Positions 1 through 58,334 of a DNA stretch of 58,334 nt are shown here, one piece after another. How positions within the stretch are numbered: the first letter of the stretch is position 1; the number at the start of each line of letters is the position of its first letter. The notes beneath the pieces are model-generated. The model had not been told where the DNA came from. It made no database searches and worked only from the letters and a program-made list of their open reading frames with translations. The translations under genes were made by a program, and so were the position numbers. The DNA lies in the NCBI GenBank assembly GCA_022797535.1, contig JAAWKU010000004.1, forward strand, positions 1 to 58,334, in the 5' to 3' direction. Source of the DNA: Lachnospiraceae bacterium. Lineage in GTDB: Bacteria; Bacillota; Clostridia; Lachnospirales; Lachnospiraceae.

Positions 1-83
1 TTTCGGTTAACACTCACATGCCCGCTTTGGCAGCCATGCGATCTATTTTGTCCTTTTCAGGACCGTTCCTTGAAACAAAGAAA

Positions 84-114
84 ACCCGTAAACACTGATG
101 TCTACGGGCTTTTC
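84..114 (-). terminator. Hairpin terminator downstream of the tRNA-Asn fragment
   Basis: Minus strand AAGCCCGTAGACATCAGTGTTTACGGGTTTTC: CCCGTA/TACGGG stem followed by TTTT. Confidence 0.6.
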
Positions 115-118
115 CTAA

Positions 119-178
119 CTCCCCGAGTAGGGCTCGAACCTACAACAACTCGGTTAACAGCCGAGTGCTCTACCATTG
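119..178 (-). pseudogene. 3' fragment of tRNA-Asn(GTT); 5' acceptor and 5' D-arm strand missing (probable att scar)
   Basis: Reverse complement CAATGGTAGAGCACTCGGCTGTTAACCGAGTTGTTGTAGGTTCGAGCCCTACTCGGGGAG has an intact anticodon arm (CTCGG CTGTTAA CCGAG) and T-arm (GTAGG TTCGAGC CCTAC). Upstream TTGCATATCATAC cannot pair with the 3' acceptor or D-stem. Confidence 0.85.
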
Positions 179-211
179 TATGATATGCAACCGGAAAAAT
201 AAAGATAGCAA

Positions 212-1255
212 TTAATGAATTTGAATTTCAGCTATACCTACTTTAGAATTTCCGCTACACTTAACTCGAAACTCTAATATTTTCACTCCAACTATGGATT
301 CATTAAACTCTTTTGTTGTATCGTTCGCTGATAAAATAATGGTGCGTATTTCCTCGTTATCTCCACATATAGTGATTTCCGCATCATATACTTGCCCCGC
401 ATCATTCCCCCCAATCATGCCGCTCCCACTAAAATCTATATGACCAACTACCCCTGATAGCTGGTTATATTTTCCGTCTAAATTGAAACATGCGAATGCA
501 GAATACGCATTATTAAACATAGTCACGCCTATATCGGATGAATATGTGTATATAGCATGTCTATAACTTTCCCCACCCATTTTAATATATTCTTTACTAT
601 TTAAAAGCCATAGATTTTCAGCCTTATGACATTCCACCGTATCCACCAAATATCTTGGCATTAGACTCGCTTTTTTATCAAGTAGTACTTGACTATTTGG
701 CACAACTTTTAGGGCCTCATCAACTAAACTTGACGCTTCCTCAAATTTTCCCTCACTTGCCAAAGGTTCAACTTCCATTAATATTGATATCTCATAATTC
801 GTTGTATAATCTTTAAGTAATGCAACTACATCCTCCGTTTTTTCAATTACACTATTTAATATAGGAATTGCAACTTCATAATCTAATAAATTAGCATACG
901 ATTCCGCAAGAGCAATTTTTTCAGAGCGCTCGTTTTCATTCTTTAATGCTGATACCTCTCCAAGCAAATTATCATATTCCGACTGCAACTTCGCATTATC
1001 TGTTTTCAATTTCTCTATATCTTTATCAACGGCTTCGAGCGCTTGTTCGTATGACATTTCTCTGTCAACGGATGCATAACGCTCCGATAAGGTTTCTACA
1101 ATTTTGTTCTCCGTAGAACGTTTTGAGTCAAAGTGAAAATAAAAACTTGCAACAATACTCAATGCTGCGAAAAAAAGCGTTAATATTTTCCAAATTGGAT
1201 TTTCTCTTTGCATTGGATTTTCTCTTTGCATTCTTCTTTCCCCTAAAGTTAACAA
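212..1255 (-). CDS. Membrane-anchored protein with coiled coil, TPR-like region and C-terminal NPCBM-like domain
   Basis: N-terminal hydrophobic helix (IWKILTLFFAALSIVASFYF); C-terminus resembles NPCBM/NEW2 (AFACFNLDGKYNQLSGVVGHID...). Confidence 0.7.
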   Translation of the reverse strand: MLTLGERRMQRENPMQRENPIWKILTLFFAALSIVASFYFHFDSKRSTENKIVETLSERYASVDREMSYEQALEAVDKDIEKLKTDNAKLQSEYDNLLGEVSALKNENERSEKIALAESYANLLDYEVAIPILNSVIEKTEDVVALLKDYTTNYEISILMEVEPLASEGKFEEASSLVDEALKVVPNSQVLLDKKASLMPRYLVDTVECHKAENLWLLNSKEYIKMGGESYRHAIYTYSSDIGVTMFNNAYSAFACFNLDGKYNQLSGVVGHIDFSGSGMIGGNDAGQVYDAEITICGDNEEIRTIILSANDTTKEFNESIVGVKILEFRVKCSGNSKVGIAEIQIH

Positions 1256-1856
1256 ATTTTACTTACTTTCACATAAAACAGAGTACAAATTATTTTTATC
1301 ACAATGCAAAATATTTTAGAAAAATATATACTTCAGAAAACCACAAAAAATTTGTAGAAATGAATTGCTGAAATTTAAGGCTCCTTCGTTGAAATTTGTA
1401 TATTCCGCATTGCCTAATTGTACACCACGCTAATCCATCATCTATGAATAGATAGGCGATATTATTTTTGGATAAATATTTATGATAATCATTTTCTGAT
1501 CGAATCTATACACTTTGCATCATACATTTGGAGGCTAAAACTTCTTTTACTATATGACGCTTCAAAATATTGTTATTTGCAAAATATTCTTAACAGTGAA
1601 TCGTCTTTCTTTATTATTTATCGTATCAAATTCTTTATATTTTTACAAGCGTGTTTTACTAAAAACATAAAAATACAAAATATACATATACATATTTTCC
1701 ATACTCGCACCTCTCACATGCCTAATACCACCATGAATTAAGTTGCTAACTCGAAACCATCGAATTATTTCCGCTCGTTATATAATTATCATAAAGCGAT
1801 GTTGGTAAATTTGCTATCTCTCCAGCCATAATAAGCATCTGCCGTCTTTTAACAGG

Positions 1857-1995
1857 TTGCCGCCACGATTTTCATTATAAAAGCATTTCCCCTCCCAAAG
1901 TACTCCGAGAAATGTTTATCTTTCATTTCATTATTTGTCCCCGTTCGACACTACTCCTTAGAACGGGCACAAGGCACTCCCATGGGCAATAGATA
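1857..1995. repeat. Imperfect ~140-bp direct repeat, copy 1
   Basis: Shares GTTCGACACTACTCC and similar flanks with 5350-5500. Confidence 0.65.
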
Positions 1996-2078
1996 AAACT
2001 GTAATGCAGATCTTAGTATACTATTTCTGCAGTTTTCTATTTATTAGCAATACGCTGGTTTTCTTACCATAATTCAAC

Positions 2079-3737
2079 TCAGTATAAATTCATGCCCTGA
2101 TATGATATGTTTTCATCCGGCTCATTGGCGGCAGGATGCATCAATGTGTCCAAAAACTCATTGGCATTCCATTCCGTGCAGAACTGGCTGTATGTCATGT
2201 TGAGTTCCACGGATATCTTGTAATCCTTGCCTACTTCGACACGTTTGAGCAGCTGGCATGCTATCATTTTCCTCTGCTCCATCGTTGCCGAGTCAAATTC
2301 CTCCGCCCACGACTTAAACTGTTTATAGGCTGGCGTGACCATTTCGATCCCCTGCTTTTTTTGTGTTTCTTCCTCTTTGAGCTTTTCCAGCTGTGTTTCC
2401 GATTCCTCGATCCTCTTTTTGACGGTCTGGATGGCCTGTGTCAGATCCTCCGGCGAATAAAGGCTGTCCCCTGTCAGAGTCTTGGCGATCTCCATCTGCA
2501 GCTTTGTAAGCTGCTCCCGGTGTTTGCCAAGTTCAAACCCCAGTTTTTTCTGCATGGCGCGGTTGCCGGCTATCCTGCGCTGGAACAGGTCCTGTATCTT
2601 TTCTTCCTCCGGCGCGCCGCTCATGGATTTAAATATTTGGCGTATGGTCTGGCTGACCATGCCGTCCACTTTTTCTGCCTGATAGGTAGTCTGCCCGTCA
2701 CACGGGCAGAGTTTGCGGCTCTTGTGGTAGCAGGAATATTTGACCTGGTCCACATGGTATACGGAACCGTCAGCCCTTTCATAGCTGTCCGTGTAATGGC
2801 TGGAGACCAGCCGCCCGCCGCAGTGGGCGCAGAATATATTGCCCGAAAGCAGCGCCCGCCCTTTGGTATGCATGGCAACGTGCCGCTTTTCCTCATTCTT
2901 TTTGCTGCGCTGCTCCATGATGTACATGATCCTGCTGTAGGTTTCATCGCTTCTGAGCCTGAGTGCCTGTAAAGCATCCGAAGTTGATCCGTCCTCAAGC
3001 CGCCCGCAGTAATAAGGGTCTTTCAAGATGCGGCTGATCTTAGTCCCTGTGAATTTTTCTCCGGACCGTGTTTTATATCCTTCCTTATTTAATAGATCCG
3101 CCAGTCTCCATGCGCCATAACCCTTTTGGACCGTCATTTCGTCAATCATGGCCAGAATTTCTTTCTCCATAGGATCTATCTCATATTTTTGGATGGGAGC
3201 GCCTTTCCGGTTCACCAGCCCGCTGTCCGTCAGGCAGTAGCCGAATTTTACCGGCCCGCCAGTGTACAGCCCCCCTGTCTGCATCTGCTGCATTTTACTG
3301 CTGATCCGGATGGATGTCTTTTCACTCTCTCCTGACGCCTGCCAGAACCGCAGGTAATTCATCAGTTTATCCACATGGTTGTCAAACCTCTGCTGTCCTT
3401 CCCGTGCGCTCCACACTTCAATGCCATGCTTGGCAAACCACTCTACCACGAACGGGGTCTCGTCATCAATCCTGCCGATGCGGTCGAACATAAAAACCAG
3501 CAGGATGTCAAACTCATCCTTCAGGGCGGCCTCTTTTAAATCCTGTATGGCATCCCTGTCCTGCGCCGACACCTTGTATCCTGAGATGCCTTTCTCTGAA
3601 AACTCCCTCTGGATGACCCAGTCCGTCTGGCGGCCTGCAAATTCATGGCAGGCCGTCCTCTGCATTGGGATGTCATTTTCATTTTTGTCAACCTGTTTTT
3701 TTGTTGATACCCTGTATAGACAATATACCCGTTTCAT
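2079..3737 (-). CDS. Large serine recombinase / site-specific integrase
   Basis: Resolvase N-terminus YRVSTKKQ, DRIGR; recombinase domain YGAWRLADLLNKEGYKTRSG; zinc ribbon LLSGNIFCAHCGGRL; coiled coil. Confidence 0.95.
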   Translation of the reverse strand: MKRVYCLYRVSTKKQVDKNENDIPMQRTACHEFAGRQTDWVIQREFSEKGISGYKVSAQDRDAIQDLKEAALKDEFDILLVFMFDRIGRIDDETPFVVEWFAKHGIEVWSAREGQQRFDNHVDKLMNYLRFWQASGESEKTSIRISSKMQQMQTGGLYTGGPVKFGYCLTDSGLVNRKGAPIQKYEIDPMEKEILAMIDEMTVQKGYGAWRLADLLNKEGYKTRSGEKFTGTKISRILKDPYYCGRLEDGSTSDALQALRLRSDETYSRIMYIMEQRSKKNEEKRHVAMHTKGRALLSGNIFCAHCGGRLVSSHYTDSYERADGSVYHVDQVKYSCYHKSRKLCPCDGQTTYQAEKVDGMVSQTIRQIFKSMSGAPEEEKIQDLFQRRIAGNRAMQKKLGFELGKHREQLTKLQMEIAKTLTGDSLYSPEDLTQAIQTVKKRIEESETQLEKLKEEETQKKQGIEMVTPAYKQFKSWAEEFDSATMEQRKMIACQLLKRVEVGKDYKISVELNMTYSQFCTEWNANEFLDTLMHPAANEPDENISYQGMNLY

Positions 3738-3830
3738 GCATTACCTCCGTGCTTGCTGTTGTATGGGACTGCGCGGCCTGCCGTTAATCCGTTTTCAATG
3801 TTCCACACCATAACCACGCAGGCACCGTGG

Positions 3831-4022
3831 TCATCCCGGTTGTTCTGCATCCCCGCACAGCAGCGGTATCCTCTGTATGCGTTCTTCATATGCCCCTGTG
3901 AGGATATCCCTGACTCTGGATTTCACATCCACTGATTCTTCCGCGCTGAACCTGACCATAACATCGCCTCCGCTGATGCACAGCTGGAAAATGGGATTTT
4001 TATTATACTGCTGGCTGCCCAA
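3831..4022 (-). CDS. Small hypothetical protein
   Basis: 63-aa ORF in operon orientation; no family recognised. Confidence 0.4.
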   Translation of the reverse strand: MGSQQYNKNPIFQLCISGGDVMVRFSAEESVDVKSRVRDILTGAYEERIQRIPLLCGDAEQPG

Positions 4023-4108
4023 GATAAGCCCCTCCTTTTATAATTCTTATTGATCGCATTCTTACTGCTTTATCTTGTGCAGGCACAGCATTGCTGCTGT
4101 TGCCTTAT

Positions 4109-4450
4109 CTATATCAGCTCCATCAGCCCGTCCAGCGGGGAGTACACCTGCAGTCCGCAGCCTTCTGCCAGTGCCTTAAGCTGCGCCATCTGCATGGACG
4201 AATGCGTCAGGCAGCGTCGGTTTGCCACCAGCAGAATATCCGCTTCCCCCCGGATGGCAGCATCCGCAAAACGCCGGAAACCGTTGCGCTCACACAACGG
4301 CCTCCTCCCTATGTCGCTGGAGCTGCCCGCCATTTCAAATCCCATCTGCTCTGCATAATCAAAGAGCAGCATGCGCTGCTTTTTTAATGTGTCATTTTGA
4401 TCCTCTGGCGCATCAATTGAGCAGTAAGCCCAGGCACGTCTCCCTTTGTC
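4109..4450 (-). CDS. Resolvase-like domain protein lacking catalytic residues
   Basis: RAWAYCSIDAPEDQNDTLKKQRMLLFDYAEQMGFEM...RRPLCERNGFRRFADAAIRGEADILLVANRRCLTHS follows the serine-recombinase fold; catalytic R-x-S is replaced by S-I-D. Confidence 0.65.
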   Translation of the reverse strand, partial: DKGRRAWAYCSIDAPEDQNDTLKKQRMLLFDYAEQMGFEMAGSSSDIGRRPLCERNGFRRFADAAIRGEADILLVANRRCLTHSSMQMAQLKALAEGCGLQVYSPLDGLMELI

Positions 4451-4901
4451 CATAAGCAGCCCCCTTTCTGTCCCCCGGCTCAGCCTGATTTCTTCTAGCG
4501 GGTTCTGCATCAGTCTCTTTTCCTTGCTGCTTCCGGGCCTCCTGCGGGCAGAACATCCCGTCCAGCCCTAAACTGACCACAATTGCATGATCCACATCCT
4601 GCATGGTCACCCTGTCCGCCCGGCCTATGTATTCCTTCAGCCTGGTCCGGTCAATGGTGCGAACCTGTTCCAGCAGGACGGTGGATTCCTGTACCAGCCC
4701 ATAAGGGCTGTCCTCCAGTCTGATATGGGTGGGGAGCGGTTTCTTTCCCTGCCTGCTGGTAATGGCGGCTGCGATCACCGTGGGGCTGTGCCGGTTCCCC
4801 AAGTCATTCTGTATGATCAGCACAGGCCGGGTGCCGCCTTGCTCGCTCCCGACCACTGGTGTCAGGTCAGCATAATAGATATCGCCCCTTTTAATCTGCA
4901 T
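4413..4901 (-). CDS. mazF: MazF/PemK-family endoribonuclease toxin
   Basis: IKRGDIYYADLTPVVGSEQGGTRPVLIIQNDLGNRHSPTVIAAAITS...LEQVRTIDRTRL is the classic MazF signature. Confidence 0.92.
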   Translation of the reverse strand: MQIKRGDIYYADLTPVVGSEQGGTRPVLIIQNDLGNRHSPTVIAAAITSRQGKKPLPTHIRLEDSPYGLVQESTVLLEQVRTIDRTRLKEYIGRADRVTMQDVDHAIVVSLGLDGMFCPQEARKQQGKETDAEPARRNQAEPGDRKGAAYGQRETCLGLLLN

Positions 4902-5349
4902 GCTTGTCCCCTTTCCGGCAGGATGTCTCCCCGCCCTTATCCAAATTCCATGCCATATAGCTTGATAGCCGCAAACCTGCCCTCTGCTGCAAAATATTCA
5001 TCTGCCGGTTTCCTTTTAAGCCGGAGGACTCCCCCTGCCGCCTTTTTCCCTGTCTGGCTCTGTGCCGGCCTGATGATGATCCGCGGGCGCGCTCTTGGCT
5101 CCGGACCGCCTTGGATAAGCCCCCTGCCGGATTCTCCGGCATTGCTGCTATCAGGTATTCCTCTTCTGGACTGCCTTTTCCTATGGCATGTTTTTTTATG
5201 GAATCTGCTTCTGTCAGGTATGCTTATGCATACGAGCCGTTTTACCATGTTTACCATTTTTTGAATCATACGCTCCTTCCTGCCCTATATGTTTCATGGC
5301 ACAAGGATGGCGGCAGCACAGCTAATTGCATTATCATGCCCTGCTTTCA

Positions 5350-5500
5350 CTGCCGCCGTAGTTTCTATCATAAAGACATTTCCTGTCCCAAAAGTCTCCC
5401 GGCCCGGAAATGCTTGTCCTTTGTTTCATTTATCTGCCCCTGTTCGACACTACTCCCCGGGGCGGGCGCAAGATGCGCCCATAGGCAGCAGCCAAAGACC
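5350..5500. repeat. Imperfect ~140-bp direct repeat, copy 2
   Basis: Same orientation and block order as 1857-1995. Confidence 0.65.
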
Positions 5501-5886
5501 GGCCCTGGCTTAAAGGCCGTCATGGGTTTTCCCCCTCCGAGGTTCTCTCCGGGCCGCCCTCATTGCGTGATCCCGCTCCTGCGGGGCTGTGACTGGACGG
5601 AAGTATCATTATGGGCTGTCCATGTCATGGCAAACGGCCCGCCACAGGCCGCCTTGGGACGAACATTTGCCGCTCTGCATCTTTGATGTGATCTTATTGA
5701 CAGGTTGTTCCCTGCAGATGGTCCTGGCGTATTCTCCGCACCGCTTTGCTCTTTCAAGCTGGACAGCTAACGTATCTTTGCTGCTGGATATGACCGCCTG
5801 CCGACGGTATTTTTCAAAGAGCGGAGGGAAGAAAAAGCCCCCTCTACTTACTTCCACGTTGGCAGAACGTTTTGCACACCCTGTTA

Positions 5887-6339
5887 TTAACTTTTTTCCA
5901 AAATTTTTTTCAGTTTTTTAAGGATGCGATTTTTTCTCTTGTGTACGGCATTGTGGTATATTCCCATGCCTGCCGCAGCCTCCCGTTCTGTCTGGCCCTG
6001 AAAAAACAGGCGGTCTATCAGTTCCCGCTCATCATCAGGCAATAAAAAAAGAGCGTTATGTAACTGTGCGCACTGAATTCTACGCAGCACGGTTTCCTCT
6101 ACGCTCTCTGTTTTCCCGGCAAACTGCATCTTCTGATCTAGAAGACGTTCAAGGGAATCTTCCCTGCTGGGTATGACCGTTATATTATGCTTTTCCTGGT
6201 TTACAATAGTTTGCTCTGTTTTTAAATCATACTCCTGATACTGCATTTTTCTTTCTGTGGTTCTCAATACAGTGATTACTTCCTTGCTGGCCTCCGGATA
6301 CATCTTCTTATAATCCGGTATTCTGTATGGTTTTGCCAT
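5887..6339 (-). CDS. Sigma-70 region 4-like HTH regulator
   Basis: LLPDDERELIDRLFFQGQTEREAAAGMGIYHNAVHKRKNRILKKLKK; ATG preceded by AGGAGG. Confidence 0.8.
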   Translation of the reverse strand: MAKPYRIPDYKKMYPEASKEVITVLRTTERKMQYQEYDLKTEQTIVNQEKHNITVIPSREDSLERLLDQKMQFAGKTESVEETVLRRIQCAQLHNALFLLPDDERELIDRLFFQGQTEREAAAGMGIYHNAVHKRKNRILKKLKKILEKS

Positions 6340-7137
6340 AGGCTTATCCTCCTTCAATTTCAAATTGCAAGAAACCAAAGGACAAATGGCGGGCTGCGAC
6401 ATCTTTGCGCTGTCGCACCGCATACAGTAAACTGGCAGAAAAAAAGCTGCACCCGAATTATATTGGATGCAGCATGAAATACTATATAGAATTCTAAGAT
6501 ATTATAGAAAGAAAAACGAAAATATGTCGAACTGTGTAGCGCTATAGTCCCTATACAGCTTATAGTGCAATAAGAACAATCCTGTTTCCGTTGATTTTCT
6601 TTTTCTTCCAAATTCTATTTCCCTTTGACAATGGGAAACAGCCTTTGTGTCTATCTCTGACAGATTCCCAACGTTATTGTTGCCAGAGAAATTATACCAA
6701 AAGAATTTGTTATTATATTGTCGAAATACAGCTATTAAGCCAAAAATATCCAACCATTTTACGCTCTTCTTTCCTGTGTTTACTGATCAGTTACAAAGAA
6801 ACGGCAATGTCATGCAGTGTTACTGCTTGTAATATTTAGAAAATAGATAATATTGATGCTTACCTAAATTACTTGTTGTAAGCTCTTTGAATATTCTCTC
6901 ATTATTTTGGGTGGTTTATGGCATTTTCATTATATTCATCAATGTTCTGCTGCTATTTATTTACTCTCACTAATGTAAACGCTTGCCCTGTTTTGAATAA
7001 TATCTGCAACATCATCCACATCCCGGTCATTGTGAAACAAATAATCCACTTCCTCCAATAAAATATTATACAAATACGATCTACTGTGGCGTTATGCTCA
7101 ATTTTACAGATTACACCCTTTAAATGAAGAAATAATG

Positions 7138-8019
7138 TTAATCTATCTTTTCTCCGAATCTATAATTCTCAGGGTACTCAATGTCATAAATATCCTCCCC
7201 ATAAGGGATATCCAATGTATGGTTTTCACTTAACACATATTCTTTCCCCTTGATTTTAAACACACTGCCCGGTTCATACTTACAAAGTATTCTCCCGGTT
7301 TTCGTCAGGCTCTCATATTTCACATTATATCGTTCCTGAGTATAAATCAAAGTAGTATATTTTCCTGTAGAATAAAACCGGGTTGTTTCCGTGTCTCCCA
7401 TTTTCACCGTGAAGAACCCCGGCTGTATGCCCGCTTCCTCCAGATACGCCTCTACTTCACCCAGAGAAAAACTCTCGGCAATATAGACAGTATCTTTGGC
7501 CGTGCCTATATAGTTCCAAAACCAGGAATATCTCTCCAGTGTCCCATCGTAAGGCGCACCCCTCAAATACTCCGAGAAAATGGAACCCGGCACATGGTCA
7601 TTTGTATATAAATAATGCTCTCTGCCGTCTTTGGATACATATTTGAAATATGTATTTTTCCCAAAATCAATGCAGTTGTTTTCCGCTTTTACTTCTTTAA
7701 GCCCGGATGTATTGACAGGAGGAATCTGATCGGTAGTGAATGATCTCCCGTCCCGCAGGAAATGCACATTTCCCTGCGACTGCACCCATGAAATATTGTT
7801 GTTAATGAGTGCCAGCATATCCTTCGGTATATATTCCGCTTTCCTGCCATTTCCTGCGGAATATGTGCTAAAATATACATCATTGCTTCTGCTCCGCACA
7901 AAAATGTCCCTTTTTGCCTGCGGATTTTTCTTTCCCAGCAGCATGTTGATCAGTTTTTTTTCGGAATTATTGCTGCTCATTTTCTGTTCTAAAAGCTGGT
8001 TTGTCACCCTTACCATCAT
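7138..8019 (-). CDS. Protein of unknown function, last gene of the ECF-sigma operon
   Basis: ORF with RBS GGAGG before MMVRVTNQLL; no recognised domain. Confidence 0.6.
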   Translation of the reverse strand: MMVRVTNQLLEQKMSSNNSEKKLINMLLGKKNPQAKRDIFVRSRSNDVYFSTYSAGNGRKAEYIPKDMLALINNNISWVQSQGNVHFLRDGRSFTTDQIPPVNTSGLKEVKAENNCIDFGKNTYFKYVSKDGREHYLYTNDHVPGSIFSEYLRGAPYDGTLERYSWFWNYIGTAKDTVYIAESFSLGEVEAYLEEAGIQPGFFTVKMGDTETTRFYSTGKYTTLIYTQERYNVKYESLTKTGRILCKYEPGSVFKIKGKEYVLSENHTLDIPYGEDIYDIEYPENYRFGEKID

Positions 8020-8104
8020 AAAGCCTCCTGCCACATGGCATGCATTCCCCACAGCCAGTCTTGCATCATGAGGAATGCATGAGCGTTTTTCTTTCAAACT
8101 GTTT

Positions 8105-8962
8105 TTATGGAATGATTGTCATATCATCTTCAACATACTCTGAAGTTACCGGATATACATACTGGAATGTTATGGTAGGCGAAAACGTTATATCTTTTGA
8201 ATACTCAAATATGATCTGCCAGTTACTGCGTATGGGCATTGACAGTGAGACCAGCCCTCTTTTACTCCATGTATACCTATCCAGATTAATTGTATTGCTT
8301 GTTGTACGATTCCTAACAGCAATACCATCAACTGCCGTTGACCTGACATTGTTTACTGTCATGGAATAAACAATTGCACCTTCTGGTATCTCTGTTTCCC
8401 CTCGTAAATCCGCAGAAGAAGAGCTGTCTGAACCCTGCATTGTTACACTTCCAAGTTCAACTGTACAGGATGCAACCGTATAAACCGGGTCTCCAACCAG
8501 CAATGAGTAATCCCGTATGGACGACATGTTTGTATAAATTCTTACATAATAGTAACCGGCCGTAGCCACCCTAAAACCATAAGCCTTGCTGCCAAATCCG
8601 GTTTTTATATATTCATCACTTATTATGGGGATGGAGCTGGATTCAGAATACACTTCAAAGTTGAAATATGAATCGCCATTCAGTGTAACATATTGCGTTC
8701 CGGCATCCAGATAAACCTTAAACCAGTCCTCATCACCTGAACTCGTTGATCCATCTACCACATACTGATTCGGCTTGCTTCCACTAACTGCCTGTGCAGG
8801 CGTTTCACGATTTGCTGTAATCGTCATTGCGGTTTCTCTGGTATTATTAGGCTCCTTTTCATACACCGTAGTAGCTGCCTGTACCGGCAGAGAGATAATG
8901 TTCATCAAAGTAACGCACGATAATACAACTGCAAGAATTCGTTTTTTTAACTTCATTTTCAT
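8105..8962 (-). CDS. Secreted protein with PPC-like (bacterial pre-peptidase C-terminal) domain
   Basis: Signal peptide MKMKLKKRILAVVLSCVTLMNIISLPVQAA; YEKEPNNTRETAMTI...DEDWFKVYLDAGTQYVTL...AGYYYVRIYT typical of PPC. RBS GGAGG. Confidence 0.75.
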   Translation of the reverse strand: MKMKLKKRILAVVLSCVTLMNIISLPVQAATTVYEKEPNNTRETAMTITANRETPAQAVSGSKPNQYVVDGSTSSGDEDWFKVYLDAGTQYVTLNGDSYFNFEVYSESSSIPIISDEYIKTGFGSKAYGFRVATAGYYYVRIYTNMSSIRDYSLLVGDPVYTVASCTVELGSVTMQGSDSSSSADLRGETEIPEGAIVYSMTVNNVRSTAVDGIAVRNRTTSNTINLDRYTWSKRGLVSLSMPIRSNWQIIFEYSKDITFSPTITFQYVYPVTSEYVEDDMTIIP

Positions 8963-8994
8963 AAGTTTATTCCTCCATTTCATATTGTTCGTAC

Positions 8995-9396
8995 TCAATA
9001 CGTCCTTTCTGCTGACGTTGCGGTCTTAGTTTCCCCGTCCGCACTGCAGGTCATAGCAACCCGGTATGTGCCTCTGGAAACCTGATATGTTTCGGCAACA
9101 GATGTACTGCTTGTATCGCTGGAATTCTCCCAGGACTCCACATCAACCCACGTGCCTGAAACACTCTTTTGCAGCGTAACTTCCACATAAGTGCTGGTAA
9201 CGCCCAATTTCCCTCTTACAAAACCGGATATAGATGCGGTGCCGTCACTGGAAATGGAAAGTTCTGTGCCATATACACTTATGCTGGCCATTCTCGGCTC
9301 CATTTGCACATCGAGCTCTCTTGCATGAACTGGAATCGGTAGTATCAGGCCGCATAACAGTACACAGACAACTGCCATTCTGCATATTTTTTTCAT
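8995..9396 (-). CDS. Small secreted protein, beta-rich (possibly DUF6147-like)
   Basis: Signal peptide MKKICRMAVVCVLLCGLILPIPVHA; VEVTLQKSVSGTWVDVESWENSS; RBS GGAGG. Confidence 0.65.
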   Translation of the reverse strand: MKKICRMAVVCVLLCGLILPIPVHARELDVQMEPRMASISVYGTELSISSDGTASISGFVRGKLGVTSTYVEVTLQKSVSGTWVDVESWENSSDTSSTSVAETYQVSRGTYRVAMTCSADGETKTATSAERTY

Positions 9397-9420
9397 TGGC
9401 AGATTCCTCCTTTCACTAAA

Positions 9421-9452
9421 CAATAACGAAATGGGATACCCTGTTTGTTACA
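9421..9452 (-). promoter_or_regulatory. Candidate ECF-type promoter, copy 2 (upstream of secreted-protein genes)
   Basis: Minus strand TGTAACAAACAGGGTATCCCATTTCGTTATTG: -35 TGTAAC(A), -10 CGTT; same 32-nt layout as copy 1. Confidence 0.7.
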
Positions 9453-9474
9453 TTTTTTTCAAATTTTTTAATAT

Positions 9475-10164
9475 TTAATGCCTGTCATCCTCTATGCTGG
9501 CAAATATCATACATACTTCTTCAATGCTTAGGCTGCCCGCTGTCAATACATAAACATACCTGCCGTACTCACAATATGCATTCACAAACCCATCAAGGTA
9601 CAGTGAAATGGCGACCTGTTTCCCGTTAACCTCTTTGATAACCTGTTGATCGTATTCTGTGTCTGCAATTAATTCTCCCCCGTCCTGAACCAGCATCTGG
9701 TCCCATGTGATTATTTTTCCATCTTCATTTGCATATGTTACGCTGAACCAATGCTCTAAGACAATTCTTTCCGTCTCCTGATAACCCTCCGGAATAAATC
9801 CGGGTTCATGGCACTGCATATCCCTCTGGTTCTGGTTCACAAAGTAAGAATATACTATGGCATCTTCCCAGATGGACTTTACCGTCTCAAAAAATCTGGT
9901 TCTGTACGCCTGTACACTCATTGTTATTGCAAACAGGGGGCCGAGCACGCACAGGAACAGGAGCGCCGCCCTTCTGTGCCGCCTGTAAAATATGCCTGTC
10001 CATGGATGTGCCTCCCTCCTTATCAGCTTCTTCATCCTGTGTTCAAACCGGCCTGAAAACTGATAACTATAGTCCGTTTCATTCTCAAGCTCCCTTATGA
10101 TCGCCTCATCAACCACCGGCATATACTTATACAGCCATTCATCAGTCACCCTTATTTTTTCCAT
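9475..10164 (-). CDS. Anti-sigma-like membrane protein with DUF4367-like extracytoplasmic domain
   Basis: Single TM segment; GFIPEGYQETERIVLEHWFSVTYANEDGKIITWDQ resembles DUF4367; directly follows the sigma gene. Confidence 0.75.
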   Translation of the reverse strand: MEKIRVTDEWLYKYMPVVDEAIIRELENETDYSYQFSGRFEHRMKKLIRREAHPWTGIFYRRHRRAALLFLCVLGPLFAITMSVQAYRTRFFETVKSIWEDAIVYSYFVNQNQRDMQCHEPGFIPEGYQETERIVLEHWFSVTYANEDGKIITWDQMLVQDGGELIADTEYDQQVIKEVNGKQVAISLYLDGFVNAYCEYGRYVYVLTAGSLSIEEVCMIFASIEDDRH

Positions 10165-10696
10165 GTCCATCCTCCAGTTTTTGTAACGCGTCCTCAATCA
10201 GCAGTTTCCCCCGGGCAATCCGTTGTCTCACTGTGCCTTCCTGAATGCCGCATAATCCGGCAATTTCCCTGTTTTCCAGATTTGCGGAATATTTTAATAA
10301 GAAAATGTCCCTGTATTTTACAGGCAGGTTTTTCAATATATCTAAAACATCATTCTCCAAATCCGTTTCCATATAAACCACCGGTATATCCTTTCCTGCT
10401 AATTCATCCACATATATTTCTCTCCGGGTCCGTGCGTTTTTCTTTCTATAAAGGTCAACAGCCGCATTTTTAACGGCTGTAACCAAATATCTCTTTGTCT
10501 GCAGGCTTTCCGGCTCCCCAATGACATCCATATGCATGGCTAAATTCATAAACGCATTATGTACGGCATCCTCTGCAGAAAAGCGGTCATGGAGTACATC
10601 CATTGCAACCTTCTGCATCAGGTATCTGTATTTTTCGTATAGGGTAACAAATTTCCGCCTGCCCTCCGGCGTATCTATCATCAATAAAAATATCAT
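10142..10696 (-). CDS. ECF-type RNA polymerase sigma factor
   Basis: Region 2 DRFSAEDAVHNAFMNLAMH; region 4 LPVKYRDIFLLKYSANLENREIAGLCGIQEGTVRQRIARGK. Confidence 0.92.
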   Translation of the reverse strand: MIFLLMIDTPEGRRKFVTLYEKYRYLMQKVAMDVLHDRFSAEDAVHNAFMNLAMHMDVIGEPESLQTKRYLVTAVKNAAVDLYRKKNARTRREIYVDELAGKDIPVVYMETDLENDVLDILKNLPVKYRDIFLLKYSANLENREIAGLCGIQEGTVRQRIARGKLLIEDALQKLEDGHGKNKGD

Positions 10697-10767
10697 ATAG
10701 GTTCCCCGTCACGGTTATATATGTGTTTTCCCCTTGCGTTATCTAAACCTGTTTCACTGTCTATTAA

Positions 10768-10799
10768 CAATAACGAAATACAAGGGACTGTTTGTTACA
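10768..10799 (-). promoter_or_regulatory. Candidate ECF-type promoter, copy 1 (upstream of the sigma gene)
   Basis: Minus strand TGTAACAAACAGTCCCTTGTATTTCGTTATTG; identical flanks and spacing to the 9421-9452 copy. Confidence 0.7.
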
Positions 10800-11020
10800 T
10801 TTCTCCTAAAATTTATATATCCATTTTTCATCAAAAATTGCCCCTACACTTTCCCATATCATGATTTATACCCGTTTTTATATTATTAATCAAGCAGAAA
10901 TGTAAAATTTCCAGTTATACCGTGGTTTTATTATAATTTTTTATAGTTGTATTTTTACAGTTGCTTTTCTCCGCATTCAGAGTTAATATACACCAACCAC
11001 GAGAAAAGGAGGCATTTTTT

Positions 11021-11329
11021 ATGGACAAAAATTCTGTATTATACCAACTGATGGCGATGCGGTTGGACAGCGCTATTAACAGCATCGCAGAACGGGACGA
11101 GGACTACCAGGCTTCGCTCAGCGCGGTTGACAAATATATCGACCAGCTGAAAGCACTTCCTCTTCCGAAAGAAACCCAGAAGCTGGTCAACGACTGCATG
11201 AGCGGGCATATTGCCATCGGCAGCTGCTGGGGGAGGCTTGCATACCTGCAGGGATTTTCTGACTGCCGGGAACTGCTCCTGAAGCCGCTGCTGTCTGGGA
11301 AGGAGGATGCCGGCCATGGACTCCTATAG
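11021..11329 (+). CDS. ICE-associated hypothetical protein
   Basis: MDKNSVLYQLMAMRLDSAINSIAERDEDYQ...; RBS AGGAGG; rare plus-strand operon. Confidence 0.65.
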   Translation: MDKNSVLYQLMAMRLDSAINSIAERDEDYQASLSAVDKYIDQLKALPLPKETQKLVNDCMSGHIAIGSCWGRLAYLQGFSDCRELLLKPLLSGKEDAGHGLL

Positions 11330-11894
11330 GCTTTCCTTCACCCTTGACCCTGAACAGGCTAAAACTCTCTCCGGCCTGTCCAGACGGTGCCGGGATATTA
11401 ATGGCTGGGGGCCCCATGAGCTTCTCCAGTATGCCGCCACAGCCAATTCCAGCGCGGAGATAGACTTAAAGCTGGATTTTTTACAGGATGCGGTCACGCA
11501 TCTGGAAAATGCCGGCCGCATGCAGGCTGAAAAAGACGGGGTGCGCATCACGGATGAAGAAAAAGCCGTCTGCCGAAGGGTTGCCGATGCTTTCGCGGAA
11601 ATGTACAGCATAGACCTCATGGTGCTGGATGCCGGACAGTACGGCTTTGTGAAACTGCAATACTACAAACACCCTTTCGGTTTTGACGAGACCAGCCTCT
11701 TCACCTCCGGCAGGGACCTGTTTGACGACCTCTGGGGCGAATGGTACACCTGGCGGCTCCTTGCGCTCACAAAGGGCACCCCTCTGGCTGAGCTTGACTA
11801 TCAGGACATGTTCCGCTGCCTGCCGGAAGAACAGCGGACAGAGCTCCTGGGCAAAAGGGAGTATTTCCTTGGCCTATCCGGGATCAGCCTTTGA
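11307..11894 (+). CDS. Hypothetical protein
   Basis: 195-aa ORF overlapping the upstream ORF, same strand. Confidence 0.6.
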   Translation: MPAMDSYRLSFTLDPEQAKTLSGLSRRCRDINGWGPHELLQYAATANSSAEIDLKLDFLQDAVTHLENAGRMQAEKDGVRITDEEKAVCRRVADAFAEMYSIDLMVLDAGQYGFVKLQYYKHPFGFDETSLFTSGRDLFDDLWGEWYTWRLLALTKGTPLAELDYQDMFRCLPEEQRTELLGKREYFLGLSGISL

Positions 11895-11903
11895 GGGCGC
11901 CCT

Positions 11904-12125
11904 GTGAACAAAGCGGAACGGATTAAACAGAGCAGATTCCCCATCACCAGGCATAACATCCTCCGCCTGCGGGAACAGAAACACCTGCGGAACATGGATC
12001 TGGCGGCAAAGCTGCAGCTTGAGGGCATCCCCATCAGCACCAGCACACTCAGCAGGATTGAACAGGGAGGCCTGCAGTCCTTCCGCCGAACAGCCGGCTG
12101 CCCTTCAGGAAATATCGGGGTGTGA
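11904..12125 (+). pseudogene. XRE-family HTH regulator, apparently frameshifted near its C-terminus
   Basis: HNILRLREQKHLRNMDLAAKLQLEGIPISTSTLSRIEQG then loss of frame; another frame reads EACSPSAEQPAALQEISGCD, the expected continuation. Confidence 0.7.
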
Positions 12126-12361
12126 TTGCGGCGGCTTCTTCCGCCCCTGCTGATCCCGGCCTTGTTTTTTATCCCGTCATTCCCTACCGGCGTAAAACCA
12201 TATTTTTTCTCTGCCGGTAAAATATTTCTTAGAGTGATGCCTTCGCCGCTTACGCCACCATGTCATATCCCTTACGCCGCCAGAAGGGCGCACTCCCCCC
12301 TTGGCGGCGTTTCTTTTTCTGCGGAAGCGCTGGCTGCATCACCGTTTCTCTGGTTTTATTA

Positions 12362-12625
12362 TCAAACTCTGCCCTTCAACGTAAAGAGCAGGCTGCTCCG
12401 CCCGCCGTTCTCCCGCCAGCGCTGCTCCTTTGTGACAATCCCTGCCCGCACCAGATCGTCTATCGCCCTCTCCACGGTCCGCCGGGAGAGCTGCAGTTCC
12501 TTCGCAATGGTCCCAATGGCCGGATAGCACTGCCCTTTCTGATTGCTGCGGTCCTTCAGGTACATGTACACGGCCTTGGCACGGTGGGGCAGTTCCTGGG
12601 CATAGATCTCCGTAAAATACCCCAT
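12362..12625 (-). CDS. Helix-turn-helix (winged helix) protein
   Basis: RAKAVYMYLKDRSNQKGQCYPAIGTIAKELQLSRRTVERAIDDLVRAGIV. Confidence 0.75.
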   Translation of the reverse strand: MGYFTEIYAQELPHRAKAVYMYLKDRSNQKGQCYPAIGTIAKELQLSRRTVERAIDDLVRAGIVTKEQRWRENGGRSSLLFTLKGRV

Positions 12626-12634
12626 AGGCGCCCC

Positions 12635-14449
12635 CTAATCTGTCCGCAGGGGCATGCGCCTGGGCAGGCGTGGTTGCTCCTTCTCCCGGATTACCGGCGT
12701 GTGGCTCTGGCCCCCTGTCCCGGCAGCGCCGTGCTGGTAGAACGGCTCCCCAGATTCCCCATCCTCCAGTTCCTCATCCTCCTGCCGGCGCAGGATCTCC
12801 TGCTCCAGTTCAAAGCGGTCTGCGTATAAGACCTCCCTTGCCGCCCGCTCCGGCACTTCATAAGCCTCCCCGAGTATGATTCCCCATTTCAGGAACAGCG
12901 GGAGCTTTGTCTGCATGGGGCAGCACCCGGTCTTTGCAAGGATGAAATGCCCCTTGGGGAGCGTCTTTAGTTCGTCCGGGGACATTAACGGCCTGCCCAT
13001 CATCTGCAGGCTCTGGCTGGGATCGTTCTTCCCCCTTGAGATGGAGCCGGACAGCACCGTCCTGTTCCCCAGGGCTTTGGAGAGGATGTCTGCGCTCTCC
13101 GAGCTTGGCGCAAAGCCGCCGAAGAGAATGTCCTGGCAGTTGTCGATGATGATGCTGGAGCCCTCCTTCCCGTAGTTTTTCTGCAGCTGGGCAAAGCTCT
13201 GGATGATGGGCACCATGCTGATGCGCCTGGAACGGCCTGCGGAGAACATCATCTCCATGGACTCGATTTTCGGTATGGTACCGATCTCGTCCGCAAACAC
13301 CATGACCCTGTTGGGCAGCTTTCCCCCGTGCTCGTCCGCGATGGAGAGCATCTCCCGGTAGAGCTGCTGGAGGAACAGGGACACCATGAAATACTTGGTG
13401 TTATCTTCCTCCGGCAGTACGATGAAGATGGCTGCCTTATTGGTGCAGAAAGTTTCCGTATCCAGGGTGCTGTCAAAGCACAGGATCTGCTCCATCTCAC
13501 TGTCCAGGAACGCATTCAGGCGGCTCATGGCGGTGGAGAGCACCGAGGCCATTGCCTGTTCCGCACTGTTCAATGCCGCCCCTGCAAACCATCTGGCTTT
13601 GTGTTCGGCGGGCAGCTTATCCATCAATAGCTGGAACAGGTTCCGGTTCTTTACCGGCGAGGGGGCCATCAGGTCCTGGAGCAGCTTGAACACGGAGACG
13701 ATGTGGCGCTTCTGCGGCGGACAATATTCCGCGATCAGCAGGATCACCGATGCCAGCAGCCCCTCCGCCGCGTCATAGAAAAACGCATTCTGCCCGTAGC
13801 TGCTGGCCTGCGCGCCGTCCGAGCAGATGATGGTCTTGGCCGTGATCTTGGCATATTTCTCCGCCCTGGCTTTGGCCGCCAGGTTTCCCCCATCCGCCAG
13901 GTATTCGTCCATGTATTTGTTCACCATGGTCAGGATGTTGCCGCCGTCCGAGCGGGTGGGGTTGCGCAGGTCAAGGATGGATACCCGGTAGCCGTAGTGT
14001 CCCTTTGCGATCCCCGCGTAGTTGCGGAACAGGTCGCCCTTGGTGTCCGTGGTCACAAAGCTCATCCCGGACGCACAGGCGTATTCGATGTTTGGGTATA
14101 GAAAGTTGGCGGTCTTGCCCACGCCTGCGGCGCCGATCATCAGGCAGTGGATATCCCCCTCATCCACTAACGCTGTGATGCTGCCTCCGTGTTTTTTACA
14201 GCCCACCACCAGCCCCTGTGCCGCTGGCAGGTTCCCGCCCCTGCGCCATTTCTCCGGCTCATAGGGGACATGGGCATAGGTTTCCCGGATCTCCTTTTCC
14301 GTGGCAAACCTGGCCGTGCCGTGCTGGCCGTCCCCCACGGTCCGGGACTTGATGCCGTTTAAAGTATAATAATGGGACAGCAGGGAGATGCCGCCGATGA
14401 CGGCGAACATCCCCGCGCCCATCAGTATCAGCATTACGACTGGCTGCAT
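12635..14449 (-). CDS. VirD4/TraG-like conjugative coupling protein
   Basis: Walker A MIGAAGVGKTANFLYPN; FVTTDTKGDLF; VMVFADEIGTIPKIESMEMMFSAGRSRRISMVPIIQSFAQL. Confidence 0.95.
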   Translation of the reverse strand: MQPVVMLILMGAGMFAVIGGISLLSHYYTLNGIKSRTVGDGQHGTARFATEKEIRETYAHVPYEPEKWRRGGNLPAAQGLVVGCKKHGGSITALVDEGDIHCLMIGAAGVGKTANFLYPNIEYACASGMSFVTTDTKGDLFRNYAGIAKGHYGYRVSILDLRNPTRSDGGNILTMVNKYMDEYLADGGNLAAKARAEKYAKITAKTIICSDGAQASSYGQNAFFYDAAEGLLASVILLIAEYCPPQKRHIVSVFKLLQDLMAPSPVKNRNLFQLLMDKLPAEHKARWFAGAALNSAEQAMASVLSTAMSRLNAFLDSEMEQILCFDSTLDTETFCTNKAAIFIVLPEEDNTKYFMVSLFLQQLYREMLSIADEHGGKLPNRVMVFADEIGTIPKIESMEMMFSAGRSRRISMVPIIQSFAQLQKNYGKEGSSIIIDNCQDILFGGFAPSSESADILSKALGNRTVLSGSISRGKNDPSQSLQMMGRPLMSPDELKTLPKGHFILAKTGCCPMQTKLPLFLKWGIILGEAYEVPERAAREVLYADRFELEQEILRRQEDEELEDGESGEPFYQHGAAGTGGQSHTPVIREKEQPRLPRRMPLRTD

Positions 14450-15870
14450 ATCTGTGCCACCCCTCCTTCCTGTTTCTGTGCCTGCTGTTTTTCAGCCACA
14501 AAAATATGGGCCCTGATGCACTCCATCGTAAGGCCCACACATTTTTTGACCAGCGTTTCTTTTTCCTCATCCGTTTCCGGCCCTGTTCCCGCAAAGCATG
14601 CCGTCACGCTTTCAAAGGCATTCTGAATATCCGCAAGACGGGATTTCAGGTTTCCTTTATCCCTGTGGGGCCTGTACCTGCCGCACAGGTTGGCGATGAT
14701 CTGCCCCGGCGCAGCATCCCGCCCCAGCTCTTTTCCGTACCTCTCCATGATCCTGACCGCGATCCCCGCCAGAATCAGGCCGTCCCCGTCAAAGGCATCC
14801 TCCAGCTGTTTCAGGCCGGTCCCCTTCTGCAGCGTCTGGTAGATCCCATAGTGGTACCGTTTCAGGGATTCCGCAGTGGCATGCCGGATGTCCATGCCCT
14901 CCGCCACTTCCTTGAGCGTTCCGCACCATGCCCTGCACTCCGTTATCCCCGGATGCTCCTTTGCCGGGACCGGCTCCAGCCCGTTCTGCGCTTTCAGATC
15001 TTCGTTCCAGTCCTTGTTGGCCGGCTGCAGCATCCTCACACGGACATCCTGCCGCCGCTCCTTTACGGCGTCCGCCAGCCGGTAGCTGTTCTCTATGCCC
15101 GCGGGGTCATGGTCCAGGCAGAGGACCACGGTGTCGGCCTGAGGGCTGTCCTCCAGCATCTGGATCATGGCGTGTGCCGATATGCCGCTTAACGCCACAT
15201 AGCTGTTCTCCTGCCAGCCTTTTTTGTGCAGCGTGATAAAGGACAGCATGTCGATGGGGGCCTCGAACACATAGACGGCATTCCCTTTCCCGAGGTGCCG
15301 GAAACTGTATCTGGGGTCGCTGCCGTCCACGTTTCCCTTGAACGCATTCCCCTTTGTATGGCTTCCCCGCTTATGGGCGTGGCGGGCGGTGCCCTCCGCA
15401 TCGTACCCTACAAACACCACGTTGTGGTATTTCGCGTCCTCATAAATCATCTTTTTTCTGGCGAAAGCGGAGACCACCTCCCGGTCCAGGCAGCGGGTCT
15501 TTGTCAGGTAGGCATAGGCCCGCCGCATATCCGGGTTCGCCTCTGGCAGTGCAAAGGGCTTTGGCTCTTTTTCTTTTTCCGGCTCACTGGCGCGGTATGC
15601 CTGCCCCTGCTCCCCGCCAAGGAGCAGTGTTACCGCCTCCGGGAATGTGCTGTTGTAATGCATCTGCACGAAGTCGATGGCACAGCCGCCAGTTTCCGCC
15701 GCATGGTCGTACCAGCGGTTGCCCCGCACCGTGATGCTGTGGTCGCTGGCCAGCCGTTTCTCCCTGCCGGAGCGCAGCAGCTTCTCCCCCCGCCGGGAGA
15801 GGAAGTCCTCTAAATCCACCTCGTTGGCCCGCTGTTTCTGCTCGTCCGTAAAATAAACAAATCCTGCCAT
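14434..15870 (-). CDS. DUF3991 / TOPRIM (primase-like) domain protein
   Basis: N-terminal zinc-finger-like region (FTDEQKQRANEVDLEDFLSRRGEKLLRSGREKR); toprim VYVFEAPIDMLSF...VVLCLDHDPAG. Confidence 0.88.
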   Translation of the reverse strand: MAGFVYFTDEQKQRANEVDLEDFLSRRGEKLLRSGREKRLASDHSITVRGNRWYDHAAETGGCAIDFVQMHYNSTFPEAVTLLLGGEQGQAYRASEPEKEKEPKPFALPEANPDMRRAYAYLTKTRCLDREVVSAFARKKMIYEDAKYHNVVFVGYDAEGTARHAHKRGSHTKGNAFKGNVDGSDPRYSFRHLGKGNAVYVFEAPIDMLSFITLHKKGWQENSYVALSGISAHAMIQMLEDSPQADTVVLCLDHDPAGIENSYRLADAVKERRQDVRVRMLQPANKDWNEDLKAQNGLEPVPAKEHPGITECRAWCGTLKEVAEGMDIRHATAESLKRYHYGIYQTLQKGTGLKQLEDAFDGDGLILAGIAVRIMERYGKELGRDAAPGQIIANLCGRYRPHRDKGNLKSRLADIQNAFESVTACFAGTGPETDEEKETLVKKCVGLTMECIRAHIFVAEKQQAQKQEGGVAQICSQS

Positions 15871-16023
15871 CCTTACACCTCCATTCTGCTTAAGTGCCAC
15901 ATCTTTCCAACCCGAGCGCCTGCTGTATTTGCCGGGGTTCTACAGGCGCAGGCATCCGGGATAAAGCCAGCATTATTGGTTTGGCTCATTGCCTGCGGGA
16001 ATAAAGGATATCTCTGTGCCTGA

Positions 16024-18990
16024 TCAGATCTGCTCCTGCACAGGCTCCCTGTCATCCCTCTTGTGGCCCTGGGCCTGTTTCTTCTCCGAGAGCCTGCGGC
16101 GGCGTTTCCGGTCGATGTGGAACGGGCTGCCCCCTGCGGCCCTCTGCACATCCTCCCTAAGCAGCTTTTCCAGCCGGTGCATCAGGCGGGTTGCTGCCAG
16201 GAACAGGTCGGCGTCCTGAAATGCATCCATGTGCTCCAGCAGGAATGCCGCATAAATGTTGCCCTGTCCCGCGGCGGCCTGCAGGTACACAGTGGCTTTT
16301 TCCCTGTCATGGGGAATGTCTTTTCCGCAGAGGTACAGCTTTCCAAGGGCATACTGTGCATGTTGGTTTCCCTGCCCTGCAGACTGCTCCAGCCAGTAGA
16401 CGGCTTTTTCCACGTCCTTTGGAATATCCTCCCCGGAAAGACACAGTTTTCCAATGGTGTATTGTGCGTATTGGTTTCCTCGTTCTGCGGACTGCCCCAG
16501 CCAGTAGACGGCTTTTTCCACGTCCTTTGGGATATCCTCCCCGGAAAGACACAGTTTTCCAAGGGCGTACTGTGCGTATTGGTTTCCCTGTCCTGCGGAC
16601 TGCCCCAGCCAGCAGACGGCTTTTTCCATGTCCTTTGGGATATCTTCCTCGGATAGATACAGCCGCCCCAGCCGGTATGCCGCATAATCATTTCCCTGTC
16701 CTGCCGATAAGGTGAACAGTTCCACCGCCCTTGCAGCGTCCCTTTCTACCACCTCCCCGGACAGGCAGAGCTTACCGAGGGTATATTGGGCGGCGGCGTT
16801 TCCCGTCTCCGCCGCCTTAGTAATCCAACGGACGGCCTGCGCAGTATTTCCTTCCCCGGTTTCCAGCCACAGTTTCCCAAGGGCATACTGCGCATGGACG
16901 TTCCCCATCTTTGCCGCCCGCCCCCAATAAGCCGCAGCGGCATCATCATCCCTCTCGGTTCCCGTGCCGGTGTGCAGCATCTGTCCCAGACGGTACTGCA
17001 GCTTGTCATCTCCGCTCTTTTCTTCCAGATACAGAAAGCCGGAAAATGCATTCTGAAAACTGGTATCGGCCCGGCTGCTGTCCGTCTGTGTGCCAATCCC
17101 GTCACGGTACATCCTTGCCAGTTCATAATCCGCATATGGATTGCCCTGTTCCGCAGAGCAGCCATAAAGCCGGAATGCCTCTGTGTCATCCTGTGCCACG
17201 CCCTGCCCCCGGTGGTATAAGCCCGCAAGGGAATACTGCGCATACTTATGCCCTGCCGCTGCCGCCTGGGACAGCCACCGCGCCGCTGTCCCATAGTCCT
17301 GTTCGGCGCCAAGTCCGGCGGCATATATTTTCCCGATGCGGTATTGCAGGTAGGGGCGTTCCCCTTCCTTTGCTTCTTTCTCTGCCCCATGGAAAGCCTG
17401 CAGCGCCTTGGCGTACCATTCCTGCGCCGCATCCTGATCCGCATCCTGTCCAAGACCGTCCGCACATATCCTGCCCAGATCATGCATCGCCAAGGCGTTC
17501 CCCGCCTCCGCCTCCTGACACAGCAGGGTGCGGGCCTGTGTAAAGTCCTGCACGACATTCCCTGATCCGTAGAGATATCTGCGGGCCTGCTTATAGTTCT
17601 TGTTCCACTCCGCATAAAAGGCCGGACTGCCGCCAGCATCTTTCGGTGATTCCCTTTCCGCCGTCCTGCCGTCAGGTTCTTCCGCCCTGTCCGCATCCTC
17701 CGTGGGCCAGTCAGGGATAACCTCCGAAAACCAATCAGAGGCATCACTCAGAAAACAATCAGAGGCATCTTCCGGAAACTGGCCAGCGGTGTCTTCCCTG
17801 TCTGGCAGTCCTTCCCCGTCCGGAAACAGGCTCTCCCTTTCTTCCTGCCATGCCTCATCCTCAAAGAGAAACCGGCCGCTGCCCAGCCTGACCGCCTCCG
17901 TGATTACCATGTTCTTCAGGCTCTTAAACTGGGGCTGGCTGGAAAGCGGCGGCAAGGGCGGCGTGCTGTTCCGGTAAGTCAGCAGAATCTCACCCTGCCA
18001 TTTCCCCCATGCCCGGTACAGCGCATCCACCTTTTCCTCCTTCGCCAGTTCATCTACGATTCTGTCTACCAGATTTTTCACATCCCGCTTAAGGTACCCG
18101 TACACTTTTTTCCCGCCCGTGTTCTGCAGACGTTCTGAAAGTCGCACCATCATCTTCTCAATCTCCGTGCTTGCCACCGTGCTGCGGCGCAGTGCGTCCA
18201 TCGTCTCCCGCACCGCATTTGCAGCGCCTTTTTTCAGGTCTGTGCGGGATTGGTTCTGTTTTTCATAGATGTGCGCAAAGTCTTGCCGGAAGATATCGTG
18301 GGCCAGCTCCGAGCGCATGGCCTCGATGGACTTTTCCGTCAGGTATCCGTCATTGTCCTTTGCGGAATAGACCATCAGGTGTACATGGGGGTGGTGTCCC
18401 TCGTTGTGGAATGCGGCATACCAGCGCAGGTTGGCGCTGTCAATCTTCATGTGTTTGCAGAGCATAGCCCGCTTGGAGCGCAGCAGCGCCATCCACTGTG
18501 CGGCGCTGTCATAACCCAGCCTTGCGGCATCCTCCCGCCGTAGGGAGATGACGTGGGTCCAGACCGGGCCTTTATGTGCGGCCGCTTCCTGCTCCACCTG
18601 TTTTAACACCACCGCTTTCCCTGCGTCCGTAAACAGGCCGTGCTCACCCAGGCGTTCCACTCTGGGACGGTTTGCGATGTAATCCACATAGTTCTTCCGG
18701 CTGCCGATGAGATCCACGTTCTGCTCCAGAGCACAGGAGATAAACTCCGATGCGTTCCCCATGGTGGGGCGCAGCAAAAAGTCCGTGTATTCCAGCATCT
18801 CCTTTGCGGGCGGGATGTCACGGACGATCTGGCGTATCAGGTCTTTCTGCTGTATTGTGGCCGGGAGGTTCTGCCTGCTCCCTTCCACCTTCTCCACGCC
18901 CTCACGGGTGCTGACGTAGCGGACATAGTTCTCCAGCTGTGCTGGAGGCGCGTCCCGCAGGTAGCGGGAGGTAAAGATTATTTTTGGCAT
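16024..18990 (-). CDS. MobP-type relaxase fused to C-terminal Sel1-like repeats
   Basis: Metal-binding motif HNEGHHPHVHLMVY; C-terminal half is tandem 36-aa Sel1 units (QYALGKLCLSGEDIPKDVEKAVYWLGQSA). Confidence 0.92.
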   Translation of the reverse strand: MPKIIFTSRYLRDAPPAQLENYVRYVSTREGVEKVEGSRQNLPATIQQKDLIRQIVRDIPPAKEMLEYTDFLLRPTMGNASEFISCALEQNVDLIGSRKNYVDYIANRPRVERLGEHGLFTDAGKAVVLKQVEQEAAAHKGPVWTHVISLRREDAARLGYDSAAQWMALLRSKRAMLCKHMKIDSANLRWYAAFHNEGHHPHVHLMVYSAKDNDGYLTEKSIEAMRSELAHDIFRQDFAHIYEKQNQSRTDLKKGAANAVRETMDALRRSTVASTEIEKMMVRLSERLQNTGGKKVYGYLKRDVKNLVDRIVDELAKEEKVDALYRAWGKWQGEILLTYRNSTPPLPPLSSQPQFKSLKNMVITEAVRLGSGRFLFEDEAWQEERESLFPDGEGLPDREDTAGQFPEDASDCFLSDASDWFSEVIPDWPTEDADRAEEPDGRTAERESPKDAGGSPAFYAEWNKNYKQARRYLYGSGNVVQDFTQARTLLCQEAEAGNALAMHDLGRICADGLGQDADQDAAQEWYAKALQAFHGAEKEAKEGERPYLQYRIGKIYAAGLGAEQDYGTAARWLSQAAAAGHKYAQYSLAGLYHRGQGVAQDDTEAFRLYGCSAEQGNPYADYELARMYRDGIGTQTDSSRADTSFQNAFSGFLYLEEKSGDDKLQYRLGQMLHTGTGTERDDDAAAAYWGRAAKMGNVHAQYALGKLWLETGEGNTAQAVRWITKAAETGNAAAQYTLGKLCLSGEVVERDAARAVELFTLSAGQGNDYAAYRLGRLYLSEEDIPKDMEKAVCWLGQSAGQGNQYAQYALGKLCLSGEDIPKDVEKAVYWLGQSAERGNQYAQYTIGKLCLSGEDIPKDVEKAVYWLEQSAGQGNQHAQYALGKLYLCGKDIPHDREKATVYLQAAAGQGNIYAAFLLEHMDAFQDADLFLAATRLMHRLEKLLREDVQRAAGGSPFHIDRKRRRRLSEKKQAQGHKRDDREPVQEQI
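16282..16713 (-). repeat. Near-identical 108-bp tandem repeats within the relaxase gene
   Basis: CAGCCAGTAGACGGCTTTTTCCACGTCCTTTGG... recurs at 16390, 16498 and 16606, exactly 108 bp apart; a more diverged unit starts at 16282. Confidence 0.9.
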
Positions 18991-19011
18991 GGCGTTCCCC
19001 TCCTTTATCAC

Positions 19012-19046
19012 ACAAAAAAAGAACGCCCTTGTATGAACGTTCTTAC
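19012..19046 (-). terminator. Rho-independent terminator of the ToxN operon
   Basis: Minus strand AAGAACGTTCATACAAGGGCGTTCTTTTTTT. Confidence 0.75.
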
Positions 19047-19057
19047 AAAATATTTTA

Positions 19058-19825
19058 TTAGTATTCTTTGATTTCTATTTTCTGTATTTCCAATATATCT
19101 TCTGGAGGTATGCTTTTTTTAATATGCTGGCCTATGCTTATTGGATAGTCGTAATCCATAAACAGTTTCGAGGTTATAAATCTCAATATCTCCATAAACA
19201 CGTCATCATTTTGGAACGAATATAGATCATTTAATTTGAAACGGAATTTTACCATCACCGGAGTTCCCATTCCCGTCAACACGTCCCATATCTTTTCCAT
19301 TCCTTCATGATTCTCAAATGAGCGCTCTGCAATTTCGCCGCCATAATTTCTTGCAAAATAATTAAATTTTCCCTTATAGAGCAGATTGTCTGGTGCAAAA
19401 AAGCATACCCGCCCCTTGCGTTCTCCAAGATACCCATCATACATTTTCCGTATTCTTGCCATGGCATAACCAATGTCACTCTCCACTATGCCATTTTCCC
19501 TTAACGCTTTAGATAATCGGTTACAGTAACTGTCAAACTCCAGCTTGGCTAATCCATGCTTCAGTATTTCATCATCGGAACAGATTCTTGTAACATGGTA
19601 TCCAATCCAAAAATATTTTTCTGCTATATTCCAAAATTCTTTATACACCAGCTGGATAATGTTTTCTGACCAAAAAAAATCACTAGGTAAAGCACATTGA
19701 ACGGAAAAGGCATCTTTCGGTGTTCGTGAATTTACATACTTTTGCAGATGATCAGAACGATTTTTAACGCACTCCATAATATCTTCAGGATAGGTTTCTA
19801 TCTGTTCAACATATATTTCTTTCAT
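19058..19825 (-). CDS. Uncharacterised protein translationally coupled to ToxN
   Basis: ATG (MKEIYVEQIETYPED) overlaps the toxN stop as ATGA; motifs GYHVTRI, GRVCFF, YGGE. Confidence 0.75.
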   Translation of the reverse strand: MKEIYVEQIETYPEDIMECVKNRSDHLQKYVNSRTPKDAFSVQCALPSDFFWSENIIQLVYKEFWNIAEKYFWIGYHVTRICSDDEILKHGLAKLEFDSYCNRLSKALRENGIVESDIGYAMARIRKMYDGYLGERKGRVCFFAPDNLLYKGKFNYFARNYGGEIAERSFENHEGMEKIWDVLTGMGTPVMVKFRFKLNDLYSFQNDDVFMEILRFITSKLFMDYDYPISIGQHIKKSIPPEDILEIQKIEIKEY

Positions 19826-20376
19826 ATATCCCTCCGCTGTGTCTTCCAATGCTGCTGATTCTTCCGCTTCTGCTGTACCATTTCCAGCTTTTTAAAATCG
19901 CAACAGCGTTTTTTCAAGAAACCATTGGCTTTATCCGACTGTACCATGATATACAGCTTATTAGCCTTTTTGACAATAGCTTCTTGGTTGCGCTGACACC
20001 AATCCAGCTGCTTTACCGCCATTTTTTTATAATTCCTTGCGGCAGCATCATCCCTTCCGATTACCCGGAGATTCAAGGGAACAATACAGCTTTCATCCAC
20101 TGGTATCATGTTGTTAAAATTTAAAACACCAATCAGCTTCTCCCCATCTAAAATTTTCATAAAATCCACATCATTCTTCATGGTTTTATGTTTTGGCTTC
20201 GGGGAGCTTAATGGGATGCAGTATTTCTGTTCCCCGCACACAATTACGATTCCCACAAAGGGCCTGGTTTCCTTTCCGACCTGTGGGGATACCGACATAA
20301 CTCTGTCATCTGCTTTTGCCAGATTTCGTATGTACTTCATATCTATGAGGTATAAATTCAGCCTTTTCTGTTCCAT
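19822..20376 (-). CDS. toxN: Type III toxin-antitoxin system ToxN/AbiQ-family endoribonuclease
   Basis: LNLYLIDMKYIRNL...RPFVGIVIVCGEQKYCIPLSSPKPKHKTMKNDVDFMKI...GVLNFNNMIPV...KKANKLY...KKRCCDFKKLE. Confidence 0.92.
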   Translation of the reverse strand: MEQKRLNLYLIDMKYIRNLAKADDRVMSVSPQVGKETRPFVGIVIVCGEQKYCIPLSSPKPKHKTMKNDVDFMKILDGEKLIGVLNFNNMIPVDESCIVPLNLRVIGRDDAAARNYKKMAVKQLDWCQRNQEAIVKKANKLYIMVQSDKANGFLKKRCCDFKKLEMVQQKRKNQQHWKTQRRDI

Positions 20377-20431
20377 AGCTGTCCCTTCATCAAAAATATT
20401 TTTCGCAAATTTTCTTTCGGGTAAAACTTAA

Positions 20432-20451
20432 GGCTGCGCTTCCGCGCAGCC
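20432..20451 (-). terminator. Hairpin between antitoxin repeats and toxN (attenuator-type terminator)
   Basis: GGCTGCGCGGAAGCGCAGCC followed by TTAAGTTTT. Confidence 0.75.
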
Positions 20452-20455
20452 TCAG

Positions 20456-20600
20456 ATCGACTCCACTTCCGGTAGGACTCACCGCTTTTATAGGTTCCAC
20501 TTCCGGTAGGACTCACCGCTTTTATAGGTTCCACTCTCAGTAGGACTCACTGCTTTTTACAAGAGCATAAACTCCCATACGATAAGCTATGCTTATCTCT
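20456..20600 (-). ncRNA. ToxI-like antitoxin RNA: three tandem 34-nt repeats
   Basis: Units 20524-20557, 20490-20523, 20456-20489; consensus AAAAGCGGTGAGTCCTACCGGAAGTGGAACCTAT; directly upstream of toxN. Confidence 0.88.
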
Positions 20601-20606
20601 AACTAA

Positions 20607-20635
20607 TTTATACCCAAAAATAGAAACTATGTCAA
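20607..20635 (-). promoter_or_regulatory. Sigma-70-type promoter of the type III TA operon
   Basis: TTGACA - 17 nt - TATAAA on the minus strand; palindrome GATAAGCTATGCTTATC downstream at 20581-20597. Confidence 0.8.
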
Positions 20636-20687
20636 GAAAATTTTTCATATTGTTTAATAATTTTAAAGCCCTTTCCTTCGGCCGCTA

Positions 20688-21101
20688 TCAGTTTTCCCGC
20701 CTCTGGTACCTGTACGCATCTTCAAACTCCACTGCGCCGTTGATGCGCTTCACTTCCTCCACACACTTCACATGGAGTTTCTGCAGCGCCTCCCCATCCA
20801 CGTCATGGGTGTAAGCAATGATCTGGGACAGCTTGGAAAGTTCCACCGCAATCTTAAAGTCCATCCGGGCCAGACGGTTCTCGCTGTCCTGCACCGTCCC
20901 TGCCACGGCGGAGGATAAGGACTGGAGCAGGTAATCTTCCGCCTTCCCCGCCATGAGGTATCCCAGATAAAACCGCAGCGCGTCCCCGATCAGCTCCGTG
21001 CGGTTTCTGGCCGCACCATTCCCGATGCAGGAATCGGCCAGCTCCAGAAGCTGCGTATCCACCCTGATGGAAAATTTGGCCTTATCCGCATTTGCGCCCA
21101 T
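20688..21101 (-). CDS. RHH-like relaxosome accessory protein
   Basis: AKFSIRVDTQLLELADSCIGNGAARNRTELIGDALRFYLGYL is a ribbon-helix-helix pattern; located in the mob region. Confidence 0.7.
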   Translation of the reverse strand: MGANADKAKFSIRVDTQLLELADSCIGNGAARNRTELIGDALRFYLGYLMAGKAEDYLLQSLSSAVAGTVQDSENRLARMDFKIAVELSKLSQIIAYTHDVDGEALQKLHVKCVEEVKRINGAVEFEDAYRYQRREN

Positions 21102-21562
21102 GGCATCCTCCTTCCTCCTGCCCTGTTTGCCCCCAGCCACCCTTAAAAATCCCCCTTTTCTTCTGATTTTCCTGCTGATTTCTCTGTCAAGCCACCTGAT
21201 TATCTGAAAACCTGTATCTCTGGGTGGCATCTGCCTTTCCCGCACGGCTTTGCCGGGCGGTGTGAACCGGGCGAGGGGGCTTGCAAAAGCCACCCGCCCT
21301 TTAACCTGCACACATTTCGACCCTGCCAATTACCCCCGGTTTCCCCGCCATTTTGGGCTGCCCCGCACTCCCTGCTGACAGGATTTGGGACTGTTTTCGC
21401 CAAATCGCCCCAAACAGGGCAGAAAGGGTGTCAGGCGGCCTGTTTATCCACTTTTCCCAAACAAGGGCACAAATCGCCCCACGGACGGCCACAGGGGGTA
21501 ACAGGGGCTTTCCTCTTACCCTGCCCTCACTTTGAGCGCCGCCTGTTCCGGATTGCGGGAGG

Positions 21563-21793
21563 TCAGACACCCCCGCCGCCTGCCTGGGATCTGGCCGGCC
21601 TGCGGGTAGCGGGCGGCGCATCCTCCCTGCTCTCGATGTACTCCCGGACGGCCTGGGGGACATACTTCTCATACATCTTCCCCATCGCCTCCGCCAGCTC
21701 CCCCTCGAAGTCCACGTTCTTTTTTCCCATGTACTGCCTGATGGCGCTTAATTTTTCCTCGTCATACTTCACCGTGAATGCCGTCTGCTTCAT
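21563..21793 (-). CDS. DUF6103-like small protein
   Basis: MKQTAFTVKYDEEKLSAIRQYMGKKNVDFEGELAEAMGKMYEKYVPQAVREYIE. Confidence 0.7.
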   Translation of the reverse strand: MKQTAFTVKYDEEKLSAIRQYMGKKNVDFEGELAEAMGKMYEKYVPQAVREYIESREDAPPATRRPARSQAGGGGV

Positions 21794-21827
21794 GCTTTTC
21801 TCCTTTCTGGTTTTATCTCCCGTCCCC

Positions 21828-22457
21828 TCACATGGATGGGAGCATCCCCTGTGTCCCCGCAGGGACATCTGTCTGGCTGCTGCTTTTCATTTCCTCCTGG
21901 CTGATCCCATCCGTCAGTCCCTCCTGGGCAGTCCCCCTCTGGCAGTTCGGGCAGAAACCAAGGTGGTACGCCACGTCAAACTGCCCGTCCTCAATGACCA
22001 GGTCCGCCACCTCCGGGCGGCTGCAGAGCATGTCCCCCAGGGTCTCCTGCAGGAACGGCTTCCTCTCCACGCACAGGCCGGTCATGTCCTCCAGTTCATC
22101 AAAGCTGACCGTCCAGTTCCCCTCCGTGGTCCGGCTGGTGCCCCCGGCAATGATGGCATCCACGGCCTCCGCCAGCTCCAAGTTCAGCCTGGAGAGCGTG
22201 GGGTAGCGCAGGGCTGTGGCCTCCGGCACATAGGAGGCATACCGGGCGTATCCGCTGCCCCCGCTCTCCACCAGCAGGCAGTGGTACACACCCTCCCCGT
22301 CCACCCCCATCACTTCCGTACTTTCCACGATGACCTCGTGGCGGTGCAGGGGGTGGCGCAGCATTTCCTCCAGCTTCCCCGCCGGGACCGTGACGGTTTT
22401 CTCTATGGCAAATTCCCGGAAAGTAAAATCCGGCTTGTGTTCAAACACTGTTTTCAT
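21828..22457 (-). CDS. DUF6329-like ICE protein
   Basis: GEGVYHCLLVESGGSGYARYASYVPEATAL shared with the neighbouring 22516-23628 product. Confidence 0.65.
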   Translation of the reverse strand: MKTVFEHKPDFTFREFAIEKTVTVPAGKLEEMLRHPLHRHEVIVESTEVMGVDGEGVYHCLLVESGGSGYARYASYVPEATALRYPTLSRLNLELAEAVDAIIAGGTSRTTEGNWTVSFDELEDMTGLCVERKPFLQETLGDMLCSRPEVADLVIEDGQFDVAYHLGFCPNCQRGTAQEGLTDGISQEEMKSSSQTDVPAGTQGMLPSM

Positions 22458-22515
22458 ATCCTGCAGCCTCCTTCCCCCGGGGCCGCCAACATCAGGGAAA
22501 GACAGCCCCGCCCTT

Positions 22516-23628
22516 TCACATGGACTGGATCGGCGTTTCCTCCTGTCCTATGTCCGGCCATCCTTCCAGAAGACCTTCAACGGACATGGGGAGGATATCC
22601 TGAACGCCCCCGCCTGCCGCCAGATGTTCTGCCGCCCGTGCCATCTCCCATGGGAAGATGCAGGAACGGTGCTCCGCAAGGGAGACCATCTCCCCGGCCA
22701 CCCTGTCCCCATGCCTCTCCCGGATGGCACGGAAACGGCACATAAATTCATCCAAAAACACCTCTGCCGTCTTGCCGGGTACTTTCGGCTCCCCCGCCTT
22801 ATCATACCCCTCCAGCTCCTTTGCCCACTCATACCAGACTGCGGCCGCCTCCCCGCTGCATGGGCGGATGGCCTCCAGCTCCCTTGCGAACACCTCGTAT
22901 TCCATCCCCTGTCTTTTTGCAAAAAAGCTGCCCACCCTCCCCACGGGGATAAAACCTACATCCGATTCATGGACCAGATATGTGTCAGCCGGTATGCCGC
23001 TGCGGATCAGGTCGCCAAGCCTCTGCCGTTTTTCCTCCGGACAGGCGTGTTCTGCGATTTCTTCTTTCTGGCGTTCCTGGATCTGCTCCGGGTGGTATCG
23101 GATGCCGAAACAATCTCCCCGGATACACACTTCTACCACCTCCGGCCTCTCTGCGATCATGTCCGCCATAAGCTCCTGCAGGAACGGGTTTTCTCCCAGC
23201 TCCAGGCCGGACTGCTCCCTGATTTCTTCAAAACTGACCTCCCAATATCCCTCCTGCTCGTTGTCCAGCCCCTTTGTGATAAACTGCTCCACCAAAAGCG
23301 CCAGCCTGTACCCCATCTCCGACAGGGAGTCGTATAGAAAAGCTGCCGCATCCGGCACATAGGAGGCATAGCGGGCATAATCATACCCATCCGCCTCCAC
23401 CAGAACGCCATCCCGGTGGTTTTCGCCGGTGACCAGCAGGCAGTGGTACACGCCACTTTCATCCTGGCGCATCAGATTCACATTCCCTTTTATATAGTCA
23501 TGGTATTCCATCGGGCTTTGCAGGAATCGTTCAAATTCCCTTTCTGAAAGGCGGATGGTCTTTTCCGCCTTTGTCTGGCAGAGTTTAAAGCATGGCTTGT
23601 GTTCCATGATAACATTTGTTGGATTCAT
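22516..23628 (-). CDS. DUF6329-like protein with additional C-terminal domain; paralogue of 21828-22457
   Basis: SGVYHCLLVTGENHRDGVLVEADGYDYARYASYVPDAAAF; ATG preceded by GGAGGGACACC. Confidence 0.65.
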   Translation of the reverse strand: MNPTNVIMEHKPCFKLCQTKAEKTIRLSEREFERFLQSPMEYHDYIKGNVNLMRQDESGVYHCLLVTGENHRDGVLVEADGYDYARYASYVPDAAAFLYDSLSEMGYRLALLVEQFITKGLDNEQEGYWEVSFEEIREQSGLELGENPFLQELMADMIAERPEVVEVCIRGDCFGIRYHPEQIQERQKEEIAEHACPEEKRQRLGDLIRSGIPADTYLVHESDVGFIPVGRVGSFFAKRQGMEYEVFARELEAIRPCSGEAAAVWYEWAKELEGYDKAGEPKVPGKTAEVFLDEFMCRFRAIRERHGDRVAGEMVSLAEHRSCIFPWEMARAAEHLAAGGGVQDILPMSVEGLLEGWPDIGQEETPIQSM

Positions 23629-23638
23629 GGTGTCCCTC

Positions 23639-24652
23639 CTAATCCGGCAGGCGTCCGAAGGAAAAAAATTTTTCCCTCCAGTATGCCGTCTCAATGCTTG
23701 TGTAGCCAATGGGTGAGCCGCAGTGCAGCATCCTTCCCCCGCCCACATAGATCCCCACATGGCTCACCGGGCCGCTGCTGGCATAGGTGCCGCTGAAGAA
23801 CACCAGGTCGCCGGGCTGCGCTTCCTCCTTCGGCACGATGGCGCATTGGTTATAGATCCCCGTGGCCGTGGTGCGGGACAGGGGATAGGCTCCGGAATGG
23901 GTGTAGACCCAGCAGACAAACCCGGAGCAGTCAAAGGATGTCTCTGGCGTCGATCCCCCCCACACATAGGGGTAGCCCAGATACTTCTCCCCCTCCGCAA
24001 TCAGCGCCGCAAAACTGCCGTCCCCCATGGCCTCGCCGGGCGGCAGACCGCTCCCCGGCCCGGCCTGCCCGTATTTTGCCAGCACATAGATGCGCTGGGC
24101 ATTGGCCCTGTCCTCGTCCGTGATCCCCCGCCCCAGCAGGGCGGACAGGTTACCGTACACGGTCCCCATGTCCGTGATGGGGACTGCCGCCGTGTAGGTT
24201 TGCCCTTCCTCATCCTCCCGTTCCTCATAGTCCACGAAACAGTCCGCAAAGCCCCTGTAATCGTCATCGTTCATCCGGGGCTGCTCCGCGCCGAAAAACA
24301 GAGAATAGAAAACCGCCTTGACACGGTATCCGTCCACCGTGCCATCCTCCGCCATTTCGTTGATCTCAGCCAGAACCGCATCCAGTTCCCGGAAGCTCTC
24401 CCGCATCTTCTCGATATACATCCGGTAATCTGCCGGGAGTCCCGCCGACAGGTATCCGCCGCCCCACGCCAGATCCACTGCGGCGTTGTTATGCGCTGCC
24501 GTGCCGGACAGCGCGCACAGGATCATCACAACGATCAGGATAAAAGGCGTCAGGACTGCAGCCGCCACGGTGGCTATCGCTGTCCTCCCCCTCTTGTCTG
24601 ACGCCGCGGCCAGCACGGCCTTGGCCGCCAGCACAGCTGCCGTTGCCGCCAT
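23639..24652 (-). CDS. NlpC/P60 cell-wall hydrolase of the conjugation module
   Basis: GYPYVWGGSTPETSFDCSGFVCWVYTHSGAYPLSRTT...PGDLVFFSGTY...SHVGIYVGGGRMLHCGSPIGY; N-terminal TM. Confidence 0.93.
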   Translation of the reverse strand: MAATAAVLAAKAVLAAASDKRGRTAIATVAAAVLTPFILIVVMILCALSGTAAHNNAAVDLAWGGGYLSAGLPADYRMYIEKMRESFRELDAVLAEINEMAEDGTVDGYRVKAVFYSLFFGAEQPRMNDDDYRGFADCFVDYEEREDEEGQTYTAAVPITDMGTVYGNLSALLGRGITDEDRANAQRIYVLAKYGQAGPGSGLPPGEAMGDGSFAALIAEGEKYLGYPYVWGGSTPETSFDCSGFVCWVYTHSGAYPLSRTTATGIYNQCAIVPKEEAQPGDLVFFSGTYASSGPVSHVGIYVGGGRMLHCGSPIGYTSIETAYWREKFFSFGRLPD

Positions 24653-24687
24653 AGGCTTCCCTCCTTTCTTTCCATACGCCTGCAGCA

Positions 24688-25212
24688 TCACCCCATCGGC
24701 TCCATCCCGCCCATTCCGGTCATCCCCTGCCCCTGGTCCCCCATGCCCATGTCCTGCCCAAACACTTTTGCGTAGGCATTATGGATGGCGTCCTCCAAAG
24801 GCTTTGTATCCAGCCCGCACTGCTCATAGCCCGCCCATATGGCATCCGCGTACCCGTCAGACGGGATGCCGAATTCACGTCCGGGTGTCATGATATAACC
24901 CATGGCGGACACCTCTTTCCCATCCATTTCCACCTGCAGCATCTGTTTCCCGTAAAGTCTGGGATACCCTTCGTAGCGGTCCAGTGCCTGCTCATCCGCC
25001 CTGCGGATCTTCCATAAAAGCACAGGCACTGAGCTGCCCTCCTTCGGCTCCACGGTGGCAACCGCTCCTCTGGGCACTCCCCGGAACAGCAGCTCATACC
25101 CTTTCAGCTCACCTGTCCCCACCACCTCCGCAGTGGGGCAGCGGAATGCCATCTGTGTCTGGTTCATGTTGCTGCCGTATGCCAGATATATTGTTTCCTT
25201 TTTTCTTCCCAT
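24688..25212 (-). CDS. Gamma-glutamylcyclotransferase (GGCT/AIG2)-like protein
   Basis: IYLAYGSNMNQTQMAFRCPTAEVVGTGELKGYELLFRG...RYEGYPRLYGKQML. Confidence 0.88.
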   Translation of the reverse strand: MGRKKETIYLAYGSNMNQTQMAFRCPTAEVVGTGELKGYELLFRGVPRGAVATVEPKEGSSVPVLLWKIRRADEQALDRYEGYPRLYGKQMLQVEMDGKEVSAMGYIMTPGREFGIPSDGYADAIWAGYEQCGLDTKPLEDAIHNAYAKVFGQDMGMGDQGQGMTGMGGMEPMG

Positions 25213-25324
25213 TTTCGGATATGCTCCTTTCCCTTGCACTGCCTGTCCTTTTCCCGTCACAGGCACACCCTTCTGTCAGTCTGCCGGATCTGTCCATGCA
25301 ATGCGGCAGGACCGGCATGATCTC

Positions 25325-26374
25325 CTACATGCTCATCACATAAGACTGCGTCTCCTGTCCGGTCTCTTCCTGCCCGCTCTCTGGAACGGCAGGCGCTTCC
25401 CTTTCCTGTGCAGGGTTCTCCTGCTCCGCCCGCTCCTTTTCTCTTTTCTGTCTTTGCCTTTCCTTCTGCGCCTCCGCCTGGGCCGGATCGCGCCATGCGA
25501 TGCAGCCCGGAAGCTCCGCCAGCAGGTGCTGTCTGGCGGTGGCAAATTCGTCCCCGATCAGCCCAAGGCGCAGCAGCCAGGTGCGGAACGTGTATTTCTC
25601 ATTGGTGGTCTGGGTCTTCCTTCGGCTGGCGCATGCCTGGTTCAGCGCCTGTGCAGTGATGGCCAGGCTGAACTGGATATACGCCTTTACCTTGCCTGCG
25701 TGGAGCGTCCCGTTGAACAAACGGAACTCCACCGTCCCCTTCTGGAATACGGAGTGGAGGTTCAGGCAGTGGTACCGGCTGTCATCATAATGATGGAGTC
25801 TGCGGCTGTCGCCGTCATACCAGATCCGTTCCACCCCGTCCAGGGTTTTCGGCTTCTTCTGGTTCAGTTCCTCCAGAAACCGTTCCTCCATCTTCCGGCA
25901 GTATTGATGCTCGCGGGCCACGGATACCTTCAGAGCCCTGTAGATCAGATCCTCCTTGGACGCCATGATGTTCGTGATGTTGCGCAGCGTCCGGGCATCA
26001 AAGGGGGAGGCGTCCACATGCACATGGATGCCGCATTTTTCATTGGTGATCGCCCCATGCTTCCTCAGTTCACGGATGATCTCCTGAATGGGTATGATAT
26101 CCTCATAACGACAGATGGGGCTGACCATCTCTGTCTTGTAATCACCCTCTGCCCTTACCCTACGCCCCCCTATCTTCCGCTCCGGGATGATGCTGGCATC
26201 CATCATAAATTTCCACTGCCGCCCCTGTCTGTCCAGCGCTGTATAGGTTTCATACCCTGTCCCCGCATAGTAGCTTTCTGTCCCGAAATATGCGGCAGCA
26301 ACCTCCGCAGCCTCCTGCCGCGTGATTCCGGTCATCTCAATCTCAATGCCGAACCGCTGTTCCTTAAGCTCCAA
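25325..26374 (-). CDS. Amidoligase-family protein
   Basis: RFGIEIEMTGITRQEAAEVAAAYFG...CGIHVHVDASPF...TVEFRLFNGTLHAGKVKAYIQF. Confidence 0.9.
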   Translation of the reverse strand: MELKEQRFGIEIEMTGITRQEAAEVAAAYFGTESYYAGTGYETYTALDRQGRQWKFMMDASIIPERKIGGRRVRAEGDYKTEMVSPICRYEDIIPIQEIIRELRKHGAITNEKCGIHVHVDASPFDARTLRNITNIMASKEDLIYRALKVSVAREHQYCRKMEERFLEELNQKKPKTLDGVERIWYDGDSRRLHHYDDSRYHCLNLHSVFQKGTVEFRLFNGTLHAGKVKAYIQFSLAITAQALNQACASRRKTQTTNEKYTFRTWLLRLGLIGDEFATARQHLLAELPGCIAWRDPAQAEAQKERQRQKREKERAEQENPAQEREAPAVPESGQEETGQETQSYVMSM

Positions 26375-26407
26375 CCATGTCCCCTCCCTTCTGTCCTGCA
26401 GGCACTT

Positions 26408-28255
26408 CTAGCGGCCTCCCGCCTTTCCGAACAGCCGGGCCTTATGCTCCGGGGCGTTAACCAGCAGGTTGTACCGCTCGTTGCCGCACTTGTAGAGGCA
26501 CACGCCCCTCTGGGGGTAGCGGATCAGGCCGTACTCGCTCTCCTCCAGCTGGAGGGTGTCCGTGTAGAATCTGGCGTCAATGCTGCCCGCGTTGAACAGG
26601 AACTGGTGGGTGGGGATGGAGAACAGGGGCTTGGTATACTCCCTGATGCCGTCCAGATTAAAATCCTCCAGGTTCTGGCTGGCGATGATCACCGCCGAAT
26701 CCTTCTTCCGCACGCGTTTCATGAAATTGCGGACGTACTCCACGGCGGTCAGGTTTGACAAAAACAGGTAGAACTCGTCCAGACTGGCCGCCGTGTTCCC
26801 CACGGTCAGCAGCTCATCGCTCATAAAGGAGAGCACGTTGAACAGCAGGGCGTCTTTGAGGCTCCGGCTGGCCTGCAGCAGCCCCTTCACCCCGAAAGTG
26901 ATAAAGCTGGAATCCGTGATGTTGGTATGCCCGTTGAAGAACTTGCTCTCCGCGCCCACGCACATGGAGTGCAGCCCCAGCAGGATGCCCCGCAGCATCT
27001 CCGCTGTATAGAGCTGCCGCTTATCCTCGTCAAACGCCTTGTACTCCGCCTCCATCAGGGCATACAGGTCGGAGAGGACAGGGTAGTCCTCCGGCGCCAG
27101 GCTGTCGAAGTCACTCTGGTCCGTAATCCCCCATCCTGCATACAGTTTCTGGATCATAATCTCTATGACATCAATCTCCCTGTCCGTGAAGTCCTTGTAG
27201 CTGCGGAAAAAATCTTTTAAGAAGCTGATGTGCTGGGACAGCCGGGAGCGGATGCGGAATGTCTGGGGCGCGTCCATGTCCTCCGGGCCTGCGGCGTCAT
27301 CCCAGGTCTTAGGCTCTAAGGGGTTTATGATGTACCTGCCGCCCATCAGGTCTATAAAGCAGCCGCCCAGATTGTCCGTCAGATCCTCGTACTCCATCTC
27401 CGGGTCCAGGGCACAGACGCGCATCCCTGATTCCCGCAGGTTGGTCAGGAGCAGCTTCAGCAGATGGCTCTTGCCCTGGCCGCTGTTGCCAAGGATCAGG
27501 ATGTTTGCGTTGGTCTTGTCATCTGCCCTGCGGCCCACGTCCACCAGCACGTTGCTGCCGAACTTGTCCCGCCCGATATAGAAGCCCTGGGGGTCTGTCT
27601 TCCCGGAGTAGTTAAAGGGGTAGAGGTTCGCCACGCTGCTGGCGGGCAGCACCCGCTCGAACTGGTCACGGAACAGGTTGTGGCCCGTGGGCATCACGCA
27701 CTGGAACCCCTGTTTCTGGCGCAGCATCAGCTTATCCACGTTCAGCTTGGAACGGATCAGCTCCGTCAGCACCTCCGTCTGTAGGAGTTTCAGCTGATCC
27801 AGGTCATGGGCGCACAGCTCCAGGTAGACCGCCGTGTGCAGCAGCGGCTCCCTGTTGCGGTGCATCTGCGCCACGATGGCCGCCACGTCCTGCAGGTTGC
27901 TCTCCGCCAGCACGGTGGCCTGCAGATCGTTGGTGCTGCCCCGGTCCATGCGGTTCTTGTTTGCCGCGTTGCTGATGATCTTCCTTTCCTCCACCGGCGT
28001 CACATGGCGGGTGTAGATGCGCAGGGTCACGCCGTCCTTTTCCCCAAGGCGGGAGAGGATGGCCTGCTCATCGGTAGCCGTGGGGTATTCCCGCAGCGCC
28101 CACACACAGCGGTATGTGTTCCCGCAGATGAAGTGGTCCGTCTCAAACTTGATGACGGAGGGCGCGATCATATCCATGAATTCCTGGATATGCACAGCCT
28201 CCGGTGTCCCTGCCGGCACATTCGTCCCCGCAGGGACATTTTCTGCTCTTTTCAA
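26408..28255 (-). CDS. VirB4-like conjugation ATPase
   Basis: ILILGNSGQGKSHLLKLLLTNLRE; DEFYLFLSN; AVIIASQNLEDF; TTG start after GGAGGTG. Confidence 0.92.
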   Translation of the reverse strand: MKRAENVPAGTNVPAGTPEAVHIQEFMDMIAPSVIKFETDHFICGNTYRCVWALREYPTATDEQAILSRLGEKDGVTLRIYTRHVTPVEERKIISNAANKNRMDRGSTNDLQATVLAESNLQDVAAIVAQMHRNREPLLHTAVYLELCAHDLDQLKLLQTEVLTELIRSKLNVDKLMLRQKQGFQCVMPTGHNLFRDQFERVLPASSVANLYPFNYSGKTDPQGFYIGRDKFGSNVLVDVGRRADDKTNANILILGNSGQGKSHLLKLLLTNLRESGMRVCALDPEMEYEDLTDNLGGCFIDLMGGRYIINPLEPKTWDDAAGPEDMDAPQTFRIRSRLSQHISFLKDFFRSYKDFTDREIDVIEIMIQKLYAGWGITDQSDFDSLAPEDYPVLSDLYALMEAEYKAFDEDKRQLYTAEMLRGILLGLHSMCVGAESKFFNGHTNITDSSFITFGVKGLLQASRSLKDALLFNVLSFMSDELLTVGNTAASLDEFYLFLSNLTAVEYVRNFMKRVRKKDSAVIIASQNLEDFNLDGIREYTKPLFSIPTHQFLFNAGSIDARFYTDTLQLEESEYGLIRYPQRGVCLYKCGNERYNLLVNAPEHKARLFGKAGGR

Positions 28256-28325
28256 ATAGGCACCTCCAATCAGATAATGTGGGGAAAGCCTGCCGCCTGG
28301 CAGCCCCCTCCTGCTTAAATGGGCA

Positions 28326-28365
28326 CAAAAAAACACCGGACACATCTCTGCATCCGGCGCCCTGC
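28326..28365 (-). terminator. Rho-independent terminator after fic
   Basis: Minus strand GCGCCGGATGCAGAGATGTGTCCGGTGTTTTTTT. Confidence 0.7.
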
Positions 28366-28397
28366 CGTCTCAAAATCTCTTTCTTCTGTTTATGGCC

Positions 28398-29165
28398 TTA
28401 CTGTAATGTGGGGGACTGGCCCCTCTCCTGCTGTGGTCCGGAAAGCTCAATGTACCGCTCCATCTGCCTGTCCACAAGCCCTGCCACCAGCTCCGCAAAG
28501 GGCTGCAGGTTCCCCTCCACCGCATAGGCCTCCAGTGCCTTGAAATATTCCAGCCTGTCCTCCTTGGCGATGGAAACGGGCGGGAACCCCTCCGCCATGA
28601 GCTGGTAGTTCATGATGAGCCTTGAGGTCCTCCCGTTCCCATCCGTGAACGGGTGTATCTTCACAAATTCCGCATGGGTCCACGCCGCCAGCTCCACCGG
28701 GTTCAGCTCCTTCCCCTTCCAGGACAGGTCCGCGTAAAAGTCCTTTACCTGCCGGTACATGAGCGGCGGGGGCGGCGGCATATGCTGTGCGCCGGAGATA
28801 TACACCTGCACGTCCCGGTATACCCCGCCGACCTGGATGTTCTCCATCAGCAGGGCATGGATGTCCTTGACCTTCCCCTCGTCCAGGGGCATCCCCTTCC
28901 CGATGCATTCCTTCACATAGCGGAACGCCTTGCGGTGGTTGACCGCCTCATAGATCTCCCGCAGCGCCTTCCCCCCGATGGAGATCCCGTCCTCCAGGAG
29001 CACCTTTGTCTCGATGAGCGACAGGGTATTCCCTTCTATGGCCGTGGAATTGTGGGTATATTCTATTTCAAATGCCCGGTCAAAGGTGAACGTGGTATAT
29101 TCCGGGATGGATTCCCGGCACCGGCCGTATAGTTCCTTTTTCCGGAACAGCTCCTGATAGTCCAC
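28398..29165 (-). CDS. Fic-family protein (putative AMPylase)
   Basis: Fic motif HPFTDGNGRTSR; N-terminal inhibitory-type motif STAIEGN; GTG start after GGAGG. Confidence 0.93.
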   Translation of the reverse strand: MDYQELFRKKELYGRCRESIPEYTTFTFDRAFEIEYTHNSTAIEGNTLSLIETKVLLEDGISIGGKALREIYEAVNHRKAFRYVKECIGKGMPLDEGKVKDIHALLMENIQVGGVYRDVQVYISGAQHMPPPPPLMYRQVKDFYADLSWKGKELNPVELAAWTHAEFVKIHPFTDGNGRTSRLIMNYQLMAEGFPPVSIAKEDRLEYFKALEAYAVEGNLQPFAELVAGLVDRQMERYIELSGPQQERGQSPTLQ

Positions 29166-29202
29166 AAAAAAGCCCTCCTTCTCTTTCAAAACTTCCTCTT
29201 AC

Positions 29203-29259
29203 AGTATAGCACATTTCCCCGCTATAGTAAGCCGGAATTTCATTTCCTGTAAAGGAAAT
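29203..29259 (-). promoter_or_regulatory. Candidate fic promoter with upstream palindrome
   Basis: -10 TATACT (29203-29208); palindrome ATTTCC-TGTAAA-GGAAAT at 29242-29259. Confidence 0.5.
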
Positions 29260-29269
29260 TGTCCCCCGC

Positions 29270-29848
29270 CTAGTCCTCCGGCATGATCCACCGCTCCCCG
29301 TCAAAGTCCTCGAACCGCTCCGTGGTCACGTTCTGCTCATAGTACACCGCAAGGATGCGCTTTAAGTCCTCCCGGTCCGCCCTCTTTACGGAAAATCCCT
29401 GCTCCTTCAAGGACTTCTCGATGCGGGACAGGTAGGGGAGCACCTCCGGCTCCTTTTCCTCCCGCAGCCGCACCATGATCAGGAATTCGCGGGCTGTGGC
29501 CATCTGCACCTGTATCCGGTCAAGGTGGGCCTGGTCTTTTTCCAGGAGCCTGCGCACCACGGGGTTTTCCTCCTGCTCCATGCGGGCGCGCAGGAACCGC
29601 TTGTTGTCCTCAAAGCTCTCCCGGCTGTTTAAGCACAGCATCTCGATCTCCGCCACGCCTTTTAACACTGTCATCAGCGCATAGATCCTGGCCCCCACGC
29701 TGGACGGTGACAGCACGGAGATGTTGGAGGGCTTCACGATGAAATACACCAGCTCCCCATGCCCGTAGGTCACCAGGCTGTAGTCCGTGACCTCCGCCGC
29801 CCCGATCAGCTGGCGGGTGGACGCCCTCTGCCTTTCCTCCCTTTTTTC
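29270..29848 (-). CDS. Conjugation-module protein resembling the N-terminal region of TraC/SCO6880-like VirB4 proteins
   Basis: LVYFIVKPSNISVLSPSSVGARIYALMTVLKGVAEIEMLCLNSRESF...RLLEKDQAHLDRIQVQMATAREFLIMVRL; next to a PrgI-like gene. Confidence 0.55.
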   Translation of the reverse strand, partial: EKREERQRASTRQLIGAAEVTDYSLVTYGHGELVYFIVKPSNISVLSPSSVGARIYALMTVLKGVAEIEMLCLNSRESFEDNKRFLRARMEQEENPVVRRLLEKDQAHLDRIQVQMATAREFLIMVRLREEKEPEVLPYLSRIEKSLKEQGFSVKRADREDLKRILAVYYEQNVTTERFEDFDGERWIMPED

Positions 29849-29856
29849 TTTTCTGC

Positions 29857-30120
29857 TCATTCCGTATACCTCCATTCAAAGAACTGCTGGCCCGCGAAAA
29901 AGAATGCGCAGGCATACCTGATAAAATCCAGAATGCTGGTGTCCTCAAAGCGGATCGTCAGAAAGGAATAGACCGCCGTGAGCACGATGGGCGGGAAAAA
30001 GCCTGCCTGTGTCAGCGCCAGAATGGAAAGCAGCGCACACACGCCGATAATTCCGATATCCTTAAGCTGCCAGAGCCACATTGTGGCTTTGGCCTTCAAA
30101 TTGTCAGGGTAAATATACAA
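29857..30120 (-). CDS. PrgI-family conjugation membrane protein
   Basis: MYIYPDNLKAKATMWLWQLKDIGIIGVCALLSILAL..., two TM helices, position before VirB4. Confidence 0.75.
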   Translation of the reverse strand: MYIYPDNLKAKATMWLWQLKDIGIIGVCALLSILALTQAGFFPPIVLTAVYSFLTIRFEDTSILDFIRYACAFFFAGQQFFEWRYTE

Positions 30121-30300
30121 CTGACCGCCTCCTTCATAAATTTATGAATAATATCCGGCTCCTGCACAGCTTTCCTCCCGCCGCCTGTTTCCTGCGGGCA
30201 TCCGTCCTGTGCACCGGCTCCTGTCACGGAAAAACCGCCGCACCCTGTGGCGCTGGCGGCATCTCCTGCATCCGCATTCTTCCCTTTGGTCCTTCTCCTG

Positions 30301-30720
30301 TTACGCAGGCTCCCCCTGTGCATCCTCCTGCGGGGTTTCTGTCTCCGTCTGCCCTGCCGTTTCCTGTTCCGGCTGTGCCTCTGCCTCCGCGCCTTGTGCC
30401 GTCTCTTTTTCCGTCTCCGTCCGCGTCCCTGTCTCCGCTTCCTGCAGCGCCTTTTCAATAAGGCCGATCACGAAGTCCTTCTGGCTTAAGCCCGTCACTT
30501 TCAGGTGTGCCTTGACCCGCTCAAAAAATTCCTCTGATACCTGGAATGCCAGTGTCCTTGTCGTCCCGTTTGCCATGTTCTTTCCTCCATTCTCAAAGTG
30601 TTCCTTCAGCACCATCTCGACATATTGGCTGAGTGTCAGTTTCATCTGTTCCTGCTCTGTCCGGGCCTGCGTGTGCAGGGACTCCGGGATCATCGCGCAT
30701 AGGTTTTTACGGTTTTCCAT
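30301..30720 (-). CDS. RHH-like ICE protein with Glu/Thr-rich tail
   Basis: MENRKNLCAMIPESLHTQARTEQEQMKLTLSQYVEMVLKEHFEN; second RHH-like stretch TLAFQVSEEFFERVKAHLKVTGLSQKDFVIGLIEKAL. Confidence 0.65.
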   Translation of the reverse strand: MENRKNLCAMIPESLHTQARTEQEQMKLTLSQYVEMVLKEHFENGGKNMANGTTRTLAFQVSEEFFERVKAHLKVTGLSQKDFVIGLIEKALQEAETGTRTETEKETAQGAEAEAQPEQETAGQTETETPQEDAQGEPA

Positions 30721-30834
30721 GTCCCGCCGCTCCTTTCTCTGTCCTCTGTAGGCCAAGTATACCGGCAATGCATGGGGAAAGCCATACCAATACCCAACAA
30801 GGATTTCCCGCAAAAGGATGCAGGACCACCAATG

Positions 30835-32739
30835 TTATACATCCCCAGAGCTGCCCTCCCGCCTGCGCAGGAAATATGCAATCCCGCGCAGCACGAAGTC
30901 CACGCAGGGGATTGCCACGCTGTTTCCCAGCGCCTTGTACCGCGCGCTGTCCGATGCGCCGGGGATGTCCGTCCAGCCGTCTGGAAAGCCTTGCAGGCGC
31001 TCGCATTCCAGCGGCGTCAGTCGCCGGATCAGGTTTCGTTTCCCCACGATGCATTTATCCTGGCTGACATACTGGTTACTAACCCCTTTCTCATCCCCCC
31101 GGCACAATGATCCTACCAGTTCCTGATAGGTTTCTTCCCCATTTTCATTCTCTTCTTCTGCCGGTATCGGTTCCCCCACCCCATCCGTGCTGTCGAACCG
31201 GAGCGAAAACACCGCATGGTGGTCCGTAGCCGTCAATGTGTAGGAGATGCCAGACTGGCACCCAAAACCGTTCCCGCCGTTTTGGGGCTGCCTGTCAATG
31301 ATGTTGCCGGTAATGCACAGCGTTTCCTGCAGGATAGGGATACCACTCTGGTTCCTGCTTGGGCGCGGGTCTGTGATAGTGGGGCATATCCCCTCCCCGG
31401 TCCCGGCGTGTCCCTGCCGGGAGGCCAGCACCAGAGGCTGGTTGTTCCCTCCCATCCCGAAGCCTGCAGAGACGGTCTGGGATATCCCTACCGGCCCCCT
31501 GAACCGGGAATCCTGCCCGTGGTTGTCGAACACCAGAGGCTGGTGCCCATGCTCCTGCGCCCGGAGGGTGCCTGTCTTATTTTCTGTCAGGTGCATCTGG
31601 CTGCCGCCCTGATCATTCAGGCACAGCACACCAGGGCGCTCCGATGCTGGGGAGCATTCCCCGTTCCCCTTGCCCGCAGCCCCAAAATCCAAAAGCCCGC
31701 CCAGATCTACAGCCTCATCCCGCTGGTTCACATGGAAGCTGCTTCCTGCCGGGAGACGCACCGTTTCCTCCCCCGGCTGCGCCACCAGAGGCTGGTGGCA
31801 GCCCATCCTTGCCCTTAGTGTTACCGTCACGTCTTCCGTGACATCCATCCTCTCCCCGCCCTGATCATTCAGGCAGTATGTTTCCTCTGGGAGATCTTTT
31901 GTCTGCAGATACCCATGGCCGCCTCCATCCCCGCCGTACAGGGCCGGCCATGTGCCGGACTCCCCGAAGATACGGCGGCTCTGTACATCCCATGGGGTCA
32001 GGCAAGCCCCGCCTGCACCATCAGCGCCTCCTTGAGCTGCGCCGGCAGCTCCTTGCCCCTCTCCCCCGCCCGCCGCAGTATCCCCTGGCAGGCCGTCCGG
32101 CTTAAATAGTATTTCGGGTGCGGTGAGTCCTCCAAAATCTGCGACAAGGAAGATACGGCGGCGTCTCTGGGCGACTCCCCAGAATTGAGCGTCCAGGACT
32201 CTCCAAGCCAGGCTGAATTTATCTCCCAGAATGGCCGCCCCAGCAGGTCCCCAGCGCCCGGCGTCAGGTCGAGGCACATGACAGGAACTGTCCTTGATTC
32301 TGACAATCTCTTCGATGACCGCCCGGAAGTCCTCGCCGCCCGCGGAGCTGAACGCCCCTGGGACATTTTCCCAAACGAGGTATCTAGGTCGGACAAGGTC
32401 ATCTGGTATACCCCTTCTCCCATCGGCTTCTCTCATCTCCTTTACGATACGCACCTGCTCCATGAACAGCCCGGACCGCTCCCCCGCAAGCCCCTGGCGT
32501 TTCCCCGCCACGGACAGATCCTGACAGGGCGATCCCCCGCAGATGACCTCCACCGGGGGCAGCACCGCCCCGTCCAGTTTCGTGATGTCCCCCACATGGA
32601 GCATTCCGGGGAACCTTATCTTGGTCACTTCCATGGGGAACGCCTCGATCTCGCTGGCCCATGCCGGGGTGATCCCGTTATGCACGGCGGCCAGCGGGAA
32701 TCCCCCGATGCCGTCAAACAGGCTGCCCATCGTCATCAC
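30835..32739 (-). CDS. DNA (cytosine-5) methyltransferase with expanded repeat-bearing middle region
   Basis: GSLFDGIGGFPLAA; GGSPCQDLSVAGKRQGL; WENVPGAFSS; RRRRIFLVADF; LTPLECERLQGFPDGWTD; YKALGNSVAIP. Confidence 0.95.
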   Translation of the reverse strand: MMTMGSLFDGIGGFPLAAVHNGITPAWASEIEAFPMEVTKIRFPGMLHVGDITKLDGAVLPPVEVICGGSPCQDLSVAGKRQGLAGERSGLFMEQVRIVKEMREADGRRGIPDDLVRPRYLVWENVPGAFSSAGGEDFRAVIEEIVRIKDSSCHVPRPDAGRWGPAGAAILGDKFSLAWRVLDAQFWGVAQRRRRIFLVADFGGLTAPEILFKPDGLPGDTAAGGGEGQGAAGAAQGGADGAGGACLTPWDVQSRRIFGESGTWPALYGGDGGGHGYLQTKDLPEETYCLNDQGGERMDVTEDVTVTLRARMGCHQPLVAQPGEETVRLPAGSSFHVNQRDEAVDLGGLLDFGAAGKGNGECSPASERPGVLCLNDQGGSQMHLTENKTGTLRAQEHGHQPLVFDNHGQDSRFRGPVGISQTVSAGFGMGGNNQPLVLASRQGHAGTGEGICPTITDPRPSRNQSGIPILQETLCITGNIIDRQPQNGGNGFGCQSGISYTLTATDHHAVFSLRFDSTDGVGEPIPAEEENENGEETYQELVGSLCRGDEKGVSNQYVSQDKCIVGKRNLIRRLTPLECERLQGFPDGWTDIPGASDSARYKALGNSVAIPCVDFVLRGIAYFLRRREGSSGDV

Positions 32740-33131
32740 AGGCGCCCCCCGACACCCCCCATGGCCTGCACTGTCCCTGCCATGTCCTCCCCCAGATGTA
32801 GAAATTCCGCCACCGTCTCTCTGGAAATGCGGCGGACAGGGATTTTATGCCTCCACGCCGCTTTCAGTTCCTCCTGCATGCCGCCGGAGACGCGGCTGCC
32901 GCACAGCCACATCTCGCCGCACACCTCAAGGAGCTTAAGCCCCATCCTGATCCCCAGTTCCCGCTGTTCCGGCACTGTGTCATCCAGCAGCTGCGGGTAC
33001 AAAAGGTGGGCCGCCACCGGGGTGCAGCCCCGCTCCATCGCCAGTCGGCAGGCAGCTTTCGCGAACGCCACGTTTCCCTCCAAATCCCCCGCATAGGGGG
33101 ACGCAATATATACAATCTTTCCTTCTGCCAT
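32736..33131 (-). CDS. DUF4406 / nucleoside 2-deoxyribosyltransferase-like protein
   Basis: KIVYIASPYAGDLEGNVAFAKAACRLAMERGCTPVAAHLLYPQLLDD. Confidence 0.8.
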   Translation of the reverse strand: MAEGKIVYIASPYAGDLEGNVAFAKAACRLAMERGCTPVAAHLLYPQLLDDTVPEQRELGIRMGLKLLEVCGEMWLCGSRVSGGMQEELKAAWRHKIPVRRISRETVAEFLHLGEDMAGTVQAMGGVGGRL

Positions 33132-33140
33132 AAGCGCCTC

Positions 33141-34100
33141 CTACTTCACTACCTGCACAATGGTCTTTGTCAGGTTCACAGCCCCCTGGGCCGCATAAAC
33201 TGCGCCCATCACATTGGCTCTGGTCCCGGTATCCAGCCCGAACTGCCCCGCGATGCGGGGGACCTCCCCTGACGACAGCATCAGTCCAAGCCCCAGCAGG
33301 GCGTGGTCCTTCACCACCATCAGCCCCGCCACCAGGATAGTCGCCTGCAGGAACGTGGTCAGGCACAGCCCGATGACCTGCTTGCACCAGCCCGTAAAGC
33401 CGTCGATATATCCTCTGGGGACGCTGAACAGGTAGAGGCTTCCCACTGCGATCTGTATCATCAGAATGCCGCCCCTTTTCAGGTTGGCAAAGAACACCTT
33501 GATGACAGCGTAGCCCATGAGGATCAGTATAAAAATCATCAGTATCGGATTGGTGATGCTCCCAAGCCCCCCGAACACTCCCGCGGAGGCGGCATCCTGC
33601 CATGTCCCTGCATCCTTTAGGGACTCAATCGTGCTTACAGCCACCGCCCCGAAGTCTGAACCGAAACCGGTAATCCCCGCCGTAAAGCTGCCTTGCAGGG
33701 ACACGCACAGCTTGTAGAGTTCCACCGGCACGGTGGAGAACAGCCCCGCCGCCATAAACCCTTTGATGGCGTTAAGGCCCGTCTCCCGGATGCTTCCCCT
33801 CCCGCTCTGGCACTCAATTCCGCACTCGAACACCGCCACCACCAGCCCGGTGGCGTACAGCGCCCATGCCAGATAGGAAAAGAACAGCACGATGGACTGC
33901 ACCCACCCCATCTCAAACAGGTCGGCCCCCATGTTTCCCATCTGCATAAAGAAATCGCCTAAGAACCCTACTATCTGGCCGTAAATCCAGTCGATGATCT
34001 GGCCCAGCACGGTATCGGCGATAAAATCCCATATGAACACTTCCGCACTCACTTCCTTCCCGGTATGCGGATACTCCCTGTTCCGCTTCTTCTTTTCCAC
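33141..34100 (-). CDS. TrbL/VirB6-like multi-spanning conjugal transfer protein
   Basis: Multiple TM segments; QSIVLFFSYLAWALYATGLVVAVFECGIE; PILMIFILILMGYAVIKVFFANLKRGGILMIQIAVGSLYLFSVPRGY. Confidence 0.85.
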   Translation of the reverse strand: MEKKKRNREYPHTGKEVSAEVFIWDFIADTVLGQIIDWIYGQIVGFLGDFFMQMGNMGADLFEMGWVQSIVLFFSYLAWALYATGLVVAVFECGIECQSGRGSIRETGLNAIKGFMAAGLFSTVPVELYKLCVSLQGSFTAGITGFGSDFGAVAVSTIESLKDAGTWQDAASAGVFGGLGSITNPILMIFILILMGYAVIKVFFANLKRGGILMIQIAVGSLYLFSVPRGYIDGFTGWCKQVIGLCLTTFLQATILVAGLMVVKDHALLGLGLMLSSGEVPRIAGQFGLDTGTRANVMGAVYAAQGAVNLTKTIVQVVK

Positions 34101-34129
34101 TTTTTCCGCTTTTCTTCCTGCCGTTTATC

Positions 34130-34552
34130 TCAGCACATCTTCTGGCCCATCTGCGGCACCGGCTCCCGGAACACGTCCAGGTAATCGCTGACCGCCCTGG
34201 ATAGCTGCCCATAGTCATCCGCATTCGGCTTGTATATATACCATTCTACGTTTCTGCCGTCTTTCCATATATGCGGGCAGATGCCGTCACGGAAGCAGGG
34301 GTTGTTTACCTTCCTGCTCCCCCACAGGTCTGAAAAATGCAGCATCATGCTGTCAATCTCTCCTTCATGGCGGTTGATGAGAACCACCTTCAGGGCATCA
34401 TAGTTGTCTGAAACAAAAGAGTCAGTAAAATGGATTTTCACGCAGATGTCCTCTGAGAGCCTGCCATAGCAGGCTTTCCCTACAATACGGACATCGGAAA
34501 GCCCCGTTCCCTTCCCAAAAAGTTTCCGCAGTTCCTGCTCAAAAAAAGTCAT
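34130..34552 (-). CDS. Tandem paralogue 1 (MTFFEQEL family), unknown function
   Basis: MTFFEQELRKLFGKGTGLSDVRIVGKACYGRLS; closely related to 34765-35193. Confidence 0.75.
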   Translation of the reverse strand: MTFFEQELRKLFGKGTGLSDVRIVGKACYGRLSEDICVKIHFTDSFVSDNYDALKVVLINRHEGEIDSMMLHFSDLWGSRKVNNPCFRDGICPHIWKDGRNVEWYIYKPNADDYGQLSRAVSDYLDVFREPVPQMGQKMC

Positions 34553-34764
34553 GCCTGCACCTCCCTGCATGCTTCAGCGCACATGCCAATCAATAATTAG
34601 ACTATTAATCGCCTAAACTCCTGCCATCTGCCCGTAAATCCGGCCGATAATCCGGCACGGTGTCGGCGGCAGAATCCCAGCAGAGTCCTATATGAAAACT
34701 TCCGCCGCCCCTTCCTTCCCAAACACGGATGCTTTCCGCTCCACTTTTTCTTCCCTGCCCTTAC

Positions 34765-35193
34765 TCAGCACATCCTCTGCTCCATCTGCGGCTCCTGCAC
34801 CGGCTCCCGGAACACGTCCAGGTAATCGCTGACCGCCCCGGATAGCTGCCTGAAATCAGCATCTGTGGGCTTATATACATACCATTCTGTTTTTCCGCCG
34901 TTTTTCCAGATATGCGCATGAATCCCATCACGGAAGTCAGGGTTATTTACCTTTTTTCTCCCCCACAAGTCGGAAAAATGCAGCCGTACACAGTCAATCG
35001 GCCCTTCATGGCGGTTGAGCATCGTGACCTTCAGCACATCGTAGTAGTTCGCTTTACTCACTGCGACAAATTTCGCTTTCAGGCAGATGTCCCCGGAGAG
35101 CCTGCCATAGCAGGCATTCCCCACAATCCGAATATCTGAAAGCCCCATATCCTTCCCAAAAATCCTCTGCAGCTCCTGTTCAAAAAATGTCAT
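34765..35193 (-). CDS. Tandem paralogue 2 (MTFFEQEL family), unknown function
   Basis: MTFFEQELQRIFGKDMGLSDIRIVGNACYGRLSGDICLK. Confidence 0.75.
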   Translation of the reverse strand: MTFFEQELQRIFGKDMGLSDIRIVGNACYGRLSGDICLKAKFVAVSKANYYDVLKVTMLNRHEGPIDCVRLHFSDLWGRKKVNNPDFRDGIHAHIWKNGGKTEWYVYKPTDADFRQLSGAVSDYLDVFREPVQEPQMEQRMC

Positions 35194-35326
35194 GCCTATA
35201 CCTCCTGCCCGCTTTCCCGGGTGTCAATTCAATATTCTGTTGTTTGTCTTATTACTGCACAATGGGGCTATGCTCATGTTATCGTACTAATCCGTATCCG
35301 GATATGGAATGTCCAGACTTCCCGAT

Positions 35327-35433
35327 ATGCCGCCTGCGGCGGCACAAACACTTAATGAGAAGAATTGCTTCTTTGCATTTCTTCCGTGTGAGATTTAGAA
35401 CTTTTTGGCGTCCCATCCTATGATGGGATGTCT
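35327..35433. repeat. Structured intergenic element (hairpin-linker-hairpin), related to 55456-55511
   Basis: GCCGCCTGCGGCGGC then GAAGAATTGCTTCTTTGCATTTCTTC, followed by CATCCTATGATGGGATG. Confidence 0.7.
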
Positions 35434-35458
35434 TTAGAAGTCCTTCTCATACTTTTCC

Positions 35459-35794
35459 CTATATCCCAAGTATCTGCCAGATATAAAGTGGTGCTGTCAG
35501 CGTGAACACCAGACAGGCAAACAGGATCGCCGGAGCCGCCCATTCAAACTGTCCGTGTTTCCGATAATCAAAGTACGCCGTCCCCAGCTTGGCAAAGAAG
35601 AACACAGCCAGAATCAGGTCGATGGCGGGGAACACCACTTTGTTCACCACCGTTTTGATCTGGGCCGATGCCGTGATCCATGTCCCCTCAATCGCCCCCG
35701 CCACATCGCCGGATGCCGCATATGCGGGGACGCAGAACATGCTGGCGGCAAGGAGCGCCGCACACAGTAAAAGAGCCATTTTCTTCATTTTCAT
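35459..35794 (-). CDS. VirB2-like / DUF3852-like small membrane protein
   Basis: Signal peptide then two TM helices; VNKVVFPAIDLILAVFFFAKLGTAYFDYRKHGQFEWAAPAILFACLVFTLTAPLYIWQI. Confidence 0.7.
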   Translation of the reverse strand: MKMKKMALLLCAALLAASMFCVPAYAASGDVAGAIEGTWITASAQIKTVVNKVVFPAIDLILAVFFFAKLGTAYFDYRKHGQFEWAAPAILFACLVFTLTAPLYIWQILGI

Positions 35795-35847
35795 AGGTTA
35801 TCTCCCTTCTTTTTTCCTTTTCCTGATGATAGTTTTCCACCCTGCTG

Positions 35848-37575
35848 TCAGTCCGGGTTCTGCGGTGCGATATGCCAGTCGCTCCAAAGGTTCCCGCTTA
35901 TGGTCACAGAGTCCGTCAAATCCATGGAGAGCATCCCTGCGGGCGTCCAGCAGTCTATGAGCCATGTGTAGGCCGTATAGCCCCCGTCCGGGTACCATAT
36001 GGGGGTGAAGTGGGTCCTGCGGTTGTAGGTGCTGTAGGGGTTCTCCTTGAACTCATGAGACACGTCATAGCCGCCGCCCATGCGCTCCAGAAGCCGCCAG
36101 TAACTCTGGTAGCCGAACTCCGGGAAATAGGTGACGGCATTCTGCGCCGCCGTGACCGCTGACGGCTGGCTCGTACTCACATGAGTGTCCACCCGCTCCT
36201 GGATGCCGTATCCGGATTTCAGGGTCCTCCCGCTGGCCGTGGGTGATTTTGCGTCCGGAGTGACTGCCATGGACGCGGAAAGGCTGGCATAATATCGGTC
36301 GAAAGAAAACTCCCATCCTCCGTGGTCGCACCATTCCCCCTCGTCCTCGCCGTCCTCGTTATAATCGCTGTGCCATACCCAGTGCTCCTTCCACCAGGGG
36401 CGCCAGATCCCCCAGCTGGCTGACGTCACCTGCCCCTTTGCCGGGGCTGGCACACTGGAAAAACCGTCATTCCTGTCATCCGCATTGGGGTCCGGGGGCG
36501 GGTTCGCGTCCAGGTCCACGATATTCGCCCGGATAGTGCCCTTGCTTGCAGAGCCGCCCCCATGCACGTCCACTGTGATCACCATGACCTGCGGCTCCCT
36601 GGGCGTCCTCCAGCGCACCCACGCCAGCTGGCTCTCCCCTTCCGGGTAATAGACGCCGTTCACCGTATAGCTGCCCCCCGCGATGTGGAACGTGACGGAG
36701 ACCGGGTGGTCCGGGTCGCTCTGGCCGCCCCTGATCGTCACCGCGGTGATCACCTCCGTATCCGTGCGGTACTCATAGTCGCAGTCCGTCACTTCCGGTA
36801 TCTGCGGCGGCATGTCATTGAAGCGCACGATGCCAAGCCCAAGGCTGGACTTGATGTCCGCGTTGGAGGCTGCCGTGTTCCGGCTTCCGCCCCATGCCGG
36901 GAACCCTAAGTCCGCCGTTTCCAAAAACAGGGCCAGGGGGAGGTTCTTATGCGACAAGGACACCATCTTCCGCCGCAGCCCGCCGCTTATTTTTTCATCA
37001 TAAAGGGCCGCCTCTGTGGCCGTGGTGGCGATAAAGGCGCCCTGGAACATGTAATAGGCAACCGGCTCAATGAGCAGCCGATACTCGCCGTTTACTAATA
37101 CATCAAACTCCATCCCCACCAGGTCCGCAATGCCCCGCACCACCTGCTCATCCGTGAAATAGCTCTTGATGGCAGAGATGTTGCTGGTGCCGCTGGAGCT
37201 GACGATCCGGGGCAGCGCCTGGGAGGGGTTCGTATAGGCATAGCCGCCCTGTGCCGGGGAAAGCCCTGCGCCGCCGCTGTACTGCAGCTTGCTCACCTTC
37301 CCGAAATGGTAAACACTGCCGGGGATGCTCTGGTTGGTCAGGTCTATGGGCGTGGTGACCACTGAATGGTCGCTGGCCCTTACCACGCTCACCCTCACCC
37401 CGTCATAGCCCGGCGTCCATTTGTTCTGGCTGGTCCCCTGCCCCATGCCGCCTCCCCCGCCGTCCATGTTCCCCTCCCCTGTGGCATGGGCAGGAACGGC
37501 AGACAAAAGGGAGCAGAGCAGGGAAACCGCCAGCAGGAATGCAATGCTTTTCCCTACTTTCCTGTTCTGTCTCAG
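35848..37575 (-). CDS. Large secreted protein of unknown function
   Basis: Signal peptide VGKSIAFLLAVSLLCSLLSAVPAHA; Gly-rich linker; aromatic-rich C-terminal half. Confidence 0.7.
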   Translation of the reverse strand: MRQNRKVGKSIAFLLAVSLLCSLLSAVPAHATGEGNMDGGGGGMGQGTSQNKWTPGYDGVRVSVVRASDHSVVTTPIDLTNQSIPGSVYHFGKVSKLQYSGGAGLSPAQGGYAYTNPSQALPRIVSSSGTSNISAIKSYFTDEQVVRGIADLVGMEFDVLVNGEYRLLIEPVAYYMFQGAFIATTATEAALYDEKISGGLRRKMVSLSHKNLPLALFLETADLGFPAWGGSRNTAASNADIKSSLGLGIVRFNDMPPQIPEVTDCDYEYRTDTEVITAVTIRGGQSDPDHPVSVTFHIAGGSYTVNGVYYPEGESQLAWVRWRTPREPQVMVITVDVHGGGSASKGTIRANIVDLDANPPPDPNADDRNDGFSSVPAPAKGQVTSASWGIWRPWWKEHWVWHSDYNEDGEDEGEWCDHGGWEFSFDRYYASLSASMAVTPDAKSPTASGRTLKSGYGIQERVDTHVSTSQPSAVTAAQNAVTYFPEFGYQSYWRLLERMGGGYDVSHEFKENPYSTYNRRTHFTPIWYPDGGYTAYTWLIDCWTPAGMLSMDLTDSVTISGNLWSDWHIAPQNPD

Positions 37576-37674
37576 GTTCATTCCTCTCAAACACATCCTC
37601 CTTTCCAACCGGGCAGGGCAGTCCTTCTCCCCTACCCGCCGTGCGGCCCATTCCCCTGCATGGGCCAGTGCATA

Positions 37675-37715
37675 AAAAAAGTGCCGCACATTGACCTGTA
37701 CGGCGCCTTTCCATC
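37675..37715 (-). terminator. Rho-independent terminator
   Basis: Minus strand GCCGTACAGGTCAATGTGCGGCACTTTTTTT. Confidence 0.6.
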
Positions 37716-37739
37716 AAAATTTTTTTCAGTTTATCCGAT

Positions 37740-38330
37740 TTAATCCATGCTTCCGATCTTGTTCCCGTTCTCATACATGTTGTCTGCCTGGGTTGCGGTG
37801 TTTGCACCCAGGTTGGGCACATTATCAAATCCGGGCAGCCCTCCGCTGCTGTTTCCGCCCCCGTCATCCGCAGGCGGCACATAGGTGTCATGGTCCACCG
37901 GCTCCGGGGTGGTCTCCACCTTGGTCCCGTCCGGCTTTTCCTCCGGGTCCGTCAGGGTTTCCTCATCCGGCTGCTGCGGCTTTTCCACCTCCGGCTGGAT
38001 GCTCTGATCCGGCTGCTCAGTCTGCACCGGCGGTTCGGTCTGTACCGGCGGTTCAGTCTGCGCTGGCGGTTCGGTCTGTACCGGCGGTTCGGTCTGTACC
38101 GGCGGTTCAGTCTGCACCGGTTGTATGGCCACCCCCGCACTGCCCTCTTCCCCACTCTCCACCGCAGGGGAGGGGGTGACAAGCACCGCCGCAGCTCCAC
38201 TTTCGGGAAGTACATCCTCCCCCGCAGGCGGCTTTGCAAACCGCAGGCTGATGGCTGCCAGCAGTCCCGCGCAGATGGCGATGCCTCCCCCGACTGCCAG
38301 ACGTCTTTTCGTCTTTTCTGTCATCTTCAT
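37740..38330 (-). CDS. Membrane-anchored protein with (VQTEPP)n repeats (DUF6550-like)
   Basis: N-terminal TM; six 18-bp repeats encoding VQTEPP/AQTEPP; tail NVPNLGANTATQADNMYENGNKIGSMD. Confidence 0.7.
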   Translation of the reverse strand: MKMTEKTKRRLAVGGGIAICAGLLAAISLRFAKPPAGEDVLPESGAAAVLVTPSPAVESGEEGSAGVAIQPVQTEPPVQTEPPVQTEPPAQTEPPVQTEPPVQTEQPDQSIQPEVEKPQQPDEETLTDPEEKPDGTKVETTPEPVDHDTYVPPADDGGGNSSGGLPGFDNVPNLGANTATQADNMYENGNKIGSMD

Positions 38331-38430
38331 ACTAATCCCTCCTTTGGCATGGCTGTTATGGTTTAGTCCTCTTTTGTTCGGTTTGTACGATTTACCATAC
38401 TACATATTTAGAATAAAGTCTAGCGATATT

Positions 38431-39000
38431 TCAGAATACTTCAATATATCCTGCCTGCACCTTCACCGTGATGTGCATGGAGGGGAGGAGCCTCCCGCCA
38501 AAGCGCACCGGCACCTCCAGCCGGATCACGGCGTCCGCCTCGAACCTGGCCGCGTTCTGCGGGTCGGACGGAGCGAGGGGCGCGTTCCTGACTGTGACGG
38601 AGAGGCTGTCGATGGCAAACTCCAGCGCCTCCCCGTTATCCCCCGCGTATTTGACGTGCCTGCCGCCTTCTTCCTGTGTCCCAAGGGTGAGGTCGAGAAA
38701 GGAATAGATATCCCCCTCATTGATTGCCGCCTCCCATGCCCCGCCGCCGTCCGGCAGATAATTTCCGGAATAGCCCTCCCTCACGCCATGGTACACGCCA
38801 TAGTAATTGTCATTGACGGTGGAGATGATGGCATCCTCCGTGGCGTCCCGGACGCCCGCTGCGATCAGCTGCAGGCGGAAATACTCCGAGATGCCGCAGA
38901 AGATGATGAGCAGCCCCAAAGCGGCGGCAATGGCAAGAGGAAAAGACGCCCCGCTTTTGTCCTTAAATATCTTCCATATCTTTTTTCCCATTCTGGCCAC
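38431..39000 (-). CDS. TadG/TadE-like pseudopilin-type protein
   Basis: KDKSGASFPLAIAAALGLLIIFCGISEYFRLQLIAAGVRDATEDAIIS. Confidence 0.7.
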   Translation of the reverse strand: MARMGKKIWKIFKDKSGASFPLAIAAALGLLIIFCGISEYFRLQLIAAGVRDATEDAIISTVNDNYYGVYHGVREGYSGNYLPDGGGAWEAAINEGDIYSFLDLTLGTQEEGGRHVKYAGDNGEALEFAIDSLSVTVRNAPLAPSDPQNAARFEADAVIRLEVPVRFGGRLLPSMHITVKVQAGYIEVF

Positions 39001-39001
39001 C

Positions 39002-39412
39002 TCACTTCCAATACACTTCTGATTTCCCGGTGGCCTGCGAGCGCAGGATGACAGGGAACGAACCGAAATTCCCGAACAGCCCGATGTCCTTCTGCAGCGT
39101 CAGGGTCACCGTCACCTCCTGGTTCAGCTGTATCTGCCCGCTGTCAGACCACGCAATCTGCGGGTCGATCCCCGTCCTCTCCCGCAGGACGGCAGCCCGC
39201 CTGTCCGTCTCCGCACCGATGTGCCCGGAAATCTCCGCCTCCCGCATCAGTTCCGTGGCAAAGGTGTCAAGCTGCTGTTTGGCGATGAACACCGGCAGCA
39301 CCCGCAGCGAGAGCGCCAGCACCAGCATAACGCACAGCACCAGAACGGCCACGTCCACATACCCCTCCGCCCGCCGCCCTTTTATGATGCGGCAGAACCG
39401 TTTTCTCAGCAC
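39002..39412 (-). CDS. DUF4320-family TadE-like pseudopilin
   Basis: RRAEGYVDVAVLVLCVMLVLALSLRVLPVFIAKQQLDTFATELMREAEISG. Confidence 0.8.
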   Translation of the reverse strand: MLRKRFCRIIKGRRAEGYVDVAVLVLCVMLVLALSLRVLPVFIAKQQLDTFATELMREAEISGHIGAETDRRAAVLRERTGIDPQIAWSDSGQIQLNQEVTVTLTLQKDIGLFGNFGSFPVILRSQATGKSEVYWK

Positions 39413-40203
39413 ATGACCACCCCCTGTCTCTGGACACCTTCCCCTACCTGCGCTACCATGGGGTACTCCCCGATGCCGGTTCCCTTGTCCTTCATGTTCC
39501 AGAGCATATGGTCGATTTCCTCATGGCGGTCGCAGTTTTCATTGTCCTGCCAGCTGTCCCGCAGCAGTTCCAGCGGATTTTCAAACTGCAGCAGATAGTC
39601 CGCATATCCCACGAATGCCCCCTCCACCAGCACTTCCTCATAGATGAATTTTGCCGCGGCGATCTCTGATGCCATCTCAATGAGTTCTTCTGCAGGTTTC
39701 TGCCGAAGCTGTCGGATGTATGCCTCATAGCAGGCTTTCAGCCGCTCTTTCAGCCTTTTTTCCTTTCCGTCATCCATTGCCTTGTCCACCTCCTTCCTGT
39801 TATCTTCCACCTCTGCCCCCATCCTTTCCCTGTCCACCTCCTTTATACTTTCCCATGTCGGCCCTATCACTTCATCCAGTTCCAGATACCGCGGGTTTGC
39901 CACAATGTATCCGCAAAGCAGCATGCGGACGATCAGCTGGAATTCAGCGGCCCAATCCCTTAAGTCCTGCCCGGTATTGGCGTACCATGTGTCAAATTCA
40001 CGGATCAGCGCCAGCGTCTGCCTGTCCGAAAGCCCAAGCGGGAGGAATGCCAGAGGATGCCCCGCGCCGTCATGACAGAACGCATCTTCTGCTTCCATCC
40101 TCCCCGTCCTGTCTGAACGCAGGGAGAGCTTGCAGCTGTTGTCCTCATCCATGGGGGAGATGCCAATGACCTCATAGATTTCATGCCTGTAGATTGTTTT
40201 CAT
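39406..40203 (-). CDS. DUF3848-like protein
   Basis: C-terminal KPAEELIEMASEIAAAKFIYEEVLVEGAFVGYADYLLQFENPLELLRDSWQD. Confidence 0.55.
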   Translation of the reverse strand: MKTIYRHEIYEVIGISPMDEDNSCKLSLRSDRTGRMEAEDAFCHDGAGHPLAFLPLGLSDRQTLALIREFDTWYANTGQDLRDWAAEFQLIVRMLLCGYIVANPRYLELDEVIGPTWESIKEVDRERMGAEVEDNRKEVDKAMDDGKEKRLKERLKACYEAYIRQLRQKPAEELIEMASEIAAAKFIYEEVLVEGAFVGYADYLLQFENPLELLRDSWQDNENCDRHEEIDHMLWNMKDKGTGIGEYPMVAQVGEGVQRQGVVMC

Positions 40204-40213
40204 ACTCCCTCTC

Positions 40214-41086
40214 CTAAAACATCCCGCCAAGGCTCTGCAGCGCCACATAACAGATAATGGCTAAGTAGGTCAGCAGGAAACATACCAGCATGATGAAAGA
40301 GAACACCCTGATCTTTGGCGGTATCTTCTGCGCCTGGGCCTTCAGCCTCTGCAGCTCCATCTGCTTGAAATCGTGGGACAGCATCTGGAAATACACGGCA
40401 CTGTCATCCCCCCGCAGCACCCCGATCAGCCCCCGCACCACATCTGAGAGCATGGGGGAATTGAGCCTTGCCTCGAACCGGGTCAGCGCCGCCTCATAGT
40501 TGGAGGAGCGCATGTCCGCCAGCAGGACGTCAAGCTCCCCTTTGAGGGCCTCCCCTGCGTTTCCCCGGAAACGCTCCAGCATGCCGATCACGTTCCGGCT
40601 GGCTTTCAGCTCCTGCTCGATGGTGGCCACCATTCTGGGCAGCTCCCCCTCGATCTGCTCCCGCTTTGCCTTCAGCCGCTCGTCCGCTTTCCCGGTCTCC
40701 CTGAAGTACAAAAGGAGGGCAAGAACCACCACAAAGGGGGCAAGCAGCGGCATCAGGAAGAGGCAGGGTATCACGCCTAAGAGCACCGCCCCCGCTTTCA
40801 CCAGAGCGTATGCCTGGTAGACCTCCGGCTCCATGCCCATGCCGCCTGCCTTCAGCACGTTTGCCATCCGGCTTCTCTTGTACTCGTCCATCCGGATGTG
40901 CTTTGACAGTTTCACAGCCGCTGACATCAGGCAGGCTTCCACGGTCTTTGCTGCCTTCTTCTCCTGTTTCACCGTCCCCAGAATAGCCCTGGATGCGCCG
41001 GTGGTGGGCAGTCGTAAGAATGCGGCTGTCAGGTAAAACAGTCCAAGGGACAAAAGCAGCCCGAATAAGAATAAAAGTCCCGTCAT
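40214..41086 (-). CDS. tadC: TadC-like (T2SSF) membrane protein
   Basis: LPRMVATIEQELKASRNVIGMLERFRGNAGEALKGELDVLLADMRSSNYEAALTRFEARL...; TM helices; gene order after TadB. Confidence 0.85.
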   Translation of the reverse strand: MTGLLFLFGLLLSLGLFYLTAAFLRLPTTGASRAILGTVKQEKKAAKTVEACLMSAAVKLSKHIRMDEYKRSRMANVLKAGGMGMEPEVYQAYALVKAGAVLLGVIPCLFLMPLLAPFVVVLALLLYFRETGKADERLKAKREQIEGELPRMVATIEQELKASRNVIGMLERFRGNAGEALKGELDVLLADMRSSNYEAALTRFEARLNSPMLSDVVRGLIGVLRGDDSAVYFQMLSHDFKQMELQRLKAQAQKIPPKIRVFSFIMLVCFLLTYLAIICYVALQSLGGMF

Positions 41087-41091
41087 GGCGC

Positions 41092-42021
41092 TCACCTCCT
41101 GTATTCTATGGGACGGGTCAGCTTCACCACAAAGCCTGCAGATATGAAGATTGCCGCGGCTGTGGCGGACAGGATCACCTGTCCTAATGGCGTGTGCATC
41201 AGCACATGGTACCAATCCTTGTTTAACAGGTACATTAACGGGATGTTCCCCACCACGAAGATAACCATGATCAGGAATTCCTTGCGGGGTTCCACGATCA
41301 GATACTCCAGCTCCGCATTCACGTTCCGCATATCCGAGAGTTTCGTCACGATGGGCGTCAGGGTGGTTTTCAGGCTTCGGTCATGCTGGCAGTCGCTGAC
41401 GGCGTCGCACCATTCCCGGAACACCTCGTTGTCAATCCGCCCCCGCATGGCCTTCAGCGCCGCCTCCACATCCGGGCTGACCATCTTGATCTGCATCAGG
41501 AAGTCCCGGAACACCTTGGAGACCGGCGGGTTTAAATAGCTGATGTTTTCCTCCACGGCTGTCACGATGTCCTCGGTCCGCAGATAAGCGGTGGTGACCA
41601 CCGACAGGGCCGTCTCCAGCTCCGCCGACACGTCACGCCTGTAATGGCCTGCCGTCAGCTTCACATACCAGAACGGCAGGAACAAAAAACCCACCGCCAT
41701 TACCGGGGCCAGAAAAAAGTTCCCCAAAAGAATGGCGGTGGAGCCGCCCATACAGAACAAGGCCAGGGCCTCCGCGCATATCAGCGAAAAGCGTTTCCCC
41801 CTCCCTGTCATCTCCAGTACGCCCTGGGCCTCCAGAATCTCCCTGCGCAGGGGTCCGGGTCTCCTGCGCCCGGTAGTTTCCCGGATATCCTCCCGGATGC
41901 TGCCTTTCGGCTTTATCAGGAAAGCGAACAGGCCGTCCGTGAATTCCGTGGGCTTTAGGCCCAGGATCAGGAACACGCCTGTTATCAGCCCGGCGCAGGC
42001 CAGCAGTTGGATCGCTGTCAT
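41092..42021 (-). CDS. tadB: TadB-like (T2SSF) membrane protein
   Basis: VSAELETALSVVTTAYLRTEDIVTAVEENISYL...EVFREWCDAVSDCQHDRSLKTTL. Confidence 0.85.
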   Translation of the reverse strand: MTAIQLLACAGLITGVFLILGLKPTEFTDGLFAFLIKPKGSIREDIRETTGRRRPGPLRREILEAQGVLEMTGRGKRFSLICAEALALFCMGGSTAILLGNFFLAPVMAVGFLFLPFWYVKLTAGHYRRDVSAELETALSVVTTAYLRTEDIVTAVEENISYLNPPVSKVFRDFLMQIKMVSPDVEAALKAMRGRIDNEVFREWCDAVSDCQHDRSLKTTLTPIVTKLSDMRNVNAELEYLIVEPRKEFLIMVIFVVGNIPLMYLLNKDWYHVLMHTPLGQVILSATAAAIFISAGFVVKLTRPIEYRR

Positions 42022-43658
42022 AGGGCATCCCCCTCCTTCCTTTTTCCGTTGCTGCCAGACACCGCCAGAAGCCGCGAGAGCATCTCCTGAGGCATCCCGT
42101 TCTCCATCAGGCGGCGGGCAAGCCCCTCCGATATGGGGTTCACCTGCCTATGGCTGCCATTTATTATGAACCTGCCGTTTTCCACCCGGTTCTCCGTGAT
42201 CTGGTACTGGAACAGGGGGCGGAACTTCCTTGTGCCGTCCGGCAGGATCTCACATTCCATAATCTCCATCAGCCGCCGGTCCTTGTTCTCAAGCTGCTTG
42301 CAGAATGCCACGATGGGGTATGCCTCCGTGACGAACCCCATCAGGGTGTCATCCCCCATGTCGACAGCCCTCTTGCAGAGGGACACCATGCGCCTGTAGG
42401 TGGCGTCGCAGCTCATGGAGTGGATGGTGGTGACCACGGCCACGCCGGTGCGGGCGGCTTCCTGCGCCGCATTCGCCTCCGGCCCCCGCATCTCCCCCAC
42501 CACGATGATGTCAGGGTTGAAGCGCAGCGCCATGTCAAGGAGGGCGATCTGGTCCACCCTCTGGCGCTCGTTCTCGCTGTCGCGGGTCAGGGTATGGATG
42601 ACGGAATTGACCACTTTTCCCTCCTTCCTGCGCACCAGGGCCAGCTCTCTGGAGCCGTTCTCTATGCTGTAGATGCGCTTGCCGTCAGGAATGGTGGTGA
42701 GCAGCCACCCAAGGAGGGTGGTCTTGCCGGAGCTGGTGGCTCCCGCCACGCACACGGAGATGCCGTAACGGATGCATTCCGCCAAAAAGTCCAGCATCTG
42801 CCCCGTGGCCGTCCCGCCCTTTATGAAGTCCTGCTTTTTCATGCTCTGGGGGTTGACGATACGGATGCTGGCCGCCACGCCCACGTCCTCATCCACTATG
42901 GGTGTCTTTAATACGGCAATGCGGATGTTCTTGGAGAGGTGCCCCAGGACGCTGGGGCTGGCATCGTCCAGCACCATGCCGGAAACGTGCAGCATGCGCC
43001 GCACCACGTTGATGGCATGCTCCGGGCTGTCGAAATGCTCCGTGAGCTTCTCCGTCACGCCGCCCGAAAACTGCACCTCCACGTCATCCCATGCGTTGAT
43101 GTCGATCTCCTCTATGCCCTCCCCGTAGATATATTTGGTCAGGAAACCGAATTCCGCCATCTCGCAATAGATGGCATCGATCAGCGTTTCCGTGTCCATG
43201 CCCGGCACGGATATCCTGTGGTCCAGAATATACTTTCCCGCAAAGCGCCGGATCTGCGCTCTGGCATCTTCACTGCCCTCCGCTGTGACCAGGCTGCTGT
43301 ACTCTTTGGAAAGATATGCCTGCACCTCCTTAAGCACGGAGGCAAAATCCCTGCCCTCCGCATCCGCCTCAAAGAACAGGCCGTGGGCGCGCAGCGTACT
43401 GACATCCCGTCTGGGGGCGTCATAATCTTCCCCACTTTCGGGGAATCCCTCCCCGGCAGGGACATTCCGTATCTCCTCTGCTGTAGGTTCCGCCTGTTTT
43501 CCGGCATCTCTTTGGTTCGGACGGTCTTCCCCTGCACACGGAGGAATGGCATGTGCGGTTTCCGCCTCCGGATTCCCCGCAGCCATGCTTTTTCCTGTCT
43601 GAACACTTCCGTAAAAATCCCCCTGTAATGCCGCCCGGCTCCGCTTTTCCCCTAACAT
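42018..43658 (-). CDS. tadA: CpaF/TadA-like secretion ATPase
   Basis: CVAGATSSGKTTLLGWLL; RFNPDIIVVGEMRGPEANAAQEAARTGVAVVTTIHSMSCDATYRRM. Confidence 0.95.
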   Translation of the reverse strand: MLGEKRSRAALQGDFYGSVQTGKSMAAGNPEAETAHAIPPCAGEDRPNQRDAGKQAEPTAEEIRNVPAGEGFPESGEDYDAPRRDVSTLRAHGLFFEADAEGRDFASVLKEVQAYLSKEYSSLVTAEGSEDARAQIRRFAGKYILDHRISVPGMDTETLIDAIYCEMAEFGFLTKYIYGEGIEEIDINAWDDVEVQFSGGVTEKLTEHFDSPEHAINVVRRMLHVSGMVLDDASPSVLGHLSKNIRIAVLKTPIVDEDVGVAASIRIVNPQSMKKQDFIKGGTATGQMLDFLAECIRYGISVCVAGATSSGKTTLLGWLLTTIPDGKRIYSIENGSRELALVRRKEGKVVNSVIHTLTRDSENERQRVDQIALLDMALRFNPDIIVVGEMRGPEANAAQEAARTGVAVVTTIHSMSCDATYRRMVSLCKRAVDMGDDTLMGFVTEAYPIVAFCKQLENKDRRLMEIMECEILPDGTRKFRPLFQYQITENRVENGRFIINGSHRQVNPISEGLARRLMENGMPQEMLSRLLAVSGSNGKRKEGDAL

Positions 43659-44464
43659 CCGAACACCTCCCTTGTAATGGCCTCCATAGATTTCCGGAAT
43701 GCCCTGCTGTCCTTCAGCCCCAATTCTTTGAACAGGTTCCCCTCCAGAACCTGTGACGCCACCTCATCGGAATGGGGTATCTGGAACGCCACGCTCCCCA
43801 GCACCTGCTCCATATGTCCGCTTGCCTCGTTAGGGTACACGTTGGCTGCCACCCTGTACTGCTTTTCCGCATCCCATTTGCTCTCCTTTAATAAGGGCAG
43901 CTGGCTGGACAGGTAGCTGATGGATTTTAAGTCGCAGTTCACCATCCGCAGCACTGCATCGGACTTGAGCAGGGCGATAGCGGAGAGGATATCGTTGGCA
44001 ATGGAGCTGCTACAGTCGATGACCACATAGGGGGCGATGTTCCTTAACGCCTGCAGCAGTTCCTCCGCCTGGGGACGCTCATAGGGCGGATAGGTGTATT
44101 CGTTCTCCCCTTTCCGCATTCCGAGGATGGCAAGGTGGCGGAATTTCTTATGGGTGATGCAGTTGTGCCGCACCAGAGATTCCGACACATGGCTCGCCGC
44201 AAGGATGCTCCCGAGAGAATGTTCTTCCTCCAGATCCCCGGGCGGGCAGATGCAGGGGAGCATGGGTGTGTTCATGTCACATAAGAGCAGCGCCACGTCC
44301 TTCTTCTGCTGTGCCAGATATGCCGCCAGCTTGACGGCCACCGTTGTCTTACCGCAGCCGGGACTACCCCACACCGCCAGCACCCGATTTCCTTTTTCAG
44401 GCTCTTTCCGATTATCCTCCCCGCCGTTGTGTCGGCTGAATATGCTGTTCTTCATGAAATTCAA
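43652..44464 (-). CDS. tadZ: CpaE/TadZ-like P-loop ATPase
   Basis: VLAVWGSPGCGKTTVAVKLAAYLAQQKKDVALLLCDMNTPML; Tad-operon position. Confidence 0.8.
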   Translation of the reverse strand: MNFMKNSIFSRHNGGEDNRKEPEKGNRVLAVWGSPGCGKTTVAVKLAAYLAQQKKDVALLLCDMNTPMLPCICPPGDLEEEHSLGSILAASHVSESLVRHNCITHKKFRHLAILGMRKGENEYTYPPYERPQAEELLQALRNIAPYVVIDCSSSIANDILSAIALLKSDAVLRMVNCDLKSISYLSSQLPLLKESKWDAEKQYRVAANVYPNEASGHMEQVLGSVAFQIPHSDEVASQVLEGNLFKELGLKDSRAFRKSMEAITREVFGC

Positions 44465-44467
44465 TCC

Positions 44468-45337
44468 CTATTCCCCCCCGCTTCCCGACAGCGCTTCCTC
44501 CGCCTGCTGGATCACATCCTCCATGGACTGGCCGTTTTCGGGGCTGTCACCTCTTTCCCCTGTTTCCTGAGTGTCCTCTGCGCTTTTTTCCTCATCTTCT
44601 TCTGCAGGCGCATACAGTTCTTCCAGCACGGCATCCTGCGCCGTAATAAATTTGGCGGTGTTTTCCGCATCCCCCCGGTATACCAGCGAAAGGTGCAGCC
44701 TGCCCTCTGCCTCCAGTTCCGCCAATATTCTTGACTGTTCCGGCGCCACCAGCAGCGTCACGGTGGTGGGCAGCTCCCTTTCGGAGTCCCCATCCTCCCG
44801 CTCCCCGGTATTGGCGTCATACCCGCTGTTCGCCGTCACGGCAATGACCTCCACATACTGAAGTTCGGGCGGTATTACGGTCACCCCCTGCTTTTTGTAG
44901 TCTGGGGCGATGACGGATACGATGTCGCCGCTCTGCAGCTTTCCCGACAGCCCGTTGGCAAAGGCTTTCACCGTCACGGACATGGCCTGTTTCTCGCCGT
45001 TTAAGCTGTAAAGGTAGGCGTTCTCTGCGGCAGGCTCATCTGCGATTTTGGAGGCGATGATATAGTCTCCCGGCACAAAGTCGGCGGAGGCGTACCTGCC
45101 GATGGCCGTCTCCGGGTTCCTCACCACATCCTCCGGCAGGTTGTACCCTCCTACCTCCACCACCTTCACCTGCGCCGCCGTGATCTCATCGCCCTTTTTG
45201 ATCTCCCGAACCACCCGCACGATCTGAGTCTTTTCGCTGATGCTCTTGTTAAAAAGCGGTATAACCGCAAAGCATATGGTCAGCGACAGTATGATGCAGG
45301 CCACCCCTATGACGATCCTGTTCTTAAAAATCTGCAT
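44468..45337 (-). CDS. cpaB: CpaB/RcpC-like SAF-domain protein
   Basis: VVREIKKGDEITAAQVKVVEVGGYNLPEDVVRNPETAIGRYASADFVPGDYII. Confidence 0.88.
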   Translation of the reverse strand: MQIFKNRIVIGVACIILSLTICFAVIPLFNKSISEKTQIVRVVREIKKGDEITAAQVKVVEVGGYNLPEDVVRNPETAIGRYASADFVPGDYIIASKIADEPAAENAYLYSLNGEKQAMSVTVKAFANGLSGKLQSGDIVSVIAPDYKKQGVTVIPPELQYVEVIAVTANSGYDANTGEREDGDSERELPTTVTLLVAPEQSRILAELEAEGRLHLSLVYRGDAENTAKFITAQDAVLEELYAPAEEDEEKSAEDTQETGERGDSPENGQSMEDVIQQAEEALSGSGGE

Positions 45338-45361
45338 TCTTTTCCCTCCAAAAATAATTTT

Positions 45362-45727
45362 TCACATGCACAACCCCGCCATCTCCTGCGGGCATGCCGT
45401 CTGCTGCGCCTGCCCCATGAGCTCCCCAAGGCTGCACATCGGCTCATCCTCATGGAATTCTATCCCCTTCAGGCACAGGGATTCCCTGCCATGGAAAGGA
45501 AGCGGCTCCATGGAAATAATCGCCCCGACACAATTTTCTGTGACCGGCCTCTGTGAGGCATAATTGTTCTTAGCATCCATAGGCTCCCCGGAGCCGAAAA
45601 GGTCATAACAATAAAGTCCTTCGGGGACAGTGCCATGGTCAACCGGCGCACCTGTCCCCCAGACTGTCCTTCCCTCCAGCTCTGCCCGTTCATACATCCA
45701 CCCTCCGGCATCTGTACGTTTTTCCAT
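45362..45727 (-). CDS. LPD28-like domain protein
   Basis: VDHGTVPEGLYCYDLFGSGEPMD...VGAIISMEPLPF; resembles the 49610-49981 product. Confidence 0.65.
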   Translation of the reverse strand: MEKRTDAGGWMYERAELEGRTVWGTGAPVDHGTVPEGLYCYDLFGSGEPMDAKNNYASQRPVTENCVGAIISMEPLPFHGRESLCLKGIEFHEDEPMCSLGELMGQAQQTACPQEMAGLCM

Positions 45728-45878
45728 CCCGATCCCTCCAAAGTCCGGGCGGGCCTTCCATGAAAGCCCGCCCCCCTGTCTTACCTGCCCACTGCGTATC
45801 TTTTCCTGCGGCTGCGCAGGAACGCCGCCAGTGCCACCACCGGCACGGCGGTACAAAGTGTGATGATGATTTTCTTTT

Positions 45879-46340
45879 TCATATGGTCCATCCTCCAATC
45901 TTCATGAAATAGGCCATGGCTGCCCCTGCCGCCAGGAACGGCCCTGCGGGGTGGGCGGTCCTTCCCGGCCTCCCCTTAAGCCTCCTTACGCAGGAACAGA
46001 TAAGCCCGTAAACGGTAAACACTGACAGCCCCATGACGGATGCCGCCAGGCTGGCCGGCAGTCCCAGCATAATTCCCATGGATGCCGCCAGCTTGATGTC
46101 CCCGCCCCCGATCCCTCTTGGCTCTTTCCCCACCAGTGCCACTAAGAGGTACGGCAGCGCCGTAAATGCCCCGGCAAGGTTCCATGGGGAAAAATGCAGC
46201 AGGGACAGCAGTGCGATGGCCGTCTGCAGGCTGTCCGGGATCTCCCTGCTCTTGATGTCGCAGACGGAAACCGCGGCCAAAAGAAAAAGGAACAGCACAG
46301 CCTGCAGCACCACCCCTGGTGATGCAGGGTTAACCGGCAT
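45879..46340 (-). CDS. tadV: Prepilin peptidase (A24, TadV/CpaA-like)
   Basis: DIKSREIPDSLQTAIALLSL; GIGGGDIKLAASMGIMLG (catalytic Asp motifs). Confidence 0.9.
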   Translation of the reverse strand: MPVNPASPGVVLQAVLFLFLLAAVSVCDIKSREIPDSLQTAIALLSLLHFSPWNLAGAFTALPYLLVALVGKEPRGIGGGDIKLAASMGIMLGLPASLAASVMGLSVFTVYGLICSCVRRLKGRPGRTAHPAGPFLAAGAAMAYFMKIGGWTI

Positions 46341-46569
46341 AGTTGAACATCTGCTGGATGCGGTTCACCAGCGTGGGCAGCACCGTATCCTTGAACAGGG
46401 CATACAGGCCCCCAAGCAGGAGCGCGCCAAGCACCACGGCGATCAGGATCTTCACTGCCGTGTCCACATATCCCTCCCCGGAACGCTCCGCCAGTTTCTT
46501 TCCTGCCTCCATGGCCTTTGCCACAAAAACGCCGCACATCCTGTCCATCTGGTTTCTGATCTTCTTCAT
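46330..46569 (-). CDS. Flp-pilin-like small protein (DUF6133-like)
   Basis: RSGEGYVDTAVKILIAVVLGALLLGGLYALFKDTVLPTLVNRIQQMFNYAG; adjacent to prepilin peptidase. Confidence 0.75.
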   Translation of the reverse strand: MKKIRNQMDRMCGVFVAKAMEAGKKLAERSGEGYVDTAVKILIAVVLGALLLGGLYALFKDTVLPTLVNRIQQMFNYAG

Positions 46570-46623
46570 TAATTTTCCTCCATTTTCTGGTTTTATGGTT
46601 TTGATAGTGTCATCCTGCTGCTG

Positions 46624-46968
46624 TTACATCCCTGCCATCTGCTGGCTTTCCTGGGGTGTTTCCCCTCCTGCTGCTTCCTGTACGGCAGGAGGGGCCTGCG
46701 CCATGGCGAGCACCTGCTGGTAGGCATCCAGCACGGCATTGTGGAGTTCATTGCGAAACTCCGCTGTCACAGGGAAGCACACCTCCCTGTAGCCATCCGT
46801 TGTCTTGCGGCTGGGCATGGACACGAACAGGCCGTCCCTACCGCCCTCCACCACCTTGATTCCCCGCACGGCAAAGCAGCCGTCTATGGTCGCAGAGGCA
46901 TAGGCGCGGATGCCGCCCTGCTGTCCGGGCGGGTACATGGAACTGATCTTGACATCCAGTGTAGGCAT
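46624..46968 (-). CDS. spoVG: SpoVG-family protein
   Basis: IRAYASATIDGCFAVRGIKVVEGGRDGLFVSMPSRKTTDGYREVCFPVTAEFRNELHNAVLDAY. Confidence 0.92.
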   Translation of the reverse strand: MPTLDVKISSMYPPGQQGGIRAYASATIDGCFAVRGIKVVEGGRDGLFVSMPSRKTTDGYREVCFPVTAEFRNELHNAVLDAYQQVLAMAQAPPAVQEAAGGETPQESQQMAGM

Positions 46969-47058
46969 AAAAATCCTCCTTCTTTTTTCTGCCCTTTACA
47001 GGGCATTGATGCTTTCTATCCAGCAGACAGGCATGCGGCATTGGACGCCTTCTGCCTG

Positions 47059-47622
47059 TCAGAGCTGCATTGTCTGGCCCTGGGCCTGCTGTGGGGCGGT
47101 GAACCCTATTTCCTGGAAACCGATGCGGTCCACATAGTAGAAGCTGCTCCCCGTGCCGTCATAAAGCTCCAGCACATCGCTCATGGAGAGGGAGTGCCCC
47201 TTATAGCTGGCCGGGAGGGCGCTGCCGTCATTCCCGAACTTCCTGTACAGCGCCTCCAGGTCGTTGGTCTGTGCCGCCCCGTCATATACGGCCCTGTAGT
47301 TCTCCTTGTCCGGCGGGCCGAACTTCCTGCACATTTCCTCGTACCCGATGAATTTCATATACACGTCCACATCGGGTTTCAACTGCCAGACACGGATATT
47401 TTTAAGTCCCTGCGCCGTACCGGCCTCCTGTCCCACGGCCATGAGGCGGTCGAACATCCCGTCCATCCACTGGACTTTCTGGACCTGCCGCTGCCTCTCC
47501 AGGAACCTGCAGAGCTCATCCCCCCTGAACATGGGGTCCACCACGGCACATCCGTCCTCCACTCTGCCTGCCCGGCTCCCGTAATACATGATGATCCCGT
47601 TTTCAATCCGGATCTGGTTCAC
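47059..47622 (-). CDS. YodL-like domain protein
   Basis: LEALYRKFGNDGSALPASYKGHSLSMSDVLELYDGTGSSFYYVDRIGFQEIGF. Confidence 0.75.
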   Translation of the reverse strand: MNQIRIENGIIMYYGSRAGRVEDGCAVVDPMFRGDELCRFLERQRQVQKVQWMDGMFDRLMAVGQEAGTAQGLKNIRVWQLKPDVDVYMKFIGYEEMCRKFGPPDKENYRAVYDGAAQTNDLEALYRKFGNDGSALPASYKGHSLSMSDVLELYDGTGSSFYYVDRIGFQEIGFTAPQQAQGQTMQL

Positions 47623-47662
47623 ATTCCTGCCCCCTTCCTGCGCATAGTCATTGCCGGTGTCA

Positions 47663-48223
47663 TTACGTCATGGTCATCCCTCCGCCCTGCCCCTGCCGGA
47701 ATTCAGTAAGGGCCTGTTCATCGGGATATATGAGCTTTCCGTCCATGACCTCCAGCACCGCGAAATCATCCCTGTCGCAGATCAGCACCCGGTGCTGGTA
47801 GGGTTTTTGCATCTCCACATAGTCAAGGGCCTCCTGGGGGCTGTACAGCCACACCCCTGCGCTGTAGCGGCCGTCCGGCAGGAAGCTGTAGCCGGAGTAT
47901 TCCGGCTCGTTCCCTGCAAGATCCTTTGCCCCTACCGGGCGGACCTGGGAGAGCATCAGCTTCGCCTCGTCTGGCAAAAGCTCCGGCTTCAGCGTCCCCG
48001 TCACATCCTCCCGCCAGAACCGGCAGCTTTCCCCGTTTGAAAGGGATACCAGGAATACGCTCCGCCCCATGGGGTTCGGGTTCGCCCCGTTCCCTCCGGT
48101 GCAGAGGAAAAGCTGGCCCGGATGCTCCGGGGGCAGCGCTGCCCTGTTCAACACCACCACCTTCCCTTTCAGGGAGATGCCGTACCCGGTCTGGCCGCAG
48201 TCGCCTTTCGTGTATTCACGCAT
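47663..48223 (-). CDS. Hypothetical ICE protein
   Basis: MREYTKGDCGQTGYGISLKGKVVVLNRAALPPEHPGQLFLCTGG...; overlaps the upstream AbrB-like gene. Confidence 0.6.
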   Translation of the reverse strand: MREYTKGDCGQTGYGISLKGKVVVLNRAALPPEHPGQLFLCTGGNGANPNPMGRSVFLVSLSNGESCRFWREDVTGTLKPELLPDEAKLMLSQVRPVGAKDLAGNEPEYSGYSFLPDGRYSAGVWLYSPQEALDYVEMQKPYQHRVLICDRDDFAVLEVMDGKLIYPDEQALTEFRQGQGGGMTMT

Positions 48224-48506
48224 GATGCCGTGCCTCCTTTTTCTGCAGCATCCCGCTCAGTTCCGCAAGCATCTGGAGCTTCGTGCTGTCCGGCATGGTC
48301 TTTAACGCCGCATGCACATATGCCTCCACCGCCTCCGGCGACTGGTCTCCGGGTTCTATCACATCCACCCTGCGGACGGTCACTTTCCCGTCCGCGAGCC
48401 CAAGCCCCACGATGCCGCCGTATTCCAGGTTTGCCGCCTCCCGCAGCGCCTTGGGGATCAGCACCCTTCCCTTGCCGTCCATCAGCTTATAGATTGCATT
48501 GCCCAT
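48216..48506 (-). CDS. AbrB/MazE-type DNA-binding protein
   Basis: MGNAIYKLMDGKGRVLIPKALREAANLEYGGIVGLGLADGKVTVRRVD. Confidence 0.85.
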   Translation of the reverse strand: MGNAIYKLMDGKGRVLIPKALREAANLEYGGIVGLGLADGKVTVRRVDVIEPGDQSPEAVEAYVHAALKTMPDSTKLQMLAELSGMLQKKEARHHA

Positions 48507-48575
48507 AGTTCCCTCCTTCCTTTTCCTAGGCGGTTTCCATGATGCCATAGCCGCCCATCCTGCTAATACACACGG

Positions 48576-48653
48576 GAAGAATCGCCTTCAGGCGATTCTT
48601 CTGGAAATGGTCTGGATTTTCTTTGGCCGGGTATTTCCGGCCTTAGAAAATCC
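48576..48653. repeat. Two perfect/near-perfect intergenic hairpins
   Basis: GAAGAATCGCC-TTCA-GGCGATTCTTC and GGATTTTCT-TT-GGCCGG...CCGGCC-TT-AGAAAATCC. Confidence 0.75.
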
Positions 48654-48662
48654 CCATTTCCT

Positions 48663-49613
48663 TCACAGCCCGAACAGGCTCATCTGCCTAGGCTGCGCCC
48701 GTTCCCGTTCCTTGGGGTCATAGTTGGTGATCAGCACCTCCGGGAATTCACAGCCGCCGTCATAACGCTGTGCCAGGTTGTTGATGCGGGTGACTGCCGT
48801 GATGGTGTACCCTGCGTACAGGTCCCGTATAAAGCCGCAGTCATTGTAGCTGACCATCCATTTCCCCCTGCACCCCGCCAGCACGTCCCGCAGCCTTGCG
48901 TGGTCCTCTTTCCGGAACACCACCGCATAGTGCCCCTCCGTCTCATAATAGGGCGGGTCGCAGTAGAAAAAGGCGCCGTCCCGGTCGTACTGCTGGATCA
49001 GCGCCTCGAAGTCCTTGTTCTCCACCACCGTGTCCGCAAGCCTGCGGGATGCCTGCCAGATGGTGTCAAAGCATTTGCGCACGTCAAAGTTCTTGCAGCC
49101 GTAGGACGTGCAGCCGCTCCCGTAGCTGTACCGGATCAGCTTGAAGAACGCGGCCGCCCGCTTCACGTCCGTCACCTCCGCGTTCTCCATCAGGATCGCC
49201 CGTATTTCCTCAAAATCAGGCGCCGGCAAGGAAATCTGCGCCAGTTCCAGTTCTTCCGCCAGGAACGGGACGTCAAACTCCTGCTTGTCGAGGAACCTGC
49301 GGATGACGGTAAACTCGTCCCTGCTGTTCACCGGCAGGAAACCAAGTTCCCTTAAGAATGCCCATGTCCTGTCCTTCACGCAGCCGAACAGGTTGGCGAG
49401 GTTGGAGTTGTAGTCGTTATAGACCTCCATGCACCTGCCACTGGGCGGCCTGCCGAAGAGCACCCACCCGCCCCCGCCGAACACCTCGATATAGCGGTCA
49501 AAGTTTACGGGGAACATCGTATAAATCAGCTTCCGAAGGGCTTTCTTCCCGCCCACCCATGAGATAAAGCTGTCTATGCCGCACCACCTCCTTTCCTGCG
49601 GCGGCAGTTTCAC
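48663..49613 (-). CDS. DNA adenine methylase (Dam/D12-like)
   Basis: FISWVGGKKALRKLIYTMFPVNFDRYIEVFGGGGWVLF; GAFFYCDPPYYETEGHY. Confidence 0.95.
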   Translation of the reverse strand: MKLPPQERRWCGIDSFISWVGGKKALRKLIYTMFPVNFDRYIEVFGGGGWVLFGRPPSGRCMEVYNDYNSNLANLFGCVKDRTWAFLRELGFLPVNSRDEFTVIRRFLDKQEFDVPFLAEELELAQISLPAPDFEEIRAILMENAEVTDVKRAAAFFKLIRYSYGSGCTSYGCKNFDVRKCFDTIWQASRRLADTVVENKDFEALIQQYDRDGAFFYCDPPYYETEGHYAVVFRKEDHARLRDVLAGCRGKWMVSYNDCGFIRDLYAGYTITAVTRINNLAQRYDGGCEFPEVLITNYDPKERERAQPRQMSLFGL

Positions 49614-49981
49614 TGTCCCATTGAAATGCCCTGGCCGGATGTTTCTTCTCCCTGCATGATGGCAAGCTGTTCCCTGTCTGCCTGCCGGAACTCCACAGCC
49701 CCCATGCTTTCCCCTAAAAAACCCCAGTCATCCGGATAGTAGCTGCCGCCCTCATCAAGCGGGAACGGCTCCCTGCACAGGATGGTTCCCCAATGGTTTA
49801 CCAGCACAAAGGGCGCTATCTGTGCAAAGCTGCCATCCAGATTGTCCGAATCCCTCACGTCATAACAGAAAAGCCCTTCCGGTACCGTGTCCCTGTCAAG
49901 GCGGGCGTTGGTAAACAGCACTACCCTACCGTCTACCTCCGCCACTTCATAACTTTCTTTTACTGCGTCATAGAGCGCCAT
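49610..49981 (-). CDS. LPD28-like domain protein
   Basis: LDRDTVPEGLFCYDVRDSDNLDGSFAQIAPFVLVNHWGTILCREPFPL. Confidence 0.7.
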   Translation of the reverse strand: MALYDAVKESYEVAEVDGRVVLFTNARLDRDTVPEGLFCYDVRDSDNLDGSFAQIAPFVLVNHWGTILCREPFPLDEGGSYYPDDWGFLGESMGAVEFRQADREQLAIMQGEETSGQGISMGQ

Positions 49982-51225
49982 ATTCCCTCCCCGCTCACTG
50001 CATTGCCATTCTCCAGTTTCCCCCGCTGTTCCTGCCCCGTATATTCATGCACAAACTCCTGCCTGTTCCGGGAGATGGTGCCATAGGAGGTAAACACAAA
50101 ACCTGCCTGTTCTATCTGCCGCTCCCCATACCCCCGGAAGTCAAAACGGGAAAAGGCAGGGTCGCCCGTGTCGATTCCGGCGCTCTGCAGGACATACTCC
50201 CCGTATGCGTCTGGTGAGAGGATATCCGAGCCGAAATCATAACAGCCCAGGTTGGCGGCAAAATCCAGCGCCATATCCATGTCAAAACACTGCTCCAGTT
50301 TCAGCACGGCCTTATACTTCATGAGCATCAGGTCATCCGGTGCCTCCCGCCGCAGTTCCTGCAGGCGCCCTGCCAGGGTGTTCAGCTTCCCGATATCCTC
50401 GTCCCCTACCATCTGGTACTGGAATGCCGGGATGATGCTCTTGGTCTCTGCGATTCGGCAGGCATCAAAGGATTCCTCACCAATGGACAGGAGCGCCCAC
50501 TGGAGGGCTTTTTCATCCGCAGGCAGTTCCAGCCATATGCCGCTGTCCCCGTCCGGCGCATCGGCCTTTTCGATCCGCAGGGACAAAAGCCCGCTGTGGC
50601 TGTCCCCACAGGAGGGCAGGTGCTCCCCGTCATAAAATTCCCGGCGGGCGGCGGTACTGCTGCGGTACACATAGCCCCTGGGGGTGAATGCCCCGTGGTC
50701 ACTGTTCCGCAGTGCCTTCCCTACCTTTGCGGAGTCCAGCAGCTCCACCGCCCCATCCGACAGACTCTCAACTATGTCAAGCATGCCGCCTTCCATGCAC
50801 GCCCTCCCAAGGCTTGTGTCATTTGTCACACCGGGATGGTATTCATAATCATCCAGACCGGCGGAAAGATTGATCAGTTCCTTCAGGGTGATGGTTTCCT
50901 TCCCTGTTTCCTCCATGTGTAGCTTTACGGCTCCTTCAAAGGTCCCGACCTGCATCTCATCTATACGGCTTACGGCATATGCCAGCAGGTTTAGTTCCTC
51001 CAGGGCATTTTCTCCTGAAATGGGGTTGTCAAACAAGGCGCTCCACAGGAAGTCCGGCCAGTCGCCGGTATCTTCCAGCATATACCCGCCTCCCTCCGGC
51101 ACATGGGCACGCTGGAGGGCATCCCTGACCTCATAGGGAGTGGCCGGCAGTTCCAACACCGCCCCCTGGTAGCCCCGCAGGTTCTCATGGCCGTCTGCAT
51201 AGATATTGACCCGCATCCGCATCAT
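49960..51225 (-). CDS. ArdA-like antirestriction protein with two ArdA-like domains (copy 1, ORF B)
   Basis: RGYQGAVLELPATPYEVRDALQRA...ALEELNLLAYAVSRI...GYVYRS; a second unit begins GIWLELPADEKALQWALLSIG and ends RFDFRGYGERQIEQAGFVFTSYGTI. Confidence 0.75.
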   Translation of the reverse strand: MMRMRVNIYADGHENLRGYQGAVLELPATPYEVRDALQRAHVPEGGGYMLEDTGDWPDFLWSALFDNPISGENALEELNLLAYAVSRIDEMQVGTFEGAVKLHMEETGKETITLKELINLSAGLDDYEYHPGVTNDTSLGRACMEGGMLDIVESLSDGAVELLDSAKVGKALRNSDHGAFTPRGYVYRSSTAARREFYDGEHLPSCGDSHSGLLSLRIEKADAPDGDSGIWLELPADEKALQWALLSIGEESFDACRIAETKSIIPAFQYQMVGDEDIGKLNTLAGRLQELRREAPDDLMLMKYKAVLKLEQCFDMDMALDFAANLGCYDFGSDILSPDAYGEYVLQSAGIDTGDPAFSRFDFRGYGERQIEQAGFVFTSYGTISRNRQEFVHEYTGQEQRGKLENGNAVSGEGIWRSMTQ

Positions 51226-52859
51226 CCGTTCCCTCCCATCCTCATCCCCTGTCCCTGGGTCTGCCACTGTTTCAGATCCTGTTCCGTCTTGATAAAGAAA
51301 TCATCCCCGGAATGCCAGAAACTGACGCAGAGTTCTCCTTCTTCTGTCTTGATCTCCCGCTGCTCAAAGCCTTCCCCCCAGCCATCGGATTCCTGACCGT
51401 GCCATTCCTCCGTCAGACCTGCCAGTTCCTGGGGCGACAGGGGGCCGTGGCTTTTTACCTCCAGCACGCCCCACAGCTTCCCGTTCCACAGCTCTACCGT
51501 AGGGTTCATGCTGAACACCTTCCGTTTCAGCAGACGGTTGTGCAGGTAGACAGCAAGCCCTCTTTCCCCTTCTTCCTTCAGGTGTTCCTGCCCGATTTTC
51601 TCCAATATTTGGTTCTCATACTGGCACAGTTCCCCGGATTCCATTTCCATGGACTGATCCGAGATGCCGCCCCAATCCTCGTCATAAGGGTACAGCAGGC
51701 CGCTCAAGGGGCTGAACAGCTTCAGTTCCTCCAGTTCTTCCGTAAGCTGTGCGATTGGGCGATCCCTGCGCAGCACCATCCCATACCCTGTCTGCACAAC
51801 GCCCTCTTTCCTCATCTGGCCTTCCCCAAGTTTCCCATAATCCAGGTACGGCTGTACATCCTCATGGATGTGGATCTGTGCATTTTCCAGATAATAATGC
51901 CCATAATCCACGGCGGTCCGGATATCTTCCGGCAGTACCGTATACTGCTCCAGCTCTGCAATCACCCTCATGGCTTCTGCCATATCCTTTGGTACCTCTG
52001 CCTCCAGGGCTGCAAACAGCTTTCCCCTTTCCTTCTCATCTCTCAGGATGCCTTTTTCCGCCAGCATCCCTGAAAGCCCGTTCATTTCCCTGATGTCCCC
52101 GGAAAACGGCAGGAAATCCTCCAGCTCCCGAACAGGGCAGGTGATGCCTAATACTTTGCACTCATCCAGCCCATCTACCCCCAGGTTCTTCACCGCCAGC
52201 GCGAGCCTTTCCTCAGAAGCCGGGAGGGATACCGGGTAGGAGTGGTAATGTCCCGCCGCGTAAAAAGGGGAATGCAGCGATGCCTGGATGACGCACGATC
52301 TGTCATATCCAGGTGTCGGAAGGTATTTCCCGTCATAGACCTGTTCCAGCGGCTCCCCCGTCCGGATTACATAGCTGTAACCCGTAAAGCGCCCCACATT
52401 GTTTCTGGTATATTCCCTCCCTGCCGCACCGTAGTCAATAAAAGGCGCAAGCCGCTTCGGCACTTCCTCCTTCCCCAGCAGGTGCCTCCCCAATGCCTCA
52501 TGGCCTGTGACGCCATCGAAGAGCCTGAACTTGTCCATGTTGCAGGACAGGTTCACGATCTCCGCCATGGAATTCGGACTCTCGATATCCAGCGCCGCCT
52601 GGAATACAGCCTTTTCCCTTTCTGTCATCCCTTCCATATGCCGGTCCAAAAACTCCAGTTCCCGTATGCCCTGTCCCGGCTGGAGCGGCATCCCCTTCAG
52701 ATGTGCCTTTAAGCCCTCCAGCGTCCCGGTGACATCCTCGATTATAACTGTGCCCTCGTCACCGTTCTTCATGGCGGCCCGCCTTTCCTGCTTCCCCAGG
52801 GGGAATGCCAGCCATTGGCCGTCCGGTGCGGCGCTGCCGCTCAAATATACCCTTGTCAT
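51222..52859 (-). CDS. ArdA-like multi-domain protein plus C-terminal 'SPLSG' domain (copy 1, ORF A)
   Basis: YPVSLPASEERLALAVKNLG...REMNGLSGMLAEKG...YLDYGKLGEGQMRKEGVVQTGYGMVL; ATGA overlap with the next gene. Confidence 0.7.
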   Translation of the reverse strand: MTRVYLSGSAAPDGQWLAFPLGKQERRAAMKNGDEGTVIIEDVTGTLEGLKAHLKGMPLQPGQGIRELEFLDRHMEGMTEREKAVFQAALDIESPNSMAEIVNLSCNMDKFRLFDGVTGHEALGRHLLGKEEVPKRLAPFIDYGAAGREYTRNNVGRFTGYSYVIRTGEPLEQVYDGKYLPTPGYDRSCVIQASLHSPFYAAGHYHSYPVSLPASEERLALAVKNLGVDGLDECKVLGITCPVRELEDFLPFSGDIREMNGLSGMLAEKGILRDEKERGKLFAALEAEVPKDMAEAMRVIAELEQYTVLPEDIRTAVDYGHYYLENAQIHIHEDVQPYLDYGKLGEGQMRKEGVVQTGYGMVLRRDRPIAQLTEELEELKLFSPLSGLLYPYDEDWGGISDQSMEMESGELCQYENQILEKIGQEHLKEEGERGLAVYLHNRLLKRKVFSMNPTVELWNGKLWGVLEVKSHGPLSPQELAGLTEEWHGQESDGWGEGFEQREIKTEEGELCVSFWHSGDDFFIKTEQDLKQWQTQGQGMRMGGNG

Positions 52860-53539
52860 CCTCTGCTCCTTTCTTCCTCCAATACCTCTGCCCCATACCG
52901 CCGGACCAGGAACGCCGTGACGACTGTCCGAAATGTCCCATCGCTGATCAGTTCCGGGTCGGTAAGCTCCGACAGGCTCAGACGGTTGGTCCCCTTGTAC
53001 AGGTCCTTTGCGCAGTGGAACACCACATAGCCGTCCAGCCCGATGCCCCGGATGCTGACGGCGGAAAAGTCAATCAGATCCGAATGCACCGCGCCCTCCG
53101 CCATCCCCCACAGCGCATGGTCTGCCGTCAGCAGGTAGAGGGCGGCGCACATGGCCTCCCTGTCAGGGACATCCGCCTGCGCCTTCCACTGGCGCCGGAA
53201 CCGCTCTTTGTGTCCCCCGTCCCGGAACGCGCTCCCGGTGCTGCCCTCCAGGCGCGACACGCGGTCTGTAAACGGGCCGAACCCCACCTCCCCGGTAAAC
53301 CGTCCCAGGAGGCTTGCGAAGTCCCCGCATCCGCCTCCAACGCTTCCACAGGGGCTGCCCCCGCCGGGCGGCTCGCAGTCCCCCCGCCCCTCTGTCTGCC
53401 CGCCGCAGCATCCATGCGCCTTTGTCATTTCCAGCCTGCTCACGGACATCCCGGCTTTCCTGGGCTTAAATCCCGGAACCTGCTGCATCTGCGCCTCCAT
53501 CCCTGCAAGCGGCATGCCGTTCATAAATTTAGATGCCAT
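52856..53539 (-). CDS. DUF6075-like protein
   Basis: MCAALYLLTADHALWGMAEGAVHSDLIDFSAVSIRGIGLDGYVVFHCAKDLYKGTNRLSLSELTDPELISDGTFRTVVTAFLVRRYG. Confidence 0.7.
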   Translation of the reverse strand: MASKFMNGMPLAGMEAQMQQVPGFKPRKAGMSVSRLEMTKAHGCCGGQTEGRGDCEPPGGGSPCGSVGGGCGDFASLLGRFTGEVGFGPFTDRVSRLEGSTGSAFRDGGHKERFRRQWKAQADVPDREAMCAALYLLTADHALWGMAEGAVHSDLIDFSAVSIRGIGLDGYVVFHCAKDLYKGTNRLSLSELTDPELISDGTFRTVVTAFLVRRYGAEVLEEERSRG

Positions 53540-53741
53540 ATCTCCCTTTCCTTTCTGTCTTTCCAGCCTGTCTGCCGCAGATGCAGAAACGGCCAGTCTC
53601 CCGGAATATCCGAAAACCCGGTCGCCTTCCGCAGCAGTGCTGTAATGCGGTGATCCCCTCCCCGCAGTTTTACCCCATGCCCATGGCCTGTGTACCGCCT
53701 GTTGCCCGCTGCACACCTGCCTCGCCAAGTATCTCCTACCC

Positions 53742-54191
53742 CTACGTGATGCCCTTCAATTCCTGCTCCGTCTTGATGCTGGAACGCCTTGTATCCATGT
53801 AGTCCACATACAGGCTGCACCCCTCGTCACTATCCACGGCTTCCTGGGAGAACGACTCTCCCCACCCGTCCGTCATCTGTCCATGCCATTCGTCCTTTAA
53901 TGTTTCCAGTTCCCCGTCCGAAACCACGCCATGGCATTTTACTGTCAGCACGCTCCATATGCCGTGCGACCATACCTCCACGCCCGGATGCATGCTTATG
54001 ATGCGCTCCCTTAAGGACAGGGGCTGTAAATATTCCGCAAGCCCCCTTTCACTCTGCCGTATTTCGTCTTTATCCAAGGCATTCTGTATCTCACGCTTAT
54101 ACCCGGATAAAACAATCCTGTTCAGCGCCCTGCTATAATCCTCCGAATCATAAAAACGCCCGCTCAAAGGACTGTATAGCTTGATTTCCAC
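53742..54191 (-). CDS. Stand-alone version of the C-terminal 'SPLSG' domain of the ArdA-like proteins
   Basis: IKLYSPLSGRFYDSEDYSRAL...GVEVWSHGIWSVLTVKCHGVVSDGELETLKDEWHGQMTDGWGESFSQEAVDSDE; collinear with 51222-52859 C-terminus. Confidence 0.7.
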   Translation of the reverse strand: MEIKLYSPLSGRFYDSEDYSRALNRIVLSGYKREIQNALDKDEIRQSERGLAEYLQPLSLRERIISMHPGVEVWSHGIWSVLTVKCHGVVSDGELETLKDEWHGQMTDGWGESFSQEAVDSDEGCSLYVDYMDTRRSSIKTEQELKGIT

Positions 54192-54277
54192 AATGTCTTT
54201 TTCCGCGCTTTCCTTTTCCTGCCTCCGATCTGTCCGCAGATTTTATAGTCTGCAGCCGCCTGCCCCCCTGATTCTCC

Positions 54278-55162
54278 CTATTCATTCTCCTGCATCCAGC
54301 CGTCAAAATCTTCCAGGCTCATCTGTCCCTCTATCTGCCCATCCTCCATCCACCAGGAGAACACATCCCCCGCCGTTTTCCACTTTGTGGGTATCCCCGC
54401 CGCGTGGATCACGTCTAGCATCCTCCCGAATGCCTGGGTATATGCCTGCCTGTATGTGGGGAACAGGCCGAATTCCATCCACCTGCGTTTCCCCGCCATC
54501 GGGCAGCCTATGCAGCCCACACGGTGGAATCCCATGTCATAGAGCGGGTTCATGGGGAGCCTTTCGCTGCGGATATACTCCCATACGTCCCTGTCCGTCC
54601 AGTCCACGATGGGGTTGCAAATCCTCTTTCCCTTCAGTTCGCAGCATTCGAACATCTGCCTATTCTCGTCATTGTCGTTGTTCAGGATAATCTTTTTATC
54701 CCGGTTATAGGTGAAATTCTCATACACCCCCCGGCTTTTCCTGCGTCTGGCGCTCTCCGCCCAGCGGACGCCGGTGGTGATAAAACGGTCCCTGCAGTAA
54801 GATTCCTTCAGCACCTGGCAGCAGTATCTCTGCAGCCTTGTGGGCGGGAATTTCTTTATGGGGATCAGCGTCCACATCGTCACTCGCTGTCCCTTGTAGG
54901 CCGGATAATTCACCCTGCATGTGACTCCCTGTTCCTCCAGTTTCCGGAAAGTCTCCCGCACATAGTAGATGGTAGGGGGCGCGTCCGCCGTGGTGAGGTT
55001 GTGCTGTACCTCATAAGGGATGCCCGCCCTCCTTACGATCTCCCGGCAAACGGCGCTGTCCTTGCCCCCGCTGTCCGTCACCATCAGGGGGCTTTCATAC
55101 AGGCGCAGCGACATCTCCGATGCCATTTTTACCCTTTCGATTGCTTTCTGTTCTAAATCCAT
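54278..55162 (-). CDS. PAPS-reductase-family (N-type ATP pyrophosphatase) protein
   Basis: LMVTDSGGKDSAVCREIVRRAG; CNPIVDWTDRDVWEYIRSERLPMNPLYDMGFHRVGCIGCPMAGKRRWMEF. Confidence 0.88.
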   Translation of the reverse strand: MDLEQKAIERVKMASEMSLRLYESPLMVTDSGGKDSAVCREIVRRAGIPYEVQHNLTTADAPPTIYYVRETFRKLEEQGVTCRVNYPAYKGQRVTMWTLIPIKKFPPTRLQRYCCQVLKESYCRDRFITTGVRWAESARRRKSRGVYENFTYNRDKKIILNNDNDENRQMFECCELKGKRICNPIVDWTDRDVWEYIRSERLPMNPLYDMGFHRVGCIGCPMAGKRRWMEFGLFPTYRQAYTQAFGRMLDVIHAAGIPTKWKTAGDVFSWWMEDGQIEGQMSLEDFDGWMQENE

Positions 55163-55270
55163 CCAAAAGGGAGTCAGATATCTTTTCCCTGGCCAGGACT
55201 CCGCCTCCTTCCTTCTGGTTTATTCCCGCAGGCAATGGGTCAAGCAGCGTGCCTGCACAGGCTGGGCAGA

Positions 55271-55298
55271 AAAAAAGCACCGGAAACATGCCGGTGCC
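55271..55298 (-). terminator. Rho-independent terminator-like hairpin
   Basis: Minus strand GCACCGGCATGTTTCCGGTGCTTTTTTT. Confidence 0.7.
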
Positions 55299-55329
55299 CC
55301 TCAATGCCCGTATTCATTTTTATACCCAT

Positions 55330-55511
55330 CTGCGCGCTGCGGCGCGCACTTAAATCAATAGTTGAATACGCATTTTTATTCAACCTTATACCTCATGTGC
55401 GCTTCAGCGCACACTTAAATCAATAGTTGAATATGCATTTTATTCAACCTTCCAGACATGCCGCCTGCGGCGGCACAAAATGAGAAGAATTGCTTCTTTT
55501 GCAATTCTTCC
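55330..55511. repeat. Three tandem hairpin-linker-hairpin units
   Basis: Units near 55330-55386, 55395-55449 and 55456-55511; first two share ACTTAAATCAATAGTTGAATA(C/T)GCATTTT...ATTCAACCTT. Confidence 0.8.
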
Positions 55512-55655
55512 TCCGTACTGATAAACAGCCCGCTCCCCCTCTCCATATTCCCAAAGTCTACATACACTTCCCTCGCTCCCCGGCGGACAGGCATACAGCG
55601 GGGCATTAAACTTAAAACATTTCCTTAACTGCCTCATAGAGTGCCATATGCCATT
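55420..55655 (-). pseudogene. Remnant fusing an LPD28-like start with an ArdA-partner C-terminal tail
   Basis: MALYEAVKEMF(stop) resembles MALYDAVKESYEVAEV of 49610-49981; a downstream frame reads VYVDFGNMERGSGLFISTEEELQK, like CSLYVDYMDTRRSSIKTEQELK. Confidence 0.6.
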
Positions 55656-56878
55656 CCTTCCCCACACGCTGCACTTCTGTGTCCCTGCCCCATATACTCT
55701 TGCGCAATCTCCTGCCCGCTGCGGGAAATGGCTCCATAGGGGGTATATACATAACCGGCCTTGAATAGCTGCCTCTTTCCATATTCCTTGAAATTAAAAT
55801 GGGAAAAGGCTGGATCCTGCGTATCAATTCCGGCGCTCTTCAGAACAGATTCCCCATACGCATCCAAAGCGACCACATCAGGATTAAAATTATAACGGTC
55901 CAGATGTACGGCAATATCCAGCATCCTGTCCAATTCAGGATATTGCTCCAGTTCCAGTGCTGCTTTATATTTCATGAGCACCAGCCTGCTTTGCGGATCC
56001 TGCTGTATCTCTTTCAAATATTCAGCCAGCATGTTCAATTTCCTGATATCCTCTTTCCTGCCAAATCTGCGCCGGAATGCAGGGATGATACTGTTTACAT
56101 CCACAATCCTGCAGGCTGCAAGAGATTCCGCCCCTATGGATAGTAAAGCACCCTGAATAGTTTCTTCACCTGCTGGCAGTTCCAGCCATACCCTGCTGTT
56201 TCTGTCTGGTGCATCGGCTTTTTCTATCCACAAGGACAAAAGGCCGCTGTGGCTTTCCCCGCAAGCCGGCAGACGTTCACCATCATAGAGTTCACGGCCG
56301 GTATTTGCATTGCGGTATACATATCCATGGGCAGTGAACACTCCATGGTCGCTGTGCCGCAGCATTCTGCCGACTTTTCCGGGATCAAGCAGACTTGCAA
56401 CGTTATCAGGCAGGTTCACCAGAAACTCCAGCAGGCTTCCTTGAATACAGGCATGTCCCAGACTTATGTCATTTACCACACCTGGATAAAATGCATAATC
56501 ATCCAGACCACAGGCAAGATTTATCAGTTCTTTCAACTTGGCGGAGCCACCCCCCTTTTCCTCCAGTAAAAGTTGTACCGCGCCTTCATAAACCGTAAGT
56601 TGTAGTTCATCCATCTGCCCTACGATATCCGCCAGCAGGTTCATTTCCCCCAGAACATTTACGCCGGCAGGATTGCCTGTTTCCCATATGGCATACCAAA
56701 GAAAAGACGGCCATTCACCGATACCCTCCAGTTCATACCCGCCGCCCTCGGGCACATGGGCGCGCTGGAGAGCATCTTCAATCTCATATGGGGTAGCTGG
56801 CAGTTCCAGCACTGCCCCCTCGTATTCCCGGTTCCCGCTATAGCCGTCCGCTATGACATTAACCTTCCTGCGTTTCAT
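55634..56878 (-). CDS. ArdA-like two-domain antirestriction protein (copy 2, ORF B)
   Basis: REYEGAVLELPATPYEIEDALQRAHVPEGGGYELEGIGEWPSFLWYAIWE; collinear paralogue of 49960-51225. Confidence 0.75.
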   Translation of the reverse strand: MKRRKVNVIADGYSGNREYEGAVLELPATPYEIEDALQRAHVPEGGGYELEGIGEWPSFLWYAIWETGNPAGVNVLGEMNLLADIVGQMDELQLTVYEGAVQLLLEEKGGGSAKLKELINLACGLDDYAFYPGVVNDISLGHACIQGSLLEFLVNLPDNVASLLDPGKVGRMLRHSDHGVFTAHGYVYRNANTGRELYDGERLPACGESHSGLLSLWIEKADAPDRNSRVWLELPAGEETIQGALLSIGAESLAACRIVDVNSIIPAFRRRFGRKEDIRKLNMLAEYLKEIQQDPQSRLVLMKYKAALELEQYPELDRMLDIAVHLDRYNFNPDVVALDAYGESVLKSAGIDTQDPAFSHFNFKEYGKRQLFKAGYVYTPYGAISRSGQEIAQEYMGQGHRSAACGEGMAYGTL

Positions 56879-58334
56879 ATGCTCCCTCCCATCTGCATCC
56901 CAGCCCTCTGTGACTGCTCCTGTTTTAATTCCTGTTCCGTCTTTATGGAAAAGTCATCGCTGGAATTCCAGAAACTGACGCTAATATGCCCCTCTTCTGT
57001 TTCGATCTGTTGCTCAAATTCTTCCCCCCAGTTACAGCTTAGCTGTTCCTCCCAGATACGCTCCAGTCTGGACAATTCCTGCGGCGGCAAAGTGCCATAG
57101 GTTTTCACTTCCAGCACACACCAAAGTTCTCCGTTCCATAATTCCACTGTCGGTATCATGCTGAATATCTTCCGCTCTAATAAACGGTTTTCCAGATAAT
57201 ATACATATCCCCTATCTCCCTCTTTCTCAAGGCAGTTCTGGCGCACTCTCTTCTGGATTTCATCCTTAAACCGGCACAGTTCTCTGGGGCTTATTTCTTC
57301 AGCCTGATCCGAAACATCTCCCCCGCTGTCAAGGCGCAGAATTCCTTTCAACGGACTGAACAGCTTAAAGCCTGTCAGTTCCTCCGGAAGCTGGCGGATA
57401 GGCCTGTCCACACGCAGAATTAATCCATATTTTGTTTCTGCCACACTGTCCATTCTCATCTGCCTTTTTCCGAAAGCATCATAGTCAAAGAACGGCTTAA
57501 GACTGTCCACAATGCTTATCTTTTCTTTTTCCAGATAGTAATCTGCATAATCGGCTGCAGTCCTAATCTGCCAAGGCAGAAATTCGTAATATTCCAGCTT
57601 TTCGGCTATCTCCTTGGCCTGTGCCATATTTTCCGGCAGCTCCGCCTCCATCGCTGCAAACAGTTTATTCCGTAATCCGGCATCTTTCATAATTCCTTTC
57701 TCTGCCAATACCCAGGCAAACTCATTTATTTCCCGGACATTATCGGAAAGCGGCAGCAATGGTCTCAGTTCCTGGACAGGGCAGTTGATGTTTATGATCT
57801 TATGCGAGTCCAGCGTCTTTCCGCCCAGATTCTTCTCCGCCAGTGCAAGCCTTTCTTCAGAGGCTGGGAGGGAGATGGGGTAAGTAAAGTATTTTGCGGC
57901 ATTATAACAGGAATATAAGTTAACCAGAATAATACATGAACTGTCGTATACATGATCAGGCATTTTTTTTCCATCATAAATCCTCTGAAATGGCTTTCTC
58001 GCTAAAACTGCATACCCATATTCCGTAAAGCGTCCCCTGTGGCTCTCTGCGTACTTCTCCCCGACCGTCCTGTCATCCGGACACGGCAGCGTCCCTCTTG
58101 CAACATCCCCGCTTTCCAGCAGACGCTTTCCAAGTTCCTTATAGTCCGTTGCACCTTCGTAGAGCATAACATTATCCAGATTGCAGGACAGATTTATAAT
58201 ATCTATTATGCTGTGCGGTTTCACAATATCCAGAGCTGCCTGGAATACAGCTTTTTCCTTTTCTGTCATCCCCGCCGTCTGCTGGTCTAAAAACATCATT
58301 TCATCTATTCCCCTGTACGTCTGGAATATCTTTC
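56875..58334 (-). CDS. ArdA-like multi-domain protein (copy 2, ORF A); N-terminus beyond window
   Basis: YPISLPASEERLALAEKNLGGKTLD...FKLFSPLKGILRLDSGGDVSDQAEE; collinear paralogue of 51222-52859; ATGA overlap with 55634-56878. Confidence 0.7.
   Translation of the reverse strand, partial: KIFQTYRGIDEMMFLDQQTAGMTEKEKAVFQAALDIVKPHSIIDIINLSCNLDNVMLYEGATDYKELGKRLLESGDVARGTLPCPDDRTVGEKYAESHRGRFTEYGYAVLARKPFQRIYDGKKMPDHVYDSSCIILVNLYSCYNAAKYFTYPISLPASEERLALAEKNLGGKTLDSHKIININCPVQELRPLLPLSDNVREINEFAWVLAEKGIMKDAGLRNKLFAAMEAELPENMAQAKEIAEKLEYYEFLPWQIRTAADYADYYLEKEKISIVDSLKPFFDYDAFGKRQMRMDSVAETKYGLILRVDRPIRQLPEELTGFKLFSPLKGILRLDSGGDVSDQAEEISPRELCRFKDEIQKRVRQNCLEKEGDRGYVYYLENRLLERKIFSMIPTVELWNGELWCVLEVKTYGTLPPQELSRLERIWEEQLSCNWGEEFEQQIETEEGHISVSFWNSSDDFSIKTEQELKQEQSQRAGMQMGGSI

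Follow-up and report, generated by a model that had tools for sequence, protein, structure and literature searches.

Sigma factors of the UviA/BotR/TcdR type, found on clostridial plasmids and mobile elements, are dedicated to a neighboring secreted product (a bacteriocin in the case of UviA), an arrangement that is also proposed here. Among the described ECF systems, sigma-V/RsiV of Bacillus subtilis and Clostridioides difficile (csfV) has, like the present locus, adjacent genes for an ECF sigma factor and a single-pass anti-sigma factor, a V-X-A or A-X-A site after the membrane helix of the latter, a RasP protease in the host, and envelope-acting products (PMC9044953). Tt-RpoE1/Tt-TolB of Thermoanaerobacter tengcongensis comprises an autoregulated ECF sigma factor with a TGTTAC-type -35 element, a CGTC-type -10 element, a measured gap of 16 nt between them, and a DXXR motif in region 2.4 that reads the -10 G of CGTC (PMC3397946).

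The locus described here lies in a 58,334-nt stretch of Lachnospiraceae DNA (the window). Sequence comparison makes it very likely that the locus is a mobile, self-regulating ECF sigma module, whose two predicted promoters, P1 and P2, would drive the module's own expression together with that of a group of secreted proteins.

Organization of the locus

The features of the locus are as follows.

6403..10958, strand not assigned: variable ICE cargo slot, the segment replaced in related ICEs
7138..8019, minus strand: U294, 293 aa, leaderless, not assigned to any known family
8105..8962, minus strand: 285-aa secreted protein with a signal peptide, PPC-like below threshold only
8995..9396, minus strand: SEC1, recurrent third gene of the module, encoding a small (133-aa) secreted protein with a signal peptide
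9419..9452, minus strand: P2, box preceding the operon for secreted proteins (-35 TGTAAC 9452-9447, N18, -10 CGTT 9428-9425)
9475..10164, minus strand: DUF4367 membrane anti-sigma factor, 229 aa (Pfam PF14285)
9907..9915, minus strand: V-Q-A, signal-peptidase-like site, anti-sigma residues 84-86, directly past the membrane helix
10142..10696, minus strand: ECF sigma factor, 184 aa (Sigma70_r2, 1.2e-6; Sigma70_r4_2, 1.6e-12)
10225-10223, minus strand: Q158 of the sigma recognition helix, site of region-4 covariation
10456-10445, minus strand: DXXR of sigma region 2.4, residues 81-84
10766..10799, minus strand: P1, box before the sigma gene (-35 TGTAAC 10799-10794, N18, -10 CGTT 10775-10772)

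The gene contents given in the first-pass annotation hold for the ECF sigma factor, the DUF4367 protein, the two signal-peptide proteins, and the protein of no known family, but not for the PPC domain, as the 285-aa protein reaches just 14.8 bits against PF04151 (cut-off, 25.9; E = 0.054), in an alignment that spans the whole profile. The sigma factor scores 78 bits against TIGR02937 (cut-off, 42.9) and consists of the sigma2 and sigma4 domains alone in under about 200 aa, as group 4 sigma-70 (ECF) proteins do.

Predicted promoter boxes and their proposed recognition

Both 32-nt boxes previously noted on the minus strand (10768-10799 and 9421-9452) are exact, and the identity extends further, to 34 nt, with the common layout TGTAACAAACAG-N8-ATTTCGTTATTGTT and 26 fixed positions. 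The gap between TGTAAC and CGTTATT, however, is 18 nt and not the 20 nt first given. P2 starts 22 nt past the anti-sigma stop, and the two boxes lie within 61-nt segments that share 72% identity. The AAC-type -35 and CGT-type -10 elements that characterize ECF target promoters are present at P1, at P2, and across relatives; Rfam gave no match at either box.

With up to 3 mismatches, the 26-position pattern is found only at P1 and P2 in the 3.54-Mb genome (reversed control, 0). The genome search suggested earlier, run with a gap of 14 to 19 nt (TGTAACN{14,19}CGTTATT), likewise returned P1 and P2 as its 2 matches (control, 1). Because the 26-position pattern is unique to this pair genome-wide with an empty control, and given the conservation across modules, a chance repeat is excluded as the origin of the boxes. 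In 25 same-genus genomes, a strict pattern occurs in 10 places, 9 of them at modules and 1 elsewhere (reversed control, 2). The box is essentially absent outside the modules in module-bearing genomes. The description of the regulon as self-contained is borne out by the lack of any further site in this genome; among the other genomes with a module, those in which the strict pattern matches have it at the module alone. The regulon thus seems to be limited to this locus.

The sigma/anti-sigma module recurs in many related chromosomes. For 23 related modules, a leave-one-module-out PWM was compared with 200 shuffles. A box upstream of the sigma gene was present in 19 modules; 18 of these beat 200/200 shuffles, and the 19th, L027, was recognized by a shifted, 17-nt spacer. 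The box after the anti-sigma gene was seen in about 15 of the 23 modules and was marginal or degenerate in several. P2 is absent or degenerate in L081, L032, and L034 and weak in L078 and L079.

The DXXR motif is invariant in all 27 sigma homologs. In the recognition helix, residue 158 covaries with the -35 element: it is Q in 19 and K in none of the TGTAAC (A-type) modules and K in 8 and Q in 1 of the TGTCAC (C-type) modules, which include those on Clostridioides plasmids (Fisher p = 3e-5 for 26 modules, a value that ignores shared descent). The fourth -35 base is the same in both boxes in all 12 modules where both fit the pattern (10 A/A and 2 C/C); in two modules, both boxes were altered together from TGTAAC to TGTCAC. 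The -10 CGTT is unaltered where the -35 element differs. The exception is L123, which combines TGTCAC with Q; in L024, P1 has TGTAAC, yet P2 has TGTCAC with short spacing. Thr155 was considered as a second specificity residue and is a perfect correlate among the P1-bearing modules, but it is not claimed as such because L017 and L018 keep T despite having TGTCAC at P2.

Footprinting, the joint change of the -35 element and recognition helix, and the scarcity of the box agree in supporting P1 and P2 as predicted promoters read by the adjacent ECF sigma factor, and with them the original proposal of a single sigma/anti-sigma operon with the same type of promoter before the sigma gene and before the secreted-protein genes. 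The promoter code is unusually clear, with a single recognition-helix change tracking a single -35 base, and the sigma/promoter pair could serve as an orthogonal pair for Lachnospiraceae genetics. Most ECF groups in gut Clostridia are without any studied member.

The DUF4367 anti-sigma factor

The anti-sigma protein matches PF14285 with 35.5 bits (gathering score, 22.1; E = 1.5e-8). Its gene overlaps that of the sigma factor by 23 nt, so the two can be expected to be cotranscribed. The protein has cytoplasmic helices at residues 8-29 and 38-52 (predicted at pLDDT of about 56-77), a long membrane-spanning helix at 54-90, and a beta-rich outer domain at 93-222. The single membrane helix, preceded by basic residues that place the N terminus inside, is that of a class I-like membrane anti-sigma factor. 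A PDB sequence search, which bears on the question of an ASDI fold binding sigma2/sigma4, gave no match, and the outer domain matches RseB/PsbP-type folds weakly (E about 0.02). No mention of DUF4367 was found in the literature searched. The sensor domains are swapped in L032 and L034.

At the V-Q-A site, [VITA]-X-[AG] is found in 23 of 23 anti-sigma homologs, and the host genome encodes a full RasP/RseP homolog (site-2 protease; TIGR00054 above cut-off at G000:C79). The V-X-A site retained after the membrane helix suggests, by analogy, that the anti-sigma factor may undergo RsiV-like proteolysis.

Cargo, plasmid relatives, and mobility

All 8 SEC1 matches that cover more than 80% of the query in 138 same-genus genomes adjoin an anti-sigma gene, and SEC1 homologs are also found on Clostridioides plasmids; this constant small secreted partner travels with the private regulon. 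Some modules end at SEC1, and most of the chromosomal ones carry other secreted proteins. A homolog of U294 is located directly 3' of the anti-sigma gene in G037. The AlphaFold2 model of U294 has a pLDDT of 72, and its fold gave no PDB match. The secreted proteins in the window (P0003 and P0004) do not match NCBIfam NF035925 and, by this profile, fall outside the geobacillin-26 family.

Clostridioides plasmids also carry the core triad of sigma factor, anti-sigma factor, and small secreted protein, and plasmid sigma-70/DUF4367 pairs from Clostridioides, Flavonifractor, and Vescimonas show the same gene order as here. Two Clostridioides plasmid modules have a P2-like TGTCACAAA-N17-CGTTAT box, and several distant plasmid modules lack both boxes. 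The plasmid pairs differ in having about 33% sigma identity, no recognizable P1, and other downstream genes. On a C. difficile plasmid (L173:4830-5537), the gene in the corresponding position encodes a member of the geobacillin-26 family (NF035925, 159.5 bits; cut-off, 40), a class III bacteriocin family (PMC13176240). Public plasmid records already contain annotations of neighboring sigma and DUF4367 genes, so the pairing itself is not new.

The element that holds the module encodes a MobL relaxase, a VirD4-type T4SS-DNA_transf coupling protein, a TraG P-loop ATPase, and a serine recombinase. Judged from these genes, the element is an ICE of a gut-type Lachnospiraceae bacterium. The earlier placement on an ICE is correct in the sense of exchangeable cargo: the backbone flanking the slot is 74-90% identical among related ICEs, and the slot segment is replaced. 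In the sigma tree, the two ICE copies fall in different supported groups, so that a common origin for them was rejected; this ICE family gained the module on at least two occasions. It is not an ICE-specific system, because elsewhere it is mostly chromosomal, with further relatives on plasmids. No relative of the module was detected in the viral contigs searched.

Proposed mechanism

In the resting state, the DUF4367 membrane protein would hold the sigma factor at the membrane. A signal at the outer domain probably triggers two-step proteolysis, in which, by analogy with RsiV, signal peptidase would cut at the V-X-A site outside the membrane helix and a host-encoded RasP-type site-2 protease would follow. 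The freed sigma factor is predicted to use P1 to transcribe the operon that encodes it and P2 to transcribe the genes for SEC1, the larger secreted protein, and U294, with starts estimated at about 10765 and about 9418, just downstream of CGTTATTG. The output is most likely a set of secreted factors whose site of action is the envelope or the space beyond it. The envelope-sensing role given in the first-pass annotation is a possibility suggested by the membrane location of the anti-sigma factor.

Alternative explanations

The boxes could instead be operators, with a near-palindrome (TAACAAA ... TTTcGTTA) bound by a dimeric regulator and no -35 and -10 elements; TAACAAA and TTTCGTTA are indeed near-reverse-complements about two helical turns apart. 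However, TGTCAC modules keep CGTT in the right half with no matching change, the outer TTGTTA is not conserved among sites, and the -35 change goes along with that in the recognition helix of the neighboring sigma factor, all of which makes operators highly improbable. Equally little credence can be given to P2 being a recent, functionless copy of P1 that arose by segmental duplication, with the downstream genes expressed by read-through or from another promoter. The similarity of the 61-nt segments and the modules without P2 would fit such an origin, but P2 is shared by diverged modules with differing spacers and flanks, always directly past the anti-sigma stop, and persists in the two Clostridioides plasmid modules that have no recognizable P1. 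Moreover, neither a sigma-70-like site above shuffled expectation nor a terminator was found that would account for the downstream genes in another way.

With P1 and P2 taken as promoters of the adjacent sigma factor, the purpose of the cassette can be envisaged in different ways. Its role might be envelope protection, comparable to that of sigma-V against lysozyme: the DUF4367 domain would sense a factor from the host or a competitor, and the secreted products would bind or block that factor. The membrane anti-sigma factor with its conserved V-X-A site resembles RsiV (PMC9044953), and a membrane-bound decoy that binds lysozyme is among the products of the C. difficile csfV operon; yet neither RsiV nor its operon has homology to the present system, the outer domain comes from a different family, and the sensor domain is swapped in some modules, so protection is possible but unlikely. 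The cassette may also serve antagonism, the larger secreted protein killing related cells and SEC1 and/or U294 acting as an accessory or immunity factor. Module copies on plasmids and ICEs, fast-varying cargo, and the geobacillin-26 family protein of the C. difficile plasmid speak for this, but the 285-aa protein has no similarity to known bacteriocins, and the modules that finish at SEC1 or carry other secreted proteins do not fit well; this explanation is doubtful. A bacteriocin-like function is accordingly treated as a lead, provided by the gene next to one distant plasmid homolog. If the outputs were antagonistic, the module would provide mobile bacteriocins of gut bacteria with a new route of regulation. 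A broader and quite speculative proposal is that the triad constitutes, across Clostridia, an exchangeable expression cassette for secreted bacteriocin-like antagonists, with SEC1 as the constant partner (e.g., an anti-sigma feedback ligand or an immunity or chaperone factor) and the sigma/promoter pairing private to each element.

Comparison with known systems

The UviA/BotR/TcdR-type factors belong to a different sigma group, use different promoters, and are not known to have a DUF4367 anti-sigma factor. In Tt-RpoE1/Tt-TolB, the anti-sigma factor is TolB-like and the locus is chromosomal; the gap between the promoter elements is 17-18 nt here and, at 18 nt, P1 and P2 exceed the T. tengcongensis spacing by 2. 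In contrast to sigma-V/RsiV, the outer domain is DUF4367 rather than the RsiV lysozyme receptor, the predicted promoters are of the TGTAAC-N18-CGTTAT type, the cargo is different, and the regulon is confined to one mobile locus, a private regulon that travels as ICE and plasmid cargo.

Gene order and candidate promoter boxes

The module, which combines an extracytoplasmic function (ECF) sigma factor, a DUF4367 anti-sigma factor, and secreted cargo, is arranged on the minus strand in the order P1, sigma, anti-sigma, P2, SEC1, 285-aa secreted protein, and U294, where P1 and P2 are the candidate promoter boxes:
10142-10696, minus strand, ECF sigma factor
9475-10164, minus strand, DUF4367 anti-sigma factor (23-nt overlap with the sigma gene)
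8995-9396, minus strand, SEC1, small secreted protein (133 aa)
8105-8962, minus strand, 285-aa secreted protein
7138-8019, minus strand, U294, leaderless 293-aa protein of unassigned family

Both boxes lie exactly where the first-pass annotation had placed them, and they share an identical TGTAACAAACAG-N8-ATTTCGTTATTGTT sequence. With up to 3 mismatches allowed, the box pattern matches only P1 and P2 in the whole 3.54-Mb assembly. The N20 spacing originally suggested for the genome search was wrong, as TGTAAC and CGTTATT are separated by 18 nt; searching these elements with gaps of 14 to 19 nt again retrieved just P1 and P2. A scan of the region against shuffled sequences detected no terminator-like site between the module genes, and such sites occurred in the region at the shuffled background rate. 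The boxes likely serve as active promoters.

Conservation of the boxes in related modules

Homologs of the anti-sigma factor are encoded in 17 of 61 sampled genomes of the same genus and on 13 more public contigs from Lachnospiraceae and other Clostridia, derived in part from the same genomes as the genus sample; a profile search was positive in 32 of 138 same-genus genomes. The regions before the sigma gene and after the anti-sigma gene were scored in 23 independent modules against 200 shuffles, using a weight matrix built without the module under test. P1 outscored all 200 shuffles in 18 of these modules, or 19 if L027, a module with a clear P1 and a 17-nt spacer, is counted; the 4 modules lacking P1 are among the most diverged by sequence. 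P2 was recognized in about 15 of the 23, with several marginal or degenerate instances.

In 25 whole genomes, the strict box pattern produced 10 matches (2 for the reversed control), 9 of them at modules. Given that such matches are almost confined to the modules, the regulon seems to consist of this locus alone, at least as defined by the strict pattern; weaker targets are possible. The tenth match (L036, G006:C1:1205736) is an orphan box, TGTAACAAATAG-N-TTCGTTAT; it precedes a gene for a membrane protein, its genome lacks the module, and the match may be due to chance.

Covariation of the sigma factor and the −35 element

In some of the more distant modules, TGTAAC is replaced by TGTCAC. The fourth base of the −35 element agrees between the two boxes in all 12 modules where both fit the pattern (10 A/A and 2 C/C). 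The right half remains CGTT in TGTCAC modules, which argues against reading the boxes as palindromic operators. Residue 158 of the sigma factor, in the region 4 recognition helix, is Gln in 19 of 19 TGTAAC modules and Lys in 6 of 7 TGTCAC modules (Fisher P = 3e-5, ignoring kinship between modules). Two Clostridioides plasmid modules with the P2 box TGTCACAAA-N17-CGTTAT also carry Lys158, bringing the latter count to 8 of 9, with L123 as the sole exception. The DXXR motif in sigma region 2.4 is invariant (27 of 27); in Tt-RpoE1, this motif has been shown to read the −10 element CGTC (PMC3397946). At 17 to 18 nt, the gap in the modules described here exceeds that of Tt-RpoE1 (16 nt). The boxes are thus probably read by the module's own sigma factor.

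Anti-sigma factor and its probable activation

The DUF4367 protein can be expected to inhibit the sigma factor. Its AlphaFold2 model (pLDDT 83) predicts two short N-terminal helices, a long membrane-spanning helix, and a β-rich outer domain, with weak fold matches to E. coli RseB and PsbP-like proteins (E values of about 0.005 to 0.03). Directly beyond the membrane helix, on its outer side, all 23 anti-sigma homologs match the motif [VITA]-X-[AG]. At the corresponding place, RsiV is cut by signal peptidase in B. subtilis and probably also in C. difficile (PMC9044953). Given this conserved motif and the full RasP/RseP homolog encoded by the host, proteolytic activation is the best inference; proteolysis would free the sigma factor from the anti-sigma factor, likely in response to an extracellular signal. 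In L032:8001-9119 and L034:8001-9119 (372 aa), the N-terminal half is conserved and the outer domain is replaced; in L016:1492-1884, where the anti-sigma factor has 130 aa, that domain is missing. These variants indicate that sensing is modular.

Secreted cargo

The third position in the module is recurrently occupied by SEC1. All 8 matches covering >80% of SEC1 in the same-genus search adjoin an anti-sigma gene, and homologs are encoded 3′ of sigma and DUF4367 genes on Clostridioides plasmids (phmmer E values of 1e-12 to 3e-16) and, with weak similarity (4e-6), after such a pair on a Vescimonas plasmid. On a Flavonifractor plasmid, the third gene product has a SEC1-like size and a signal peptide and gave no match in the SEC1 search. 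The near-identical 12.5-kb C. difficile plasmids, including pCd7_3 (L174), carry sigma, DUF4367, and SEC1 genes and no other gene for a secreted product; a recognizable box is also absent from this small group. In G129:C7:36317-36716, anti-sigma and SEC1 fragments lie side by side, apparently in a decaying module.

The genes downstream of SEC1 vary. In one C. difficile plasmid, the gene after SEC1 encodes a member of the geobacillin-26 family (NF035925, 159.5 bits) of class III bacteriocins (PMC13176240); the 285-aa protein has no similarity to NF035925, and the PPC domain previously assigned to it gave only a below-threshold match. In genomes G041, G019, and G047, SEC1 is followed by a larger secreted protein and then by leaderless proteins, and in G037 the anti-sigma gene is directly followed by a U294 homolog. 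No fold could be assigned to U294. Its homologs in other genomes (L082, L095, and L096) adjoin leaderless DUF6033 or FliD_C-like proteins, a neighborhood that suggests a family whose members lack a leader and may be exported. Functional roles of the secreted proteins are putative.

Mobile context

The proposed location on an integrative and conjugative element (ICE) is borne out by a MobL relaxase, a VirD4-type coupling protein, a TraG-type ATPase, and a serine recombinase on the same contig. Related ICEs share the backbone flanking 6403-10958 on either side (74 to 90% nucleotide identity) and differ within that segment, with transporter genes in one ICE and a diverged module copy in G014/G047; in another (L117, G093:C2:1-6500), this position is occupied by a different sigma/DUF4367 pair. 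Since the two ICE copies of the module belong to separate supported groups in the sigma tree, this slot has acquired modules of this kind on at least two occasions, unless one replaced another.

Just outside the slot, the backbone encodes a separate sigma region 4 protein (5887-6339; 150 aa when counted from an internal ATG, and lacking sigma2) that is kept in related ICEs. Elsewhere, the ICE carries Tad/Flp-type pilus genes (39406-46340) for a T2SSE-family ATPase, T2SSF-like proteins, a CpaE-like ATPase, RcpC/CpaB, and a type IV prepilin peptidase; a 990-aa open frame (16024-18996) fusing the MobL relaxase to about ten Sel1 repeats; and a PemK/MazF-family toxin gene with the Rfam "pemK RNA" upstream on the same strand (4413-4901 and 5520-5612). 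A tRNA-like match of marginal score (126-181; 29.7 bits versus 29), located at the end of the contig, is possibly an attachment-site tRNA.

Comparison with known systems

As a regulator, the module is of an ordinary kind, an autoregulated ECF sigma factor with a membrane anti-sigma factor, of which this member appears to be without prior study. Its distinctive features are the private mobile regulon, a small secreted partner that stays constant, and a clean, directly testable relation between one sigma residue and one promoter base.
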